Position numbers and translations under genes: made by a program. The notes beneath the pieces were generated by a model. It saw only the letters and a program-made list of their open reading frames with translations, was not told where the DNA came from and searched no databases. Source: Christiangramia sp. OXR-203 (lineage in GTDB: Bacteria > Bacteroidota > Bacteroidia > Flavobacteriales > Flavobacteriaceae). From it: 64,000 bases of DNA. Every line of letters starts with the position of its first letter. Position 1 is the first letter of the stretch. Location of the stretch: contig NZ_CP139698.1 of the NCBI RefSeq assembly GCF_034372165.1, positions 2,480,001 to 2,544,000 on the forward strand, in the 5' to 3' direction. Below, piece by piece: positions 1 to 64,000 of the stretch.

Positions 1-292
1 TTTGATGATCACTATAAAGCATAAGACCGGCGATTTGTTCTACAGACATTCTTGAAGCAAGATCTTTCGCTCTTTCAGCTACCGAATTTCGCCAATCTTC
101 ATAAGGATCTAATTTACCGTTCCTGTTAAGATCCTTAAAAAATTCTCCATCTACTTCAAGAATCTTTATTCCTGAGCTTTGACTATATCCCAGGGTCATT
201 CCATTACTATTTGTTAGTATTTTGACCTCTTGAGCGAGGCAAAGCTGTACTCCTAAAATCAGGCATAAGGAGAGAAGAGATCTGTTGTACAT
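1..292 (-). CDS. Glycoside hydrolase family 3 (beta-glucosidase-like), N-terminal part only
   Basis: Translating the minus strand from the ATG at 292 gives a 97-residue open frame that runs off the left edge. It begins with a Sec signal peptide (MYNRSLLSLCLILG..., cleavage near CLAQE). This is followed by a GH3-type N-terminus: a D-L-N-x-N-G-K-L-D-P-Y-E-D-W stretch, then ERAKDLASRMSVEQIAGLML, the typical start of the GH3 catalytic barrel. The family hydrolyses beta-glucosides, here probably in the periplasm. The catalytic Asp and the C-terminal domains lie outside the window, so substrate and completeness cannot be judged. The family call rests on recognition of this N-terminal motif only. 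Confidence 0.75.
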   Translation of the reverse strand, partial: MYNRSLLSLCLILGVQLCLAQEVKILTNSNGMTLGYSQSSGIKILEVDGEFFKDLNRNGKLDPYEDWRNSVAERAKDLASRMSVEQIAGLMLYSDHQ

Positions 293-618
293 TCTATAAT
301 TGGTATATGTAAATATTACATGCAATATAATAATATCCTATAATTCCATTTTAACTCTCAAACCGGATCTCAAAAAGCTCGAAGTCATATGAAGATAGAT
401 GCTTTGATTTGCTATACCCTAAGCTGTGGACTGTATTAAGATATAATCTAAAGCTTAGTTTTTAGTACATACCTGTATACGAAATTGTTCAGGATTCTAT
501 ATGAAAATACAGTTTAAGACGTAGGAGTCAGAAATTTAAATACCTATTAAGAGAAAGCGCTAAAACATTACCTATCAATTAAATTCCCGCTGAAAGGGGG
601 GAATATTTTGCTTATGAT
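293..618. other. Intergenic stretch, no gene seen
   Basis: 326 bases between two minus-strand glycosidase genes. No open frame of interest on either strand. It must contain the promoter of the GH3 gene and the end of the GH13 transcript. The only structure noticed is a weak hairpin next to the GH13 stop, listed separately. Confidence 0.6.
583..604 (-). terminator. Weak hairpin after the GH13 gene
   Basis: ATTCCC (583-588) and GGGAAT (599-604) can pair as a 6-bp stem with a 10-base loop. It lies just downstream of the GH13 stop codon, and on the minus strand it is followed by TTTAATT. The stem is short and the U-tract poor, so this is only a possible terminator. Confidence 0.3.
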
Positions 619-2400
619 CTAACCCTGAGTAAAGATGAGTGCGGAGTATCCTGGAATCTCAAAAGTTCCCATGTTCGCTTCTTCTAAATTCTCTGCATGA
701 ATTTCCGGGTCGTGGACTTCCATTTCTGAAAAATCATCATCATACTCTTTAGCCACTGTATTTAAACGCAGTTTCCAGTTAGATTGTTCCGCTAGACTCA
801 GGTTGTACTCAGTATAATCTGTATTACTGAAGTTTATAACTATTAGAACTTTGGAATTCTCTTCGCCACGATGATATGCCAGAACTTTAGAATCGTTATT
901 TAAGTGTATGATTTCGATAGCCTGTTGTCGTAGACCATCGTAGCCTTCAATTTCACCAGTTCTTAATTTAATAAGATCACTAACCAATCTGGAGATTCCC
1001 TTGTGTCTTTCTAATTTCTCCCAGTTAAGCTCCACAGTATCCTGGAAATAAGAATCTTCCATAAATTCCTGACCCTGAAAAAGCATGGGAATTCCTGGAG
1101 CAGTAAGCGTAAGTACAATCCCTAGCAGCGCTCGTTTTTTAGCGTAAGCACTTTCGGCATCACCGGGCTGAACCTCTTCAGGCACCCTTGCTTTTCCATT
1201 AGCGACTTCATCATGAGATTCAGTATATATGACCCTCTTAAAAGCATCATTGCTTTGCACGAACTGCAATGCACCAGCGATCTTTTCCAGATCCCTGCTA
1301 TCATCATGCGTATCTGTGAGGACTTCACGAACGGGATGCACGAAATTCATATCCCATTGGGAACCATAACCAATGCCTCCATTTTCGATAGTATCGGTTA
1401 CCATATCATGACCTTTAAGATCTTCAGCAATAGTAATAATATGAGGATATTTTTCCTGAATCTCATTGATCTCACGCATCATTTGGTTTCCTTCTTCAAT
1501 AGCAGTGTCCTCACCCAGTCCCCCACCTTCAAAACGAATATAAGAGGTAGCATCCATGCGCAATCCATCACAACGATATTTCTCTATCCACATGAGGGCA
1601 TTGTCTCTTAAATACTGTCTAACCTCTTCCCTACCATAGTCAGGACGGGTGTCACCCCAGGGAGTTTTGCTTCGATGGTCGTTATAGAAATAAATACCAC
1701 CTTTATCAATCTGCGACCAGCCATCAAATTGCCAGAGATCCATATCTGAAGGGCCAAAATGGTTGTAGACAACATCCATGATCACTCCAATTCCACGTTG
1801 GTGAGCAGCTTTTACCAGATTTGCCAGTCCGTTTGGACCACCATAATCCTGTTCTATGGCGAATGGATGCGCCGGGTTGTAACCCCAGGATTCCCCACCA
1901 GGGAACTCAGCTACCGGAAGCAGTTCTATACAATTGATCCCCAGATCTTTCAAATAATCCAGCTTCTCAATAACATCTTCAAATGTCCCTACCATATCTG
2001 CCGATTTCCTGTTGAAAGTACCTACGTGCAGTTCATAGATTACTAATTGATTGAAAGAGGGCAACTGGTATTGATCATCACCAAAATCAAAGTTAAGATC
2101 ACGAATTACAGAATTACCATCGCTATTAGTGAGTTCAAACGCGTAAGGGTCGTTGCGGTAAAAGGTTTCACCATTATTATGGATGACGTATTTATATTCA
2201 TCACCTTGCTTTGCTTTATCGGTCGTACCAGCCCAGTAACCGTTTTCTTCATGTTCAAGTTCGAGGTCATGGTCGTTCCATTCATTGAAAGTTCCCGTGA
2301 CGAATATTTTCTCGGCATTTGGTGCCCAAACACGAAAGGTGGTAAGCCCTTCATTTATGATACAGCCCATTCCCGGCGAGCGTTTTATGATAGTTTCCAT
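619..2400 (-). CDS. GH13 alpha-glucan enzyme with N-terminal CBM48 (branching-enzyme / trehalohydrolase-like)
   Basis: 593 aa, cytoplasmic (no signal peptide). Residues ~15-95 form a CBM48/early-set domain (FRVWAPNA, FNEWN); ~115-520 form the GH13 barrel. Conserved GH13 regions are visible: DVVYNH (209-214), DGLRMDAT with nucleophile D283, TIAEDLKG with acid/base E326, and ESHDE with H396/D397. The VYELHVGTF-type start and WGYNPAHPFAIE fit glucan branching enzymes and malto-oligosyltrehalose trehalohydrolases better than plain amylases, but it is shorter than a usual GlgB. Expected substrate is an alpha-1,4-glucan or malto-oligosaccharide. The exact specificity cannot be read from sequence, so no gene symbol is given. 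It is read in the same direction as the GH3 gene, 326 bp apart. Confidence 0.85.
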   Translation of the reverse strand: METIIKRSPGMGCIINEGLTTFRVWAPNAEKIFVTGTFNEWNDHDLELEHEENGYWAGTTDKAKQGDEYKYVIHNNGETFYRNDPYAFELTNSDGNSVIRDLNFDFGDDQYQLPSFNQLVIYELHVGTFNRKSADMVGTFEDVIEKLDYLKDLGINCIELLPVAEFPGGESWGYNPAHPFAIEQDYGGPNGLANLVKAAHQRGIGVIMDVVYNHFGPSDMDLWQFDGWSQIDKGGIYFYNDHRSKTPWGDTRPDYGREEVRQYLRDNALMWIEKYRCDGLRMDATSYIRFEGGGLGEDTAIEEGNQMMREINEIQEKYPHIITIAEDLKGHDMVTDTIENGGIGYGSQWDMNFVHPVREVLTDTHDDSRDLEKIAGALQFVQSNDAFKRVIYTESHDEVANGKARVPEEVQPGDAESAYAKKRALLGIVLTLTAPGIPMLFQGQEFMEDSYFQDTVELNWEKLERHKGISRLVSDLIKLRTGEIEGYDGLRQQAIEIIHLNNDSKVLAYHRGEENSKVLIVINFSNTDYTEYNLSLAEQSNWKLRLNTVAKEYDDDFSEMEVHDPEIHAENLEEANMGTFEIPGYSALIFTQG

Positions 2401-2639
2401 ATTAGTTATTGAAAATTAGATCCTTAATTGAAGTTCTTTAAACAAGAGGTAAAAGTAACTTCAGATCTTATTACAAAACGTTAATTATCATTACATTAAC
2501 TTGTACTTCAGCTGATGCCAATTCTCTTTACCTTTTCTACTTCGGAAGAATTTAGCTTCAGAAATAATCCTGGACATGGGAACATCAATTAATTCTGAAT
2601 ATTGCATATATTAAAAGCTGAAACATTTAAAATTCAGTA

Positions 2640-3242
2640 GTGATCCAACAGAAAGAGCAGTATTATATCCTATCCAAAAAATGGAGCCTGGATCCAAATC
2701 AATGGTCGATGCTTATGGATGGCACGGCAGTTTTATTGACCTTGTTTGGCCTTATCATCGCATTCTGGCTCTACAAGGTTCAATGAGCAGATAAGGCCAC
2801 AGATGCACATCGTTTCTTCAAATCATCCTTACCCGGATTAAAATCTTCTATACATCATGCGATCGCAGATCTACGGGAGTTTCGAGAATCACTGGATCTG
2901 GACAAAGTGGTCGACCCTGTCCTTTCTGTTTCTCTGAATGACAAATTTCTGGAGAAAGTGAATCTGGTCGCTTTAAATCGCTATTATGCGAAAAATGAAT
3001 CGGCGAATCTCGAAAACTTCAATCAGTTGCTGGTTGATTCAAATTTCTTTGGAGATTACCGTGACTATATCACTAACCAGATCAAATATTTTAGAACTGT
3101 ATACCTGGAAAGAGCTGATGATAATTCTGGAAATATTCTAAGGATGAAAGAAAAGATAAGAACGGTGCTGGACAAGGATATTTCCAGATTCGAAGACATA
3201 CTTGAGAATATTAATCTTCTACTTAAGGATAGTTCGAAATAG
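2640..3242 (+). pseudogene. Single-pass membrane protein of unknown function, interrupted by in-frame TGA
   Basis: A GTG at 2640 opens a frame coding for about 47 residues ending in a clear transmembrane segment (GTAVLLTLFGLIIAFWLYKV). A TGA stands at 2784-2786. The same frame then continues without interruption to 3242: it reads ADKATDAHRFFKSSLPGLKS..., then a GTG at 2907 and a helical, charged C-terminus. The sequence reads as one ~200-aa protein with an N-terminal anchor and a cytoplasmic or periplasmic helical domain. CGA to TGA is a single transition. Alternatives are a sequencing error, or a separate soluble protein restarted at GTG 2907 (111 aa). I do not recognise the family. Confidence 0.6.
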
Positions 3243-3421
3243 GTATTTACTGGGAGATCGAAGAATTGTAGATAAATTACATTTCTGTTGTATCTCAAGG
3301 ATATCCATTGTTTTGCTAATTTCATATTTAGGTTTTTGAAAAATTATAAATGATTTATGATATTGAAAACTTCATTTTCGAGGGCTTTTGGTAATTTCAT
3401 TCAAATCAAAAAAATCTCGTT

Positions 3422-4105
3422 ATGAAAAAGATATTAATGGTGGTGACATCTCACAAGGCATTGGAAAATACAGACAGCACCACTGGCTTATGGATTGGAG
3501 AATTTACAGATCCATATTATGTTTTTAAAGATGAAGGTTATTCTATAGAGATCGCCAGTCCTATGGGTGGCAAGCCACCTATTGATCCAATGAGCGAGCT
3601 AACCGAACATATCACAAGTTCCAATCGAAGATTTCAAGACGACGAAGTGGCTCAAAATGCATTAAATAATACAAAACTTCTCTCAGAAGTTTCAGCAGAA
3701 ACTTATGATGCTTTATTCTTTCCTGGCGGGCACGGACCCATGTTCGATCTTGCCTCAAATCATGATAGCGGGAAATTGATCCTAGAGTTTATTGAAAGTA
3801 ACAAACCGGTAGCTTCAGTTTGTCATGGACCCGCGGCACTAATCAAAGCTGCTGAAATTGAACCTGACTTACTGAAAGGAAAGAGAGTGACCGGCTATTC
3901 GAATCTCGAAGAAAAAATGTCTCTTAAAATGGACAATATCCCTTATACACTCGAAAACCGACTAAAAGAACTGGGAGGAGAATATCATACTGCTAGCGCT
4001 CCTTTCCTTTCACATGTAGAAGTTGATGGTTTATTGATAACTGGACAGAATCCATTGTCTGCAGAACCAACTGCAAAGGCTCTAGTAGATTTCTGGAATA
4101 ATTGA
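3422..4105 (+). CDS. DJ-1/PfpI superfamily protein (Hsp31/glyoxalase III-like)
   Basis: 227 aa. Class I glutamine-amidotransferase-like fold. The nucleophile-elbow motif SVCHGPAAL carries C134 followed by H135, and the conserved acidic residue is E27 in GLWIGEF. The FFPGGHGPMFD stretch (99-109) is typical of the Hsp31/HchA-like branch, whose members are described as glutathione-independent glyoxalases, chaperones or deglycases. The role here is probably detoxification of methylglyoxal-like aldehydes in the cytoplasm, by inference from the family. It is monocistronic: the next plus-strand gene is 202 bp away behind a strong hairpin. Confidence 0.88.
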   Translation: MKKILMVVTSHKALENTDSTTGLWIGEFTDPYYVFKDEGYSIEIASPMGGKPPIDPMSELTEHITSSNRRFQDDEVAQNALNNTKLLSEVSAETYDALFFPGGHGPMFDLASNHDSGKLILEFIESNKPVASVCHGPAALIKAAEIEPDLLKGKRVTGYSNLEEKMSLKMDNIPYTLENRLKELGGEYHTASAPFLSHVEVDGLLITGQNPLSAEPTAKALVDFWNN

Positions 4106-4134
4106 TCCTTAAATATATAATTTAACCGATATAT

Positions 4135-4174
4135 AAAGTGAAAACCCTGATTTGGAAATCAGGGTTTTCACTTT
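4135..4174. terminator. Perfect 19-bp-arm hairpin terminator
   Basis: Arms at 4135-4153 and 4156-4174 are perfect reverse complements, with two G residues between them (a few inner pairs must open to form a loop). It has an A-rich left and T-rich right arm and sits 30 bp after the DJ-1/PfpI gene, so it should stop transcription there and perhaps in both directions. Confidence 0.85.
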
Positions 4175-4307
4175 AAAGATGTGTATAATAAAGCAATACA
4201 TAAATACTGGATGTTATATCAGAACATAACCCTTGCATTTGTTAATTTCATTATAAGCTGTATTATTTCAGCAGAACAAATGAGTATTTTTCGGATAAAA
4301 ACCTTCA

Positions 4308-5495
4308 GTGAGCATTGAATCTATCTCTAAAATTGTTACGGAGCTAAAAGCTTTTAACCACCAAATTCCATCGGTATCGCCAGAAATTGAGTTAAGTGTT
4401 TGTATACCTGCCAGGAACGAAGCCCAAACGATCTGGAAAACCTTAACGGCTTTGGCTAATCAGCTTTCTGGGGATAAAGCCGTTTCTACCCAGCTATATG
4501 AAGTTCTGGTTTTATGCAATCATTGCGATGATCATACTGTAGAACTTTGCAAACTTTTTCAGGAACTCAATCCAGCATTTCCGTTTTATTATTATATAAC
4601 AACTAATCCAGTGATCAATAATGTTGGTGCTGCAAGGAGAGTTTTAATGGATCTTGCCAGCGAAAGACTTAAAGATACTGGTTTTATCATCATGACAGAT
4701 GCTGATACCATTGCTGATAAGAACTGGCTTGAATCATTTTTGAAACTTCAAAGCGAACCAATAGACCTGGTATGCGGACAGATCACACCAGACATGAAAG
4801 GTTTAAATGCTGAAGCAAAGAAGAATCTATTTGAAAACAGGCATTACCTTGACCTGGTAAGCAGACTGGAGAGTGAAATATACCCGCAGCAATCTGATCC
4901 CTGGCCGAGGCACTCACATAATTCAGGACCCAACATGGCGATACGAAATTCAGTTTATAAAAATATAGGAGGTATTCCACCTATCGCCTGTCTGGAAGAT
5001 ATCGCATTGTATCAAAAAGTTATAAGCTCTGGTTATGCAATTAAACATGCGATGGAGCCTAAGGTTACAACTTCCTGCCGTAGCTCATCCAGAGTTCAGG
5101 GAGGTTTTGGTTCCCAGATCCAGAACTGGTCGGCTTCTAAAACTGAAAATGTTGAAGGCTACGATAAACTTAGAGAACGCTTCACTGCTTTTGATGAAAT
5201 AGAACAATATTATTCTCAGACTTCTGAAGAACTTCGGAATTCCATCGGTCACCGTCTGAAAATTCAGAAACAAATGCTGCTATCGCTAATTGAAAACCAC
5301 GATAGTAGTAATTCCCTGGTCATTTACCTGGAAAAATTTTTGAAGGATCATGCTCCATGGAATGCCGCCCATCCTGATATTAGTATTACTGAAGCTATTG
5401 AAGAGCTAGAAAATCACTTTTCAGTCTTTTCCCAGACTTCCAAAATATACAGCTCAGCTCGCTCAGAATTAAGCAGTTTAAAACGATTCGAGTAA
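4308..5495 (+). CDS. Family 2 glycosyltransferase
   Basis: 395 aa from a GTG start; no in-frame ATG upstream fits. The GT-A fold begins with SVCIPARNEA (30-39). The nucleotide-sugar/metal motif is TDADT (130-134), and an acceptor/catalytic stretch lies near LEDIALYQK. There are no membrane segments, so it is a cytoplasmic or peripheral transferase. It converges with a PIG-L deacetylase/methyltransferase fusion, and an acyl-CoA dehydrogenase-like gene lies beyond. The three probably serve one pathway making or decorating an amino-sugar conjugate (inference from context). The 3' end overlaps the opposing gene by 82 bases, and both reading frames look intact. Donor and acceptor are unknown. Confidence 0.85.
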   Translation: MSIESISKIVTELKAFNHQIPSVSPEIELSVCIPARNEAQTIWKTLTALANQLSGDKAVSTQLYEVLVLCNHCDDHTVELCKLFQELNPAFPFYYYITTNPVINNVGAARRVLMDLASERLKDTGFIIMTDADTIADKNWLESFLKLQSEPIDLVCGQITPDMKGLNAEAKKNLFENRHYLDLVSRLESEIYPQQSDPWPRHSHNSGPNMAIRNSVYKNIGGIPPIACLEDIALYQKVISSGYAIKHAMEPKVTTSCRSSSRVQGGFGSQIQNWSASKTENVEGYDKLRERFTAFDEIEQYYSQTSEELRNSIGHRLKIQKQMLLSLIENHDSSNSLVIYLEKFLKDHAPWNAAHPDISITEAIEELENHFSVFSQTSKIYSSARSELSSLKRFE

Positions 5496-6733
5496 TTTTT
5501 TCTGAAATTATCATGAACCTGTTGTCCCGTAAGTGGATATGATCTCACATATGCCGTCCAGTGCACCATGACCAACATTCCACCTGGCTGCAAAGAGTTC
5601 GTAATATCTTTAAATATTTTACCTAAACTATTCAGATCAAAATAATAACCTACTTCAGAAAAAAAGATAGCGTCATAATTACTTCCTGGCAGACCATTAC
5701 TAATATCCCAATGCACGAACTTACATTGCGAAAACGAAGCACACCTTTTTATAGCCGACTTTAAGGCTTCCTGACTAAGATCAACAGCAAGTAGATTCTT
5801 GCATTTTGGCGCTAGTAATTTGGTGAAAACTCCGTTGGAACATCCAATTTCCAGAGCATTCTCGAATGACTTTCCTGAGACCGAAGCAATAGTTTTATGG
5901 TATTTTTCCTGCTCGTAACTACTAGTTTCAAAATCCCATGGATCGTCATTGTTTGCATACAATTTCTCGAAGTAGGTTTCACTAACTGCAGGTTTAGATT
6001 CGGTTGGAAAAAAGATATATTCATAATGCCCCATAAAAGGCTGCATAAGATTTTCAGTAAGAATAAAACCTTCAGGATCATCATCGATCAAATTTGTCGT
6101 CTGACTTATATGAGCCAGGATCGCGGCTTTTTTAATTTCTTTTACGGAATCTATCTGTAATCTGAAAGCCAGAACTTCATCTTCGGTGGGCCAGTCGGCA
6201 GGTTCTCCCTTTTTCCAGAGCCAGACAGGATATTCAGCAATAGTGATTGCCATTTTCTCTGCTGCTTTGTCTACCAGGCTGTAAGCAGAAATATGATCAA
6301 TATGATGGTCTCTACGCCAGGGTGCAAAAATAGTGTCCGGTTCCTTCTGCTGAAATAATTGTTTTAATTCATTGATGACCGGATCGTCTTTTCTAAACTT
6401 TTCAGCTAATTTCCCATCACCAGCATTTAGAAATATGAGATTTTCTTCCTTTACCCCTAAAATTTTACAGGCATTGATCGCTTCAGACTTTCGCAATTTC
6501 CCCAAGTCTTCTGGTGAAAATTTAATGGAATTGGGATGTGAAGCATCTCCATTGGTAAGAAAAAACACATATACCTCTGCATTCTGAGCAGTTAAATAAG
6601 CGATCAATCCTCCGCATCCGAGACTTTCATCATCGGGATGTGGAGCCACAATGATCACTTTTCCCAGGTCTCTATGGAGTCCTTCGATATTTAAAAATGG
6701 GGCTTGTTCTACGTGTTCCCTGGTGTTTTTCAT
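5414..6733 (-). CDS. Bifunctional PIG-L family deacetylase / NodS-like SAM methyltransferase
   Basis: 439 aa, two domains. Residues ~24-235 are a PIG-L/LmbE Zn-dependent N-acetylglucosamine deacetylase: PHPDDE (31-36) and RRDHHIDH with H143/H147 as metal and catalytic residues. Residues ~253-439 are a class I methyltransferase of NodS type: Y-x-x-x-x-D-P-W (264-266), SAM motif LEIGCSNG (294-301), and the AVDLS acidic strand. The likely chemistry is removal of an N-acyl group from a glucosamine-type sugar followed by methylation, possibly of the freed amine. The order of steps and substrate are inferred. The start ATG overlaps the stop of the upstream dehydrogenase-like gene by 4 bases, so the two are translationally coupled. 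Confidence 0.85.
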   Translation of the reverse strand: MKNTREHVEQAPFLNIEGLHRDLGKVIIVAPHPDDESLGCGGLIAYLTAQNAEVYVFFLTNGDASHPNSIKFSPEDLGKLRKSEAINACKILGVKEENLIFLNAGDGKLAEKFRKDDPVINELKQLFQQKEPDTIFAPWRRDHHIDHISAYSLVDKAAEKMAITIAEYPVWLWKKGEPADWPTEDEVLAFRLQIDSVKEIKKAAILAHISQTTNLIDDDPEGFILTENLMQPFMGHYEYIFFPTESKPAVSETYFEKLYANNDDPWDFETSSYEQEKYHKTIASVSGKSFENALEIGCSNGVFTKLLAPKCKNLLAVDLSQEALKSAIKRCASFSQCKFVHWDISNGLPGSNYDAIFFSEVGYYFDLNSLGKIFKDITNSLQPGGMLVMVHWTAYVRSYPLTGQQVHDNFRKNYSNRFKLLNSERAELYILEVWEKTEK

Positions 6734-7788
6734 CTCTTATAATGATCAAAAGTATAGGCTCCTACATTTTTGAGTGCAAGATCTGGTCCTGGTTGTTTAA
6801 GATATACTTTGAGATCCCTGTACACCTGCTCCATAGGATGATTTTCCATAAAACCCTGGACGCCAATTGAACGTTCGGTTAGCTGTAAGATTTCTTCGGA
6901 AATATTTAAAATTGCGCTGCGCATCATATCTGCAAAATTCACAATTTCAGCTGAAGTATAATCTTGCTGATTATCATCTATTTCCTGTGCTTTTTTTAAC
7001 CAGAATTTCCCAGTTTCGACCAGTATCGCCATAGTACCCATACGCTGCTGTTGGTACGGATCGTTAGATTTGTTTTGTGTATTCAGGTGATCGATCGCGG
7101 AATGCAGCAAAGCCTCTGCCCCGCCGAGTTGAACCGCTGCAAAACGCATGGCGCCACCCGAAAACCACGGCTGTTCCTGGTAAGCATCTAATTTACCTAG
7201 CTTAAGTTCGCTTGACACTTCTATCCCCGAAAAATCGATTCGACAACTTACCGAGTTTTTCATTCCCGTGGGATTCCACAAGGACCAATCTTCGGTTAGT
7301 TTCGGGTATTCCTTAAGCGGAAGAATCAACATCTGTTTAGCTCCATCAACTTCAGCGGTTATAATTGCATGATCAATTTGTAGTCCTCCTGAACAAAAGG
7401 TTTTTGCTCCATTAAGCTCAAGCTTATCTGCAATTACGTGTGCCCTAAGGGCTTCAGAACTTATTTCTGTATTCCATACGCTAAATAATTTTCCAATTTT
7501 AGCCTTTTGGAAAAAATACTCTTTTTGCGACTCAGACCCATGATCCTTGATAAGCTTGATGGCGTTTAAATGACCTTCATAAATTCGCCCTACAGATAGA
7601 TTGCATTTGCCAATCTTAAATAGAGTTTCGTAAACAGGGATGCGTTGAGCTTGTTCACGAAATCTATCCGGAAGATTGATTTGAAGCAATGATTGTTCAT
7701 GGAGTAATTGCATTGCAATCGCTGGAAAATGTCGTGAATCTTCTGGGATCTTTCGACAACATGAATTAATATCTGCAAAATTGGGCAT
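6730..7788 (-). CDS. Acyl-CoA dehydrogenase-like flavoprotein
   Basis: 352 aa, near the lower size limit of the acyl-CoA dehydrogenase family. Visible are an all-helical N-terminus, a middle beta domain (SVWNTEIS... and NGAKTFCSGG, ~107-135), and a C-terminal helical bundle with SIGVQGFMENHPMEQVYRDLK, the region that normally closes the flavin site. The usual catalytic Glu is not obvious to me. It is the first gene of a two-gene operon with the PIG-L/methyltransferase fusion. The pairing suggests action on an acyl or amino-sugar-linked substrate rather than fatty acid beta-oxidation, but that is inference. Confidence 0.75.
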   Translation of the reverse strand: MPNFADINSCCRKIPEDSRHFPAIAMQLLHEQSLLQINLPDRFREQAQRIPVYETLFKIGKCNLSVGRIYEGHLNAIKLIKDHGSESQKEYFFQKAKIGKLFSVWNTEISSEALRAHVIADKLELNGAKTFCSGGLQIDHAIITAEVDGAKQMLILPLKEYPKLTEDWSLWNPTGMKNSVSCRIDFSGIEVSSELKLGKLDAYQEQPWFSGGAMRFAAVQLGGAEALLHSAIDHLNTQNKSNDPYQQQRMGTMAILVETGKFWLKKAQEIDDNQQDYTSAEIVNFADMMRSAILNISEEILQLTERSIGVQGFMENHPMEQVYRDLKVYLKQPGPDLALKNVGAYTFDHYKR

Positions 7789-8090
7789 GCCTATTTTTTA
7801 AATAAAAATAAAATGTCCCATCAACTCCCTTGTTAATATCATACTAAATTATCATCCGCACTTGAAAATATATTGTCGCGTGTATACCTGAAGCTGAAGA
7901 ATTATCGGTAAATATTTATAATTATATCAAATTAAATATCTAATGTTCACTTGATTAAAAAAGCGCCTTCGGAATAATCAGGTTTAACCGAATCATATTC
8001 ATCGCCAATTGATGCTACGAAAAATACAGGAAGAAGTCCGCATCCCGGAAAAATCTTCTATTTTCGCACATTAACCTAAAAATTTCAAAA
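7789..8090. other. Divergent intergenic region, no gene seen
   Basis: About 300 A/T-rich bases between the dehydrogenase-like gene (minus) and the histone-like gene (plus). It should hold both promoters. No convincing inverted repeat or conserved RNA structure was recognised. Confidence 0.5.
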
Positions 8091-8267
8091 ATGAAAGATC
8101 TAGTTGAAAACATTCAATCAACATTTGAAACATTCCAGACAGAAGCCAATACTCAATTAGAGAGTGGTAATAAAAGTGCTGGAACCAGAGCCAGAAAAGC
8201 ATCTTTAGAATTAGAAAAACTTCTAAAAGAATTTCGTAAAGTATCTGTTGCAGAATCAAAAAAGTAA
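8091..8267 (+). CDS. Histone H1-like small basic protein (Bacteroidetes Hc1 type)
   Basis: A 58-aa frame starting at ATG 8091 and ending at TAA 8265-8267. The product is Lys/Arg-rich and helical, beginning MKDLVENIQ, with the core GNKSAGTRARKASLELEKLL and ending in KK. It matches my memory of the short histone-H1-like proteins common in Flavobacteriia, which resemble the chlamydial Hc1 tail and are thought to bind DNA in the nucleoid. Monocistronic, with its own strong terminator directly behind. Confidence 0.85.
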   Translation: MKDLVENIQSTFETFQTEANTQLESGNKSAGTRARKASLELEKLLKEFRKVSVAESKK

Positions 8268-8270
8268 ACT

Positions 8271-8297
8271 AAAACCTCCTTTAAAGGAGGTTTTTTT
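8271..8297 (+). terminator. Intrinsic terminator of the histone-like gene
   Basis: A perfect palindrome with arms 8271-8282 and 8283-8294 (AAAACCTCCTTT and its complement), followed by a T run reaching 8297. It starts 3 bases after the stop codon. Confidence 0.9.
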
Positions 8298-8777
8298 ATT
8301 ATACAGAAGCTACAACTCACCTTCAAGTCATTAAAGTACGATTCTACGTAAACTGACCAGGAGCAATTCTGTCAAAAAGCCTTAATTCAAATGTATTCAT
8401 TCACTTGATCCCTAACTAGCGTCTACCCCAAAATGTCATTCATATTCTAGTTTCTTCAAGGAACGCTATGTGTTTAAGTCTTACTGCTATAAATTCCAGG
8501 AGCCAAATCGAATTGATTCAGTAAACTAAACACTGGAAGAATTATCTATACAAAGTATATATGTAGTGAGAATTCGCAAGTTTGGAGTTGTAGTTTAAGG
8601 CAACAAGCTTATTCACTCGTATATTTTAGCTAAATCGTACACTCTAGCTAAAACCAATCACCATTTCTAAATCACAAGGATAGAAATTCAAGAAATAATC
8701 CTCAATTGTAAAATTACTTAAGGGTTAACTTCTAAATCAATGATGCTGAAATTTCAATGGTAATACTACATAAAAGA
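8298..8777. other. Gene-free region left of the island
   Basis: About 480 bases with frequent stops in all frames. No RNA gene, repeat or conserved coding segment was recognised. It is host DNA next to the integration site. Confidence 0.5.
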
Positions 8778-8810
8778 AAAACCCCATTATCTTAAAGATA
8801 ACGGGGTTTT
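8778..8810 (-). terminator. Terminator abutting the left attachment site (probably the original tRNA-Ser terminator)
   Basis: Arms 8778-8793 and 8795-8810 pair over 16 positions with a single G-T wobble. Read on the minus strand the hairpin is followed by TTCTTTTA. It sits 2 bases from the 13-bp tRNA-Ser remnant. That is where the terminator of the minus-strand tRNA-Ser gene would have been before the island separated the two (inference). Confidence 0.75.
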
Positions 8811-8812
8811 AT

Positions 8813-8825
8813 GCGGAGAAAGAGG
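8813..8825. repeat. Left attachment site core (attL)
   Basis: The sequence GCGGAGAAAGAGG is identical to the 3' end of tRNA-Ser at 24819-24831. It stands alone here, without the rest of a tRNA, as expected of a target-site copy left by site-specific integration. Confidence 0.8.
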
Positions 8826-9182
8826 AACTAACCAAATCTCATTTTAAGCCTATTTTCAACGCTTAAAAGCCTTTTCAAATTTTACTGACACCGAATTAGC
8901 CCCTTTTTAACAAAAAGTTGGGAGTTTTGAGGAAGTTTTTCGGATTGGCACTTCAAATTCGTATAAATGAATTCAAATTATATTTTTAAAAAAAAGCGTT
9001 TATAGTAAACTTATGAGATAATTACCAAAAATCGGTGTTTTTCTCTAAAGTTTACTAAGATTCAATCTTTCCTCTTTCATATGATAAAGCATAAAATTAC
9101 TATTCTTCAAAATAAAGTATTTAGTATTATAATGGTAAATATTGAATAAAAAACATACATTTAACCATTATATTGGTACAAT
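8826..9182. other. Left end of island and leader of the operon
   Basis: No gene. Contains one copy of the 26-bp end repeat (8886-8911), one copy of a 13-mer also found after the operon (8953-8965), and the probable HipB operator close to the first start codon. Strongly A/T-rich. Confidence 0.6.
8886..8911 (+). repeat. 26-bp end repeat, left copy (integrase arm-type site candidate)
   Basis: Begins TGACACCGAATTAGCC and is identical over 26 bases to 24699-24724 in the same orientation. The core TGACACCGAAT recurs twice more next to the integrase gene. Position just inside the attachment core and repetition fit arm-type integrase binding sites. Confidence 0.75.
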
Positions 9183-9184
9183 AT
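9128..9184. promoter_or_regulatory. Probable HipB operator and promoter region
   Basis: TATAATGGT (9128-9136) and its reverse complement ACCATTATA (9164-9172) form an inverted repeat with centres 36 bp apart. Directly after it ATATTG-GTA-CAATAT (9170-9184) is a second small palindrome overlapping the ATG at 9183. HipB-type repressors bind paired palindromes in their own promoters, so this is the expected place for autorepression of the whole operon. Assignment is by position and symmetry. Confidence 0.55.
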
Positions 9185-9446
9185 GCTAAGCGTAACTACA
9201 ATAAAAGATGTGAAACTCAAGATTGGTGAGGCGTGCAAGGCACTTCGTAAATCGAATGGGCTCTCTAGAGACGAACTTGCGGAAGTGCTTGATGTCTCAA
9301 GTACTACCATTCAAAACATCGAGAAGGGTAAAAATGCCACGCTTGATAATGTTTTAAAAGTAGCAAACCATTTTGGATTATTACAATCTATAGCTAAAGA
9401 AATAGATAAAAATATTGTTGATCAAAACGACATTTCACTGTATTAA
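9183..9446 (+). CDS. HipB-like Xre-family helix-turn-helix repressor/antitoxin
   Basis: 87 aa. Residues ~13-70 form a Cro/C1-type HTH: IGEACKALRKSNGLSRDELAE, then VSSTTIQNIEKGKNATLDNV. In HipBA modules this protein binds the operator and holds the HipA kinase inactive. It is first in the operon and followed after 3 bases by the HipA-like gene, the usual antitoxin-first order. Because all downstream genes abut, it may control the complete six-gene unit (inference). The ATG overlaps a small palindrome that could be its own operator. Confidence 0.85.
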   Translation: MLSVTTIKDVKLKIGEACKALRKSNGLSRDELAEVLDVSSTTIQNIEKGKNATLDNVLKVANHFGLLQSIAKEIDKNIVDQNDISLY

Positions 9447-9449
9447 TAG

Positions 9450-10712
9450 ATGGCTAGAGATAAAATTATAGATGTAATTGCTTTTGACCAGGAAATTGGT
9501 AAACTAGGCTATGATATAGACCAGGGTAAATCTTTTTTTCAATACAATCCTGAATTTTTAGAGTCTGGGAAATATTCAAAGTTATTCCCATTTATTTTTA
9601 AACGCACCAAACCAGCACAAGTATTTACTGAATACCAACAAGATACCTTTCAAGGCTTACCGCCAATGATAGCCGATTCCCTACCCGATACTTTTGGTAA
9701 TATCATATTTCAAGAATGGTTAACAGCACGGGGAATAAAAAAAATAAAGCCGCTAGAACAATTGGCTTATGTGGCAGATCGTGGTATGGGAGCGTTGGAA
9801 TATAAACCGATTAAAGAATTACCCAATTCACCAAAAGTAAATATTGATAAAGTAATTAACATCTTAGAAAAGGTGCTCAAACTCAAAGATGAGACCACAG
9901 GAAAAGATCTAAGTGAATTATCCTTACTGAATGTGTTTAAAATAGGAACTTCAGCGGGTGGTGCCAGGCCTAAAATTTTGATCTCAGAACATAGAGAAAC
10001 GGGAGAAATCATTGCTGGTGATAGAGAGACGAGCGAGAGCTACCACCATTATTTAGTAAAGCTACATCTTGATGATAGTGATGGCTATAACAAAGAGAAG
10101 GTAGAATATGCTTATTATCTGCTAGCACAAGAAGCGGGGATCGATATGATGTCCTCTAAACTCATCGAAAACAAACACTTTGCAACCCTACGTTACGACA
10201 GGCAAAATGGAGAAAAACAACATGTGCTAACCGTAACCGGATTAACAGGCTGGGATTTTAAAAGTCAACCAGAGAATTCTTCTTATGAAAACGTATTCAA
10301 AGTAGCCTTAGGGCTAGAAGTGCCTCATAAAGATATACAGCAGCTGTTCAAGCGTATGGTATTCAATCTTGTATTTAGAAATGTAGATGATCATTTAAAG
10401 AATCATAGTTTTATTTATGACAAAGAAAATAATAACTGGAACTTGGCCCCAGCCTATGATCTTACCTATGCACTAAACCCATTAATAACATTTAAGACAA
10501 CTTCTAGAGCTTTATCCATTAACGGAAAACGAACAGAAATTACTTTAAAGGATGTACTAAGCATTGCCGAAGAATTTTCTATTAAGAATCCTAAAGGCAT
10601 TATTGAGGAGATTCAGGCATTGATTCCAAGTTGGATGGAGATCGCTGGTGAATTAGAGATATCTGAGAAAATCAAAGATAGAATAAATAAAGATTTAGAA
10701 ACATTAGTATAA
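9450..10712 (+). CDS. HipA-like Ser/Thr kinase toxin
   Basis: 420 aa, the usual HipA length. An N-terminal HipA domain (~1-110) is followed by the kinase-like C domain. Signatures: GTSAGGARPK (166-175, the family's glycine-rich loop), NVDDHLKNHS with catalytic D314 and metal-binding N318 region (311-320), and PAYDL with D337 as the DFG-like Asp. E. coli HipA phosphorylates glutamyl-tRNA synthetase and halts translation; other HipA proteins have other targets, so the target here is unknown. It starts 3 bases after hipB and ends directly against the helicase ATG (0 bases between). That is unusual for a stand-alone toxin-antitoxin pair and ties it to the downstream genes. Confidence 0.88.
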   Translation: MARDKIIDVIAFDQEIGKLGYDIDQGKSFFQYNPEFLESGKYSKLFPFIFKRTKPAQVFTEYQQDTFQGLPPMIADSLPDTFGNIIFQEWLTARGIKKIKPLEQLAYVADRGMGALEYKPIKELPNSPKVNIDKVINILEKVLKLKDETTGKDLSELSLLNVFKIGTSAGGARPKILISEHRETGEIIAGDRETSESYHHYLVKLHLDDSDGYNKEKVEYAYYLLAQEAGIDMMSSKLIENKHFATLRYDRQNGEKQHVLTVTGLTGWDFKSQPENSSYENVFKVALGLEVPHKDIQQLFKRMVFNLVFRNVDDHLKNHSFIYDKENNNWNLAPAYDLTYALNPLITFKTTSRALSINGKRTEITLKDVLSIAEEFSIKNPKGIIEEIQALIPSWMEIAGELEISEKIKDRINKDLETLV

Positions 10713-13700
10713 ATGGCAACAAAGTTTTTTACGAATAGTGGCGACAATACACTGCTGAATAAATTTGATGGAATTTTTAAGAATACATCTGTACACTATT
10801 TTGATGCATTAGTAGGGTATTTTAGATCATCGGGCTATTTTCAAATAAGGAAATATTTGAAGGATGTAGATCAAATAAGAATTCTCGTAGGCATTGACGT
10901 TGACCATTTGATCAGCGAAGCAGCAAGAAAGGGATTAGAGTTTAATTTTAACACAGAAGTTACTAGGCAAGAGTTTATTAGAGAATTTAAAGAAGATATT
11001 CAACAGGCAGAATATCAAAAAGATGTTGAGGAAGGAATAGTTCAATTCGTTGAGGATGTTACATCTGGTAAAATTCTAATAAAAGCACATCCCGATAAAA
11101 ACATACACGCAAAAATATACATCTTTAAACCGGAAAATTGGAATGAACACAATAGTGGTTCAGTCATTACGGGCTCTAGTAATTTGAGCGTTTCAGGATT
11201 GGATAGAAATTTTGAATTTAATGTTGAGCTACGGGATTATGATGATGTAGTGTTTGCAGGACAGACATTCGAGAACTTATGGAAAGAGGCTATTGATATT
11301 CTGCCTTCTGAAATTGAAACTGTTAAGAAAAAAACCTATTTAAATGATACGTTTACACCTTTTGAGCTATACATTAAATTACTTATCGAATATTTTGGAA
11401 AAAGCATAGAGTATGATCCTGAATCTATAACTGACCTGCCAAAAGGTTATAAAAAATTAGCTTATCAAATGGATGCTGTGAACGATGGCTATGCAAAATT
11501 ATTTAAACACGATGGTTTTATTCTTGCTGATGTCGTCGGTTTGGGAAAAACTATAATTGCTACCATTATCGCAAAAAAATATTATTTCAGTAATGGTTAC
11601 CGAACTAAGATATTGGTGATTCATCCACCAGCACTTGTTAAAGGGTGGACTAAAACTGTAAGAGATTTTGAAGTTCCAGGAGTTGAATTCATTACTAATG
11701 GAAGCTTACATAAAATTAAACATCCCGAAGATTATGATTTGATTATTGTTGATGAAGCACACAAGTTTCGATCAGATGAATCGGAAATGTTTAATCAATT
11801 GCAAAAGCTTTGTAAAACACCAAGAAAACGTAAAGGCAATGATGGTAGTGATAAGAAAAAAGTCATTTTAGTTACAGCAACTCCATTAAATAATAAGCCT
11901 GAAGATATTAGAAACCAGTTGTACCTTTTTCAAGATTCAAAAAAATCTACACTTGAAGTTGGGAATTTGCAGCATTTTTTTAGACCACTTATAGATCAAT
12001 ATAGAAAACTAAAACAAGAGCGAGATCACGATAAAATAGCAAAAGGGGTAAAAAAAATATACAATGAAATCAGAGTAAAAGTATTAGAATCAATTATAGT
12101 TAGAAGAACAAGAACTGATATAAAAAACACACCGGAATATTGGGAAGACATTGTTAATCAAGGTGTCGTTTTTCCGAATATTAATCCGCCCAGACAAATA
12201 CTTTACGAATTAGATAATTATACAGATAATCTTTATGACATTACTTTAAAAACCCTTAAAAAAGAAAGTAAGGATTTAGGTTATTACAGATACCAGGCAA
12301 TTAAATATTTAAGGCCTGAGGCCAAAGAGGCCTATCAAAAAGCTACTGGTGTAAACCCAAGTCAAGCTGATAGAATTTCAGATCAATTAGCTCATATTAT
12401 GCGGATTCTTTTAGTTAAACGAATTGATAGTAGCTTTCACGCATTTAAAATGAGTTTGGGTAGGTATTATGACGCAAATAGAGCAATGCTCAAAATGATT
12501 AAAAATGGAACTATTTATATAGCACCAAAACTTAATGTTAGTGATTTCATTTTGAATGAGAATGAAGCTGAACTTGAAGAAATTTTAAGGAATGCTGAAG
12601 ACACTGAAACTATAAATGCATATCCTATAGAGGATTTTTATGAAGAATTTATTCAAGGTATAAAACATGATCATCTGACGTTAACTAAATTGAAAGTTAA
12701 GTGGGATGAAGTGACAGAAGATCCAAAGTATAACACATTTGTAAAAAGGATTAATAATGAATTAATGGATTCGGTTATTAACGATAATAAAAAATTACTG
12801 GTTTTTTCCGAATCAAAAGAAACAACAAACTATCTTTTTGAAAGGCTGAAAAAAGATGGGTTTAACAATGTCTTATGTGTTGATAGTTCTAACTCAAAAG
12901 AATTGACTGAAATAATATCTCAGAACTTTGACGCGAACGAACCTATTTCGGAACAAAAAGATGATTATGATATAATCTTAACTACTGAAGTCTTAGCAGA
13001 AGGAGTTAACCTTCACCGCTCTAATATCATTTTAAATTATGATATTCCTTGGAATGCAACGAGGCTAATGCAACGAATAGGACGTGTAAATAGAATAGGA
13101 ACAGAATCAACTAATATATATATCTACAATTTCTTTCCGACTTCAAGAACCGATAATGAAATAGAGTTAAATAAAAAGGCTTACATAAAGTTACAAGCTT
13201 TCCATTCTGCACTAGGAGAAGACAGTCAAATTTACTCAACAAGAGAAGAATTTGATTCTTTTGGTTTATTTGAAAAAGTTCCTGAAGAAGAAAAAGATGA
13301 ACGCTTAGAGTTTCTTAATTATTTAAGGAAATTTAGAACAGAAAATCCAGATTTGTATCAAAAAATTAAGAAAACTATTCCTAAGAGGGCTAGAACTGGA
13401 CGACACAATAAAAGTTCCAAAAATCAAACTATTACTTTTATCAAGAATAAAAAAAGAGATGTATTTTATCTTATTTATCCAAATCTTCAATTTAAAGAAT
13501 TAACTTTTGTTGAAACAGCCCGAATATTTAAAGCACAATTATCTGAAAGACCAATTCCAATACACGGTTTACATCATGAGCAGATTCAAATAGCACTTAA
13601 TTCTTTTCAAAACGAGGAAAATCTGACAAATTTGGGAGATTTAGGTGCTGTAAAATTAGGTCCTAATGATAAAAGAGCTATAGCATTTATCACAAAACAA

Positions 13701-13988
13701 GCCTTACAGGAATTTGTTTCTAAAGAAGATAAAGAACTCATAGAATTAACAAAACTGGCTATTAAAAGAGGCAAATTCCAAAAATTACCTCGTGAAATTA
13801 ATAAGCTTTTAAAAAGTATTAAGGACAGTGGTTTAACGCGTTCTGAAGTTTTTGAAAATCTCATTGAAATTCTTAAATCATATCCCCTAGATGATGTCTC
13901 AAAGGAAATACCAGAAATTAAGAAAAGTAAAACACGTCAGGCAGTTTCGACACCGAACATAATTTTATCCGAATCATTTTCAATATAA
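10713..13988 (+). CDS. Superfamily 2 helicase with N-terminal phospholipase D-like nuclease domain
   Basis: 1091 aa. Residues ~1-200 form a PLD-like domain with a single HxK motif (IHAKIYIF, H132/K134) followed by TGSSNLSVSGL and NFEFNVEL. Such half-domains usually dimerise to make one phosphodiesterase site. Residues ~240-870 form an SNF2-like SF2 helicase: Walker A ADVVGLGKT (272-280), DEAH (347-350), motif III VTATPLN (387-393), motif V TTEVLAEGVNLH (757-768), motif VI QRIGRVNRIG (787-796). The C-terminal ~200 residues are unassigned. Expected to translocate on or remodel double-stranded DNA and possibly cut it. It ends 2 bases before the methyltransferase gene. Fused PLD-helicases are familiar from defence loci, but I cannot place this one in a named system. 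Confidence 0.88.
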   Translation: MATKFFTNSGDNTLLNKFDGIFKNTSVHYFDALVGYFRSSGYFQIRKYLKDVDQIRILVGIDVDHLISEAARKGLEFNFNTEVTRQEFIREFKEDIQQAEYQKDVEEGIVQFVEDVTSGKILIKAHPDKNIHAKIYIFKPENWNEHNSGSVITGSSNLSVSGLDRNFEFNVELRDYDDVVFAGQTFENLWKEAIDILPSEIETVKKKTYLNDTFTPFELYIKLLIEYFGKSIEYDPESITDLPKGYKKLAYQMDAVNDGYAKLFKHDGFILADVVGLGKTIIATIIAKKYYFSNGYRTKILVIHPPALVKGWTKTVRDFEVPGVEFITNGSLHKIKHPEDYDLIIVDEAHKFRSDESEMFNQLQKLCKTPRKRKGNDGSDKKKVILVTATPLNNKPEDIRNQLYLFQDSKKSTLEVGNLQHFFRPLIDQYRKLKQERDHDKIAKGVKKIYNEIRVKVLESIIVRRTRTDIKNTPEYWEDIVNQGVVFPNINPPRQILYELDNYTDNLYDITLKTLKKESKDLGYYRYQAIKYLRPEAKEAYQKATGVNPSQADRISDQLAHIMRILLVKRIDSSFHAFKMSLGRYYDANRAMLKMIKNGTIYIAPKLNVSDFILNENEAELEEILRNAEDTETINAYPIEDFYEEFIQGIKHDHLTLTKLKVKWDEVTEDPKYNTFVKRINNELMDSVINDNKKLLVFSESKETTNYLFERLKKDGFNNVLCVDSSNSKELTEIISQNFDANEPISEQKDDYDIILTTEVLAEGVNLHRSNIILNYDIPWNATRLMQRIGRVNRIGTESTNIYIYNFFPTSRTDNEIELNKKAYIKLQAFHSALGEDSQIYSTREEFDSFGLFEKVPEEEKDERLEFLNYLRKFRTENPDLYQKIKKTIPKRARTGRHNKSSKNQTITFIKNKKRDVFYLIYPNLQFKELTFVETARIFKAQLSERPIPIHGLHHEQIQIALNSFQNEENLTNLGDLGAVKLGPNDKRAIAFITKQALQEFVSKEDKELIELTKLAIKRGKFQKLPREINKLLKSIKDSGLTRSEVFENLIEILKSYPLDDVSKEIPEIKKSKTRQAVSTPNIILSESFSI

Positions 13989-13990
13989 AT

Positions 13991-16900
13991 ATGGAAACAA
14001 ACCAATTACAAAACATATTCCAGAGTATTTTCAACTACGATGATTGGAAAGAGGTTATAAAAAGCCATTTTAAAAATGTAGATTTTTACCTAACACCAGA
14101 AAACAGAAAAGAAGAAAAAAATACTCATAGACTAGCAAAAACCATTATAGAATTTGGTTCTGCTCAATTGGCCGATAATAAAATCTTAAAATTTTATGAC
14201 GTCGAGCTTGAAGAGAATAAAGACGTTGCAAAAAACAGAGTTGGTCTGCGTAACCTCATTCATAATGACGTAATTCCTGGGGATGTGGATGCAATATTGG
14301 TAGTTTTTCATACAAAAGGAGATAGTGAATGGCGATTGACATTTATATCTAAAGCTATTTTTTGGGATGATGATTTTAATGAAAATAAATTAGAAACTAG
14401 CCCAAGACGATACACCTATGTTTTAGGTGAAGATGAAAGCGTAAAAACAGCTGTAAAACAGTTTCAGAAATTACAAAATGAGCAAGTAACTATTAAACAT
14501 TTAATAGAACTTTTTAATGTAGAAAAATTAAATAAAAAGTTTTTTGATGGTTATGTAAAACATTATAAAAAATTCTGGCTTTATCTGTTAGATGATAAAT
14601 ACAGAAAATTATTCCCTAGTATAGATAAAGAGAAGCAAGAAAAATCCATTCGCGATTTTACCAAGAAACTATTAGGGCGAATAGTATTTCTTCATTTTTT
14701 ACAAAAAAAAGGCTGGATGGGTTGTGATCCACACCCAACTGAATGGGAAAATGGCGAAAAACAGTTTCTATTGAAACTGCTCGATGGTTTTAGAGATAAA
14801 GAACACTTCCATTCCAATTGTTTAACCTATTTATTTTTTAATACTCTAAACGCAAAAAGAGAGAATAATATTTTTAAAATTGATGGTCTAGGCAACGATC
14901 TTAACAACAGTAAAGTTCCATATTTGAATGGTGGTTTGTTTGAGACGGATAAAGAGGTAAATGCAAAAAGTATAGATTTCCCATTTTCTTATTTTCAAGA
15001 TTTATTTGAATTCTTTGGGCAATACAATTTTACAATTGATGAAAACAGTCCAGAAGATCACGAGGTTGGTATTGATCCTGAGATGTTAGGACATATTTTT
15101 GAGAATTTACTTGAAGAGAATAAAGAAAAAGGTGCATTCTACACACCTAAAGAGATTGTGCAGTATATGACTCAAGAGAGTTTAATACAATACTTACAGA
15201 CGCATCTGGGTGAACATCATGAAATTCAAGAATTTATTAGAAATGATAATAAAGGAGATGAAACCGCCAAAGAAAATTTTATTAGGGATAATGCTAAAAA
15301 AATAGAAGAACTTTTAGATAATGTGAAAATTTGTGATCCTGCGATAGGGTCTGGCGCATTCCCTATGGGTATGTTACAAGAAATATTTAAAGCTAAAATG
15401 GCTTTAGACTGGACACTTGATCGTTCTGAAGTGAAAAAGAGTATTATCCAAAATTCAATCTACGGTGTTGATTTAGAATCTGGAGCAGTAGATATTGCGC
15501 GTCTTCGGTTTTGGTTAGCCTTAGTTGTGGATGAAAACATACCCCAAGCCCTACCAAATCTAGATTATAAAATAATGCAGGGAAATAGCTTACTGGAAAG
15601 CTTTGAAGGTATTGACTTGAGCGAGATACACGAAGGCATAGCTATTGAGGTTGATGAGGAAAATTCAAAAGCCAATTTGTTCAGTCAGGAGCTTAAAAAG
15701 AAGGCAAATGTTGAAAATCAGGAAAAATTAGAGGATTTAATACATACCTATTTTGATTTAGATGATCCGGATGAAAAAAAAGAACTACATAATAAAATTG
15801 ATAAGCAAGTTCTTAATAACATCTATTTCACACTGTATGATTATAGCTCATCCTTAGTAAAAGATGTAAAGAAGTTAAAAAAGAAAATAAAAAATAAATC
15901 TTCATCATTAACCCAAGCTACTCAGAAAATTAAATATGAAAACGAAAGCAAGGATGCCAAAAACTTAAAAAAGCTTAATAGTAAACTAGAAGAAATTGCT
16001 AGTAAACAACAGAACTTAAAAGAACTTTATAATTCTAACGACCGTCCATTTTTTTTATGGCATTTAATGTTTAAAGAAGTATTCGACGAAGGAGGGTTCG
16101 ATATCGTAATTGGAAATCCGCCATATGTGGACTCAGAAACAATGGTTAGAAATGACAAGGAATTGAGAAATCTTATCAAAAATAATTTTGATACAGCTAC
16201 AGGAAACTGGGATTTATTTATTCCATTTGTAGAACTTGGTTTTCAAATTGCTAAAAAAGCTTCCCAGTTTTGCTTCATAATACCTAATAAAATTATCAGT
16301 GCAAAATACACTACAGCATTACGCCATTACTTATCTACAAAAGAAATTATAGAAATTAGAGATTACTCTTCAATTAACGTTTTCAAAGAGGCTAGTGTAT
16401 ATCCTATTACTTTACTGGTAAATAATTGTATACCAAATCATACCGTAAAAATGTCAAAAATGGAAACATTAGTAAATGAAGCTTATTTCAATACAGTTCC
16501 AGAAAATAAATTTTACTTGGACATTTCTTGGTCAAAATATTTTTTTAAACCCAATATAGTTAATCTTATAAATAGAATTGAAGCAAATACGAGTTTATCA
16601 GATTATTCCTCGAAAATATCGATCCTTGGTGCTGCGACGGTGTCTGAAGCATATCTTATTAAAGAGATTGTTGAGGATGGAGAGTCCAATGAAAACAATT
16701 TAAAATTGATAAATACTGGAACAATAGACCCATTTGTTTCATTGTGGGGAGTAAAGGATACTCAGTACATAAAAGGTAGATATGAAAACCCTATTGTGCC
16801 CAACGAAAAATTAATTGAAATAAATTCAACTCGATTTCAACAATCAAAGCAAAGCAAATTGATTGTAGCTGGAATGGCTAAAACTTTTGAAACTTTTTAT

Positions 16901-17458
16901 GATGCTGAGGGTGAATATTTAGCTGGAAAATCTACCACCATCATATTAGAGGATGAGGAAAATCTAAAATTTTTACTCGGATTATTAAACAGCAAGGTCT
17001 TGACCTTCTATTTAAACTATGTATATCATTCTTTAAAAATGGCTGGTGGCTATCTAAATATAGGAAATGAAATCTTGCGAAACTGTCCAGTAATATTGAG
17101 TGATGATAAATTTTTAAACATAATAGTAGACTATATAATTTTTTCAAAAAAACTTCAATTGGGCAAAGAAAAGGATTCAAATAAATTTGAGGTTATTTCT
17201 CTGGCTTTTGAAGAAGTCTTAGATGCAATAGTTTTAGAAATGTATTTCCCTGAAGAGTTTAATGAGGCTAAAATCAGAATACTTCAAAATTCAAAAGAAA
17301 TTTTCAAAAATTTTGATAGTTCCGATGAAAATGAAAAATTTGAAGTAGTTCTTCAAGCATATCAAGAATTATCAGAAAAGAAAAATCCCTTGCGTAATCA
17401 AATTAAGCTTATGAAGATTGAGTTAAAACAACTATTAAACCCAATTTTAAGCGTTTAA
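13991..17458 (+). CDS. Eco57I/TaqI-type adenine DNA methyltransferase (type IIG-like)
   Basis: 1155 aa. N-terminal ~1-170 region unassigned, with a VELEENK...NRVGLRNL segment (71-89) that could be a degenerate or divergent nuclease core; no clear PD-(D/E)XK triad. A helical spacer follows. The methyltransferase has GAFYTP (381-386), SAM motif I CDPAIGSGAF (448-457), YGVDLESGAVDIARLRFWL (491-509), and N6-adenine motif IV NPPY (709-712). A Lys-rich coiled segment lies at ~615-680. Near ~970-1045 is a TaqI-like C-terminal specificity region (LLNSKVLTFYL...). No separate HsdS is present, so recognition is probably built in. It may mark self DNA, or act as a modification-dependent switch as PglX does in BREX; choosing needs data. 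Confidence 0.85.
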   Translation: METNQLQNIFQSIFNYDDWKEVIKSHFKNVDFYLTPENRKEEKNTHRLAKTIIEFGSAQLADNKILKFYDVELEENKDVAKNRVGLRNLIHNDVIPGDVDAILVVFHTKGDSEWRLTFISKAIFWDDDFNENKLETSPRRYTYVLGEDESVKTAVKQFQKLQNEQVTIKHLIELFNVEKLNKKFFDGYVKHYKKFWLYLLDDKYRKLFPSIDKEKQEKSIRDFTKKLLGRIVFLHFLQKKGWMGCDPHPTEWENGEKQFLLKLLDGFRDKEHFHSNCLTYLFFNTLNAKRENNIFKIDGLGNDLNNSKVPYLNGGLFETDKEVNAKSIDFPFSYFQDLFEFFGQYNFTIDENSPEDHEVGIDPEMLGHIFENLLEENKEKGAFYTPKEIVQYMTQESLIQYLQTHLGEHHEIQEFIRNDNKGDETAKENFIRDNAKKIEELLDNVKICDPAIGSGAFPMGMLQEIFKAKMALDWTLDRSEVKKSIIQNSIYGVDLESGAVDIARLRFWLALVVDENIPQALPNLDYKIMQGNSLLESFEGIDLSEIHEGIAIEVDEENSKANLFSQELKKKANVENQEKLEDLIHTYFDLDDPDEKKELHNKIDKQVLNNIYFTLYDYSSSLVKDVKKLKKKIKNKSSSLTQATQKIKYENESKDAKNLKKLNSKLEEIASKQQNLKELYNSNDRPFFLWHLMFKEVFDEGGFDIVIGNPPYVDSETMVRNDKELRNLIKNNFDTATGNWDLFIPFVELGFQIAKKASQFCFIIPNKIISAKYTTALRHYLSTKEIIEIRDYSSINVFKEASVYPITLLVNNCIPNHTVKMSKMETLVNEAYFNTVPENKFYLDISWSKYFFKPNIVNLINRIEANTSLSDYSSKISILGAATVSEAYLIKEIVEDGESNENNLKLINTGTIDPFVSLWGVKDTQYIKGRYENPIVPNEKLIEINSTRFQQSKQSKLIVAGMAKTFETFYDAEGEYLAGKSTTIILEDEENLKFLLGLLNSKVLTFYLNYVYHSLKMAGGYLNIGNEILRNCPVILSDDKFLNIIVDYIIFSKKLQLGKEKDSNKFEVISLAFEEVLDAIVLEMYFPEEFNEAKIRILQNSKEIFKNFDSSDENEKFEVVLQAYQELSEKKNPLRNQIKLMKIELKQLLNPILSV

Positions 17459-17461
17459 ATT

Positions 17462-19408
17462 ATGCAAAGAATACAATCCATCACCCTGCGTAATTTCAAG
17501 TTCTTTTATGGCTTAGAAACTGAGCAGAAACAAAATAAAATTGATCTCAATCAAAATAACCTATTACTATATGGGGAAAATGGTAGTGGGAAAAGCTCTA
17601 TTTATTGGGCTCTCTACACATTTCTGCAATCTTGTTTGAAAACAGATGTGCAAATAAAGAAATACTTTGATCCTACGGATTCGCAGAACTTAAGAAACCG
17701 TTTTTCAAGTGATACTGATGATTCTGCTATTATTCTAGAAATAGTTGATGAAAATGGAGCTAGAACAAAAGAAATTTCTAATAGAAAGTTAGAAACTAAT
17801 AAAACTACAGATACTACTGTGGATAAAATAATTGCAGGAAGTGATTTCATCAATTATAAATTCCTGTCAAAACTTTATGATTTTAGAAATAGTGAAGAGA
17901 TAGATTTATTTGATTGGCTGGAAAGGGAAGTTTTAATGTTTGTTGATTTTGAAGAATCATATACAGATAATCAAGGAAACTTATCGACTAGCACATTAGC
18001 AAGTGACTGGTGGAGTTTTATTTGCGAAGCACCAAATTCATTAACTCCTAACAAAAAAAACAAGAACACGGCAAAGCGTGATTCACCAGAATATCTTGCG
18101 TTAGTCAATACTACATTGCCTAAATTTATTGAGCTATTAAAGACCTTTTTGACAAAGATAACTATAAAGACTAATCAATATTTGAAAGAAGATTTTGATG
18201 AATCTTTTAAGGTTGATTTTGGTATTTCTTCCATAAAATCTAATTATAACAATTGGATAGGTAAGGGCAATATATCTAGGCCAATTATTCCTTTAAAAGT
18301 AACTTTCGATCACGATAGCTTAGAATCATATAAAAAAGAAATAGGAAAACCACATACCTTTTTAAATGAAGCGAGATTAACTGCTATCGCATTAGCTATA
18401 AGGTTGGCAATGTTAGAAGAGAGGTTGTACGACGAAAATTCAGCCAGTTTATTAGTTTTGGATGACCTCTTGTTAAGTTTAGATATGAGTCATCGGGATA
18501 AAGTTTTAGATATTATACTAAAAAAAGTCGATGAATATCAAATATTCATTCTGACGCACGATCGCGCATTTTATAGCTTGTGTAAGCGAAGAATAGAAAA
18601 TAATGCCAGAATTGATGACACATTTAAATGGGATTTTAAAGAAATGTATCAAGATACAACAGATAAAGGTATTCCTTGTCCGTTTATCCCCGAGAAAAAA
18701 AGCTATATAGACCTAGCAAAAAAATATTTAAAAGAGTTTGATTACCCTGCTTCAGCTAATTATATAAGAAAGGAAAGTGAAAGAGTTCTGAAATATATTT
18801 TACCAGAGAGTAGGACGGTTAAAATAAAAGAAAGTGATGATGATGAAGGGAGTGTCACTTTAAACTTAGATGGATTAATAAATAATTTCACAAAATACTT
18901 TAGGGATTTGGGTGGTGATTTGAGTCCGTTTCAAAAATTTAAAGAGCATAAGGATCTATTAATGAACCCATTATCTCACGATAATATAAGTTCACCAATT
19001 TATAAACAAGAAATTTTAAGTGCTATTAAAATTATAGAGAGTCTCAACAGCTTAGAATTAAAACTGTACGAGTCTGATTTAGTTAATACGAATACTTTTA
19101 TTTTAAGCGAAATTGATTCTGAAGGTAAAAATTGGGCATATACATTTTACCTAAAAGACAATTTACGATTAATCAAAGATTTGAACGGAACCTGGTTAAT
19201 TAATAACCCACATTGCCAATTTATATCAAGGCAAAACACTACAGACGCTTTGCCTTTAGAAACATTTCCATCGCCTCATAATGCCAAATTAAATGCTGGA
19301 TATACAACGATAAGACACGTACTAGGAATTAGAATTGGAGAAGCAGATAATAAAAAGAATATTATAGATATAATTACTAAAGATGGCGAGCCTTTAACTA
19401 CTAATTAG
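17462..19408 (+). CDS. SMC/RecF-like AAA (ABC-type) ATPase
   Basis: 648 aa. N-terminal ITLRNFKFF followed by Walker A GENGSGKSS (38-46). A ~250-residue insertion without obvious long coiled coil separates it from the signature FLNEARLT (300-307), Walker B LLVLDDLL (330-337), D-loop SLDMSHR and H-loop H366 (ILTHDRAFY). The C-terminal ~270 residues are helical, with a MNPLSHDN segment of unknown role. This is the compact overcoming-lysogeny/RloC/PtuA-like type of ATPase common in phage defence, which senses or organises DNA and gates an effector. No nuclease motif is evident in the protein itself, so the partner effector may be the next gene (inference). Spacing is 3 bases upstream and 0 downstream. 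Confidence 0.82.
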   Translation: MQRIQSITLRNFKFFYGLETEQKQNKIDLNQNNLLLYGENGSGKSSIYWALYTFLQSCLKTDVQIKKYFDPTDSQNLRNRFSSDTDDSAIILEIVDENGARTKEISNRKLETNKTTDTTVDKIIAGSDFINYKFLSKLYDFRNSEEIDLFDWLEREVLMFVDFEESYTDNQGNLSTSTLASDWWSFICEAPNSLTPNKKNKNTAKRDSPEYLALVNTTLPKFIELLKTFLTKITIKTNQYLKEDFDESFKVDFGISSIKSNYNNWIGKGNISRPIIPLKVTFDHDSLESYKKEIGKPHTFLNEARLTAIALAIRLAMLEERLYDENSASLLVLDDLLLSLDMSHRDKVLDIILKKVDEYQIFILTHDRAFYSLCKRRIENNARIDDTFKWDFKEMYQDTTDKGIPCPFIPEKKSYIDLAKKYLKEFDYPASANYIRKESERVLKYILPESRTVKIKESDDDEGSVTLNLDGLINNFTKYFRDLGGDLSPFQKFKEHKDLLMNPLSHDNISSPIYKQEILSAIKIIESLNSLELKLYESDLVNTNTFILSEIDSEGKNWAYTFYLKDNLRLIKDLNGTWLINNPHCQFISRQNTTDALPLETFPSPHNAKLNAGYTTIRHVLGIRIGEADNKKNIIDIITKDGEPLTTN

Positions 19409-21409
19409 ATGTTTATGAAAAAACATACCTCAAAAATAACAGCAAAAAGTATTGAACAAAGTGGTCTTTCAGAAGGGTATAAAGCAATCGCAGAGTATAT
19501 ATGGAATGGGTTTGATGAGGGTGCTTCTTATGTTAATATTAATTACGAAGGCAATGAAGTAGGTTATCTACAAGAACTCTCAATAGAGGATAATGGAACG
19601 GGCATAGACTTCTCTGATTTAGAAAACACCTTTGGAAAATTTCAAGATTCCCAAAAAGCCAAGACCTTTGCAAAAACAGGTTTTGTAAAAGGTAAAAAAG
19701 GTAAGGGACGCTTCGCTTTCACAACATTCGCACATACTGCAACCTGGGATACAGTTTTTGAAAAAGAGGGCAAACATTTGCAGTATCAAATTAAAATCAA
19801 TAAATCAAATAGTCAAGATTACGAAACTTCAGATGACCGCAAAATAGTATCGATCAAATGTGGTACAAGAGTAGTTATTAAGAACATATTTGACTTATAT
19901 GGTGATCAATTAGATAATGATGCATTTTATGAGTTTTTGGCTAGCGAGTTTGGATGGTTTCTTCTACTAAATAAAGATAAGGATTACCATATCAACTTAA
20001 ATGGGGAACGTTTGGACTATTCGATAGTTATTGATGACAAAGATATCACCGACACTACAATCATTGATGATAATTTCAAGATTAGCTTTGTAAGATGGTC
20101 TAAAAAAATTGGTGACAAATACTATTTCTATTTCTTGGACAAGGAAAGGGTAGAAAGATATCGATTGCATACTTCTTTTAACAACGGTGCAATAGATTTC
20201 CATCATTCTGTTTTCGTAGAATCAAAGTACTTTGACGATTTCAAGCCAACAAAGGAGGACAGTTCAACATTTGATAAGAATCAACAAGACGGTACCTTTA
20301 AAGCATTGGTTCAACATCTAAAAGAAGTTGTAGCTAAAAAGGAAAAGGATTTTATTAGACATAATAAGGCCGAAAAATTAATTGAGAGATATCGTCAAAA
20401 GAAAATATTTCCATCTTTTAAAAATAATGCATACGACCAAGTAAGAGAAAAGGATTTGGAGAATGTAGTTAAAGAATTATATTGTGCAGAGCCATCGATT
20501 TTTAAAAATTTGAAAACCACCCAAAGTAAGACACTTGTTGGGTTTTTAAATCTGCTTTTGGACAGTGAAGAACGAGATAAAATTTTAACTATTATTGATG
20601 GTATAGTAAACCTTTCAGATGAGGAGCGCAACGAGCTCGCGAAAGTCTTACAAAAAACAAAGTTTACATATATCTTAAATTTAATTCGTTTACTGGAAAG
20701 TCGACATACGGCTGTTGAAACGCTCAGGATTCTTATTTACGATCTAAATAAATTCACGAATGAAAGAGACCATATCCAAAAAGTAATTGAAAATAATTAT
20801 TGGCTATTTGGTGAAAAGTATCATTTAGTTTCAGCAGACCAGAATTTTGAAGCAACCCTTAGCAACTATCTAAAATTCTTAGAAGAGAACGACAACAAAA
20901 AACCAAAAATAGGTGACTTAAACCAAGACGAAAAATTAAGACGTCCCGACTTACTTATATGTCGTAAGTCAGATAAGCCTGATCATCGCACGGAAGATGG
21001 GCTTATAGAAGAAAATATTGTTGTTGAATTAAAGAGACCGAGTGTAGAAATTGGTAAAGTACAATATCGCCAAATAGAGGATTATATGAATTTCATAATT
21101 TCTGAAGACCAATTTAATAGCCAGCTAAGAGAATGGAAATTTATCATCGTAGGAACAACCGTTGATGATTACATAACTGGTCTATACAAAAGCCAAGAAG
21201 TCAAAGGCAAAAGATTTTTAGTACACGCTATTGATAGATGTGAGATTTATGCAATGACTTGGGATGATTTATTTAAACAGTATCGCAACAGGCATAAGAA
21301 CCTCGTTGACCAATTAGAGTTTAAAAATTCCATTAAAGAGGAACTGAAAGCAAAAGACATAAATTTTGACAAGGAACTTTCAAATAAATTGACTAAAAAA
21401 ATAGCTTGA
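19409..21409 (+). CDS. GHKL ATPase fused to PD-(D/E)XK (Shedu/DUF4263-like) nuclease
   Basis: 666 aa. Residues ~1-240 form a GHKL (HSP90/MutL/MORC-like) ATPase: N-box YKAIAEYIWNGFDEGA (E29, N33, D36), G1 EDNGTGI (60-66), glycine-rich lid GKKGKGRF (95-102). The middle ~290-450 is helical. Residues ~455-640 look like a Shedu/DUF4263-type nuclease: IENNYWLFGEKYHLV, then RRPDLLI (D514) and VVELKRP (E540, K542), the D-x(n)-E-x-K pattern. The product should therefore couple an ATP-driven dimer clamp to DNA cutting, like MutL in outline but with a different nuclease. It is the last gene of the operon, in 0-base contact with the ATPase gene. An alternative start at codon 3 (MKKHT) is possible. Confidence 0.8.
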   Translation: MFMKKHTSKITAKSIEQSGLSEGYKAIAEYIWNGFDEGASYVNINYEGNEVGYLQELSIEDNGTGIDFSDLENTFGKFQDSQKAKTFAKTGFVKGKKGKGRFAFTTFAHTATWDTVFEKEGKHLQYQIKINKSNSQDYETSDDRKIVSIKCGTRVVIKNIFDLYGDQLDNDAFYEFLASEFGWFLLLNKDKDYHINLNGERLDYSIVIDDKDITDTTIIDDNFKISFVRWSKKIGDKYYFYFLDKERVERYRLHTSFNNGAIDFHHSVFVESKYFDDFKPTKEDSSTFDKNQQDGTFKALVQHLKEVVAKKEKDFIRHNKAEKLIERYRQKKIFPSFKNNAYDQVREKDLENVVKELYCAEPSIFKNLKTTQSKTLVGFLNLLLDSEERDKILTIIDGIVNLSDEERNELAKVLQKTKFTYILNLIRLLESRHTAVETLRILIYDLNKFTNERDHIQKVIENNYWLFGEKYHLVSADQNFEATLSNYLKFLEENDNKKPKIGDLNQDEKLRRPDLLICRKSDKPDHRTEDGLIEENIVVELKRPSVEIGKVQYRQIEDYMNFIISEDQFNSQLREWKFIIVGTTVDDYITGLYKSQEVKGKRFLVHAIDRCEIYAMTWDDLFKQYRNRHKNLVDQLEFKNSIKEELKAKDINFDKELSNKLTKKIA

Positions 21410-21441
21410 TTCAATTAATCACCTCAAAATATACTAAAATT

Positions 21442-21470
21442 TGAGCCGAATAGCATTTCTATTCGGCTCA
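21442..21470 (+). terminator. Hairpin at the end of the cargo operon
   Basis: A perfect 12-bp stem: TGAGCCGAATAG at 21442-21453 and its complement at 21459-21470, with a 5-base loop, 32 bp after the last cargo stop. The T-tract is missing (TAACATC follows), so it may act as an mRNA-stabilising or Rho-assisted terminator. Confidence 0.65.
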
Positions 21471-22077
21471 TAACATCAAATTCGTATAGAAATTATAGCC
21501 CGTTCCACCCCATTCCTCTGCATTCCGCCAGAAAAGGGCTTCATTCCGATAAAAGCGGTTCACTACAACATCTTGAACCCAGTCGCAGAAAAAGCGACAG
21601 CGTTCGCCAAGCAAAACGATTACAACAACCTTTTTCTACACAAAGATTTAAAATTTAGACCGAGACAAACTGCATAACCGGTCGCACTCTCCCTTTTATA
21701 AGTCCTTACTCGCTCACAATTTTAGTGTCGGTTATCGAAAAGGTAACGGCGATGGCGCTATGGAAAGTAAGTGAATGAAATTGAAATGGCACACTAATCT
21801 GTATCATTTTGCTACAAATTAAATAGATAATTACTAGGATACGTAGCATTCCATATCAAATGAAAAGGAAAACGCTCAGGATATAATAAGTAAGTGTTTT
21901 AAAAAAGAAAAAAAGACCAAATTATATCAATCTAAACCATTAAAAATTATTATGGAAATAAGTATTAATTCTATGTTTATCAGTCAATTAAAATGTTTTA
22001 ACTTCAAATATGTTGGTAATAATTGGGGAGCTAATTAGTTATTAAAAACACTTTTCAATGCAGGCTAAAAAGTATGA

Positions 22078-22180
22078 AAATCCCGAAATGTAATGAAGGG
22101 ATGGAATAGCAAGAGGGTAACGGGCTAGCGCCACGATACATCATTCCATCCGCTCAAAACACCAGTTAAAACGGGACTTT
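22078..22180. other. Possible origin of transfer (oriT)
   Basis: Just upstream of a BfmA/BtgA-type mobilization gene. GGATGGAAT (22099-22107) and ATTCCATCC (22143-22151) form a 9-bp inverted repeat around a G/C-richer core with GGGTAACGGGCTAGCG. Outer segments AAATCCCG and CGGGACTTT also face each other. Position and symmetry suit a relaxase recognition site, but no nick-site consensus was verified. Confidence 0.3.
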
Positions 22181-22276
22181 TCAAAAATTGATCATTTATT
22201 TTTTTTAAGTTTCATCAGGTTTTTTCAGAAAAAATATGATCAGCCCAACAAAAACAATTAAAAATTTCAGAAAAAA

Positions 22277-22681
22277 ATGGACGAGGGATATGAAAATGAA
22301 ACATTTGAGAAGCTGGGAATTAAAACTTCTGTAGCCAAAAGATTTAGAAAGTTTTGTAAAAAAATGAGTAAATCACAATCGATGACTTTACTCTTGATGA
22401 TCGACTTTTTTGAGGAAAATGCAATCTCCCCGGCAGAGTCCATGGGACCACGAATGGAAACCCTGGAGAAAAGAATATCACTACTTATCAAAAAACGTAT
22501 GAATGGAATGATCGCCATCATGAAGGATATTGAAAAATCTCAAACTAAACCAACAGCCGCAATGTTATATGCTCTTTTTGAGCATGTTGAACCACCTAAA
22601 AAGAAATCACTGATTTTAGAGAAAACAAAGTTTGAAGAAAAGGAAGAAGTGAAATTTAAAGAAAAAATTGAAAATGATTAA
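22277..22681 (+). CDS. BfmA/BtgA family mobilization protein
   Basis: 134 aa. The segment KTSVAKRFRKFCKKMSKSQS resembles a ribbon-helix-helix/basic DNA-binding start. It is followed by MTLLLMIDFFEENAISPAES and a basic, helical part with a KPTAAMLYALFEHV motif. This matches my memory of BfmA/BtgA proteins of Bacteroidetes mobilizable elements, which help a relaxase act at oriT. No relaxase gene accompanies it in the island, so transfer, if it still occurs, would need one supplied in trans. The start at 22277 is the first in-frame Met and lies ~100 bp from the candidate oriT. The C-terminus is charged and low in complexity. Confidence 0.75.
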   Translation: MDEGYENETFEKLGIKTSVAKRFRKFCKKMSKSQSMTLLLMIDFFEENAISPAESMGPRMETLEKRISLLIKKRMNGMIAIMKDIEKSQTKPTAAMLYALFEHVEPPKKKSLILEKTKFEEKEEVKFKEKIEND

Positions 22682-22693
22682 ACCTGGCAACTC

Positions 22694-23364
22694 ATGGAAA
22701 ACGTAAATTATATTACTCACCTAAATACGGTGTTTGATCTTTTTAATAATGATGACAGGATTAAGCAGGGCCATATTACTCTTTATCTGGCATTCTTTCA
22801 AAAATGGAACCGTAAGTTCTTTAAAAAATTATTACAGTGAACAGGCAGTTTATTATGGAAAATGCAAAAATAAAATCTAAAACTACCTATCATAACTATT
22901 TAAAAGATCTGAATTCCTGGGGTTATTTGCAATACTTTCCCTCCTATCATCCGGCCAGAGGATCAAAGATCAAGATGACCATTTATGGAACTAGTAGTGG
23001 TACAAGTAAGGTTCAAAATTTGGCCAGGAGCGATCCAAAACCTAGCCAGAATATGGTATCTTCTTATAAACAGAAAACATTAAAAAACTTAAATAAAATG
23101 GCCAGACCTTTTAATGAAGAAGAAGTTTTACTTTTTTTTAAAACAAATAATTGGGAGGCTATTGAAGGAAAAAAATTCTATGCTTATTATCAAGCAAGAG
23201 ACTGGAAATTAAGCAGAGGATTTAAAATAAAAGACTGGAAGCTGGCCGCCAGTAATTATGTTGAGAAAGGCTTTAAAATAAAGGAAGAATATACCAGTCC
23301 AATTTCTGACTATCTAAATAATCTGCGTAATAACAAAGATGAAGATTATAGCGTACCTCTTTAA
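22694..23364 (+). pseudogene. HTH-type element gene split by a -1 frameshift in an A run
   Basis: ATG 22694 opens a 48-codon frame beginning MENVNYITHLNTVFDLF and ending at TGA 22838-22840. The remainder is encoded one frame back from GTG 22837 to 23364 (175 aa). Joined at the AAAAAA run (22823-22828), the product would be about 220 aa. It would have an N-terminal winged-helix-like region (KIKSKTTYHNYLKDLNSWGY) and a C-terminal FFKTNNWEAIEGKKFYAYYQ...W segment. From memory, that layout occurs intact in proteins next to bfmA-type genes of Bacteroidetes elements. Restoring one A (A7) repairs the frame. The halves also share a GTGA stop/start overlap, so coupled expression of two polypeptides remains possible. 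Confidence 0.65.
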
Positions 23365-23368
23365 AATC

Positions 23369-24580
23369 TTACTTAAATTTTGATCTTAATATGGCCATAT
23401 CCTTGCTCACTTTCATATCTAAGATTTTGGCATAATGCTGCGTAGTTTTAAGGTTAGTATGACCAAGCATTTTACTTACTGATTCAATTGGCACCCCGTT
23501 GGTTAAAGTTACTGTTGTTGCGAAAGTATGTCGTGCTAAATGAAACGTGAGATTCTTTGTGATGCCTGCCAATGTTGCAATCTCTTTAATGTAGGCATTC
23601 ATTTTTTGATTACTTAATACAGGTAAGACCAAATCTTTTTCTTTCAACAGCTCGTTGTCTTTATACTTCTCGATAATAACCTTAGCAATTGGTAAAATTG
23701 GAATATTACTTCTAGTATCTGTTTTAGATCGTTTTGTTTTAACCCATTCCTCACCGTCTGCACCAACGCTAATATCACCTCTATTCAGTTTTTTGACATC
23801 AGCATACGCCAGACCCGTAAAACAGCAAAAAATAAAAATATCGCGCACTTGATCAAGACGTTCCATTTTCAATTCGAGAGTTATAATTTTTTGGATTTCT
23901 TCTTCGGTCAAAAACTCTCGCTCAACGATTTTCAATTTTCCTTTCCAGTGCAGAAATGGATCTTTATCAATCCAATTATTAGCATGAGCAATACGGATGA
24001 TCTTTTTAAAATTAGTAATATACTTTATGGCAGAGTTGTGCGCGCACTTGCGAGTCGTTTTAAGATAGTATTCAAAGCCTGTGATGAACTTATGATCTAC
24101 ATCCTGTACAGGAATATCATTTTTCTTATATTTCTTCTTTATAAAGCCTGCTACGTGTTTTTTGCAAGTGCGATAGCGCTCAGCGGTTCCTGCGGCAAAG
24201 TCTTTCCCAATAAGACTATCAACTTCGTCGTTATGCTCCTGGAAGATTTCTAAAAGCATCTTTTTTGTTTTGTCCTTACCTAAATATGCCTCGCGAAGTT
24301 GAATAGCGGAGTAGGCTATTCCATCTCTTTGAAATTTTTGTTCTATGGTGTAGATTTTGTTTTTAATCAATTCAATTTCCCTATTTATTTCCTGATTCTC
24401 TGGTAAGTTACCCAATGCTTTTTGTGATCTACTATTCCATAAATCAATATGTACTTTTCGATTAATACTGCACTCAGCCCGCTTACCCTCTAAGGTTATG
24501 CGGAGATAAATATTAGTAAGACCCTGAAGATTGGCCTTACTTTTTTTGACATAAAATAATATTGAGAGTTGAACTGACAC
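23369..24580 (-). CDS. Tyrosine recombinase / site-specific integrase
   Basis: 403 aa. The N-terminal arm-binding/SAM-like domain of Bacteroidetes integrases (YVKKSKANLQGLTNIYLRIT) is followed by a core-binding domain (~115-210) and a catalytic domain. Catalytic residues: HLARHTFAT (H and R), GHTNLKTTQHYAKI with the final nucleophile Y383. The first Arg position is FTGLAYAD, the variant usual for Bacteroidetes conjugative-element recombinases. The start is GTG at 24580; the only upstream codons before a stop give no ATG. It lies at the tRNA end of the island and should catalyse integration into and excision from tRNA-Ser. Its start codon lies inside one of the repeated putative arm sites, which suggests autorepression. 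No excisionase gene was recognised. Confidence 0.93.
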   Translation of the reverse strand: MSVQLSILFYVKKSKANLQGLTNIYLRITLEGKRAECSINRKVHIDLWNSRSQKALGNLPENQEINREIELIKNKIYTIEQKFQRDGIAYSAIQLREAYLGKDKTKKMLLEIFQEHNDEVDSLIGKDFAAGTAERYRTCKKHVAGFIKKKYKKNDIPVQDVDHKFITGFEYYLKTTRKCAHNSAIKYITNFKKIIRIAHANNWIDKDPFLHWKGKLKIVEREFLTEEEIQKIITLELKMERLDQVRDIFIFCCFTGLAYADVKKLNRGDISVGADGEEWVKTKRSKTDTRSNIPILPIAKVIIEKYKDNELLKEKDLVLPVLSNQKMNAYIKEIATLAGITKNLTFHLARHTFATTVTLTNGVPIESVSKMLGHTNLKTTQHYAKILDMKVSKDMAILRSKFK

Positions 24581-24682
24581 CGAATGAATTTAAAATTTAC
24601 TTCAATGTAGTAAAAAATAATTAAATCAATATCATTTTTAATAACTGAATATCAAACGTTTAACCTCTATTCGGTGTCAGTT
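24572..24682. repeat. 14-bp inverted repeat around the integrase promoter
   Basis: AACTGACACCGAAT (24572-24585) and its exact complement ATTCGGTGTCAGTT (24669-24682), separated by 83 A/T-rich bases. The left copy overlaps the integrase GTG start. Both contain the TGACACCGAAT core of the 26-bp end repeats, making four copies in all at the element ends. Confidence 0.8.
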
Positions 24683-24698
24683 GTATATAGTTTTTAAG

Positions 24699-24724
24699 TG
24701 ACACCGAATTAGCCCCTTTTTAAC
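24699..24724 (+). repeat. 26-bp end repeat, right copy
   Basis: Identical over 26 bases and in the same orientation as 8886-8911. It lies 94 bp inside the right attachment core, compared with 60 bp for the left copy. Confidence 0.8.
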
Positions 24725-24761
24725 TGATATTATTTGATATGAAAGGAAATCATATAAAATG

Positions 24762-24796
24762 AAAAACCCTCTAAATCAAGTATTTAGAGGGTTTTT
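24762..24796 (-). terminator. Island-supplied terminator for tRNA-Ser
   Basis: Perfect 15-bp stem: arms 24762-24776 and 24782-24796, loop of 5 bases. On the minus strand the stem ends in TTTTT followed by CATTTT, directly downstream of the tRNA gene 3' end. It occupies the place that the hairpin at 8778-8810 would have had before integration. Confidence 0.85.
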
Positions 24797-24818
24797 GTTG
24801 CCTTTTGTAGGACTTTTC

Positions 24819-24831
24819 GCGGAGAAAGAGG
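24819..24831. repeat. Right attachment site core (attR) in the tRNA 3' end
   Basis: GCGGAGAAAGAGG, identical to 8813-8825. It covers the last 12 bases of tRNA-Ser plus one flanking base, so the tRNA stays intact after integration. Confidence 0.8.
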
Positions 24832-24904
24832 GATTCGAACCCCCGGAGGTGTGACCCTCAACAGTTTTCAAGACTGCCGCATTCGACCACTCTGCCATTT
24901 CTCC
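24820..24904 (-). tRNA. tRNA-Ser (anticodon UGA)
   Basis: 85-nt class II tRNA on the minus strand. Acceptor arms GGAGAAA (5' end at 24904) and TTTCTCC pair over 7 bp, with discriminator G. The anticodon loop CTTGAAA places TGA at 24868-24870. A long variable arm (GTTGAGGGTCACACCTC) marks it as Ser, and the T-arm has GGTTCGAATCC. CCA is not encoded. It is the integration target of the island on its 3' side. Confidence 0.95.
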
Positions 24905-25121
24905 TGAGTGTCTCACCAGCTATTTGCTGATTGCGGGTGCAAATATAACAAGCTTTTTTAATTTTCAACAACTAATTTCCAAACTTTTTCCTCTTTTTTC
25001 GTAGCTGCTTCTGTATCAGTTAATTTCGTATCCAGAATTTACTTTGAAAAATTTAGTATAAGTTTTAGCTTCTATTAATATTTGCTTTTCTTTCAATCTC
25101 AAAAGAAATTATATCAAAATA

Positions 25122-25748
25122 ATGGAGCATGACTGGGCATCCTTAAATAGGTATCGAGAAGAGAACAAAGAGGTTTTACAAAACTCAAAATGGCCGGAGG
25201 TGGTTTTTATGGGCGACTCTATTACAGAAGGATGGACGAATCTTGATCCACAATTTTTCATCCGCAACAATTACCTTGGTAGAGGTATTGGCGGTCAAAC
25301 CACTCCACAAATGCTTATAAGATTCACGGCAGATGTACTGGATCTAAATCCGAAGGCTGTAGTAATTTTGGCTGGAACTAATGATATCGCCGAAAACACA
25401 GGTATTTCTTCCATCAAAATGATTACTGATAATATTAAAGCCATGGCATACCTGGCAGAAAAGAAAAATATTAAAGTGATACTAAGTTCGGTGCTTCCGG
25501 TCTATGACTATCCATGGCGACCCGGGTTGAAACCTGTTTCCAAAATAGAAGAACTGAATGCCTGGCTTCAGAATTTTACGCAAGAGAATGGATATGTCTA
25601 TCTTGATTATTTTGACTCTTTGCATGATAAAAATAAGGCATTGCCGAAAAAATTTTCCGAAGATGGAGTGCATCCTAATTCCATCGCATATCGAATCATG
25701 GCGCCTTTAGCTATAGAAGCTATCAAAAAGGCAATAAGAGAAAATTAG
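25122..25748 (+). CDS. SGNH/GDSL-family hydrolase
   Basis: 208 aa. The four SGNH blocks are clear: GDSITEGW with nucleophile S33, block II RGIGGQTTPQML, block III AGTNDIAENTG, and block V EDGVHPN with D181 and H184. There is no signal peptide, unlike many secreted GDSL esterases, so it is probably cytoplasmic. It resembles the platelet-activating-factor acetylhydrolase/TesA-like branch that cleaves acyl or acetyl esters, including acetylated sugars. The substrate is unknown. It stands alone, with ~200 bp to the next gene. Confidence 0.9.
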   Translation: MEHDWASLNRYREENKEVLQNSKWPEVVFMGDSITEGWTNLDPQFFIRNNYLGRGIGGQTTPQMLIRFTADVLDLNPKAVVILAGTNDIAENTGISSIKMITDNIKAMAYLAEKKNIKVILSSVLPVYDYPWRPGLKPVSKIEELNAWLQNFTQENGYVYLDYFDSLHDKNKALPKKFSEDGVHPNSIAYRIMAPLAIEAIKKAIREN

Positions 25749-25944
25749 AAAAATTCGAAAATTCTTATCTTCAACAGTCTGTATGATATAAAAATTCTAT
25801 AGAATTTTAATTAATTTCTTCTATACGCATGAAATTCAATTTAAACCTTTTAAGATCATCTTAGTCTATTTAACTGAGTGACATTCACGTCCTTGATAAC
25901 AAAACCGCTATATTGGCGGGATAAACGAACAACTAATTTATAAT

Positions 25945-26967
25945 ATGAGAAAAATTTGGTTTCTGGCTTTACCTGCCCTTTTAGCCGCATGTAGCGCCCA
26001 AAACAAGAAGATCGAGAACGTAGATCCTATGGAATATGCTAACACGATCACTTCCGAAGAGCTTAAAGAACATCTTTACACTTTTGCCAGTGATGAATTC
26101 GAAGGTCGGGAGACTGGAGAACCTGGTCAGAAAATGGCTGCAGAATATCTTAAGAACGAATATAAAAGTCTCAACCTGCCTTCTCCAATTGGCGGTGATG
26201 ACTATTACCAGGAAGTACCTGTAAGTTATTTTAGAAGAGGGAATGTGAAACCAACAGAAAATGTCGTTGCCTTTTTAAAAGGTTCTGAAAAGCCTGATGA
26301 GATTCTTGTCATTTCTTCTCACTATGATCATGTTGGAATGGACGATGAAGGAAATGTTTATAATGGTGCAGATGATGATGGTTCTGGTACCGTTGGGGTT
26401 CTTGAAATCGCAGAAGCTTTTGTTGAAGCAAGTAAAGATGGATACACTCCAAAACGTTCTATTCTTTTCCTGAATGTAACAGGTGAAGAAAAAGGACTTG
26501 TTGGTTCTAAATTTTATACAGATGAGCCAATTTTCCCACTTGCTAATACGGTGGCAAACCTTAATATCGATATGATTGGTAGAATCGATCCTGATCATGA
26601 AGGGAAAGAAGACTACGTATATCTAATTGGAAGTGATAAGTTAAGCACAGATCTTCATGAATTAAGTGAGAACGTGAACTCTAAATTTGTGAATATGGAT
26701 CTTGACTATAAGTATAACGACGAGAACGATCCAAACAGATTCTATTACCGAAGTGACCACTATAATTTCGCCAAAAACAACATTCCGATCATTTTCTATT
26801 TTAATGGGACTCATGCCGATTATCATAAAATGACCGATACTCCAGATAAGATCGAATACGACCTCTTAGCCAAACGTGCACAACTGGTATTCCTTACCGC
26901 GTGGGAGATCGCTAATCGTGATGAGAGAATCGTAGTTGATAAACCGATCGAAAAAGATTCAGAATAA
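25945..26967 (+). CDS. M28-family zinc metallopeptidase lipoprotein
   Basis: 340 aa. Lipoprotein signal peptide with lipobox ALLAACSA (Cys16). A co-catalytic two-zinc peptidase domain is present. Visible ligands: His in SSHYDHVG, Asp in NGADDDGSG, Glu pair in VTGEEKGL, Asp in NLNIDMIGR, and the final His in THADYHKMTDTPD. M28 enzymes of this size are aminopeptidases trimming peptides in the periplasm or at the outer membrane. It is a single gene with a strong terminator behind it. Confidence 0.92.
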   Translation: MRKIWFLALPALLAACSAQNKKIENVDPMEYANTITSEELKEHLYTFASDEFEGRETGEPGQKMAAEYLKNEYKSLNLPSPIGGDDYYQEVPVSYFRRGNVKPTENVVAFLKGSEKPDEILVISSHYDHVGMDDEGNVYNGADDDGSGTVGVLEIAEAFVEASKDGYTPKRSILFLNVTGEEKGLVGSKFYTDEPIFPLANTVANLNIDMIGRIDPDHEGKEDYVYLIGSDKLSTDLHELSENVNSKFVNMDLDYKYNDENDPNRFYYRSDHYNFAKNNIPIIFYFNGTHADYHKMTDTPDKIEYDLLAKRAQLVFLTAWEIANRDERIVVDKPIEKDSE

Positions 26968-26987
26968 TTGCTGAATAACATAAAACT

Positions 26988-27013
26988 AAAAAGCTCCTTC
27001 ACAGGAGCTTTTT
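26988..27013 (+). terminator. Intrinsic terminator after the M28 peptidase gene
   Basis: Arms 26988-26998 and 27003-27013 (AAAAAGCTCCT and complement), 4-base loop, ending in a T run. It also lies between two convergent genes and could serve both. Confidence 0.9.
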
Positions 27014-27045
27014 TTATGCTTTGATCTCAACTTTCGAAATATTAT

Positions 27046-27687
27046 CTAATTTTTATTTTGAAGCAATGGAACAAATCTGAAGTTCCCATATTCGGTTTTA
27101 TCAAACTCTTTTGGAGATTTCCGAATGAACAGGGTCATGATCTGCACATCTGTTCCTACCGGGATGACCAGGCGCCCCCCGACTTTTAACTGACTCAGCA
27201 GATCCATAGGAACTTCTGGTGCTCCAGCCGTAACAATGATCTTGTCATAAGGTGCATATTCCGGGATTCCTTTATAACCATCCCCAAAACTCAGATATTT
27301 AGGTCTGTAACCGATCTTGGTTAGAAAGGTTTTGGTCTTTTTATATAATTCCCTTTGTCTTTCAATACTATAAACCTTAGCGCCAAGCAGGCAAAGAACC
27401 GCCGTTTGATAACCACTACCAGTTCCAACTTCGAGCACCTTTTCACCCGGCTTTAATTCCAGAAGTTCAGATTGAAATGCAACCGTATAAGGTTGTGAAA
27501 TAGTTTGATCTGCCGCAATTGGAAATGCCTTATCCTGGTATGCATGATCTTCAAAACTGCTATCCATGAACAGATGCCTTGGGATCTTTCCAATGGCAGC
27601 CAGCACTTTCTTATCGGTGATTCCCTTTTTCTCCACCGTTCTTACTAATTGCTGTCTTTTTCCCTGATGTCTGTAAGTATCTTTCAA
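27046..27687 (-). CDS. pcm: Protein-L-isoaspartate O-methyltransferase
   Basis: 213 aa. Methylates isoaspartyl residues in damaged proteins using SAM, which lets them revert to aspartate. PCMT hallmarks: IPRHLFM (~35-41), DQTISQPYTVAFQSELL (the substrate-binding region), SAM motif VLEVGTGSGYQTA (~84-96), SIERQREL, and post-motif ILVTAGAPEVP-like IIVTAGAPEVP. The frame starts with TTG at 27687; the next in-frame Met is far inside the conserved region, so the TTG start is accepted. It converges on the M28 peptidase gene. Confidence 0.93.
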   Translation of the reverse strand: MKDTYRHQGKRQQLVRTVEKKGITDKKVLAAIGKIPRHLFMDSSFEDHAYQDKAFPIAADQTISQPYTVAFQSELLELKPGEKVLEVGTGSGYQTAVLCLLGAKVYSIERQRELYKKTKTFLTKIGYRPKYLSFGDGYKGIPEYAPYDKIIVTAGAPEVPMDLLSQLKVGGRLVIPVGTDVQIMTLFIRKSPKEFDKTEYGNFRFVPLLQNKN

Positions 27688-27772
27688 GTCCGGTTTACTT
27701 TGATGCGGGTATAAAATTAGGCAAAGAAGCCGACTATTCCCAAGTAATTTGCAGTCCCAATTTGCCCTGTAA

Positions 27773-27806
27773 TTGTAAAGTATTTAATATCAAAATGCTA
27801 TTTTTG
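27773..27806 (+). promoter_or_regulatory. Bacteroidetes-type promoter for the oxidoreductase operon
   Basis: A -7 element TATTTTTG (27799-27806) with a -33 TTG (27773-27775), spacer 23 bases, fits the Bacteroidetes sigma-ABfr consensus TTG-N17-23-TAnnTTTG. The element overlaps the GTG at 27806, so transcription should begin a few bases downstream. This favours ATG 27824 as the true start of the next gene. Confidence 0.6.
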
Positions 27807-27823
27807 TGAAAAATGCAAAATAT

Positions 27824-28789
27824 ATGCTGAAAGCAGGAGTTCTAGGTGCAGGTCACCTGGGGAAAATTCATCTTAAATTATTACAGCAGTCAGAAAAATA
27901 TGATCTCATCGGGTTTTATGATGCGAATGCTGAAAATGCAAAAAAGATCTCAGAAGAATTTGGCTACAAAATGTATGAGAATCTTGATGAACTTATTGCA
28001 GATGCAGATGTGATTGATGTGGTTACTCCTACCCTCGCGCATTTTGATGTTGCAAAAAAAGTGATTACTGCCGGTAAACATTTATTCATTGAAAAACCAA
28101 TTACCAACACCTACGAGGAAGCAGAAGAACTCATCGAACTTGCTAAAGAACATGAAGTAAAAGGACAGGTTGGTCACGTAGAAAGATTCAATCCAGCATT
28201 TCAGGCGGTTAAAGATCGCATTGAAAACCCAATGTTCATTGAAGCGCATCGCTTGGCTGAATTTAATCCTCGTGGAACAGATGTGCCGGTTGTGCTCGAT
28301 CTTATGATCCACGATATCGATGCGGTAATGAGTGTAGTAAGATCTGAAGTAGTAAAGATCAATGCCAGCGGAGTTTCGGTAATCAGCGACACTCCAGATA
28401 TTGCGAACGCGCGTATAGAGTTCGCAAATGGTTGTGTGGCAAATCTTACCGCGAGCAGGATCTCTATGAAGAACATGAGAAAATCGAGATTCTTTCAGCG
28501 TGATGCATATATTTCAGTAGATTTTCTGGAGAAAAAATGCGAGGTCGTGAAAATGAAGGATGCTCCACAAGATCCAGATGATTTCGCAATGATCCTACAG
28601 AATGCTGAAGGAGTGAAAAAGCAGATCTATTTTGATAACCCAGATGTTTCAGCCAACAACGCCATTCTTGAAGAACTGGAAAGTTTTGCTGAAGCTATCC
28701 ATAATAACACCGAACCAGTGGTTACCATGCAACAGGCGGCAAATGCCCTTAAAGTTGCCAACCAGGTGATCGCCAATTTTAATATTTAA
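27824..28789 (+). CDS. Gfo/Idh/MocA family oxidoreductase
   Basis: 321 aa from ATG 27824. The frame is open from GTG 27806, but that codon lies inside a TAnnTTTG promoter element. NAD(P)-binding Rossmann fold starts at once: AGVLGAGHLGKIHLKLL, then the cofactor-contacting FIEKPIT (EKP motif, Lys expected catalytic). The C-terminal alpha/beta substrate domain has FNPRGTDVPVVLDLMIHDIDAV. The family oxidises or reduces sugars, inositols and related compounds; the substrate is undetermined. It heads a plus-strand run that continues with 3-hydroxybutyryl-CoA dehydrogenase 65 bp on. Confidence 0.88.
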   Translation: MLKAGVLGAGHLGKIHLKLLQQSEKYDLIGFYDANAENAKKISEEFGYKMYENLDELIADADVIDVVTPTLAHFDVAKKVITAGKHLFIEKPITNTYEEAEELIELAKEHEVKGQVGHVERFNPAFQAVKDRIENPMFIEAHRLAEFNPRGTDVPVVLDLMIHDIDAVMSVVRSEVVKINASGVSVISDTPDIANARIEFANGCVANLTASRISMKNMRKSRFFQRDAYISVDFLEKKCEVVKMKDAPQDPDDFAMILQNAEGVKKQIYFDNPDVSANNAILEELESFAEAIHNNTEPVVTMQQAANALKVANQVIANFNI

Positions 28790-28854
28790 ACTAAAAAACT
28801 GTTCAGGATGTTTCCGAAGAGAAGCAAACCGGAACACTTAAAATCTATATTTCT

Positions 28855-29745
28855 ATGAAAAATATTGCCGTAATAGGAGCCGGAACAATGGGAAATGGTA
28901 TCGCACATACCTTTGCCCAAAGCGGATATAAAGTACATTTGATCGATATTTCTGAAGATAGCCTGAAACGAGGAATGGATACTATTTCCAAAAACCTTGA
29001 TCGTATGGTGTCCAAAGAAAAGATCACCGAAGATGATAAAAATGACACACTTTCTAACGTTAGTACTTTCACCAGCATTGCTGAAGGAGTTAAAGGTGTA
29101 GACCTTGTTGTTGAGGCTGCCACAGAAAACACAGACCTTAAACTTAAGATCTTTAAGGATCTTGACGCAAATACTGGAGGCAAAACTATCCTGGCAACAA
29201 ACACCAGTTCTATTTCGATCACCCAGATCGCCGCTGCAGTTTCTAATCCTGAAAGAGTGATTGGAATGCACTTTATGAATCCTGTGCCAATCATGAAGTT
29301 AGTAGAGATCATTCGCGGTTACAACACCAGCGATGAAATCACCAATACGATTATGGAGCTTTCGAAGAAACTAAATAAAGTACCGGTAGAAGTAAACGAT
29401 TACCCTGGATTTGTCGCAAACAGAATTCTAATGCCAATGATCAACGAGGCGATCGAAACTCTTTACAATGGAGTTGCCGGAGTTTACGAGATTGATACTG
29501 TGATGAAACTTGGAATGGCACATCCTATGGGACCACTGCAACTGGCAGATTTTATTGGTCTTGACGTTTGTCACTCCATTCTCGAAGTAATGTATGATGG
29601 CTTTAAAAACCCTAAATATGCACCTTGCCCACTACTTACCAACATGGTTCGTGCAGGTAAGATAGGTGTTAAATCTGGTGAAGGTTTCTATGATTATTCT
29701 GAAAGTAGAAAAGCTGAAAAAGTTTCAGAACAATTTAACAGCTAG
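28855..29745 (+). CDS. 3-hydroxybutyryl-CoA dehydrogenase
   Basis: 296 aa, full length for the short 3-hydroxyacyl-CoA dehydrogenase family. Rossmann GAGTMGNGIAHTFA (8-21); catalytic His in GMHFMNPVPIM; conserved NTSSISIT, DYPGFVANRILMP, and substrate-domain LGMAHPMGPLQLADFIGLD. Interconverts acetoacetyl-CoA and 3-hydroxybutyryl-CoA, or longer 3-hydroxyacyl-CoAs, with NAD(P) in the cytoplasm. It follows the Gfo/Idh gene and precedes DUF1015; no other beta-oxidation gene is adjacent, so its pathway (butanoate, aromatic degradation or PHA-like) is open. Confidence 0.92.
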   Translation: MKNIAVIGAGTMGNGIAHTFAQSGYKVHLIDISEDSLKRGMDTISKNLDRMVSKEKITEDDKNDTLSNVSTFTSIAEGVKGVDLVVEAATENTDLKLKIFKDLDANTGGKTILATNTSSISITQIAAAVSNPERVIGMHFMNPVPIMKLVEIIRGYNTSDEITNTIMELSKKLNKVPVEVNDYPGFVANRILMPMINEAIETLYNGVAGVYEIDTVMKLGMAHPMGPLQLADFIGLDVCHSILEVMYDGFKNPKYAPCPLLTNMVRAGKIGVKSGEGFYDYSESRKAEKVSEQFNS

Positions 29746-29821
29746 AACTGCTGATATAGTATGAAGGCTCAATTTCAGGTTATACTGAAATATTTACAGC
29801 CTGGAAATAGCATTTAAAAAT

Positions 29822-31057
29822 TTGACAAAAATACTACCTTTTAAAGCGGTTCGCCCGGCAAGAGAATTTGCCGGGCTTGTCGCATCCCGTTCTTATGAGG
29901 ACTATAATGAAGAGGAATTGAAGGCTCAGCTGGAATTCAATCCTTATTCATTTCTACACATCATAAATCCCGGGTATAAATTTCAGCATGAGATTGGCGG
30001 TGAAAAGCGATTTGGAATGGTCAAGAACCGTTACCTCGAGTTTCGCGAAGACTGTACTTTTATACAGGATGAACTTCCCTCCTATTATATTTATAAGATT
30101 CATACCCGTGATGGGGATTGCTGCGGAATCATTGCAGCGGCAAGTGTTGAAGATTACGAAAACAACATCATCAAACGGCATGAAGATACCATAGCGCACC
30201 GTGAAGAGTTATTTAAGGAATACCTGAAGGTCGTTGGCTTTAATACAGAACCGGTACTGCTTACCTATCCAGATGATCCCGTGATCAATGAGTTGCTGGA
30301 GGAAAGAATGAGATCAAGGCCAGAATATGAATTTGCAACGGCGAATAAGGAAATCCATTCGCTATGGCTTATCGATGAACCTGAAAACATTGAAAAGATT
30401 AAGCAACAGTTTGCTGCGATCGAACAATTGTATATTGCAGATGGTCATCATCGTAGTGCATCCTCCTGGTTACTGGCGAAGGAAAGCAGAGATCAAAACC
30501 CTGACCATACAGGAAAAGAAGCCTATAATTTCTTTATGAGCTACCTCATCTCTGAAAGCAACCTTCGAATTTTCGAATTCAGCCGACTCATAAAAGACCT
30601 GAACGGACATTCAAAAGAAGAATTCCTGATCCTGCTGGATGAATGGTTCAGAATAGAAAATCGAGGGATCGATATTTACAAACCCTCCAAAAAGCATCAT
30701 TTTAACATGTATCTGGACGGCGAGTTCTATTCTTTATACCTTCGGAAGCATAACGCAAAGTTTACAGATTCACTAAGTGAGCTGGATTCCTACATATTAT
30801 ACGAGAAAATTCTGAAGCCTATTTTGGGAATCGAAGATCTTCGTTACGACAAACGTATCGCGTATATTCATGGTCGCAATGATCTAATAGAATTAAAAAC
30901 AAGGGTAGATAGCGGGGAATTTGAAGTCGGATTTGGAATGTTACCTGCCGGTATCGAAGAAATCAAGCAAATTGCCGATGAAAATTTGACCATGCCGCCA
31001 AAAAGTACTTATATTGAGCCGAAATTGCGAAGTGGTCTTACCATTTATGAATTTTGA
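29822..31057 (+). CDS. DUF1015 family protein
   Basis: 411 aa from a TTG start. Opens with ILPFKAVRPAREFA, the DUF1015 signature start, and contains YIADGHHRSASSWLLAKE (~215-232), the conserved H-H-R core. The C-terminus is FGMLPAGIEEIKQIADENLTMPPKSTYIEPKLRSGL (given here in pieces: MPPKSTYIEPK is the typical end). Biochemical function is not established to my knowledge; in other bacteria the family often sits beside serine biosynthesis genes. Here it lies between the dehydrogenase and yggS. Cytoplasmic, no membrane segment. Confidence 0.88.
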   Translation: MTKILPFKAVRPAREFAGLVASRSYEDYNEEELKAQLEFNPYSFLHIINPGYKFQHEIGGEKRFGMVKNRYLEFREDCTFIQDELPSYYIYKIHTRDGDCCGIIAAASVEDYENNIIKRHEDTIAHREELFKEYLKVVGFNTEPVLLTYPDDPVINELLEERMRSRPEYEFATANKEIHSLWLIDEPENIEKIKQQFAAIEQLYIADGHHRSASSWLLAKESRDQNPDHTGKEAYNFFMSYLISESNLRIFEFSRLIKDLNGHSKEEFLILLDEWFRIENRGIDIYKPSKKHHFNMYLDGEFYSLYLRKHNAKFTDSLSELDSYILYEKILKPILGIEDLRYDKRIAYIHGRNDLIELKTRVDSGEFEVGFGMLPAGIEEIKQIADENLTMPPKSTYIEPKLRSGLTIYEF

Positions 31058-31120
31058 CTTCAGCGCAATAACCAACCTGCCCTACCAGGGATTTTATATC
31101 CTTAATTAAAGTTATAAAGG

Positions 31121-31780
31121 ATGAGTGTTTCAGAAAATATAAAAAAATACAGAAGTGAACTTCCTGAGGATGTGAAGCTGGTCGCTATTTCCAAGACCAA
31201 GCCCAACGAAGATCTTATGGAAGCTTATGAAGCTGGTCAACGAATTTTTGGAGAGAACAAGATCCAGGAAATGACCGATAAATGGGAAGAACTTCCCAAA
31301 GATATTGAATGGCATATGGTTGGTCACGTACAGCGCAATAAAGTGAAGTACATGGCACCCTATGTGAACCTGATTCACGCGGTGGATAGCCTTAAATTAT
31401 TGAAGGAGATCAACAAACGCGCTAAACAGAATGAACGTTCCATCGATTGTTTATTACAGATCAAGATCGCTGAAGAGGATTCAAAATTCGGGATCAGCAG
31501 GCAGGAAGCTCGTGAGATACTGGAATCTGAAGCTTATGCTGAAATGAATCATGTCAATATCGTTGGATTAATGGGAATGGCAACATTTACTGAAGATGAG
31601 AAACAAGTTCGCCAGGAATTTGATCGTTTAAAGTCCGCTTTCGATGATTTTAGCCAGGATTTCCCTGAACTTAAAGAGATCTCTATGGGTATGAGCGGCG
31701 ATTACAAAATTGCCCTTGATTGCGGTTCTACCATGGTGAGAATTGGCAGCAGCATCTTTGGAGAACGCAACTATAATTAA
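31121..31780 (+). CDS. YggS/PLPBP family pyridoxal phosphate homeostasis protein
   Basis: 219 aa. Single TIM-barrel alanine-racemase-like fold that binds PLP. Expected PLP lysine in KLVAISKTKPN (K in SKTK), then GENKIQEM, EWHMVGHVQRNKVK, MGMATFTED, and the phosphate-binding SMGMSGDYKIAL with GSTMVRIGSSIFG at the end. It regulates free PLP and amino/keto acid balance, without known catalysis. A purine-rich AAAGG precedes the ATG. It is in the plus-strand run, 18 bases before the exonuclease/GIY-YIG gene. Confidence 0.93.
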   Translation: MSVSENIKKYRSELPEDVKLVAISKTKPNEDLMEAYEAGQRIFGENKIQEMTDKWEELPKDIEWHMVGHVQRNKVKYMAPYVNLIHAVDSLKLLKEINKRAKQNERSIDCLLQIKIAEEDSKFGISRQEAREILESEAYAEMNHVNIVGLMGMATFTEDEKQVRQEFDRLKSAFDDFSQDFPELKEISMGMSGDYKIALDCGSTMVRIGSSIFGERNYN

Positions 31781-31798
31781 TGTAAGAGGAGAGAGTAT

Positions 31799-33172
31799 TT
31801 GTACGCTATACTAGACATAGAAACCACCGGTGGGAAATATAATGAGGAAGGGATCACCGAAATAGCAATTTATAAGTTCGATGGCCTTAAGGTCGTGGAT
31901 CAATTCATTAGCCTGGTAAATCCAGAACAGCCTATCCAGCCGTTCGTGGTTAATCTAACCGGGATCAATAATGATATGCTTCGGAATGCTCCTAAGTTCT
32001 ATGAAGTAGCTAAACGAATAGTAGAAATCACCAAAGACTGTATCCTGGTTGCGCATAACGCGAAATTTGACTACCGAATCCTAAGAACTGAATTTAGAAG
32101 ACTAGGCTTCGAATACGAACGCCAGAGTCTTTGCACTGTGGAACTTTCTCAAAAGTTAATTCCCGGTCAGCCTTCTTATAGCTTAGGCAAACTGGTAAGA
32201 TCGCTGGGGATTCCTTTAAGTGATCGTCACAGGGCTTCAGGCGATGCACAGGCCACTATTAAATTATTTAAAATGCTACTTGCGAAAGATGTCGAAAAAG
32301 ACATTATGAAGGAGCACGTACGAAAAGAACCAAAAAAGAATCTCGATACTAAGCTGGTATTTATACTGGAAGAACTACCTTCAGAAACAGGTGTTTACTA
32401 TTTCCATAATGAGAATGGAGATATCATCTATGTTGGGAAGTCGAGAAATATCAGGAAAAGAGTAAATCAGCATTTTACCAATGACAATCCAAAGTCGCGG
32501 GAAATGCAGAAAAAGGTAGCTTCAGTATCTTTTGAACTTACCGGCAATGAGCTCATTGCGCTATTAAAAGAGAACCAGGAAATAAAACAGATAAAACCTA
32601 AATATAACCGGGCTTTAAAAAGAGATATTTTCAGTCATGCTTTATATCATTCAGTAGACGAAAAAGGCTATATCAATTTAAAAATCGGTAAGGCTGTAAA
32701 TTCCAGGGATCGCATCACCACCTTCAGTTCTTTGCGTTCTGCGAAGAACTCTTTAACCAAATGGGTTGAGGAATATGAATTGTGTGAGAGATTATCTGGA
32801 TTACACGGGGGCAGTGGAAATTGCTTTGCACATACTATCAAGAGCTGCCACGGTGCCTGTGTGGAAGAGGAACAACCGGAAACCTATAATGAACGAGTGC
32901 GTGAACTTATTGATCGCTATTCTTACGAAAACAAGGATATGCTGTTGGTAGGTCGTGGAAGAGATGTAGATGAAAAGAGCGCTTTATTGATCGAGGATGG
33001 CGAATTTAAAGGCGTAGGTTACTTCAATTTAAATCACCAGATCAACAATCTGGACATCATCAGGTCTATTATCACACCCATGAATAATAACCGTGATGCT
33101 GAACATATTATCCAAAGCTTTTTAAGAAAAAAGCATCAATTTAAAATCATCCAATTATCCATTCATGAGTAA
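31799..33172 (+). CDS. DEDDh 3'-5' exonuclease fused to UvrC-like GIY-YIG nuclease
   Basis: 457 aa from a TTG start. Residues ~1-170 are a DnaQ/epsilon-type exonuclease: ILDIETTGG (D and E of motif I), VAHNAKFDYRIL (motif II), and HRASGDAQATIKL (motif III, H and D). Residues ~195-280 are a GIY-YIG domain as in UvrC/Cho: TGVYYFHNENGDIIYVGKS, with R after it (RNIRKRV), then the ELTGNELIALLKENQEIKQ helix. The rest lacks a UvrC RNase H-like domain. A damage-processing or repair role is inferred from the two nuclease folds. The frame overlaps the next gene by 8 bases. Confidence 0.88.
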   Translation: MYAILDIETTGGKYNEEGITEIAIYKFDGLKVVDQFISLVNPEQPIQPFVVNLTGINNDMLRNAPKFYEVAKRIVEITKDCILVAHNAKFDYRILRTEFRRLGFEYERQSLCTVELSQKLIPGQPSYSLGKLVRSLGIPLSDRHRASGDAQATIKLFKMLLAKDVEKDIMKEHVRKEPKKNLDTKLVFILEELPSETGVYYFHNENGDIIYVGKSRNIRKRVNQHFTNDNPKSREMQKKVASVSFELTGNELIALLKENQEIKQIKPKYNRALKRDIFSHALYHSVDEKGYINLKIGKAVNSRDRITTFSSLRSAKNSLTKWVEEYELCERLSGLHGGSGNCFAHTIKSCHGACVEEEQPETYNERVRELIDRYSYENKDMLLVGRGRDVDEKSALLIEDGEFKGVGYFNLNHQINNLDIIRSIITPMNNNRDAEHIIQSFLRKKHQFKIIQLSIHE

Positions 33173-35144
33173 ATTTTTTACGCTGGTATTTTTATTATGT
33201 ATCAGCTTTGTTCCTGCCCAGAATTCCAACTATTCTACAGAAGATTTTGAAGTATCAAGAGAAGATCTACTAGCAACTAATTACGCACTGGACACTACAG
33301 CCCATGCTGTTTATATCTACGAGTCAGGTTTTACTGAATTTGATCCAGACGAAGATCACGATCTGGTAACCAATTATAAGGCGAAGATCAAGATTCTGGA
33401 TAAGCAAGGAATTGATTATGCTACTATAAGAGTGCAGCTGGGAAAGAACAGAGATAGCGAAAAGGCTATGGAATTGAAAGATCTTAAAGCTCATACGTTT
33501 AAATTAGTTGACGGTCGTATCATCAAGAAAAAAGTAGAAACATCGGCTACTTTCGAAAGCGAGCATAAGTTCTACAACGAATTTTCTTTCGCGTTTCCGG
33601 ATGTGGAACCGGGAGATGTCATTCAGCTTTCATATAAGATCGTTTCTCCATTTACATTTAATTTCAGAACCTGGGAATTTCAGGAGGATATTCCGAAGAT
33701 GCATTCGCAGTTCACGTCGAAGATCCCGGCAAATTATGAATATCACACTACGCTTACCGGAGGAAGGAAGTTGCACAAACATGAAGATAAAGTCCTCGAA
33801 CATTGTATTAGTTTCGGTATTACTTCTTCCATGGCAGATTGCGTAGAAACCTTGTATGTGATGAAAGATATTCCTGCGTTTATTGAGGAAGATTACATGA
33901 CCAGCGAAGACAATTATATCGCTAAGATCGAGTACGAATTGAAGCAGGTCACAAGAACCGATGGTTTTGAACGTAAATACACCCTAACCTGGGATGATGC
34001 AGATAAAGAGATTAGAACATCCAGCAATTGGGGAAAACAGTGGAATAAAGACAATGCCGTAAAGGATGTACTTCCTGAAGCAATTAGCAGTCTTCCTAAT
34101 ACGCTGGAAAAGGCAAAAAAGATCTACTACTTTATTCAGGAGAATTACAAGTGGAACGGCGAATACGACATTCATGGTGATATGAACATCAAAGATATCG
34201 TAGATAGTAAATCTGGAAGTGTTCTTGAAATCAATAGTCTGTTGCATAATGTCTATGCCGTAGAAGAATTTAATGTTTCTCCTGTGCTGGCTTCAACCCG
34301 AAGAAACGGTTTCGCTCCAAGGGTTCATCCTGCAATTTCAGAATATAATTATTTCTTCATTCAGCTAAATCTGGATGGAAAGGAATACAATCTCGACCTA
34401 ACCGATGAGCAGCTGGATTTTGGCCGACTTCCATTTCGCGCTCTGAATACCTATGCGCGTAAAGTAAACCTGGATGGCGCCAGTGACTGGATGTCGATCG
34501 AACCAAATGACTTTAGCAATTACGCTTTTAGAGATTCTATAAAAGTGCACAAGGATGGTACAGCTTCAGGAACATCTAATCAGCATTTGAGTGGTTATCA
34601 TGCAGTGAATTTCAGAAATAAGATCAAGGAAAACGGTAAAGACAAGATATTCCAGGACCTTTCTAAAGCTCAGCAATTCACAAGATCTACAGATATCACG
34701 GTAGAAAACCTTGATGATGTTGAAAACGGACTCCAGATCGAATACACGCTTGAAAATGTGAGTCAGAAGATCAATGATCTTATCTATTTGAATCCCTTCA
34801 GCTTTCAGTTTTTCGAAAAGAATCCTTTTAACCTGGATGAGCGTACCTATCCTATTGACTTCGGATACAGGAATGCTTTTAGCTATTCCGCAGAAATTCA
34901 TATTCCAGAAGGCTATTCAGTAAAAGAACTTCCGGAGCAAAAGGCCATCAGGTTACCAGGTAATGGAGGTGCTTTGATATTTAATGCGGTCAGTTTTTCA
35001 GAGAATGTGATCATGGTTCAATGCCGAATGACGCTTTCTCAAACGCTATATACTCCGGAATACTACGACGGACTCAAAAAATTCTTTAATGAATTGATGA
35101 CAGTTCAAAGTCAGTCGCTCATTGTACTCGAGGAAAATAGTTAA
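33165..35144 (+). CDS. DUF3857 / transglutaminase-like exported protein, probably non-catalytic
   Basis: 659 aa with a Sec signal peptide (MSKFFTLVFLLCISFVPAQ). Residues ~55-210 are DUF3857. Residues ~290-400 are a transglutaminase-like (papain-fold) domain, and the rest is beta-rich (DUF2569/3858-like region). The usual catalytic Cys segment G-x-C is replaced: the aligned stretch reads DSKSGSVLEINSLLHNVY, without Cys, followed by SPVLASTRRNGF. So the domain is probably a binding scaffold in the periplasm rather than an enzyme. Function unknown. The start overlaps the exonuclease/GIY-YIG stop by 8 bases, which suggests co-translation. Confidence 0.8.
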   Translation: MSKFFTLVFLLCISFVPAQNSNYSTEDFEVSREDLLATNYALDTTAHAVYIYESGFTEFDPDEDHDLVTNYKAKIKILDKQGIDYATIRVQLGKNRDSEKAMELKDLKAHTFKLVDGRIIKKKVETSATFESEHKFYNEFSFAFPDVEPGDVIQLSYKIVSPFTFNFRTWEFQEDIPKMHSQFTSKIPANYEYHTTLTGGRKLHKHEDKVLEHCISFGITSSMADCVETLYVMKDIPAFIEEDYMTSEDNYIAKIEYELKQVTRTDGFERKYTLTWDDADKEIRTSSNWGKQWNKDNAVKDVLPEAISSLPNTLEKAKKIYYFIQENYKWNGEYDIHGDMNIKDIVDSKSGSVLEINSLLHNVYAVEEFNVSPVLASTRRNGFAPRVHPAISEYNYFFIQLNLDGKEYNLDLTDEQLDFGRLPFRALNTYARKVNLDGASDWMSIEPNDFSNYAFRDSIKVHKDGTASGTSNQHLSGYHAVNFRNKIKENGKDKIFQDLSKAQQFTRSTDITVENLDDVENGLQIEYTLENVSQKINDLIYLNPFSFQFFEKNPFNLDERTYPIDFGYRNAFSYSAEIHIPEGYSVKELPEQKAIRLPGNGGALIFNAVSFSENVIMVQCRMTLSQTLYTPEYYDGLKKFFNELMTVQSQSLIVLEENS

Positions 35145-35168
35145 ATTAGACCTGATTAATCGTAGATT

Positions 35169-35993
35169 TTGAATAATAAAGAAAAACTTCCCGATTGGAA
35201 ACGCAAGCTGCATGAGGTGATTTACGAAGCCGATACTCCGGCTGGTAAAACCTTCGATGTGGCTATTTTGCTGGTTATTCTTATTAGCGTTGCGTTAGTA
35301 ATGATGGAAAGTGTCTCGTGGATGCTGGAAAAATATGCGACAGAATTCTACATTGCTGAATGGGTGATCACGGTGATCTTTACCATCGAGTATGTTCTAA
35401 GGATCATTACGATCAATAAACCGAAGCGTTATATCTTCAGTTTCTTCGGAATGGTGGACCTTCTATCTACAATCCCTAGTTATATCGGGTTCCTGTTTGG
35501 AGGCGCCAACCTTTTGTTTGCCATTAGAGCACTGCGATTACTAAGAGTATTCAGAGTACTAAAAATTACCCGTTATGTTGGGGAATCTCAGAAGCTGGTC
35601 TCTGCATTAAAGAATTCCAAAGCGAAAATTCTTGTCTTTTTATTCGCGGTTTTAATCATTTGTATTATCGCCGGGACCTTAATGCACCTTGTTGAAGGCG
35701 AGAATGGCGGATTCAATAATATCCCTCTTTCAATTTACTGGTGTATCGTAACATTAACTACGGTTGGATTTGGTGATATAGCCCCGGTCACGCCGGTGGG
35801 CAGATTGATCGCTTCAGTAATCATGATCACGGGATACGGAATAATTGCAGTTCCTACGGGCATTGTGAGCGCAGAATATAGCAAGGCAACCGATGCTCCA
35901 AAAAATACTCAGGCTTGTCCCAATTGCAATGAAACAAAGCACTTGGATGACGCTGAATACTGTCATAGTTGTGGATACGAATTAAATGACTAA
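35169..35993 (+). CDS. Voltage-gated-type potassium channel with C-terminal zinc ribbon
   Basis: 274 aa from TTG 35169. Six-transmembrane layout: S1 from ~27 (VAILLVILISVALVMM), S4 with regularly spaced arginines (RALRLLRVFRVLKITRYVG), pore helix and selectivity filter TLTTVGFGD, then S6. The C-terminus carries CPNC...CHSC, a short zinc ribbon not needed for conduction and perhaps a regulatory or assembly tag. An inner-membrane K+ channel is expected. It overlaps miaA by 8 bases. Confidence 0.88.
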   Translation: MNNKEKLPDWKRKLHEVIYEADTPAGKTFDVAILLVILISVALVMMESVSWMLEKYATEFYIAEWVITVIFTIEYVLRIITINKPKRYIFSFFGMVDLLSTIPSYIGFLFGGANLLFAIRALRLLRVFRVLKITRYVGESQKLVSALKNSKAKILVFLFAVLIICIIAGTLMHLVEGENGGFNNIPLSIYWCIVTLTTVGFGDIAPVTPVGRLIASVIMITGYGIIAVPTGIVSAEYSKATDAPKNTQACPNCNETKHLDDAEYCHSCGYELND

Positions 35994-36894
35994 GACACTT
36001 ATCAATATTGTGGGTCCTACTGCTATTGGGAAAACTGCACTCTCGATCAAAATTGCGAACCTTTTCAAAACTGAAGTCTTATCAGCAGATTCACGGCAAT
36101 TCTATAAAGAAATGTCGATTGGAACGGCAGTGCCCGAACCGGAAGAACTCGCAGCAGCTCAGCATCATTTTATTCAGCACAGATCAATTACTGAAGATTA
36201 CAATGTTGGAGATTTTGAAAGGGAAGCACATACAAAACTAGATGAACTTTTCGAAAAACATGATGTGGTGGTAATGGTAGGCGGCAGCGGATTGTACACC
36301 AAAGCTGTGGTGGAAGGTCTCGATCATTTCCCAGAAATAGATAGCAATATTCGTATAAAACTGAATGAAGAATTGTCAAAACACGGTCTGCAATCACTTC
36401 AGCAAAAGCTACAGAAGATGGATCCGGAATATTATGCAGTAGCCGATATTCAAAATCCACATCGCCTTATTCGTGCTCTAGAAATTTGCATAGGCACCGG
36501 TAAAGCTTTTTCATCTTTTCTAAAGAAGAAAAAGAACGCCAGAAATTTTGAGACAATTTCTATTGGTTTAACTGCCGAAAGAGAAGAAATATATGACCGT
36601 ATCAACCAAAGGGTGGACCTTATGATCGAAAATGGTTTAGTAGACGAGGCCAGACAAATATATCCTTCCAGAAAATACAATGCATTGAACACGGTTGGCT
36701 ACAAAGAGATGTTCGCATACTTTGATGATCAATGGGATTTGGAAACTGCCGTTGGTGAGATCAAAAAAAATACGCGAAGGTTTGCAAAAAGACAATTAAC
36801 CTGGTTTAGAAAAGATGAAACTATTACCTGGTTTGATCGGACTACAATTTTCGAATTGATTGCCACACACCTGCGGGAAAAGATCAATTCTTAA
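35986..36894 (+). CDS. miaA: tRNA dimethylallyltransferase
   Basis: 302 aa. Transfers a dimethylallyl group to A37 of tRNAs reading UNN codons. P-loop GPTAIGKTAL (10-19), conserved SADSRQFYKEMSIGTA with the catalytic Asp, VGGSGLYTKAVVEG, and the C-terminal QLTWFRKDETITWFD. No unusual features. It is the last gene of the plus-strand run and its stop overlaps the 3' end of the opposing HYR protein gene by 11 bases. Confidence 0.95.
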   Translation: MTKTLINIVGPTAIGKTALSIKIANLFKTEVLSADSRQFYKEMSIGTAVPEPEELAAAQHHFIQHRSITEDYNVGDFEREAHTKLDELFEKHDVVVMVGGSGLYTKAVVEGLDHFPEIDSNIRIKLNEELSKHGLQSLQQKLQKMDPEYYAVADIQNPHRLIRALEICIGTGKAFSSFLKKKKNARNFETISIGLTAEREEIYDRINQRVDLMIENGLVDEARQIYPSRKYNALNTVGYKEMFAYFDDQWDLETAVGEIKKNTRRFAKRQLTWFRKDETITWFDRTTIFELIATHLREKINS

Positions 36895-39800
36895 TAATAA
36901 AACGCTTTGTCTTCTCACCTTCGTTGGTGATCATTTTTACCACGTATACCGCTTCCTGCAAAGGGCCGGTACTAATTGCATATTCCAGTGCATTAGCCGG
37001 ATAATCCTTACCGGTAATAAATCTTCCACGGTGATCGAAAACTTCAATTCTGGAAATAGTCACATCAGCTGGGGTTGCTACTTTAAAACTACCACGATTT
37101 GGGTTGGGATATATAAAGATGTATTCTGAACCTTCTGTAGTGTCATCGCAAATTCCGCTTTCAGCAAAAACCTGTACTTCTACAGAAGTTGTACTGGAGT
37201 TTCCGCTGGTATCTGTTGCGATCACGTTAATCTCATTCCATCCAAGGTCCTTGCAACTAAAAGTACTTCGGCTTAATTCATAGCTAAGATTGTTGTCACA
37301 GTTATCGCTGAAATTGACAAGTACGTCCCGCGGAGTAATAGTTGCAGTTCCGGAAAAATTAAGATCGATACCGATATTCTGAATTTCAATTTCGGGTTTG
37401 ATTCGATCAACCACTTCGATACTTATGTCACAGGAACCATTTTCATCTCCTGAATAGCTTAATATAACCTGATTAGCTCCAAGGTCGTCACAGTCGAAAT
37501 TCTCCTTATCTAGGCTAAAACTGACTCCTGAGGCATCACCAGTGTACAATTCAGTAATCTGGAGCTTAGCTATCCCGTTTTCATCCAGTTCGAGAACATA
37601 AGACTCCACACACTGAAATCCTCCGGTGTCTACTGGCACTACACTAATAGTAACCGTCGTTTCAACTTCAGTAAAACCATCGAAAACATAGTATACAAAA
37701 GTGTCGTCACCAATAAATCCGTCATTTGGAGTATAGACAAAAGACCCATCAGGATTTAACTGAAGCGTTCCATTGGTTACATCTTCAACAAGCGTTGCCG
37801 TAAGCTCATCTCCATCTGCATCCATATCATTCGCCAGAACTCCTTCTTCCACAGAAATATTTAAGGTTGTATTGACGGGTATGGAATAGAAATCTTCATT
37901 CGCAATAGGAATATCGTTTCCTTCAGTATCGACTGCTAAGGTCAGCATGAAACTACATTCTGAAGCATTGTTAGTGTTAGAGGTATCAAAAGCTATAAAA
38001 CTCACCTCGGTATCTTCTGAAATTTGCGTACCAGGTGCCGGATCCTGAATGATCTCCGCCAGTCCGCAATTGTCACTTACCTCCAATTCCCCTCGATAGT
38101 CCTGGATTTCAACACTTTCACCCTCTGCAACTACTATCATTCGATCATCAGGACAACTAAGCATGGGCGAAGTATTGTCTTTTAGAACGAGTTCGAAAGT
38201 ACAGGAGTCTGATTCTCCTTCAAAACTTGCGGTAATTTCAATGCTCGTTGATTGTTCTATTCTCGTTCCTGCTGGTATAGATTGGGAGAAAGTTGCATTA
38301 GCAGGTGAGTAAATGATAGTATTTGAAAAATCAGGTACTATATATTCACAGTTATCATCAGCTTTGATCACACTTTCATTTTGCGGACAGTTAAGCGCAA
38401 ATTCTTCGGGCTCTTCGTCCAGGGTCAATCTGTAGGTTACCTGGCACTCTTCAGTATTTCCAGCAGAATCGGTAGCCGTGATTATCACTATATAATCCCC
38501 TGCTTCTGAATATGTAGTACCCGCCTGCGGATTCTGAACGATTTCCAGATCTTCAAAAGCGGTACAATTATCGGTAACAGTAAAGCGATCGGTTACCTGA
38601 GGTAATACGAAATCACCTACTGCAGGTATTACCCGTTGCTGAATATCTGCCGGACAAATAATAAGTGGTGCGCCAACATCCTTGACGGTTGCTTCTACAA
38701 TACATGAAAAATTTTCTCCCGTCTCCCTATCTGTAGCTCGAATAGGCAGGTCAAAAGTCCCAATATCCTCGCAAGTGAATTGCTGAACATTTAGTTCAAA
38801 ATCAAGGTTAGAGCTATCAGACAAAATAAATTCTGAAGTTGGTATTTCTGTCACCGGTGAATTCTGAGAGTCTTCGCCAAGGTTTACCGTGATCGATTCG
38901 ATGCATTGATAGGTCGCTGTCTGGCGGACTAGATTAACCGAAAAGGAGCACTGCTCTACCACCGTATTATTCACCCGCAACTCAAATCGGACTTCAGTTT
39001 CACCAAGCTCAAAAAACTCTCCAGATGAAGAACCTGCAGTTTGAAACAATTCTGCTTCTGAACAGTTATCCTCAAATTGCGGAAGATCAAACGTGATGAT
39101 CTTTCCAGATTCTGAAGCTTCCAGTAACTCTGAAATATCATTGGGACAGAAAGTGAAATTAGGTTGTTCTGTATTTTCAACAGTAATTGTGAAGCTACAG
39201 GAGACGGGATCATTAAATCCATCGGCAACCTCATAAGCAATCGTGGTGATGCCTACTGGAAACACATCGCCTGAATCAAGATCTAAATTATCGGTACGGG
39301 TAATTGTAAGATCGTCACCTTCAGGATCGGTCATAGTCGGTTCTCCAAATTCTACTATTGCTCCGCAAATTCCGCTGTCATTGTTAATGGAAATATCATC
39401 AGGACATTCTATTGAAGGTGCAAAATTGGGAGGAAGAATATTGACATTTAAAGTACAGAAGCCAACATTACCGTTGGAATCGGTTGCCTCAAAAACTACA
39501 TCAGTAGAACCAATCGGGAAATTGCTTCCAGATATCAAGCTTCCCTCAGAAACCCTGGATTGTAAAACCCCATCACATAAATCTCGAACTGTAGGTAGCG
39601 AGAAATTTATAGTTTTTGAATCAGATCCAGGTGTTGCCTGAGCAGTAATGTCTGGTACGCAAGTTAATATTGGAGCTTCAGTATCCTGAACTACGATATC
39701 AAAACTGCAGGTAACGGGATCGTTTGTTCCATCATTTGCCTGAAAAATAATCGTTGTGGTTCCAACGGGGAATAAACTTCCGGAAACTAGATCTGTATTT

Positions 39801-41875
39801 TCATCGATTCTTGTGACTTCTACATTTCCATTTGCATCACTTGCCGTTGGACTAAAAAATGTTACTACGGCTCCACATTCACCGGGATCATTGGCTACTT
39901 CAATATCTTGGGTTGGGCAATTGTCAAATTCTGGTGGTGTATCTTCTGGTTCCTCGGTGATCGTAACTGTAAAACTACAAGTTTCAGCATTCTCATTCTT
40001 ATCTGTGATTACGAAAGTATTTGTAGTAGAGCCTACTGGAAACTCAGAACCTGATGGTAGACCTGCAGTTTGTATGCTAGTCGTTCCGGGACAATTATCA
40101 TCAAAGGTTGGATTTTCGTAATCAATAACTTTTCCAGTCTCCCCAAAAGGAACAGTTTCATTAATATTTGATGGACAGCTTAGCAAATCAGGACCTTCAG
40201 TATCCTGAACTATAATATCAAAACTGCATTCGACCGGATCGTTCGCTCCATCATCTGCCTGGAAGGTAATAGTTGTAGTTCCAACGGGAAATAGATCTCC
40301 GGAATTCAATCCAGAATTATCAATCCTTGTTACCGTTAAAGATCCACTCTCATCACTTGCCGTTGGACTAACAAATGTTACTACGGCTCCACATTCTCCG
40401 GGATCATTTTCTTCAGTAATATTTGGTGGGCAATTGTCGAATTCTGGTGGTGTGTCTTGTACATCTGGTGCATTTACTGTGACCTTAAAAGTACACCTAG
40501 CTTTATTGCCGCAAAGATCTGTAGCTTCATAAACGACATTGTAAATACCTGTAGCCCTAAAATCACCCGATTCTGGCCCGGCAATAAGTTCTACTTCAAC
40601 ATTATTTTGATCTGTAGCAATTGGTATAGAATAAGCAACCTCAACCTCATTTTCTCCCTCAGCAATTTCCAATACTAAATTTTCAGGACATGTAATTATT
40701 GGAACTTCATTGTCAAATACAGGGGTTCTTTGGTATATCTCAAGATCGAATTCAAATTCTTCCGGAAGATATCCAAAGATTGTATTTCTACCATCAGCAT
40801 ACGCATTGTCTACATACATCCGGTTACAATTCCCAAAAGCAAGATCAACGGGAAATTCAATCTTTTCAGTTACTTTTCTCTCAAAATTCTCAGCCTGATC
40901 ATATATTCTGATGAAATATGAATTATCATCTATCCCATCATCTATCTCTTCAGCGATATCCTGAATTTCTCCAAAACTTAAATTTTCAAAATTTATAAAT
41001 TGACTGAAATCAATTCTACCTGCATACTCTATTACATGTATAAAGCCAAATAAATCTATATTTATACTTCCGGGAGATTGAATATTCGGTAACAAACCAG
41101 TTATATCCAAATTGCTATCTAAAGTAAGAACTGCGGGATCACCTGCACCTTCCTGACTTAAATAAACATTCTTTTCTGCACTAACAGCAATTCTATATGG
41201 TCGTTCAACATTTCTATTCTGTGCAATTCTAATCCCATTTTGATTGTAGATGCTTACTCTGCTAAGTTCATCACCTTCACAACCATTACCGGGAGGATTA
41301 TATTCAGCCACATATAAATTACTGTCACTATCAACATCAATTCCTAGTGGCCGATAAAATCCAGTGTATATAATTCTATCGAAAGAGCCATCAGGGTTGA
41401 AGATTCTTATTTTACCATTTTCCGAACAAGAACCATCTTCAGAATAATCTGCAACGTAAAAAAAACCTTCGTTATCAATTACGAAATCCAGCGGACTACT
41501 AAGTCCGGTTATGAAATTAGATGTAACGATTGTACCATCGGAATTTCTTTTCTGAATTCCATTTCCGAAGGTTAGAATGTAAAGAAAGTTATCGGGTGAC
41601 AAATCAATACTAATAGGAATTTCATCCGTATCCAAACTAGTTAAAGTCTGATTAACAAGATCAACTTTATTGAGCCAATCATGAGAAGGAACAGCCTCAG
41701 TTGGATCCTGCCCATAGCTATTGACACTAAAAAATAAAATTAAGAATAAGCTAATGCAGACTTTTCTTAGAAAAGAACTCCTGTAGGTAGGTATATCTGC
41801 TGCATTTATCAATCTAGGGCATTTTATGGAATGCCGTAAAGATACATATTGTAAGAAAACCGCTCTTATTTTCAT
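36884..41875 (-). CDS. Giant secreted HYR-repeat protein with T9SS sorting domain
   Basis: 1663 aa. An N-terminal extension precedes the hydrophobic signal core KVCISLFLILFFSVNSYG (~38-55). Residues ~60-370 resemble an NHL/SMP-30-type beta-propeller. From ~385 to ~1330 follow many HYR (hyalin-repeat) modules, several near-identical: FDNCP, ECGAVVTF, FPVGTTTI and CSFDI recur at ~180-residue spacing. A cadherin-like/VCBS segment (NEDFYSIPVNTT... GVLANDMDADGDELT) sits at ~1340-1430. The protein ends in a type A T9SS signal (YPNPNRGSFKV ... KRFIIKN). It should be exported to the cell surface by the Por system; adhesion or polymer binding is the likely role, no catalytic domain seen. Confidence 0.88.
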   Translation of the reverse strand: MKIRAVFLQYVSLRHSIKCPRLINAADIPTYRSSFLRKVCISLFLILFFSVNSYGQDPTEAVPSHDWLNKVDLVNQTLTSLDTDEIPISIDLSPDNFLYILTFGNGIQKRNSDGTIVTSNFITGLSSPLDFVIDNEGFFYVADYSEDGSCSENGKIRIFNPDGSFDRIIYTGFYRPLGIDVDSDSNLYVAEYNPPGNGCEGDELSRVSIYNQNGIRIAQNRNVERPYRIAVSAEKNVYLSQEGAGDPAVLTLDSNLDITGLLPNIQSPGSINIDLFGFIHVIEYAGRIDFSQFINFENLSFGEIQDIAEEIDDGIDDNSYFIRIYDQAENFERKVTEKIEFPVDLAFGNCNRMYVDNAYADGRNTIFGYLPEEFEFDLEIYQRTPVFDNEVPIITCPENLVLEIAEGENEVEVAYSIPIATDQNNVEVELIAGPESGDFRATGIYNVVYEATDLCGNKARCTFKVTVNAPDVQDTPPEFDNCPPNITEENDPGECGAVVTFVSPTASDESGSLTVTRIDNSGLNSGDLFPVGTTTITFQADDGANDPVECSFDIIVQDTEGPDLLSCPSNINETVPFGETGKVIDYENPTFDDNCPGTTSIQTAGLPSGSEFPVGSTTNTFVITDKNENAETCSFTVTITEEPEDTPPEFDNCPTQDIEVANDPGECGAVVTFFSPTASDANGNVEVTRIDENTDLVSGSLFPVGTTTIIFQANDGTNDPVTCSFDIVVQDTEAPILTCVPDITAQATPGSDSKTINFSLPTVRDLCDGVLQSRVSEGSLISGSNFPIGSTDVVFEATDSNGNVGFCTLNVNILPPNFAPSIECPDDISINNDSGICGAIVEFGEPTMTDPEGDDLTITRTDNLDLDSGDVFPVGITTIAYEVADGFNDPVSCSFTITVENTEQPNFTFCPNDISELLEASESGKIITFDLPQFEDNCSEAELFQTAGSSSGEFFELGETEVRFELRVNNTVVEQCSFSVNLVRQTATYQCIESITVNLGEDSQNSPVTEIPTSEFILSDSSNLDFELNVQQFTCEDIGTFDLPIRATDRETGENFSCIVEATVKDVGAPLIICPADIQQRVIPAVGDFVLPQVTDRFTVTDNCTAFEDLEIVQNPQAGTTYSEAGDYIVIITATDSAGNTEECQVTYRLTLDEEPEEFALNCPQNESVIKADDNCEYIVPDFSNTIIYSPANATFSQSIPAGTRIEQSTSIEITASFEGESDSCTFELVLKDNTSPMLSCPDDRMIVVAEGESVEIQDYRGELEVSDNCGLAEIIQDPAPGTQISEDTEVSFIAFDTSNTNNASECSFMLTLAVDTEGNDIPIANEDFYSIPVNTTLNISVEEGVLANDMDADGDELTATLVEDVTNGTLQLNPDGSFVYTPNDGFIGDDTFVYYVFDGFTEVETTVTISVVPVDTGGFQCVESYVLELDENGIAKLQITELYTGDASGVSFSLDKENFDCDDLGANQVILSYSGDENGSCDISIEVVDRIKPEIEIQNIGIDLNFSGTATITPRDVLVNFSDNCDNNLSYELSRSTFSCKDLGWNEINVIATDTSGNSSTTSVEVQVFAESGICDDTTEGSEYIFIYPNPNRGSFKVATPADVTISRIEVFDHRGRFITGKDYPANALEYAISTGPLQEAVYVVKMITNEGEKTKRFIIKN

Positions 41876-41958
41876 GTTAAGAATGCGGCGGTAAGTAAAA
41901 TTTCGTAGTTAGAGAAATTTTCGATAGCTCGAAAAAGCCTATCACGAGAAATGATACC

Positions 41959-41982
41959 GCATCATAACGAATGTTATGATGC
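41959..41982 (-). terminator. Hairpin after the response regulator gene
   Basis: GCATCATAAC (41959-41968) and its complement (41973-41982) form a perfect 10-bp stem with a GAAT loop, 29 bp downstream of the minus-strand response regulator. No strong T-run follows, so strength is uncertain. Confidence 0.55.
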
Positions 41983-42011
41983 AGCACCTCCCGGAAACTG
42001 AATTTATTTTA

Positions 42012-42734
42012 TTATGCTTCGGTCTCTTCTTTGTTTTTAATAACAAGTCTAAAACCTTCACCGTGGATATTCAGAATTTCCACATTTTCATCTTTCTTTA
42101 GATACTTTCTTAATTTGGCGATATAAACATCCATACTTCTGGAAGTAAAGTAGTTATCGTCTCTCCATATCTTAGTCAAGGCTAGCTCTCTAGGCATCAG
42201 GTCATTCTCATGCAGAGCAAGTAGTCTCAATAATTCGTTTTCTTTTGGAGAAAGCTTCTGAGGCTCTTCATCTCTAAAAGTTAAGAATCTAAGTTTTGAA
42301 TTCAGGTGGAAACCACCAATTTCGAATTCAAATTGCTTGGAATCTGCAACGCTATCGGTAGCCTTACGCTGCATGATCGCCTTGATCTTCATTAAAAGTA
42401 CTTCAGAATCAAAAGGTTTGTTCAGGTAATCATCTGCTCCAACCTTATAACCTTTCAATACATCTTCTTTCATGGCTTTAGCCGTTAAAAAGATGATCGG
42501 CACTTCTTCGTTCTTCTCACGAATCTCCTTAGCAAGAGTAAAACCATCTTTATAAGGCATCATCACATCAAGAATACAAAGGTCGAAATCATCTTTTTTG
42601 AATTTTTCGAATCCTTCCATACCATTTTTGGCGTGAGTTACCTCGTAATCGTTCATCGCAAGGTAATCTTTAAGGACAGTTCCAAAATTTGGATCATCCT
42701 CTACTAATAGAATTTTTTTGTTTTCAGTTTCCAT
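42012..42734 (-). CDS. OmpR-family response regulator (RprY-like)
   Basis: 240 aa. Receiver domain 1-~125: acidic pocket VEDDP (11-15), phospho-acceptor D56 in CILDVMMP, T/S in FLTAKA, K in DYLNKPF. C-terminal winged helix ~135-235 (LSPKENELLRLLALHENDLMPRE, RSMDVYIAKLRKYL). Acts as a DNA-binding regulator phosphorylated by the kinase encoded 3 bases upstream. It resembles the RprY type of Bacteroidetes; target genes are unknown. Confidence 0.93.
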   Translation of the reverse strand: METENKKILLVEDDPNFGTVLKDYLAMNDYEVTHAKNGMEGFEKFKKDDFDLCILDVMMPYKDGFTLAKEIREKNEEVPIIFLTAKAMKEDVLKGYKVGADDYLNKPFDSEVLLMKIKAIMQRKATDSVADSKQFEFEIGGFHLNSKLRFLTFRDEEPQKLSPKENELLRLLALHENDLMPRELALTKIWRDDNYFTSRSMDVYIAKLRKYLKKDENVEILNIHGEGFRLVIKNKEETEA

Positions 42735-42737
42735 ATT

Positions 42738-44315
42738 TTAAGATATTAGTGGTAATTTAATGATGAAGGTACTACCCTTCCCTTTTTCGCTGGTTACGGT
42801 GATCTGTCCATGATGGTCATCCACGATCTGTCTGGCATAAGCCAATCCAAGTCCGTGACCTTTTACATTATGGATATCCCCGGTATGTTCACGATAAAAT
42901 TTTTCAAATATTTTCTTTTGAACCAGTTTCGTCATCCCAACTCCCTGGTCTCTTATTTCACAATAAATATAATTCTTAACGTTCGTTGTATAAATATCGA
43001 TCTTCGGCGCTTCTTCTGAATATTTGATCGCGTTATCAAGGATATTCACAACAACATTCGTAAAATGATCCTGGTTTGCAAGAACCGAAGAGCGTAAAGC
43101 TCCAAAATGAGTCTGCACATAACCGCCACGGTCTTCTATAATTAATTCTACATGCGTGATGGCATCAAGAATAATATCGTGCAACTGGTGTCTTTCCTTT
43201 TTAAGATCCAGCTCGTTTTTCTCCAGTTTTGAAATCCTTAGTACGTTTTCAACCTGGGCGTGCATTCTCTTATTCTCATCCCTGATCATCTGCAGGTATC
43301 TATTCACCTTGGAACGATCTTCGATCACTTTAGGATTCTTGATCGCGTCCAGGGCCAGATTTATCGTCGCAATAGGAGTCTTGAACTCATGCGTCATATT
43401 ATTAATAAAGTCAGTTTTAATCTGCGAGATCTGTCTCTGTTTAATTAGCTGAGATAATGCACTGGAATAAGCGATTACAATGATCAGTGTGAAAATGATT
43501 GACAAACAAGCCATTAATATTACTGAAGAAAGAACTGCTTCTTTTCGGTTCGTAAGGTTTACCAGTAACTGATAGCCGCTTCTTCCTGCAGAATCTACAA
43601 AAAGTGGTACAGCATAGGTAGCTGGATGATCCAGACTAAAATTTTCTGAATGTACCGTAGTAGCTATGGAATTATTAAAGATCCCAAATTCGAATGCGGT
43701 CTTTAAGTTTCTCTCTGCAAGCTGCTCTTCCAGTAATTCCCTGATCTTATCTTCTGAAACCCTGTTATGAATAGGAATCCTTACAACCAGTTCTGAAATC
43801 GCAGATCTAAGAATATCCTTCTCTACCTCTTCCATCCTGGATAGTCTCTCTATATGCTCAATTCGCTGTCTTGCACTTAAATTCCCGCCTTCAAGATTAT
43901 TCTCCTGAACAATATCTGTCACTTTCTTGTTGATCATTTTAGTGAACTTGATACTGTCTTCGGCAAACTGCAAAAAGCCTGAGGAAACCTTATAATCTTC
44001 TTCTAAAATCGTTTCAGAATTAAAATAGGTTTCGTTCCTGTTTTCGTCCTTGTTCGAGTAGAAATATTCAGTAAGTGTGCGATCACTTAACGTGCTATTG
44101 ATACTATCCGGATTCTTAAACTGAAAGTAATAACGTTCAAATTCTGAATTCTGAATTTCTTCGGAAACCTTTATCAGTGCCTGTTTCGCGTTATAGGAGA
44201 ATTGCTCTTCCCTGTCATCGATCGTACTCTTTATCCAATATCCCTGAACGAATATGATGCCTATTAAAGACAAGCTCATCAGCGCTACGAGAAGGACAAA
44301 AAGCTTCTTATTCAT
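42738..44315 (-). CDS. Membrane sensor histidine kinase
   Basis: 525 aa. TM1 (~5-27) and TM2 (~261-284) flank a ~230-residue periplasmic sensor region of unrecognised fold with helical, charged segments. HisKA contains the phospho-acceptor H309 (MTHEFKTPIATINLALDAI). ATPase boxes: N in VVVNILDNAIKYS, G1 IRDQGVGM, F KIFEKFYR, G2 GHGLGLAYARQIVDDHHG. Signals to the OmpR-type regulator directly downstream. The stimulus is unknown; the related RprX has no defined ligand that I can cite. Confidence 0.93.
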   Translation of the reverse strand: MNKKLFVLLVALMSLSLIGIIFVQGYWIKSTIDDREEQFSYNAKQALIKVSEEIQNSEFERYYFQFKNPDSINSTLSDRTLTEYFYSNKDENRNETYFNSETILEEDYKVSSGFLQFAEDSIKFTKMINKKVTDIVQENNLEGGNLSARQRIEHIERLSRMEEVEKDILRSAISELVVRIPIHNRVSEDKIRELLEEQLAERNLKTAFEFGIFNNSIATTVHSENFSLDHPATYAVPLFVDSAGRSGYQLLVNLTNRKEAVLSSVILMACLSIIFTLIIVIAYSSALSQLIKQRQISQIKTDFINNMTHEFKTPIATINLALDAIKNPKVIEDRSKVNRYLQMIRDENKRMHAQVENVLRISKLEKNELDLKKERHQLHDIILDAITHVELIIEDRGGYVQTHFGALRSSVLANQDHFTNVVVNILDNAIKYSEEAPKIDIYTTNVKNYIYCEIRDQGVGMTKLVQKKIFEKFYREHTGDIHNVKGHGLGLAYARQIVDDHHGQITVTSEKGKGSTFIIKLPLIS

Positions 44316-44382
44316 GCGGTCAAAAGTAATATTTTAACATTTAGAGCTTAAGCTGTTTAACCAAATGTTAACAGAACTTCCG

Positions 44383-44973
44383 TCAATTTTCGCGTGCTTT
44401 TAAGATTTGGATATGGATATCGCTAACCTCTTGTTTGGTTTGCTGCAAATCCTTGTTTTCTATAAGAAAATCGGCAAGTTTCGCTTTCTTTTCATCTGGC
44501 CACTGGTGTCCCATTCTGGCTTCAATTTCCTCTACCGTACTATCATCTCTTTTTTGAAGTCTTCCAATTTTTAACTCATGTGGAGCAGTCACCAGAATGC
44601 TGAGATCGCATTTCTTATATCCTCCAGCTTCAAATAGAATAGCTGCTTCGTATATGATATATTCTGAAGTTTGCTTTGAGACCCAATCCTGAAAGTCGCT
44701 AGCAACTGCCGGATGTATAATAGCATTCAATTTTTCAAGCAGGTCCTTATCTTTAAATACCTTATTTGCGATATACTTTCTATCGGGTACTTGCTCATTG
44801 TATGCAGCTACACCTAATAATTTGCTAACCTTTTCTCTGATATCTGAATTTTCTTCCAGCAATCTTTTCCCTGCATCATCTGCGATATAGACCGGAATAC
44901 CCAGATCTTTAAAAAAGCCCGCCACTGTAGTTTTTCCACTTCCAATTCCTCCGGTAAGACCTACTATTTTCAT
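44383..44973 (-). CDS. coaE: Dephospho-CoA kinase
   Basis: 196 aa. Phosphorylates dephospho-CoA at the 3' position, the last step of CoA synthesis. P-loop GLTGGIGSGKTTVAGFF (~5-21), conserved VYIADDAGKRLLEE, INAIIHPAV, and ILFEAGGYKKCD before the lid and LQKRDDST. The start overlaps the YbbR gene stop by 4 bases, giving translational coupling. Confidence 0.94.
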   Translation of the reverse strand: MKIVGLTGGIGSGKTTVAGFFKDLGIPVYIADDAGKRLLEENSDIREKVSKLLGVAAYNEQVPDRKYIANKVFKDKDLLEKLNAIIHPAVASDFQDWVSKQTSEYIIYEAAILFEAGGYKKCDLSILVTAPHELKIGRLQKRDDSTVEEIEARMGHQWPDEKKAKLADFLIENKDLQQTKQEVSDIHIQILKAREN

Positions 44974-45917
44974 CGTTTGATCACAAATTGAATTCTACGT
45001 TCGTTTAGCCGAATATTATTAACGAATTTCGGTTTGCTTTTGATCTGTGCGATCATATAATCGTCACCTTCCTTCACACTCTTATAATCGCATACTACGG
45101 AAAAGTCGGAAGCCCCAACATTTTCAAAATCTTCAAGGTTTACCTGGTAATACACTACAACCGACTTCGGGAAATAAGCCAGGTTGAGATTATCTGGAAC
45201 GTTAATGACCTCTACCGGGATTTCAGCTTTTCCTTCAGTAAATTTTTCAACTTCCTGGGTATACCGTACGCTATTTTCGTAGAAACTTAATTCACCATAA
45301 CCCGTAGTGTCCAGTTTAACACTCCCGTCAAGATCTGAATTTACATTTTCCAGTTTTTTACTTAAAGTTGGTATGGAACTCAATTTGGCGATCACTTCCT
45401 CGGGTCCACTAACTTTTACTGAATCGGGGACTAGTTGAAGAGGCGCGTCTGCCGAATAACCTACGGCATAGCTCACCTCAACATTCGAGATGATCTTTAG
45501 CATTTTTTCTTTCTTAAATTGAAACGGGATTACGATCTCGTCCTGGATGATCCTTGAATCTTCCAGGGTCACCTTCAGTTGCTGTTCAATCACCGTGATA
45601 TGATTTTCAATAGAATAGATCAGGTTCTTATCACTTTCAATTGCTTCGGAAAGATCTATATCAAGCTTCGGATTAAAGATTTTATAGTAATAGATACTGA
45701 AGCCATTATCTTGAAGCTGAAGATCCACATGGTCAGGTCGCTCTTCAGAAATACTTTTATCCAGGGGAACATTAAGATAATTCACAGGTACTTCGATCAC
45801 CTGAGTATACGTTTTAGAAAACTGGACCAGTACCCACACGATCGCAGAAAAGATTAGGAAAAAACCGAATGTTTTTATGCTTGATTTCTTAAATCTTCTT
45901 CTATTCCTGGTTGCCAT
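44970..45917 (-). CDS. YbbR-like domain protein, membrane-anchored
   Basis: 315 aa. One N-terminal transmembrane segment (IKTFGFFLIFSAIVWVLVQF, ~14-33) and a beta-rich periplasmic part with YbbR-type motifs (VKVSGPEEVIAKLSSI, ~155-170). In Firmicutes YbbR (CdaR) regulates the diadenylate cyclase CdaA, but in Bacteroidetes the pairing is not established here and no cdaA is adjacent. It starts within the 3' end of the GT2 gene (17-base overlap) and overlaps coaE by 4 bases, forming a tight GT2-ybbR-coaE unit. Confidence 0.8.
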   Translation of the reverse strand: MATRNRRRFKKSSIKTFGFFLIFSAIVWVLVQFSKTYTQVIEVPVNYLNVPLDKSISEERPDHVDLQLQDNGFSIYYYKIFNPKLDIDLSEAIESDKNLIYSIENHITVIEQQLKVTLEDSRIIQDEIVIPFQFKKEKMLKIISNVEVSYAVGYSADAPLQLVPDSVKVSGPEEVIAKLSSIPTLSKKLENVNSDLDGSVKLDTTGYGELSFYENSVRYTQEVEKFTEGKAEIPVEVINVPDNLNLAYFPKSVVVYYQVNLEDFENVGASDFSVVCDYKSVKEGDDYMIAQIKSKPKFVNNIRLNERRIQFVIKR

Positions 45918-46920
45918 GCTTTTTGAAAAATAATTGAGGAAATGCCACTTCCGGTTTTTGCTTCTGAATATTTATACGATAATTGGACACTATAAAACCA
46001 TAACCATAACCTGAAAACTGTATGATCACCGCTTTTACAGCCAATAATCCAATATATAGACTTTTATTTCGTATCGCTGCATCCACAGCAATAATTAGTA
46101 AATAAATAAGATAACAGCTTATAAAAAAACTAAATCCTGCAAATAAAAAGATGATGGAGAGTATGAGTCCGATCATGAATAACGAAGGAAACCAATAGGT
46201 GATCTTTGCAGATCCAGGATGCCATTTATTCAAAATTGGCCGAACCATCCCGAACTTCTTAACCTGTACAAAGAACTTTTTCCAGTCTATTCGTCGCTTA
46301 TGGAACACCCGGGCCTTTGGAATCAAACAACTTTTAATTCCCGATTTCTTTAACCTTAAACTCAAATCCGGGTCTTCCCCGGGATGGATCCTGCCAAATC
46401 CACCACTGAGTTCAAATGCTTTTTTACTCAAGCCCATATTAAAACTGCGGGGCTGGAATTCATCCACTGCTTTCTTACCTCCACGTATACCACCAGTGGT
46501 AAACAAGGATGTCATACTGTAATCTATCGCCTTCTGGGTGTTCGAAAAAGATTCATGGGCTGCATCTGGCCCTCCAAAACAATCGTGAAAATTGCCAGTT
46601 AAAAATCCATGAACCTCCTCGAGGTAATCTTCAGGCATCAGCACGTCTGAATCCAGAATTAAGAAATAGGAAGCCTGGGCTTTTCTCATCCCGTAGTTCC
46701 TGCTATCGCCTGGCCCTGAGTTTTCTTTAAAGTAATAACTTATAAATAATCGATCCTGGAACTCAGCAACAACAGCTTCAGAAGAATTTGTAGAGCCATC
46801 TTCAACAATCACTACTTCAAATGGAACCGGGGCGCGCATCTTTAGCATGCTCTGCAATAACTCCCTGATCTCATCAGGTCTGTTATATACAGGGATCACA
46901 AATGAATATTCTGGTTGCAT
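45901..46920 (-). CDS. Family 2 glycosyltransferase, membrane-attached
   Basis: 339 aa. GT-A domain ~1-235: YSFVIPVYNRPDEIRELL, VIVEDGST, LILDSDVLMPEDY with DxD, and GEDPDLSLRLKKSG (ED motif), with QVKKFGM after it. Two or more C-terminal transmembrane helices follow (~240-300: FPSLFMIGLILSIIFLFAGF). It is a probable inner-membrane-facing transferase building a polysaccharide or glycolipid; donor unknown. First gene of the GT2-ybbR-coaE unit. Confidence 0.88.
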   Translation of the reverse strand: MQPEYSFVIPVYNRPDEIRELLQSMLKMRAPVPFEVVIVEDGSTNSSEAVVAEFQDRLFISYYFKENSGPGDSRNYGMRKAQASYFLILDSDVLMPEDYLEEVHGFLTGNFHDCFGGPDAAHESFSNTQKAIDYSMTSLFTTGGIRGGKKAVDEFQPRSFNMGLSKKAFELSGGFGRIHPGEDPDLSLRLKKSGIKSCLIPKARVFHKRRIDWKKFFVQVKKFGMVRPILNKWHPGSAKITYWFPSLFMIGLILSIIFLFAGFSFFISCYLIYLLIIAVDAAIRNKSLYIGLLAVKAVIIQFSGYGYGFIVSNYRINIQKQKPEVAFPQLFFKKHGNQE

Positions 46921-46938
46921 GTTGATTATTTAAAATAG

Positions 46939-46979
46939 AACTGCCGGAAGCCGAACATAGTGTTCAGGTTCCGGCAGTT
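46939..46979 (-). terminator. Terminator after fabI
   Basis: AACTGCCGGAA (46939-46949) pairs perfectly with 46969-46979. Inside, GAACA and TGTTC extend the hairpin. It lies 17 bp after the fabI stop and is followed on the minus strand by CTATTTTA. Confidence 0.75.
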
Positions 46980-46995
46980 TATATTTAGAGTTTAA

Positions 46996-47817
46996 TTATT
47001 CTGAATCCTTAACAAAAGTCTCCATTACTTCCTGGCTAACTCCCGTGTTCGAGAATCCACCATCGTGAAATAGATTTTGAAGAGTTACCTTTCTGGTTAG
47101 ATCTGAGAATAAAGTCAGGGTGTAATCTGCACATTCTAAAGCCGTAGCATTTCCAAGCGGAGACATTTTTTCTGCAAATGCAATAAAACCATCGAAGCCT
47201 TTAACTCCAGTTCCTGCGGTAGTTGGCGTTGGAGATTGAGAAATAGTATTCACTCTTACTTTTTTATCCTTTCCGAAGAAGTAACCAAAACTACGCGCAA
47301 TAGACTCCAGATATGCTTTGTTATCAGCCATGTCATTATAGTCCGGGAATACACGTTGTGCCGCCATATAACTTAGCGCTACAATGCTTCCCCATTCGTT
47401 CATTGCATCTTTCTTATACAATACCTGCATGGTTTTATGGAAAGAAACAGCTGAAACATCCCAACCTTTGGTCGTGAAATCATAGTTCATATCTGTATAA
47501 TGTTTTCCTTTACGAACATTCACAGACATCCCGATAGAATGAAGAACGAAATCGATCTTCCCTCCAAGGATCTCCATAGACTTCTCTACAAGGTTTTCAA
47601 GATCTTCTACTTTAGTAGCATCTGCAGGAATGATCTCAGAACCTGTTTTTTCAGCCAGTTGATTGATACTTCCCATTCTCATTGCGATTGGAGCATTTGT
47701 CAGCACGAAAGTCCCACCTTCTTCGTGAACTCTTTCCGCTGTTTTCCAGGCAATTGAATTTTCGTCCAATGCACCAAATATGATTCCTCTTTTACCTTTT
47801 AGCAGGTTATATGACAT
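46996..47817 (-). CDS. fabI: Enoyl-[acyl-carrier-protein] reductase (NADH)
   Basis: 273 aa. SDR fold reducing trans-2-enoyl-ACP in fatty acid elongation. N-terminal KRGIIFGALDENSIAW (cofactor site of FabI, with the family's altered glycine motif). Catalytic pair: Tyr in SYMAAQRVFPDYND and Lys in YNDMADNKAYLE. Cofactor loop ISQSPTPTTAGTG. Target of triclosan-type inhibitors in the family. It stands alone between recN and the GT2 gene, 87 bp from recN, with its own terminator. Confidence 0.95.
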   Translation of the reverse strand: MSYNLLKGKRGIIFGALDENSIAWKTAERVHEEGGTFVLTNAPIAMRMGSINQLAEKTGSEIIPADATKVEDLENLVEKSMEILGGKIDFVLHSIGMSVNVRKGKHYTDMNYDFTTKGWDVSAVSFHKTMQVLYKKDAMNEWGSIVALSYMAAQRVFPDYNDMADNKAYLESIARSFGYFFGKDKKVRVNTISQSPTPTTAGTGVKGFDGFIAFAEKMSPLGNATALECADYTLTLFSDLTRKVTLQNLFHDGGFSNTGVSQEVMETFVKDSE

Positions 47818-47904
47818 GTGATTTAATTTTTGTGGTTGTTAAGCCTGTAAATATAGCAAAGTTGAAATAAATCCTCCGCCTTTTAGGCTTCAGATGATAT
47901 GGTA

Positions 47905-49557
47905 TTAATTCAGCAGGGCTTTTGCATGGGCACGTGCAGAATCACTTCCACTAGTACCTCCAAGCATCATCGCCAGTTCATCGATTCTCTGGTCCTGTTC
48001 CAGCTTTACGATCTTGGTTTGAGTTGCAACCTCGCTGTCTTCTTTAAAGATCTTAAAATGTGAACTTCCCTTTCCGGCTATTTGTGGTAAGTGAGTGATC
48101 GCGATCACCTGCATATTAGCGCCCATTCTGGCTAGAATCTCTCCCATTTTATGGGCAATATCTCCAGAAACACCAGTATCAATTTCATCAAAAATGATCG
48201 TTGGCAGTTTACTTTGTGCTGCAAGTATGCTTTTTACTGCGAGCATAATTCTGGAAAGTTCTCCACCCGACGCTGCTTTCTTGATCTCTTTAAAACTTCC
48301 GCCTTTATTAGCCGCCAGGAACCATTCGAGCTTATCGCTCCCGTTACTTAAAAACTCTTTTGTGCTACTAAGCTCAATATTAAGTCTCGCATTCGGCATT
48401 CCCAGATCTTTCAGTATGATTTCCGTCTGTTCTATAAAGGCCGGGATGATTTTTAAACGATTCTTATGAAGTTTCTCGGCAGTAGCAGATATTACGATAA
48501 ATTGTTTTTTGATCGCTTTCTCAGCTTCTTCCAAAGCAGCTTCCGCATTTTCTGTTACCGAAACCTTCTCCTGAAGATCTTCCGCAATTTGTAATAGTTC
48601 TTCTACACTTTCAGCGTTATGCTTTTTTTGTAAATTATAGATCACCTGCAGCTGCTGATTCACTTTTTCCAGCTCTTCCGGATTTGCTTCCACAGCTTCC
48701 AGTGCATCTGTCATTTCAGCTTCCAAATCGTCGAGTTCAATGATCGCACTCTGTAATCTTTCATGAAAATTATCATAAATTCCGGAGAATTTAGCTATTC
48801 TCGAAATATGGGACCGAGCCGACTTCAATGTCTCCATGCTTCCTATTTCTTCTTGTTGTATTGAGCTTAATGCCGCACTTAGATTTTCAGTAAGCTCCTC
48901 TACATTGTTCAAAGATTCATAGCGTTCTTCGAGATCTTCCAGCATTCCTGATTTCAACCTTGCTTCCTGCAGTTCATTCAGAAGAAAAAGATTGTAATCA
49001 TATTCCTTTGATGCCTGCGCCTGTTCTTCTTTTAACTCTTCAAATCTCTTCTGAAATTTTCGGTACTCCCTCAATTCTGATTTATACTGAAGTATACTTC
49101 CTTCATTTTTTGCGATGGTATCAATAACATTGAATTGATAATCTGAATTTCCCAGACTAAGGGTCTCATGCTGACTATGAATATCGATAAGGGAAGTTCC
49201 CAGCTTTTGCAAAGAAGTGATCTTCACCGGTGTATCATTGATAAATGCACGGGATTTCCCGGAAGGTAAAATTTCACGCCGAATGATACTGGTCTGCTCA
49301 TAATCCAGATCTTCTTTTTCAAAGAATTGCTGTAAAGCATAATCTTTAATGCTAAAATGACCTTCGATAACGCATTTCTTTTCAGTATTTCTAATACTAC
49401 TGAAGTCTGCGCGATCTCCCAGCAACAAACCCAATGCACCCAGCATGATAGATTTCCCGGCACCGGTTTCCCCGGTAATAATCGTAAAACCAGATTGAAG
49501 ATCCATCGTAATATCTTCAATAAGCGCGTAATTCTTTATGGAAAGAGATGTAAGCAA
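47905..49557 (-). CDS. recN: DNA repair protein RecN
   Basis: 550 aa, SMC-like ATPase for double-strand-break repair. Walker A TGETGAGKSIMLGALGLLLG (28-47) and the typical RecN opening LTSLSIKNYALIEDI. Central coiled coils ~155-350. Signature AASGGELSRIMLAVKSILA, Walker B PTIIFDEIDTGVSGDIA, and the terminal ITHLPQIA. The start codon is TTG at 49557. It is downstream of the porD gene (58-base gap), the conserved flavobacterial order coaBC-porD-recN. Confidence 0.95.
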   Translation of the reverse strand: MLTSLSIKNYALIEDITMDLQSGFTIITGETGAGKSIMLGALGLLLGDRADFSSIRNTEKKCVIEGHFSIKDYALQQFFEKEDLDYEQTSIIRREILPSGKSRAFINDTPVKITSLQKLGTSLIDIHSQHETLSLGNSDYQFNVIDTIAKNEGSILQYKSELREYRKFQKRFEELKEEQAQASKEYDYNLFLLNELQEARLKSGMLEDLEERYESLNNVEELTENLSAALSSIQQEEIGSMETLKSARSHISRIAKFSGIYDNFHERLQSAIIELDDLEAEMTDALEAVEANPEELEKVNQQLQVIYNLQKKHNAESVEELLQIAEDLQEKVSVTENAEAALEEAEKAIKKQFIVISATAEKLHKNRLKIIPAFIEQTEIILKDLGMPNARLNIELSSTKEFLSNGSDKLEWFLAANKGGSFKEIKKAASGGELSRIMLAVKSILAAQSKLPTIIFDEIDTGVSGDIAHKMGEILARMGANMQVIAITHLPQIAGKGSSHFKIFKEDSEVATQTKIVKLEQDQRIDELAMMLGGTSGSDSARAHAKALLN

Positions 49558-49615
49558 TTCAGTTAAAATTTGTGCTAAATATACGAGAGAAAATACTCGT
49601 AATCAACCAAAATTC

Positions 49616-50506
49616 TTACTGAATATTTCGCCAGCTACGGGCATACCTGGCTGCGATATTATTCAGTGTCTGGATAAGTTCATCCTTAGCAGGGTAAGCA
49701 GGCCCTCCGGTATAGACAGAAGCAATTTCATCTGCCTTAGAGTCAAAGAAAGCTCGAAGCAGCAGGGAGTTATTTCTGCGATTGTTCATCACTTCCAGCT
49801 TATTCAAAGATTCGGCAATTGCAGTTTTACCAGCCATTACATCAGCGTGCATGACATCTAGACCCAACCTGTGATAGTCGTAAAGTGCTTCACGATATTC
49901 CGCATAAGTGTTCGCCAGTAGATCTGCATTCAGCCGGAAACGCGAACGTTGACCGTCTGAACCTCTCCAACCCTGCGAGTTTCCCTGCTGGGCAGTTGTA
50001 ACGATTCTGTTGGCTTCCTCAAAAAAAGCCGTGCCGCCTTCCGGAGCAAAGGTATCTGCATCAAGTCCAAGAATAGTATATACGTAAAAGGAAATAACAG
50101 ATACGAGATTATTCGTATAAGTATTCTGACTATAATTTAAAGGTTGATACTCCCGGTAACTAAAACTTAATTGTTCGTCGTTAAAATTAAAAACAGGAGT
50201 GATCATACTGGTTCCATAAACCGGTCTGGAAGATTGGACCTGGATTGTTCCATTAAAGCTTTCTCCTTCAAAACTATTGATCGTAATGAACATACTACAG
50301 CTAATACGTTCATGATCCTGCAAACGCCTGTCTGTCCAGGTGGTCTGGTTGATAAACTCATTCAGCGATCTTTCCAGCGTCTTAAATACAGAAAGATTTG
50401 CCTGCCCCGTTTGTTCTGCGTTAACCACTACCTCGCAACTTAATTGCTGTGCAATTCCTGAATAGGAAAATATAGTGAACAGTACTAGAAAGGTAATTCT
50501 AAGCAT
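49616..50506 (-). CDS. PorD-like protein of the type IX secretion system (DUF4835)
   Basis: 296 aa with a signal peptide (MLRITFLVLFTIFSYSGIAQ). Start of mature part QLSCEVVVNAEQTGQANLSVFKTLERSLNEF, in pieces: CEVVVN and FKTLE..L.EFIN are the DUF4835 signature. Also TWTDRR, SSRPVYGTSM, FNDEQLSFSYREYQPLNY, FYVYTILGLDADTF. The family is annotated as PorD in several Bacteroidetes and linked to T9SS, which suits the T9SS-tagged giant protein in this window. The ATG overlaps the coaBC stop by 8 bases. Confidence 0.8.
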   Translation of the reverse strand: MLRITFLVLFTIFSYSGIAQQLSCEVVVNAEQTGQANLSVFKTLERSLNEFINQTTWTDRRLQDHERISCSMFITINSFEGESFNGTIQVQSSRPVYGTSMITPVFNFNDEQLSFSYREYQPLNYSQNTYTNNLVSVISFYVYTILGLDADTFAPEGGTAFFEEANRIVTTAQQGNSQGWRGSDGQRSRFRLNADLLANTYAEYREALYDYHRLGLDVMHADVMAGKTAIAESLNKLEVMNNRRNNSLLLRAFFDSKADEIASVYTGGPAYPAKDELIQTLNNIAARYARSWRNIQ

Positions 50507-51707
50507 GAAACATTTTGATTACTTCTGTAATGATATCCTGGGCAACTTCCGTTTTACTTTTAAGGTCAAATTCCAGTTTTCTATCTGGATAAATGATCTT
50601 AATCTTATTGGTATCTCCTTTAAAACCTGCACCGGTATCCTGAAGGGAATTTAAGACAATAAAATCTAGATTTTTCTTTTCCAGCTTTTTTCTTGCATTC
50701 TCTTCCTCATTGTTAGTTTCCAAAGCGAAACCTACCAACTTCTGATCCTTCTTAATAGCTCCCAGAGAAGCAAGAATATCTTCAGTTTTGGTTAATTCCA
50801 GGCTTAAAGCGGGATCGTTCTTTTTAATCTTTTGATCTGCGACCGTTTTAGGCCTGTAATCGGCTACAGCTGCCGCAGCAATAAAAACATCGGTGTTCTC
50901 AAACTCCGCATGAGCAGCATCGTACATATCCCGGGTGCTTACCACTCTTTTAAGTTCAATATTATCATGTGAGATATCAAGATGTGTAGGACCTGTAATT
51001 AATACAACTTCAGCACCAGCTTCTGCCGCCTTTAATGCAATTGCGAAGCCCATCTTACCACTGGAGTGATTTCCAATAAATCGTACCGGGTCTATGGCTT
51101 CATAAGTTGGCCCGGCAGTAATTACAATTTTTTTGTTCCGAAGTGGAAGATCTTTAGAAAGGTGATCTTCGATAAAGCTAATGATCTCTTCAGGCTCTGC
51201 CATTCTCCCTTTTCCTGAAAGTCCGCTCGCTAGCTCACCGGTTCCTGAAGGAATCATGATATTGCCATATCCCTGGAGCGTTTCGAAACTTTTGGTTGTA
51301 GATGGGTGTTTATACATGTCAAGATCCATTGCCGGAGCAAAGAAAACTTCACATTTAGCTGAAAGATAAGTAGCAAGCAAAATGTTATCGCTATTCCCCG
51401 AAGCCATTTTAGATAGAGTGCTCGCTGTGGCTGGGGCTAAAAGCATGAAATCGGCCCAAAGGCCGAGTTCCACGTGATTGTTCCATTGTTCATTCTCATC
51501 CTCTTCACTAGTAAATGAAGAATAAACTTCATTCCTTGAAAGAGTTGAAAGTGTAAGAGGAGTGATAAATTCTTTTGCAGCCTGTGTCATTACAACCCTC
51601 ACCTCTGCACCAGACTTCACAAATAGTCGTACCAGTGAAGCAGTTTTGTAGGCAGCAATACCTCCGGTAATGCCGAGTAAAACTTTTTTGCCTTGAAGTA
51701 CAGACAT
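50499..51707 (-). CDS. coaBC: Bifunctional phosphopantothenoylcysteine decarboxylase / synthetase
   Basis: 402 aa. N-terminal CoaC flavoprotein (~1-180): GITGGIAAYKTASLVRLF, active His in WNHVELGLWAD region (NNHVEL), and substrate loop APAMD..M with the Cys-containing flap. C-terminal CoaB (~185-402): VITAGPTYEAIDPVRFIGNHSSGKMG and AAAVADYRPK. Performs two middle steps of CoA synthesis in the cytoplasm. Its neighbours rpoZ (15 bases) and porD (overlap) indicate one operon. Confidence 0.95.
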   Translation of the reverse strand: MSVLQGKKVLLGITGGIAAYKTASLVRLFVKSGAEVRVVMTQAAKEFITPLTLSTLSRNEVYSSFTSEEDENEQWNNHVELGLWADFMLLAPATASTLSKMASGNSDNILLATYLSAKCEVFFAPAMDLDMYKHPSTTKSFETLQGYGNIMIPSGTGELASGLSGKGRMAEPEEIISFIEDHLSKDLPLRNKKIVITAGPTYEAIDPVRFIGNHSSGKMGFAIALKAAEAGAEVVLITGPTHLDISHDNIELKRVVSTRDMYDAAHAEFENTDVFIAAAAVADYRPKTVADQKIKKNDPALSLELTKTEDILASLGAIKKDQKLVGFALETNNEEENARKKLEKKNLDFIVLNSLQDTGAGFKGDTNKIKIIYPDRKLEFDLKSKTEVAQDIITEVIKMFHA

Positions 51708-51722
51708 ATCAGTTAACCGATT

Positions 51723-52052
51723 CTATTCTTCGGTTTCCATAGTGTTTCTCCAGTAGATCTTGTCATCAAGCCACTCCTGGATCGCAAGTGATTGCGGTTT
51801 TGGAAGTTTTTCGTAGAATTTTGAAACCTCGATCTGCTCTTTGTTTTCAAAAATCTCGTCAAGAGAATCGTTATAAGTAGCGAATTCATCAAGCTTCTCT
51901 AAAAGCTCTTTTTTGATTTCACCATTAATCTGTCCAGCTCTCTTCGCTACGATAGATATCGCCTCGTAAATGTTTCCGGTAGGTGCATCTACTTCATTCT
52001 TGTTGATAGTAGTTGTGTTAACCGGGGCATCAATTTTTTTAAAATCCATCAT
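51723..52052 (-). CDS. rpoZ: DNA-directed RNA polymerase omega subunit, Bacteroidetes type
   Basis: 109 aa. Core motif TGNIYEAISIVAKRAGQIN (the omega helix around the conserved R/K-rich segment) and a Bacteroidetes-specific C-terminus PKPQSLAIQEWLDDKIYWR. Assists assembly of RNA polymerase. Two ATG codons in tandem (52052 and 52049); either may start translation. It lies 7 bases after bamD and 15 before coaBC, the conserved flavobacterial order. Confidence 0.88.
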   Translation of the reverse strand: MMDFKKIDAPVNTTTINKNEVDAPTGNIYEAISIVAKRAGQINGEIKKELLEKLDEFATYNDSLDEIFENKEQIEVSKFYEKLPKPQSLAIQEWLDDKIYWRNTMETEE

Positions 52053-52059
52053 TCCTTTA

Positions 52060-52869
52060 TTAAAAATTCTCTAACCTTTTATCAATTTCCATCATGGAAG
52101 CCTCAGAGTCCTGAGTAAACTCTCCTTCTGGATAATATTTATTATAGGAATTATAAAATTCCCTGGCATTTTCAAGTCTTTCTTGCATTAAAACTTCAAA
52201 GCTATTGATCGCTAGCTGGTATGCTGAATCGTATCGATAGTAATAAGCAGCTTCTCTAAACGGCGATCCCGGATATTCTGCAATGAAGTTATTGAAAGAA
52301 GCGATTGCCGCTTTATAATATCTGGTTTTGTGATATTGCTTTGCGATCTCGTAAGCTTTCTTTTCCAGCTTCACTCGCAACTCTGTCGCATAATCATTTG
52401 CTGAATCTACAAATTCTCCTTCCGGATACTTATTTAGATAAACCTGAAGTTCTTCGATCGCTTTTCTGGTATCGGTTTGATCCAGGTTAAAGCGCGGAGA
52501 ACGATTGTAATAGCTAACCGCCGTTTTATATTCGGCTTCTTCTACCTTCTGGCTATTTGGATACAACTGAACAAAACGTTCAAAATTGAAAGGCGCATTA
52601 TAATAATCACCTAACTGGTAATACGTATCTCCAAGAATATAAACAAGGCGTTCCCCCTGAGGTTTTCCTCGATACTCAGGCTCGATCTGTTCCAATAATC
52701 GTAAAGCCTTACGTAGCTTTCCATTATCATCTTCTTCTTTACCTTCGGTATATAATTCCTCTGCAGCCGTATATTTAGGTGCAGTTTCCTCATTTTTAAG
52801 CAATGACTGATATTCACTACAGGATATAGTGACCATCAACAGGCCTAGAGCGAGAATTCCTTTTTTCAT
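52060..52869 (-). CDS. bamD: Outer membrane assembly lipoprotein BamD
   Basis: 269 aa from ATG 52869; an in-frame ATG 10 codons upstream would spoil the signal peptide. Lipoprotein signal MKKGILALGLLMVTISC with lipidated C17, then tetratricopeptide-like repeats (YYQLGDYYNAPFNFERFVQLYP, AEYKTAVSYYNRSP, EELQVYLNKYPEGEFVDSA in pieces). BamD works with BamA to insert beta-barrel proteins in the outer membrane. The length is typical of Bacteroidetes BamD. First gene of bamD-rpoZ-coaBC-porD. Confidence 0.92.
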   Translation of the reverse strand: MKKGILALGLLMVTISCSEYQSLLKNEETAPKYTAAEELYTEGKEEDDNGKLRKALRLLEQIEPEYRGKPQGERLVYILGDTYYQLGDYYNAPFNFERFVQLYPNSQKVEEAEYKTAVSYYNRSPRFNLDQTDTRKAIEELQVYLNKYPEGEFVDSANDYATELRVKLEKKAYEIAKQYHKTRYYKAAIASFNNFIAEYPGSPFREAAYYYRYDSAYQLAINSFEVLMQERLENAREFYNSYNKYYPEGEFTQDSEASMMEIDKRLENF

Positions 52870-52919
52870 GATACGTAAAAACATCTGGCAAAAATACATT
52901 TTTTGTTAGTATAAAAAAA

Positions 52920-52976
52920 ACTTTCCTAATCTACTCAAATAACCCTGTTTACGGGTATTTATTGTATCAGGAAAGT
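52920..52976 (-). terminator. Branched terminator after dapA
   Basis: ACTTTCCT (52920-52927) pairs with AGGAAAGT (52969-52976). Inside, ACCC and GGGT form a smaller hairpin. On the minus strand a run of eight T residues follows. It separates dapA from bamD. Confidence 0.75.
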
Positions 52977-53007
52977 CTTTTAAATTTTATTTTTACTGCA
53001 AAAAGAA

Positions 53008-53883
53008 CTAGAAACTTTCAACGAAGGCTGAAATTCTAGCATAAAGACCATCGGTCGCTTCGACTAAAGGTAGTCGCAGATTATTCTTAATTAGAGATCT
53101 TTTGTGTAGCATAGCTTTAATTCCAGCTGGATTCCCTTCAGCAAAGATCATGTCTATAGAAGGTGCAATGCGATAATGTAATTTATAAGCTTCTCTAACT
53201 TCCCCTTTTAACCCCAGACGTACCATTTCTGAAAATTCTTTAGGCAAGCCCTGACCAATAACCGAAATCACACCTTTCCCGCCTGCCAGTGTCATTGGCA
53301 AAGTAATCATATCATCTCCTGAAATCACAAGAAAATCTTCGGGAACAAGCGAGATCAATTTCATAGCCTGCACTATATCTCCGGCTGCTTCTTTTACCCC
53401 AATCACATTTTTAAAATCTCTGGCGATCCTGTTGATGGTTTCCGGCAGGATGTTACTCGCAGTTCTACCCGGTACATTATATAAAATTAACGGTAGTGGT
53501 GAAGCTTCAGCTACTGCCTTAAAGTGACGGTAAATCCCTTCCTGTGTTGGTTTGTTGTAAAATGGAGAAACTGATAGTATTGCATCAAAACCTTCCAGAT
53601 CTTCTGATATAAGTTCTTCAACCAGCCCAGCCGTATCATTACCTCCCATTCCAAGCACTAAAGGTAGTTTCCCCTGGTTTGCCTCTTTGACCACAGTTTT
53701 TACAAGCTCCTTCTCTTTTTTACTAAGGGTTGCACTTTCTGCAGTAGTTCCTAAAACCACCAGGTATTCAATCCCGTTATCTATCTGATCTTTCACTAAT
53801 GCTGAAAGGGCGTTCGTGTCTACACTAAGATCATCATTAAATGGAGTAACCAGCGCTACTCCGGTACCAATAAAAGCTTCCAT
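53008..53883 (-). CDS. dapA: 4-hydroxy-tetrahydrodipicolinate synthase
   Basis: 291 aa. Condenses aspartate semialdehyde with pyruvate, the first committed step of lysine/diaminopimelate synthesis. TIM barrel with GTTAES (45-50), catalytic Y135 in [13 protein letters not shown], and Schiff-base K164 in [14 protein letters not shown] segment in [13 protein letters not shown]. The ATG shares one base with the preceding DUF6913 stop (TAATG), so the two genes are coupled. Confidence 0.95.
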
Positions 53884-54389
53884 TACTTTTTATGTTTTAA
53901 TATTTTATAATATCTGATCAATTCTGCTTCCAGAAGAGAAGGATCATTTTCAAAAATTTCTATATCCAGGATCGAAAATGGATCCGGAGATTTACCCATC
54001 AAAAATGCTGCCCCAGATCTTAAAGCCACAAAATTTGAAAGCAAAGTTTCTTCTCCGCTTATAACGATTGCTGATCCAAATTCATTTTCCAGCAGCGCTG
54101 AGAGATCCTTGTTTTTGAACTCGCCATCAAGACTTAAGTCTTTTAAACTAATCTGCAACAGATCTTTATCATCAATATCACGAACATTTCCGCAGATCAC
54201 AACATCAAAAGCATTTTCGTGCAGGCCTAAACTTTTCCAGAGATTCTGAAGACTCCCATAATTTTCGAAATTATCTTCAGAAACAACCAGTAATACCCGG
54301 TTTGAAATATTAGCGCCGAATTGTCTCTTCTGCTTCAGTTTCTCAATAGCTTTTTTTAGCTGAACCGATTTAATTTTATTTGTGATCAT
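53883..54389 (-). CDS. DUF6913 family protein, function unknown
   Basis: 168 aa, cytoplasmic, alpha/beta. Visible: an N-terminal basic helix ([14 protein letters not shown]), a [20 protein letters not shown] strand-helix, and a conserved-looking [20 protein letters not shown] near the end. I know the family only as a domain of unknown function that precedes dapA in many flavobacteria. The 1-base overlap with dapA implies joint expression. No catalytic motif recognised. Confidence 0.7.
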
Positions 54390-54752
54390 TAAATGATTTC
54401 GGAGGGCAAATGTAAATAATTTCTATATGCAAACTATGTCTTGAGGTGGCTACCGAAGAGAAGATTCTACAGATTAAACAGCTTTCTATAATTTGTAAAA
54501 TTTTAGACCAAGCCAAGTCAGCTACATAAGCTATTTTAATTCCCAGACAAAAAGAAAGCAGAGAATCATAATTGATAGGTTCGCATGCTTTAAAAGAAGA
54601 CTTAACTTTAAAAATCAATTTTGTAACCAGGATGTTGGAAACCGAATAGGATTGCCAGAAGCCAGAACTTTATAAAGTTTCAACTTATCAATGAGCTGAA
54701 TACAGGACTGACCGGCTATTCTTATTATATTTGAAAAGTAATGCAAAATTAA
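54390..54752. other. Divergent intergenic region, promoters only
   Basis: 363 bases between the DUF6913 gene (minus) and the 5'-nucleotidase pair (plus). It contains a TAnnTTTG element near the right end. A minus-strand open frame across 54376-54618 has no recognisable protein features and is not annotated. Confidence 0.55.
54726..54733 (+). promoter_or_regulatory. TAnnTTTG promoter element for the 5'-nucleotidase pair
   Basis: TATATTTG, the Bacteroidetes -7 consensus, 20 bases before the ATG at 54753, giving a short leader. No clear -33 TTG was found. Confidence 0.5.
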
Positions 54753-55508
54753 ATGAAACACCTTACCACGATTATATTTGCTTCAGTTCTTATGCTCAGC
54801 TCCTGTAAAACTGAGTTTAAACATTTAGAGCAGATAGATGGAAAAAGAATCGCTGTCGACAATAGTATCGAAGAAGATTCAGAGATCGCTGAATTTATCG
54901 CTCCATACAAGCAACACCTCAACGAAACTCTTGATTCACCGCTTAGCTACAATCCTTCATTTCTCTCCAAAAGCGACGGAGACCTGAATACGGCTATTGG
55001 CAACCTGATGGCAGATGCGCTGATGGAACAGGTGAATCCGTTGTTCAGAAAAAACACCGGAAACAGTATAGATATGGTCTTACTAAATCATGGTGGGATA
55101 CGTGCAGAAATCCCTGTGGGTAATGTTAGCACCAGGACTGCTTACCAGATAATGCCGTTCGAAAATGAAGTAATCATTGCTGAGCTGAAAGGTGAAAAGA
55201 TGCTGGAAATGATGGATTACCTCAGCAAAGCCAAAACTGCACATCCCGTAAGCGGTATAAAGATCATTGCTGATGGCAGTTATATGATCAAGAATGCGAC
55301 GATCAATGAACAGCAGATCTCGAAGGATAGCACCTACTTTGTTGCGACTTCAGATTACCTTGTGGGTGGTGGTGATAACATGAAATTTTTCGCTAATCCT
55401 GTAAGTATTCATTCCAGTGATTACAAGATTCGAAATGTGATGATAGACTACTTTAGTAAAACCGATACGATTAGAAGTGTGATCGATGACAGATATATAA
55501 GACAGTAA
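54753..55508 (+). CDS. 5'-nucleotidase C-terminal domain lipoprotein
   Basis: 251 aa. Lipoprotein signal (MKHLTTIIFASVLMLSSCKT, lipidated C18). The rest is the substrate-specificity domain of UshA-type 5'-nucleotidases: DLNTAIGNLMADALMEQ, LLNHGGIRAEIPVGNVS, YQIMPFENEVI, and YFVATSDYLVGGGDN. It lacks the metallophosphatase half, which is encoded separately one base downstream. The two products presumably assemble outside the inner membrane to hydrolyse nucleotides (inference). Confidence 0.88.
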   Translation: MKHLTTIIFASVLMLSSCKTEFKHLEQIDGKRIAVDNSIEEDSEIAEFIAPYKQHLNETLDSPLSYNPSFLSKSDGDLNTAIGNLMADALMEQVNPLFRKNTGNSIDMVLLNHGGIRAEIPVGNVSTRTAYQIMPFENEVIIAELKGEKMLEMMDYLSKAKTAHPVSGIKIIADGSYMIKNATINEQQISKDSTYFVATSDYLVGGGDNMKFFANPVSIHSSDYKIRNVMIDYFSKTDTIRSVIDDRYIRQ

Positions 55509-55509
55509 C

Positions 55510-56415
55510 ATGAAGAGAAGAGATTTTATTCAGAATACGGCAGCCGCTACAGCTTTAGTGAGTCTGGGCGGACTTTCAGCATTGTCATTTAAACCTGAAA
55601 GACAACAAATCACGATCCTGCACACCAACGATGTACATAGCCATATCGAGGCATTTGGTCCAGATGCCGGTAGAAATGCAAATCTTGGAGGCGTAGCCAG
55701 AAGAGCTACCCTGGTGGAGAAAATACGTAGAGAAAATCCCAATACCCTGTTACTGGATGCCGGAGATATTTTCCAGGGCACGCCCTACTTCAATTTTTAT
55801 GGTGGTGAACTGGAATTCAAATTAATGAGTATGCTAAAATATGATGCTGCAACTCTTGGAAACCATGATTTTGATAATGGTATCGATGGACTATATGCCC
55901 AGCTACCACATGCAGAGTTTCCCTTTGTAATATCAAATTACGACTTCAGCAATACTGTCATGGATGGAAAAACTGATAAGTTCCGTACGTTCGTGAAAGA
56001 TGGTATCAAGATCGGCGTTTTTGGAGTTGGTATCGAATTACAGGGATTGGTAAGCAATAAACTATACAAGGAAACTGAATATTTGAATCCAATCGAGATC
56101 GCTACTGATATGAGCCGCATTCTCAAAGAGGAAGAAAATTGTGACCTGGTTATTTGTTTATCACATCTTGGATATAAATATTCATCTCAAAAGATCGGGG
56201 ATATTAAACTGGCGAGAGCTACAGAAAACATTGACCTAATCATCGGAGGCCATACCCATACTTTTCTTGATAAACCAACTGTGGAAACCAATAAGGCAGG
56301 AAACCCAGTCCTAGTGAACCAGGTTGGCTGTTATGGCGTGTATCTGGGCAGAGTTGATTTCTTCTTTCAAAATGGAAAAAAATCTTCCGCAGACGGTGTA
56401 AAGCTTGCCATATAA
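55510..56415 (+). CDS. 5'-nucleotidase metallophosphatase domain with Tat signal
   Basis: 301 aa. Tat-type signal with twin Arg at the start (MKRRDFIQNTAAATALVSLG). A calcineurin-like domain follows: TNDVHSHIEAF (D, H), DAGDIFQGTPYF (D), LGNHDFDNG (N-H), LSHLGYK (H), and GGHTHTFLD (H-x-H). These are the two-metal ligands of UshA-type enzymes. It ends before a specificity domain, the counterpart of which is the gene one base upstream. Expected in the periplasm, releasing phosphate and nucleosides. Confidence 0.9.
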   Translation: MKRRDFIQNTAAATALVSLGGLSALSFKPERQQITILHTNDVHSHIEAFGPDAGRNANLGGVARRATLVEKIRRENPNTLLLDAGDIFQGTPYFNFYGGELEFKLMSMLKYDAATLGNHDFDNGIDGLYAQLPHAEFPFVISNYDFSNTVMDGKTDKFRTFVKDGIKIGVFGVGIELQGLVSNKLYKETEYLNPIEIATDMSRILKEEENCDLVICLSHLGYKYSSQKIGDIKLARATENIDLIIGGHTHTFLDKPTVETNKAGNPVLVNQVGCYGVYLGRVDFFFQNGKKSSADGVKLAI

Positions 56416-57087
56416 TTATTTTATCGGGAAGTCGAAATATTGATGAGGAAAGGGTTCGGCATTCAAGGTATAATGCCACCATTCTTCAGAATAACTTCGG
56501 AAGCCATTTTTAAGCATAACTGTTCTTAAAAGCTCCCTGTTTACCTTTTGTTCTGAAGTGACCGAAGTTGAACGATGATGAGATATTTCTCCGAAAAAAT
56601 CATAGGCTCCACCCATATCCAATTCCTTACAGGTGTTTACGTTCACCAAAGTAAGATCTACAGTTCCACCCCTGGAATGTCCAGATTTTGAAGCGATATA
56701 ACCGAGTTCAAACAACCTGCTTTTTTGAACATCGGGATAAAATTCGTTTTTCGCCAGGGTATCTTCGGGTTTTCGAGCCCAGGCTACGAATTCATTAACA
56801 GCAGTCTGAGGTCGGTAAGCATCGAAGAGCTTTACCATCAAATCCTTCTGAATAAGATCTTGCTGTACTTTTTTTAAGGCTTCCGCAGCTTTCTTGGTCA
56901 GAATGATCTGCGCCGACTCATATCCGGGAACTGGTCTGCCTGTAAAATTATGCTCACCTGCATAACGTACTTCTTCGATCGCAAATGGTAGCACGTCTCT
57001 CAGATATACAAAATCTTCAGGGATAGTCTGTGCCATGGAAAAGAAACCAGTTTTCAGAAAAATTAGAAAAAATAAAAACTTTTTCAC
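56416..57087 (-). CDS. D-alanyl-D-alanine dipeptidase, M15 (VanX/DdpX-like)
   Basis: 223 aa from a GTG start, with a signal peptide (MKKFLFFLIFLKTGFFSMAQ). M15D zinc site: SGHSRGGTVDLTLV (H and D ligands) and EWWHYTL (catalytic Glu and third His). Conserved R in FDAYRPQTAV. Cleaves D-Ala-D-Ala; as a periplasmic enzyme in Bacteroidetes it more likely recycles cell-wall dipeptide than confers glycopeptide resistance (no vanA/vanH nearby). Directly abuts the convergent nucleotidase gene (stop to stop with no gap). Confidence 0.92.
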   Translation of the reverse strand: MKKFLFFLIFLKTGFFSMAQTIPEDFVYLRDVLPFAIEEVRYAGEHNFTGRPVPGYESAQIILTKKAAEALKKVQQDLIQKDLMVKLFDAYRPQTAVNEFVAWARKPEDTLAKNEFYPDVQKSRLFELGYIASKSGHSRGGTVDLTLVNVNTCKELDMGGAYDFFGEISHHRSTSVTSEQKVNRELLRTVMLKNGFRSYSEEWWHYTLNAEPFPHQYFDFPIK

Positions 57088-57093
57088 AGCAAT

Positions 57094-59103
<2,010 letters not shown>

Positions 59104-59772
59104 TTATTCGGAAATACTTACTATATCATTCTCGAACTTCAGCTGAAAGTTCTTGTTTTTATGCTCGAAATCCAGTTGAAAATCTGAAGGATCTGCATTA
59201 ACATTTGTGGGAAACCATTCCTTGTTATGCTTGTTTACGACAATAAATAAGCCTGAATCTTCTCCAATTGCGCAAAAATGCTCGTAATCTCCATCATATT
59301 TATGCAAATCACTCTTTACGTTCAATTGTTCAAATACTTCTTTAATATTAGACGTTGCCAGGCCTATTTCTGCAATTCCTACGATATTTTCAGCGGTAAA
59401 TACGCCGAGCTCAGGTTTGCAAAAATTTCTGCGGGAAATAAACTCCACAATGTTTCGGTCTTTATCGTAAAAGTAAACCGACTTCGCATTCCAGTTACTA
59501 AAGTCAATGATCTCCTCATCATTGTACTTTAGAACCGGAACTACAGTTTTCAACCAGTTAAGTGCCTCCTGTTCCTGCTCATCTGGTATATGAAAAGCGA
59601 AATGTGTTGGCACACTATTTTCCCTGAATTCGAATCGTAAAATTGAATATCCGCATTGTACTTCAAAACTATCTTCTTCATAGTTGATGATCTCCATTCC
59701 AAGATCATCTTTGTAAAATGAATATTGGCGTGCAACATCTGAAGTGTACAGACAAAGTTTATGGATCTTCAT
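59104..59772 (-). CDS. VOC-family (glyoxalase/bleomycin-resistance-like) protein
   Basis: 222 aa. N-terminal vicinal-oxygen-chelate module: IHKLCLYTSDVARQYSFYKDDLG, with VYFYDKDRNIVEFISR at ~98-113. A second, weaker module follows (VGIAEIGLATSNIKEVFEQL). The pattern suits a two-domain metal-dependent VOC enzyme of unknown substrate. It starts one base after the LOG-protein stop and lies 12 bases before ligA, so it belongs to the prmC-LOG-VOC-ligA run. Confidence 0.82.
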   Translation of the reverse strand: MKIHKLCLYTSDVARQYSFYKDDLGMEIINYEEDSFEVQCGYSILRFEFRENSVPTHFAFHIPDEQEQEALNWLKTVVPVLKYNDEEIIDFSNWNAKSVYFYDKDRNIVEFISRRNFCKPELGVFTAENIVGIAEIGLATSNIKEVFEQLNVKSDLHKYDGDYEHFCAIGEDSGLFIVVNKHNKEWFPTNVNADPSDFQLDFEHKNKNFQLKFENDIVSISE

Positions 59773-59773
59773 A

Positions 59774-60376
59774 TCAGGTTTGGTTTTTATTCATCCATTT
59801 AGGAACTGGTCTGGCTTTATAATTATGCATCAGCTTCAGTAATTCTTCAATAGAATCAGCTACCAGCAAGATCTCCAGGTTCTCCTCTTTGAGTAGACCC
59901 TTGGCTGTCATATTTTTCAGCATACTAAGAAGGTCGTCATAGAATCCGTTAATATTCAGCAAGCCAATAGGTTTACGATGCAAACCAAGCTGAGACCAGG
60001 TAACGATCTCGAATAACTCTTCCAGTGTTCCAAAACCACCGGGCAAGGTGATAAAAGCGTCGCTAAGTTCGTTCATGGTTAATTTGCGCTCGTGCATGTC
60101 TTTAGTAGTAATTAACCTGTCAAGTTCTGTATGAACTACCTCTTTGGTCTTTAGAAACTCCGGAATAACCCCTGTTACAAATCCGCCATTTTCCATAACT
60201 CCTGCGGCAACCTGACCCATTAACCCCAATTTACTACCACCATAAATAAGCCGAATATCTCTTTTGGCGAGCACTTCGCCTACTATGCGGGCCATTTTAA
60301 ATATTTCAGGATCTACTCCATCGCTACTCGCACAAAAGACCGCTACATTTTCAATAATATTATAATTCTCCTCCAT
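59774..60376 (-). CDS. LOG family protein (TIGR00730 type)
   Basis: 200 aa. Lysine-decarboxylase-like Rossmann fold with the LOG signature PGGFGTLEELFEIVTW (~110-125) and the upstream YGGSKLGLMGQVAAGVMENGG, including the expected catalytic Arg and Glu. Family members release the base from cytokinin-type or other nucleoside 5'-monophosphates. Its ATG overlaps the prmC stop by 17 bases. Confidence 0.9.
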   Translation of the reverse strand: MEENYNIIENVAVFCASSDGVDPEIFKMARIVGEVLAKRDIRLIYGGSKLGLMGQVAAGVMENGGFVTGVIPEFLKTKEVVHTELDRLITTKDMHERKLTMNELSDAFITLPGGFGTLEELFEIVTWSQLGLHRKPIGLLNINGFYDDLLSMLKNMTAKGLLKEENLEILLVADSIEELLKLMHNYKARPVPKWMNKNQT

Positions 60377-61223
60377 TAGTTCTAATTGCTTTTAGCATTC
60401 GGTCATTCCCAAAAATATCCTTTTTTAACTCTGCTTCAAAACCGAATCCTTGCACCAGACTTAAAGTTTCTTTACCCAGATACTGGTTGATTTCAAAATA
60501 TAAACTACCTCCAATTTTAAGATTTTTGACCGCCAATTCGCTAATTTTCCTGTAAAATAAGAGTGCATCTTCATCCTCTACATACAACGCAAGTGCAGGT
60601 TCGTGATCAAGCACATTGAAATGCATCTCCTTCTTCTCCAGGTTACGTACATAAGGCGGATTGGAAACAATGAGATCATATTCCTGTTCCAGATCTTCAG
60701 TTTGCAGAATATCCTTCAGTTGAAAATCTACGTGTACATTATTGATCTTAGCATTGAAAACAGCAATTTTTAAAGCTTCTTCTGAAACGTCCCAGGAATG
60801 TACTTCCGCAGTATTCAAATTTTTCGCCAGGCTTACAGGGATACAACCACTACCCGATCCAATATCCAGGATCCTGATGGATTTCTCTTCCGAAGAAAGG
60901 TCCTCAAGAACCCATGATACCAGCTCTTCAGTTTCAGGTCTGGGTATAAGTACATCTTTGCTAACTTTGAACCGGAGTCCGAAGAATTCTGTCTCTCCAA
61001 GAATATGCTGAATCGGCTCATATTTTTCTAACCTTTCCAATGCCTTCTGAAATTGTTCCTTTTGCTCTTCTGAAAGTTCATACCTGGGTTCAAGCGCCAG
61101 GTCCAGCCTTGTTTTCCCCAGGTAATGCTGCGTCATTAAAAAGTAAAATGATTGCACTTCAGTTTCAGGGTAAGAACCTGAAAGCTCCTCGAAAAATCGT
61201 TTTTTAAAATTTGATAACTGCAT
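60360..61223 (-). CDS. prmC: Peptide chain release factor glutamine methyltransferase
   Basis: 287 aa from ATG 61223. An open frame continues 21 codons further upstream, but that part would overlap the GNAT gene and has no similarity to PrmC N-termini. Methylates the GGQ glutamine of release factors. N-terminal helical domain with LIPRPETEELVSWVL, SAM motif ILDIGSGSGCIPVSLA, and catalytic NPPYV (in DLIVSNPPYV). 13 bases after the GNAT stop and overlapping the LOG gene by 17. Confidence 0.93.
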   Translation of the reverse strand: MQLSNFKKRFFEELSGSYPETEVQSFYFLMTQHYLGKTRLDLALEPRYELSEEQKEQFQKALERLEKYEPIQHILGETEFFGLRFKVSKDVLIPRPETEELVSWVLEDLSSEEKSIRILDIGSGSGCIPVSLAKNLNTAEVHSWDVSEEALKIAVFNAKINNVHVDFQLKDILQTEDLEQEYDLIVSNPPYVRNLEKKEMHFNVLDHEPALALYVEDEDALLFYRKISELAVKNLKIGGSLYFEINQYLGKETLSLVQGFGFEAELKKDIFGNDRMLKAIRTNGGEL

Positions 61224-61236
61224 CAATTTTCCAGCC

Positions 61237-61722
61237 TTATAGATCTCTAAGCATGTAAACTGTACAGTTGTAATGACCGGTATCACCTACAGGCTTCTCC
61301 ACAGTTTCAAATCCGCTTTTGTGGTAAAGTTTACGCGCGTTTTCCATGTAGGGAAGTGTTTCTATATAACATTTCTCAAAAGAATGCTGCCTGCCAAAAT
61401 CCATACAGGTATTGATCATTTTCGTCCCAATTCCTCTACCTCGCGCTTCAGGCAGGAAATACATTTTCTGAAGTTCACAAATGGGTTCTTCAGTTCCTCT
61501 TAAAGCAGCAATGCCAGCTCCACCTATAACTTTATTGTTCTCTTCGACTATAAAATATGCTTTCCTGTCTCCATCATATTCCGCGGTCATATCCTCTAAT
61601 GCTTTATCCTCATACGCAGTTCCAACTTTAGGAACTCCCATTTCTACTAACACACTTTGGATTAAATGCTTAACCTGCTGATTATCTTCGGCTTTGATTT
61701 CCCGAATTTTCCATGTATTCAT
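61237..61722 (-). CDS. GNAT-family N-acetyltransferase
   Basis: 161 aa. Acetyl-CoA-binding motif A: LYFLPEARGRGIGTKMINTCMDF-type stretch around MYFLPEARGRGIG (~88-100), with R/Q-x-x-G-x-G/A loop. C-terminal LYHKSGFE and CTVYM strands. Acceptor unknown. It heads the minus-strand run GNAT-prmC-LOG-VOC-ligA and is divergent from ribD with only 28 bases between the starts. Confidence 0.88.
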   Translation of the reverse strand: MNTWKIREIKAEDNQQVKHLIQSVLVEMGVPKVGTAYEDKALEDMTAEYDGDRKAYFIVEENNKVIGGAGIAALRGTEEPICELQKMYFLPEARGRGIGTKMINTCMDFGRQHSFEKCYIETLPYMENARKLYHKSGFETVEKPVGDTGHYNCTVYMLRDL

Positions 61723-61738
61723 TCTGCCTAATTAATTC

Positions 61739-61746
61739 TATTTTTG
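61739..61746 (+). promoter_or_regulatory. TAnnTTTG promoter element next to the ribD start
   Basis: TATTTTTG, ending only 4 bases before the GTG start of ribD at 61751. Transcription from it would begin at or a few bases past the start codon, so the message would have almost no leader. No -33 TTG was found. Confidence 0.45.
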
Positions 61747-61750
61747 TGCT

Positions 61751-62800
61751 GTGAATATACACGAAAAATACATTAAACGCTGTATACAACTGGCCGAAAA
61801 CGGCCTGGGAAGCACCTATCCCAATCCGCTGGTAGGCAGCGTGATCGTTCATAATAACCGGGTCATTGGTGAAGGTTGGCACCAGAAGGCGGGCGAAGCT
61901 CATGCCGAGGTAAATGCCATTAATTCGGTTCAGGATCAGGAGCTATTAAAAGATTCTACTATTTATGTGAGTCTGGAACCGTGTAGTCATTTTGGAAAAA
62001 CACCACCCTGTAGTGATCTTATTATTGACCGGGGAATCCCAAAGGTTGTAATTGGCACTATGGACCCATTTGCAAAAGTTGCTGGCCGCGGAATTAAAAA
62101 ATTATTGGAGGCAGGAAAAGAGGTTCAGGTTGGAATTCTTGAAGAGAAATGCAATGCGCTCAATAAGCGATTTTTTACTTTTCACAAAAAACAAAGACCT
62201 TACATTATTCTAAAATGGGCCCAAACCCGAGACCTGTTTCTTGCTCCAGAAACTAAAGAAACCAACCGACCGGTCTGGATTTCGAACAGGTATAGCAAAC
62301 AACTGGTTCATAAGTGGCGTAGTGAAGAAAGCGGAATCCTGGTAGGCACAGGTACGGCGAAGGCAGATAATCCTCGTTTAGATGTTAGAAACTGGTCAGG
62401 AACTCCGCCTGTTCGACTGGTTATTGACAGGGAATTAAAACTTTCCAAAGATCTGGCACTTTTCGATCTGTCAATAAAAACGATCGTTCTAAACGAAAAA
62501 ATAACCGAGAATAAGCACGAAAACCTTGTTTACCAGAAAATCGAATTTTCAGAGAATATCGGGAAGGAAATTTGCAGGATCTGTTACGAACAGGAAATCC
62601 AATCGCTTATCGTAGAAGGTGGAGCAAATATCCTAAAACAATTTATTACGTCCAATCTTTGGGATGAAGCGCGAGTTTTTACAGGTGACAACTATTTTAG
62701 TGATGGTGTTAAAGCTCCGAAACTAGATGGAAAACCAGCTTCTACTCATCAAATCGAAACAGATCTTTTAGAAATCTTCAGAAATAGCGACAATGATTAA
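61751..62800 (+). CDS. ribD: Bifunctional riboflavin biosynthesis deaminase/reductase
   Basis: 349 aa from a GTG start, preferred because MNIHEKYIKRCIQLAENGLG is the standard RibD N-terminus. Deaminase domain ~1-145: GEAHAEVNAI (H and catalytic E), EPCSHFGKTPPCSDL (two Cys), all zinc-site residues present. Reductase domain ~150-349: WISNRYSKQLVHKWRS, VGTGTAKADNPRLDVR, and VEGGANILKQFI. Catalyses deamination and reduction of the pyrimidine intermediate. Followed by the HAD gene with 8 bases overlap; no other riboflavin gene in the window. Confidence 0.95.
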   Translation: MNIHEKYIKRCIQLAENGLGSTYPNPLVGSVIVHNNRVIGEGWHQKAGEAHAEVNAINSVQDQELLKDSTIYVSLEPCSHFGKTPPCSDLIIDRGIPKVVIGTMDPFAKVAGRGIKKLLEAGKEVQVGILEEKCNALNKRFFTFHKKQRPYIILKWAQTRDLFLAPETKETNRPVWISNRYSKQLVHKWRSEESGILVGTGTAKADNPRLDVRNWSGTPPVRLVIDRELKLSKDLALFDLSIKTIVLNEKITENKHENLVYQKIEFSENIGKEICRICYEQEIQSLIVEGGANILKQFITSNLWDEARVFTGDNYFSDGVKAPKLDGKPASTHQIETDLLEIFRNSDND

Positions 62801-63401
62801 GACCCTAATATTTGATTTCGGGGATGTGTTTATCAATCTCGATAAAGCTGCAACTCAGCAAAACCTTAGAAAGATACAGATAGATGAATTGCCAGAACAT
62901 ATCCATAGCCGGAATCGTGATTATGAGCAGGGATTTGTAACTTCAGATGAAATATCAAATATCTATAGAACTGAATTTCCACAATTACAACATTCAGATT
63001 TTCTAGATTCCTGGAATTCAATTTTACTGGACTTCCCGAAATACCGACTTCAGTTTCTTCAGAAATTAGCAGAAAAAAAGAAGTTCCAACTCATTTTACT
63101 GAGCAACACGAATGACAATCATATTGAAAATATAAAGTCAAGGATCCCATTTTACGAGGACTTTAAAAGCTGTTTTGATGCATTTTATCTGTCACACGAA
63201 ATAGGAATGCGCAAGCCCAATCCCGACATATTCGAGTTTGTACTCGAGCAACATAAGCTCATTGCAGAGGAATGCCTTTTTATAGATGATACTGCTGAGA
63301 ATACTCAGGCTGCGGCCGCATTGGGAATGCACGTATGGAACCTTGAACCAACCCGGGAGGATGTAATCGATCTATTCACCACTAAAAAAGAGTTATTTTG
63401 A
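62793..63401 (+). CDS. HAD-superfamily hydrolase
   Basis: 202 aa. Motif I IFDFGDVFINLD (nucleophile D8 and the second Asp altered to G-D), motif II LLSNTND, motif III lysine in GMRKPNPDIF, motif IV FIDDTAEN. The cap is a small helical insert. A GDVF variant of the DxD motif places it in the subfamily often annotated as phosphatase/YihX-like (glucose-1-phosphatase); substrate unproven. Its location after ribD hints at the missing riboflavin phosphatase step, but this is only a suggestion. Overlaps ribD by 8 bases and the next gene by 4. Confidence 0.87.
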   Translation: MIKTLIFDFGDVFINLDKAATQQNLRKIQIDELPEHIHSRNRDYEQGFVTSDEISNIYRTEFPQLQHSDFLDSWNSILLDFPKYRLQFLQKLAEKKKFQLILLSNTNDNHIENIKSRIPFYEDFKSCFDAFYLSHEIGMRKPNPDIFEFVLEQHKLIAEECLFIDDTAENTQAAAALGMHVWNLEPTREDVIDLFTTKKELF

Positions 63402-64000
63402 TCTATCTGCTTCTAAGCGTTCTTTCATCCACGATTATTTTTATTGTATTCAGACTTTACAAAAAGTACGAAGTAAATACTTTGCAGGCGATCGTGATCA
63501 ATTATTTTATTGCCTGTACTGTAGGTTTTTTTGGATTTATTGAAGGCTCAGATTTTACTGCTGTTCCTTCTGAAAAATGGTTTCCCGGGGCCTTAATGCT
63601 AGGAGTGCTATTTATAACCGTTTTTAACCTCGCAGCGATTACCACCCAGAAAAGCGGACTATCTGTAGTAGCAGTAGCCACAAAAATGTCGGTTGCTATT
63701 CCTGTTTTCTGCGGAATATTCCTCTATAATGAAAGCACCGGAGTTCTGAAGATTGCTGGAATATTACTTGCATTAGTAGCAGTATATCTAACTTCTATAA
63801 AAACCAAAGATGGAATAAGTATAAAATGGCAAAATCTTATTTTTCCACTGCTGGTATTTCTTGGAAGCGGAATTATTGATACCAGTTTAAAATTTCTTGA
63901 AACCAGTTATGTTTCGAAAACCGATGTAGGTCTTTTTAGTTCGACCATCTTCGCAACAGCTGGAATCCTTGGGGTGCTGGTGATGATCTTCCAGGCGGTT
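63398..64000 (+). CDS. EamA/DMT-family membrane transporter, truncated by window end
   Basis: A frame from TTG 63398 (sharing TTGA with the HAD stop) is open to the window end, 201 codons. Hydrophobic throughout with at least six segments: IYLLLSVLSSTIIFIVF, AIVINYFIACTVGFFGF, ALMLGVLFITVFNLAA, VAIPVFCGIFLYNES, AGILLALVAVYLTSI, LIFPLLVFLGSGIIDTSL. ATKMSVAIPVFCGIFLYNE resembles the EamA repeat, which is usually a drug/metabolite exporter. Substrate unknown; the C-terminal half is missing. Confidence 0.8.
   Translation, partial: MIYLLLSVLSSTIIFIVFRLYKKYEVNTLQAIVINYFIACTVGFFGFIEGSDFTAVPSEKWFPGALMLGVLFITVFNLAAITTQKSGLSVVAVATKMSVAIPVFCGIFLYNESTGVLKIAGILLALVAVYLTSIKTKDGISIKWQNLIFPLLVFLGSGIIDTSLKFLETSYVSKTDVGLFSSTIFATAGILGVLVMIFQAV

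Follow-up and report, generated by a model that had tools for sequence, protein, structure and literature searches.

Do the six genes that follow one another almost without a gap on a tRNA island form a single defence system, or a conserved unit with interchangeable additions? An earlier note on the window (the whole 64,000-nucleotide stretch of Christiangramia sp. OXR-203 DNA analysed here) took the first view, describing an unnamed six-gene system. We consider it probable that the operon is restriction-modification-like (RM-like), with two accessory layers, HipBA and a paraMORC3-like GHKL protein, added to a conserved core. Direct support exists for the island borders, the order and domains of the genes, the conservation of active sites, the recurrent linkage of the core genes and the lack of the accessories in the other loci examined.

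Island borders and operon layout

The operon is carried by a 16-kb integrative element at tRNA-Ser, bounded by 13-bp repeats at 8813 and 24819 (Table 1). It ends 3.4 kb from tRNA-Ser(tga), the sole match in an Rfam scan; genes for a BfmA/BtgA mobilisation protein and a tyrosine integrase lie beside this tRNA. The tRNA island of the earlier note is thus borne out, as is its gene layout: six ORFs at 9183-21409, all on the + strand, with gaps of 3, 0, 2, 3 and 0 bases and no extra gene between them in the ORF list. Pfam also recovered the domains that had been read from the sequence (HTH_3; Couple_hipA and HipA_C; PLDc_2/RE_NgoFVII with SNF2/Helicase_C; Eco57I and TaqI_C; SMC_N; HATPase_c_3).

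Table 1. Coordinates of the island features in the window
Feature	Position	Strand	Evidence
Left attachment repeat	8813..8825	.	13 bp, exact copy of tRNA-Ser 3' end
hipB, XRE-family antitoxin/regulator, 87 aa	9183..9446	+	HTH_3 1.2e-12
hipA, HipA-family kinase toxin, 420 aa	9450..10712	+	HipA_C 3.9e-44, Couple_hipA 8.4e-12
SWI2/SNF2 helicase with fused HKD (PLD) nuclease, 1091 aa, core	10713..13988	+	Pfam PLDc_2/RE_NgoFVII + SNF2/Helicase_C
Eco57I/Type IIG-like N6-adenine MTase, TaqI-like target-recognition domain, 1155 aa, core	13991..17458	+	Pfam Eco57I + TaqI_C
Short RecF/Rad50/PtuA-like ABC ATPase, 648 aa, belongs to the core in a subset of loci	17462..19408	+	SMC_N 4.7e-12
GHKL ATPase, candidate C-terminal PD-(D/E)XK-type nuclease, paraMORC3-like add-on, 666 aa	19409..21409	+	HATPase_c_3 8.3e-18
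12-bp palindromic hairpin, candidate terminator just 3' of operon	21442..21470	.	Scored on - strand
BfmA/BtgA-family mobilisation protein (island mobility)	22277..22681	+	NF041200 105.3 bits, cut-off 24
Island tyrosine integrase	23369..24580	-	Phage_integrase, Phage_int_SAM_5, Arm-DNA-bind_5
Right attachment repeat	24819..24831		tRNA-Ser 3' end
tRNA-Ser(tga), integration target	24819..24904	-	ARAGORN; Rfam RF00005; exact 13-mer repeat

In a same-genus genome (G019; flanking proteins 86 and 88% identical), this tRNA-Ser and its 13-mer likewise flank an island, an unrelated one of about 20.3 kb. Its cargo is Type I RM (HsdR, HsdM, HsdS and PDDEXK_4), so the site accepts varied cargo.

G+C content steps at the module borders, from 35.5-35.6% in hipBA to 30.5-31.0% in the core and 32.7% in the GHKL gene, in agreement with core and accessory layers. 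The hairpin behind the operon is weak evidence of a terminator, because terminator-like sites in the region are no more numerous than expected (5 observed, 5.5 expected). A promoter scan found 69 sites against 61.2 expected (sd 7.3), no clear excess.

The conserved core

Helicase homologues (E<=1e-70) were found in 35 of 394 other genomes of the window's phylum. The MTase lies at most three genes downstream of the helicase in 34 of 37 informative loci; these come from 41, leaving out four that end less than 1.5 kb from the helicase, and the three without a recognised downstream MTase are L083, L087 and L089. Plasmids of archaea, cyanobacteria, Thermus and Lactococcus carry the pair as well: 460 plasmid records have a helicase match, seven of these were viewed, together with four records reached through MTase or ATPase matches, and one of the seven (L093) has no related MTase.

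Active sites are strictly kept (proteins under 900 aa left out, window included). The helicase residues H132, K134, N157 and E168 are invariant in all 40 sequences, as are Walker A (G276, G278, K279) and motif VI (Q787, R788, G790, R791); D449, P450, G453, G455 and NPPY (709-712) of the MTase are preserved in 32 of 32. The best PADLOC match of the helicase is C3a139 'HKD+Snf2'. The invariant HKD site of the helicase is more likely than the GHKL nuclease to be the restriction nuclease. Some relatives have inverted recognition genes with Mpi-type invertases, as expected for a sequence-specific modification enzyme. That the MTase could by itself be a complete Type IIG restriction enzyme was considered and rejected; it has no solved relative, and no N-terminal PD-(D/E)XK was seen by eye.

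We suggest that the Eco57I/Type IIG-like MTase, with its own TaqI-like recognition domain, would place m6A on host sites, and that the HKD-SNF2 helicase would be the restriction subunit, moving along and cutting unmarked DNA. A defence-type operon with such self-marking and scan-and-cut logic, already part of the earlier note, fits what is known of these families. Every activity named here, the division of labour and defence against phages or plasmids are predicted.

The third core protein had been called an SMC-like ATPase. It is an ABC ATPase with an SMC_N match, but the better description is a short Rad50/RecF/PtuA type; an SMC in the strict sense was rejected, the protein being short and its matches Rad50/SMC/RecF ABC heads. 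Foldseek on its model (mean pLDDT 58.6) returned RecF, Rad50 and PtuA with low TM-scores. GENGSGKS, NEA, DD and LD, together with the C-terminal R436, E440, N502 and H506, are invariant in 10 of 10 aligned rows.

ATPase homologues occur in 12 of 394 phylum genomes, nine of which also have the helicase (Fisher p=2e-8). Of 14 ATPase-first matches, 12 from the phylum and two added by the order search, 12 have the MTase upstream, with a 101-aa ORF intervening in one; the exceptions are L113, with the ATPase beside GmrSD_N and MukB-like genes, and L112, an ATPase fragment with no MTase. Seen from the other side, the gene after the MTase is visible in 30 loci: nine have a long ATPase ORF, two a fragment (L074 and L075, called by hand from gene clusters) and 19 no ATPase, which is therefore not obligatory. 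In five of the nine loci with a long ORF, the end of the MTase ORF and the start of the ATPase ORF share 1-4 bases; one of the nine long ORFs (L072) has a stop codon within the matched region. On a quick tree, which has two long rows and carries a long-branch warning, the ATPase label switches at least five times.

Contigs L097, L098 and L100 of the viral collection have the MTase-ATPase adjacency (three of the four found, L099 ending before the ATPase), and L097 and L100 seem to be one sequence in duplicate. The ATPase-led loci L098 and L100 do carry a distant helicase. Phage carriage was rejected: the ATPase is unmatched in the phage collection, and a scan of viral_contigs with close-relative patterns found no helicase relative.

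The ATPase, which accompanies the MTase in some loci only, probably serves as a DNA clamp gated by ATP or as a licensing subunit, and would fill the place of the DUF499/BrxC or CxC-ABC ATPases of related systems. No description of this variant was met in the literature searched; Krishnan 2020, on ABC ATPases, may hold a prior account.

HipBA and the GHKL protein

As in HipBA type II toxin-antitoxin modules, an HTH antitoxin gene stands directly 5' of a two-domain HipA kinase gene; the window copy differs in continuing gapless into a restriction operon. Pfam recovers this arrangement, with NCBIfam scores under the cut-offs (hipB, 46.7 bits to TIGR03070 couple_hipB, cut-off 71.65). Plasmid HipA matches number 778 records, the best at about 36%, and appear to point to a generic family. 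A blastp search (E<=1e-4) found no hipA or hipB homologue in any of the other 41 helicase loci; an upstream hipBA could escape notice in six of the 41, because less than 3 kb of sequence precedes the helicase there. HipBA would act as an addiction or growth-arrest module, with HipB likely the operon repressor. Small HTH genes stand first in the helicase operons of some relatives. A candidate HipB operator, the inverted repeat 9128-9139/9161-9172, was dropped, being equalled in 30 of 300 simulated sequences.

paraMORC3 was described as GHKL and S5 domains followed at the C-terminus by a nuclease of restriction fold that carries E-D-ExK; its genes, common in proteobacteria and Bacteroidetes, are either standalone or with RM genes (Iyer 2008, PMC2292703). 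The last protein of the operon appears to fit this published description, from which we take the label. It shares the GHKL domain (HATPase_c_3, 65.2 bits, cut-off 25), and E-D-ExK, read by eye, is in all six full-length rows of its alignment and missing from two truncated rows, with no Pfam nuclease match. For a putative S5 domain after the GHKL domain, Foldseek returned MLH1, MutL, Hsp90 and MORC at TM-scores of 0.21-0.27 by query length, on a model of mean pLDDT 62.4 in which the C-terminal nuclease fold is weakly modelled. PADLOC gave nothing for this protein, and NCBIfam gave mutl alone (17.8, cut-off 180). In the same account, MORC operons have HKD fused to Rad25-like helicases, with SWI2/SNF2 operons separate, and we did not meet the exact operon of the window there (PMC2292703).

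At the same blastp threshold (E<=1e-4) no GHKL homologue was found in these 41 helicase loci either. Elsewhere the relatives stand alone or beside other restriction genes, with these lying within two genes in six of 14 genome loci. The contexts include HsdM-GHKL-HsdS-ParA-HsdR (L006), HsdR-GHKL (L117), GHKL-HsdR-RhuM-HsdM (L115), a place adjoining Type ISP (L120) and one 3' of AbiEii (L114). In the plasmid loci L121-L123 no annotated restriction gene adjoins, and L121 has a DNA methyltransferase three genes off. A weak genome-level excess of GHKL in helicase-bearing genomes (three of six, p=0.01, on other contigs) makes a functional link with the core possible.

These counts bear on the single integrated system, in which all six genes would be required subunits and HipA would arrest the cell upon failure. 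Gaps of 0-3 bases across the whole operon speak for it, and the near-gapless order could mean that the six genes are one working unit now; a HipA-family kinase is also known to protect against phage (HipAD/DS-6, PMC13092281). However, base composition differs between the modules, the stretches examined around GHKL relatives of 46-70% identity contain no core gene of the window type, and hipA, hipB and GHKL are in none of the 41 helicase loci, so we dropped one six-gene system as the main reading and hold it to be quite improbable. What survives of the undescribed system is its helicase and MTase, with the ATPase in a subset, which do recur, the pair already being published (below). The co-occurrence proposed for the last four genes likewise holds for these three and fails for GHKL. 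The GHKL nuclease might be the main cutter and HipA a last resort, as the earlier note had it.

At the other extreme the island could be an assemblage, its genes co-transcribed and co-mobilised for joint advantage yet uncoupled, with paraMORC3 and HipBA as independent systems. The unrelated Type I RM island at the same tRNA-Ser argues for this, as do the accessories, which vary among helicase loci: YhcG nuclease, Schlafen AlbA_2, KAP NTPase, TIR, RecD-like and UvrD-type helicases and a second MTase (the names given to gene clusters, YhcG and resolvase among them, each rest on one Pfam-scanned member). But starts 0-3 bases past the stops throughout are unusual for mere neighbours, and GHKL genes recur near restriction genes; we regard such an assemblage as unlikely.

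Under the preferred reading, a core with two accessory layers, the paraMORC3-like clamp-nuclease would be a second DNA-cutting effector. Among the loci examined, this copy alone has HipBA and paraMORC3 joined to the core. The conserved part (helicase, MTase and, in a subset, ABC ATPase) is thereby separated from an interchangeable part (toxin-antitoxin, paraMORC nuclease). The three-gene unit so defined could serve to test why an additional ATPase is recruited again and again to ATP-dependent restriction systems, and a paraMORC3-like protein in this operon makes its role, which gene neighbourhoods suggested in 2008, genetically testable.

Comparison with named systems

The earlier note could match the set to no named system, and this stands. 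Neither PADLOC, which it had proposed for assigning the genes, nor the NCBIfam profiles name the six-gene set as a whole. DISARM has DrmA, DrmB and the PLD protein DrmC beside DrmD/DrmMI. The window shares with its class 1 an SNF2-like helicase and an adenine MTase with DrmD/DrmMI similarity. DISARM was rejected: the NCBIfam scores are far under the cut-offs (DISARM_DrmD 149.9 bits, cut-off 610; phospholipD_antiphage 136.8, cut-off 1100), no DrmB or DrmC is in the best 25 matches per protein, and the sole DrmA match among those listed is the helicase protein (1.4e-17). Hma is defined by HmaA, HmaB (described as an m5C MTase) and HmaC (PMC8565338), and has been subsumed under the BREX-related (BR) systems (PMC12839542). 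It was rejected too, with a partial HmaA match (1.5e-30) and neither HmaB nor HmaC in the best 25 of 37 and 34 matches.

The helicase-MTase pair is already published from Lactococcus plasmid pLd8, where orf33, a PLDc_2, SNF2 and Helicase_C protein, adjoins the N6-MTase orf34; the latter is described as type IIG-like, with a pfam12950 recognition domain and no nuclease domain (PMC6098607). Its authors regard the pair as an RM system resembling class I DISARM, the PLD domain being the likely nuclease. Compared by description, the architecture is shared with the window core, but the account of the pair describes no ABC ATPase, HipBA or GHKL gene (PMC6098607).

Two multi-gene groups come closest. 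Type-2 DUF499-centred BR systems have three core proteins, namely an HKD-SWI2/SNF2 fusion, found also in the window, an N6-MTase and an ATPase (PMC12839542), and CxC-ABC/PbeABCD pairs a similar helicase with an ABC ATPase (PMC10853773). The core might then act like BREX or Pbe, by exclusion or suicide DNA damage after an invader is sensed, with the MTase marking self. Besides the shared architecture, suicide action is discussed for such systems (PMC12839542, PMC10853773), and the MTase has NCBIfam BREX PglX matches, below the cut-off. Against this, the invariant HKD site (40 of 40) and the swappable recognition genes that accompany the MTases of some relatives argue for cutting of unmarked DNA, and PglZ, BrxC, DUF499 and DndE are absent from the matches listed for nine proteins of the island, the six of the operon and three others. 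We give this mode of action very little chance.

As an identity, both groups fail on their defining genes. Among the nine proteins Pfam (E<=0.01) finds no DUF499 AAA+ ATPase, and no standalone DUF3780; the window ATPase is instead a short RecF/Rad50/PtuA-like ABC protein. It matches PbeC weakly (6.9e-7) and has no C-x-C (CxC Zn-hook) in its 648 residues, and no DndE cognate lies between the six ORFs or among the matches listed for the nine proteins. We tentatively suggest, at somewhat less than even chance, a subtype of the HKD-helicase/N6-MTase systems where the place of the DUF499, BrxC or CxC ATPase is taken by a short RecF/Rad50/PtuA-like ABC ATPase that has its own conserved C-terminal R436/E440/N502/H506 module and is often translationally coupled to the MTase. 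Exchangeable effectors (paraMORC3, HipBA, YhcG, Schlafen-like, KAP NTPase, TIR) would surround it, here with paraMORC3 and HipBA in the same transcript.

The operon and its integrative element

An ORF check of the window recovered the six genes exactly, with the coordinates and gaps claimed in the earlier note. Pfam finds HTH_3 in hipB, Couple_hipA and HipA_C in hipA, PLDc_2/RE_NgoFVII, SNF2 and Helicase_C in the HKD-SNF2 helicase gene, Eco57I, MmeI_Mtase and TaqI_C in the methyltransferase (MTase), SMC_N in the ABC ATPase and HATPase_c_3 in the GHKL protein. The set had been said to match no named system, and PADLOC places none of its proteins in a named complete system. The best PADLOC match of the helicase is model C3a139 'HKD+Snf2' (7.8e-45); this model matches a distant helicase relative on a viral-collection contig (L098) almost end to end (3e-136), so a PADLOC model of the helicase family exists already. 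The MTase matches Type IIG models, the ATPase matches mad3 and PtuA weakly among the matches listed, and the GHKL protein has zero PADLOC matches. G+C content is 35.6% and 35.5% in hipB and hipA, 31.0%, 30.5% and 30.8% in the helicase, MTase and ATPase genes, and 32.7% in the GHKL gene (whole window, 37.3%), with steps that coincide with the module borders derived from locus comparison.

The tRNA island proposed for the operon was borne out as a 16.0-kb integrative element at tRNA-Ser, recognized by the tRNA, an adjoining tyrosine integrase and a second, 13-bp copy of the tRNA 3′ end. A BfmA/BtgA mobilisation gene is also present. Immediately within both island ends lie 32-bp repeats, 94% identical, that have TGACACCGAAT in common; these and similar words nearby, direct and inverted, are plausibly integrase arm sites. 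A same-genus genome (G019), whose proteins flanking the site are 86 and 88% identical to those of the window, has a different element of ~20.3 kb (L124, L125) delimited by the same tRNA-Ser and 13-mer. Its integrase is 25% identical to that of the window island, and its unrelated cargo is a Type I RM system (HsdR, HsdM, HsdS) plus a PDDEXK_4 nuclease; the site thus accepts differing restriction cargo. Outside the island, the window also encodes a surface protein of 1663 aa, whose domains are HYR, cadherin-like and Por secretion tail. A Por secretion tail in a window protein, the BfmA/BtgA gene and the Polaribacter origin of the best GHKL relative point to Bacteroidota as the probable phylum of the host.

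Positions of features in the window and arrangements at other loci
Locus	Positions	Feature
Window	9183-21409 (+)	Six-gene operon
Window	19409-21409 (+)	GHKL gene, 666 aa
Window	8813	13-bp copy of tRNA-Ser 3′ end
Window	8880-8911; 24693-24724	32-bp repeat pair
Window	near 24575-24680	Words similar to the repeats
Window	24819-24904	tRNA-Ser(tga)
Window	36884-41875	Surface protein gene
L006	8540-16777	HsdM-GHKL-HsdS-ParA-HsdR; Type I RM operon, Gracilibacteria MAG; gaps 5-23 bases
L114		GHKL overlaps AbiEii
L115		GHKL-HsdR-RhuM-HsdM
L116		292-aa HSDR_N protein, 245 bp upstream of GHKL
L117		HsdR-GHKL
L119		Eco57I MTase, opposite strand to GHKL
L120 (window's genus)		Type ISP enzyme convergent with GHKL, 6 bp apart
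L007, L008	10001-11236	Short GHKL relatives
L055	557-3523	Second HKD-helicase gene
L113	5006-9881	ATPase homologue and neighbors

The helicase-methyltransferase core and its ATPase

Helicase search (E<=1e-70) gave matches in 36 of 395 genomes drawn from the phylum, own included, and in 6 of 296 from the order. We compared 41 other loci, 38 outside the window's genome (one per genome) and three from a plasmid collection. Co-occurrence of the last four operon genes, with or without hipBA, had been suggested as a check; it held for helicase and MTase, with the ATPase in a subset, and failed for the rest at these loci. An MTase of the same family lies within three genes downstream of the helicase in 34 of the 37 loci whose stretch ran far enough past it. 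A blastp comparison (E<=1e-4) finds no homologue of GHKL, hipA or hipB at any of the 41. The HKD residues H132, K134, N157 and E168 and the helicase catalytic residues are invariant in 40/40 sequences, as are the MTase catalytic residues in 32/32. At L055, the second gene after the ATPase encodes another HKD-helicase, a diverged one (26% identity).

Searching with the ATPase first found 13 of 395 genomes of the phylum (own included) and 5 of 296 of the order, pooled as 14 different non-self matches. Twelve have the MTase upstream, one with an intervening 101-aa ORF; the others are a fragment without MTase and a match in another context. Nine of 12 genomes with the ATPase also hold the helicase, against ~1 expected (p=2e-8). 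Of the 9 loci where the ATPase ORF is long, 5 show an overlap of 1-4 bases between it and the MTase ORF. The ATPase label switches at least five times on a quick tree, so the gene appears to have been repeatedly gained or lost. Broken or fragmentary copies occur in L074, L075, L111 and L112 (directly 3′ of the MTase in the first three), as if this component were readily lost. L113 presents the family in a different restriction context: the homologue there lies 3′ of a gene with a GmrSD_N domain, and upstream is a gene of MukB_N type.

GENGSGKS, NEA, DD and LD are invariant in 10/10 ATPase sequences, as are R436, E440, N502 and H506 of the C-terminal part, which receives no separate name from Pfam, NCBIfam or PADLOC (best 25 of 34 matches). 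Sequence and fold matches, the latter from a predicted model of modest quality, are to RecF, Rad50, SMC heads and retron PtuA. Sequence scan finds no C-x-C motif.

Accessory genes

Small HTH genes stand first in some other core operons, so a front regulator is not peculiar to the window copy. Other genes near the core form clusters of YhcG/DUF1016 nucleases (six genes across five loci), Schlafen AlbA_2 proteins (five loci) and resolvases/invertases (L018, L060, L066, L068, L087); KAP NTPase, RecD-like and UvrD-type helicases, a second MTase and TIR also occur. In Prevotella nigrescens and Lactococcus cremoris, partial MTase or recognition genes, encoded on the other strand, come after the MTase together with an Mpi invertase, which suggests that specificity may be phase-variable in some core relatives. 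L018 and L096 have a nearby invertase annotated Mpi, adjoined by opposite-strand partial MTase or recognition genes.

Relatives of the GHKL protein (46-70% identity) are found in Polaribacter (best), Tenacibaculum, Marinifilum, Flavobacterium, Mucilaginibacter, Pararcticibacter and Gracilibacteria, with no core-type helicase, MTase or ATPase beside them (~10 kb per side, except L009). Among 14 genome loci (seven from the first relative search, seven from further ones), the neighbors scanned include a restriction gene within two genes of GHKL at six (L006, L115, L116, L117, L119, L120), and at a seventh, L114, GHKL overlaps AbiEii. The L007 and L008 relatives end at 411 aa, so that the C-terminal nuclease region is missing; a SIR2-like gene lies downstream in L007. 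In Iyer 2008, paraMORC3 is described as GHKL plus a C-terminal E-D-ExK nuclease, in RM context or standalone (PMC2292703); the window gene fits this description and is a putative paraMORC3 on that basis. Foldseek against PDB returns MLH1, MutL, Hsp90/TRAP1 and MORC, at low TM-scores.

Proposed mechanism and related systems

The most likely division of labor is between a core and accessory layers. On the model of ATP-dependent restriction systems, host sites would be marked by the MTase, which has a recognition domain of its own, the HKD-helicase would cut DNA without the mark, and the ABC ATPase would serve as gate or clamp. HipB may repress the operon, with HipA stopping growth when HipB falls short; phage protection by a HipA-family kinase is described elsewhere (PMC13092281). 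The paraMORC3-like protein could be a second nuclease, of clamp type; DNA looping was proposed for paraMORC3 by Iyer et al. (PMC2292703).

Each component of the operon belongs to a known kind, and a helicase-MTase pair has already been published: Lactococcus pLd8 carries the same kind of pair, likewise read as marking and cutting (PMC6098607). Its combination with a short ABC ATPase has no description in the literature searched, partly available and with the Krishnan 2020 ABC-ATPase classification outside its scope. BREX-related (BR) systems (PMC12839542) and CxC-ABC systems (PMC10853773) both have a similar helicase-nuclease and a methylase, combined in each case with an ATPase of another type. 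Beside these two, the window operon looks like a third ATPase solution.
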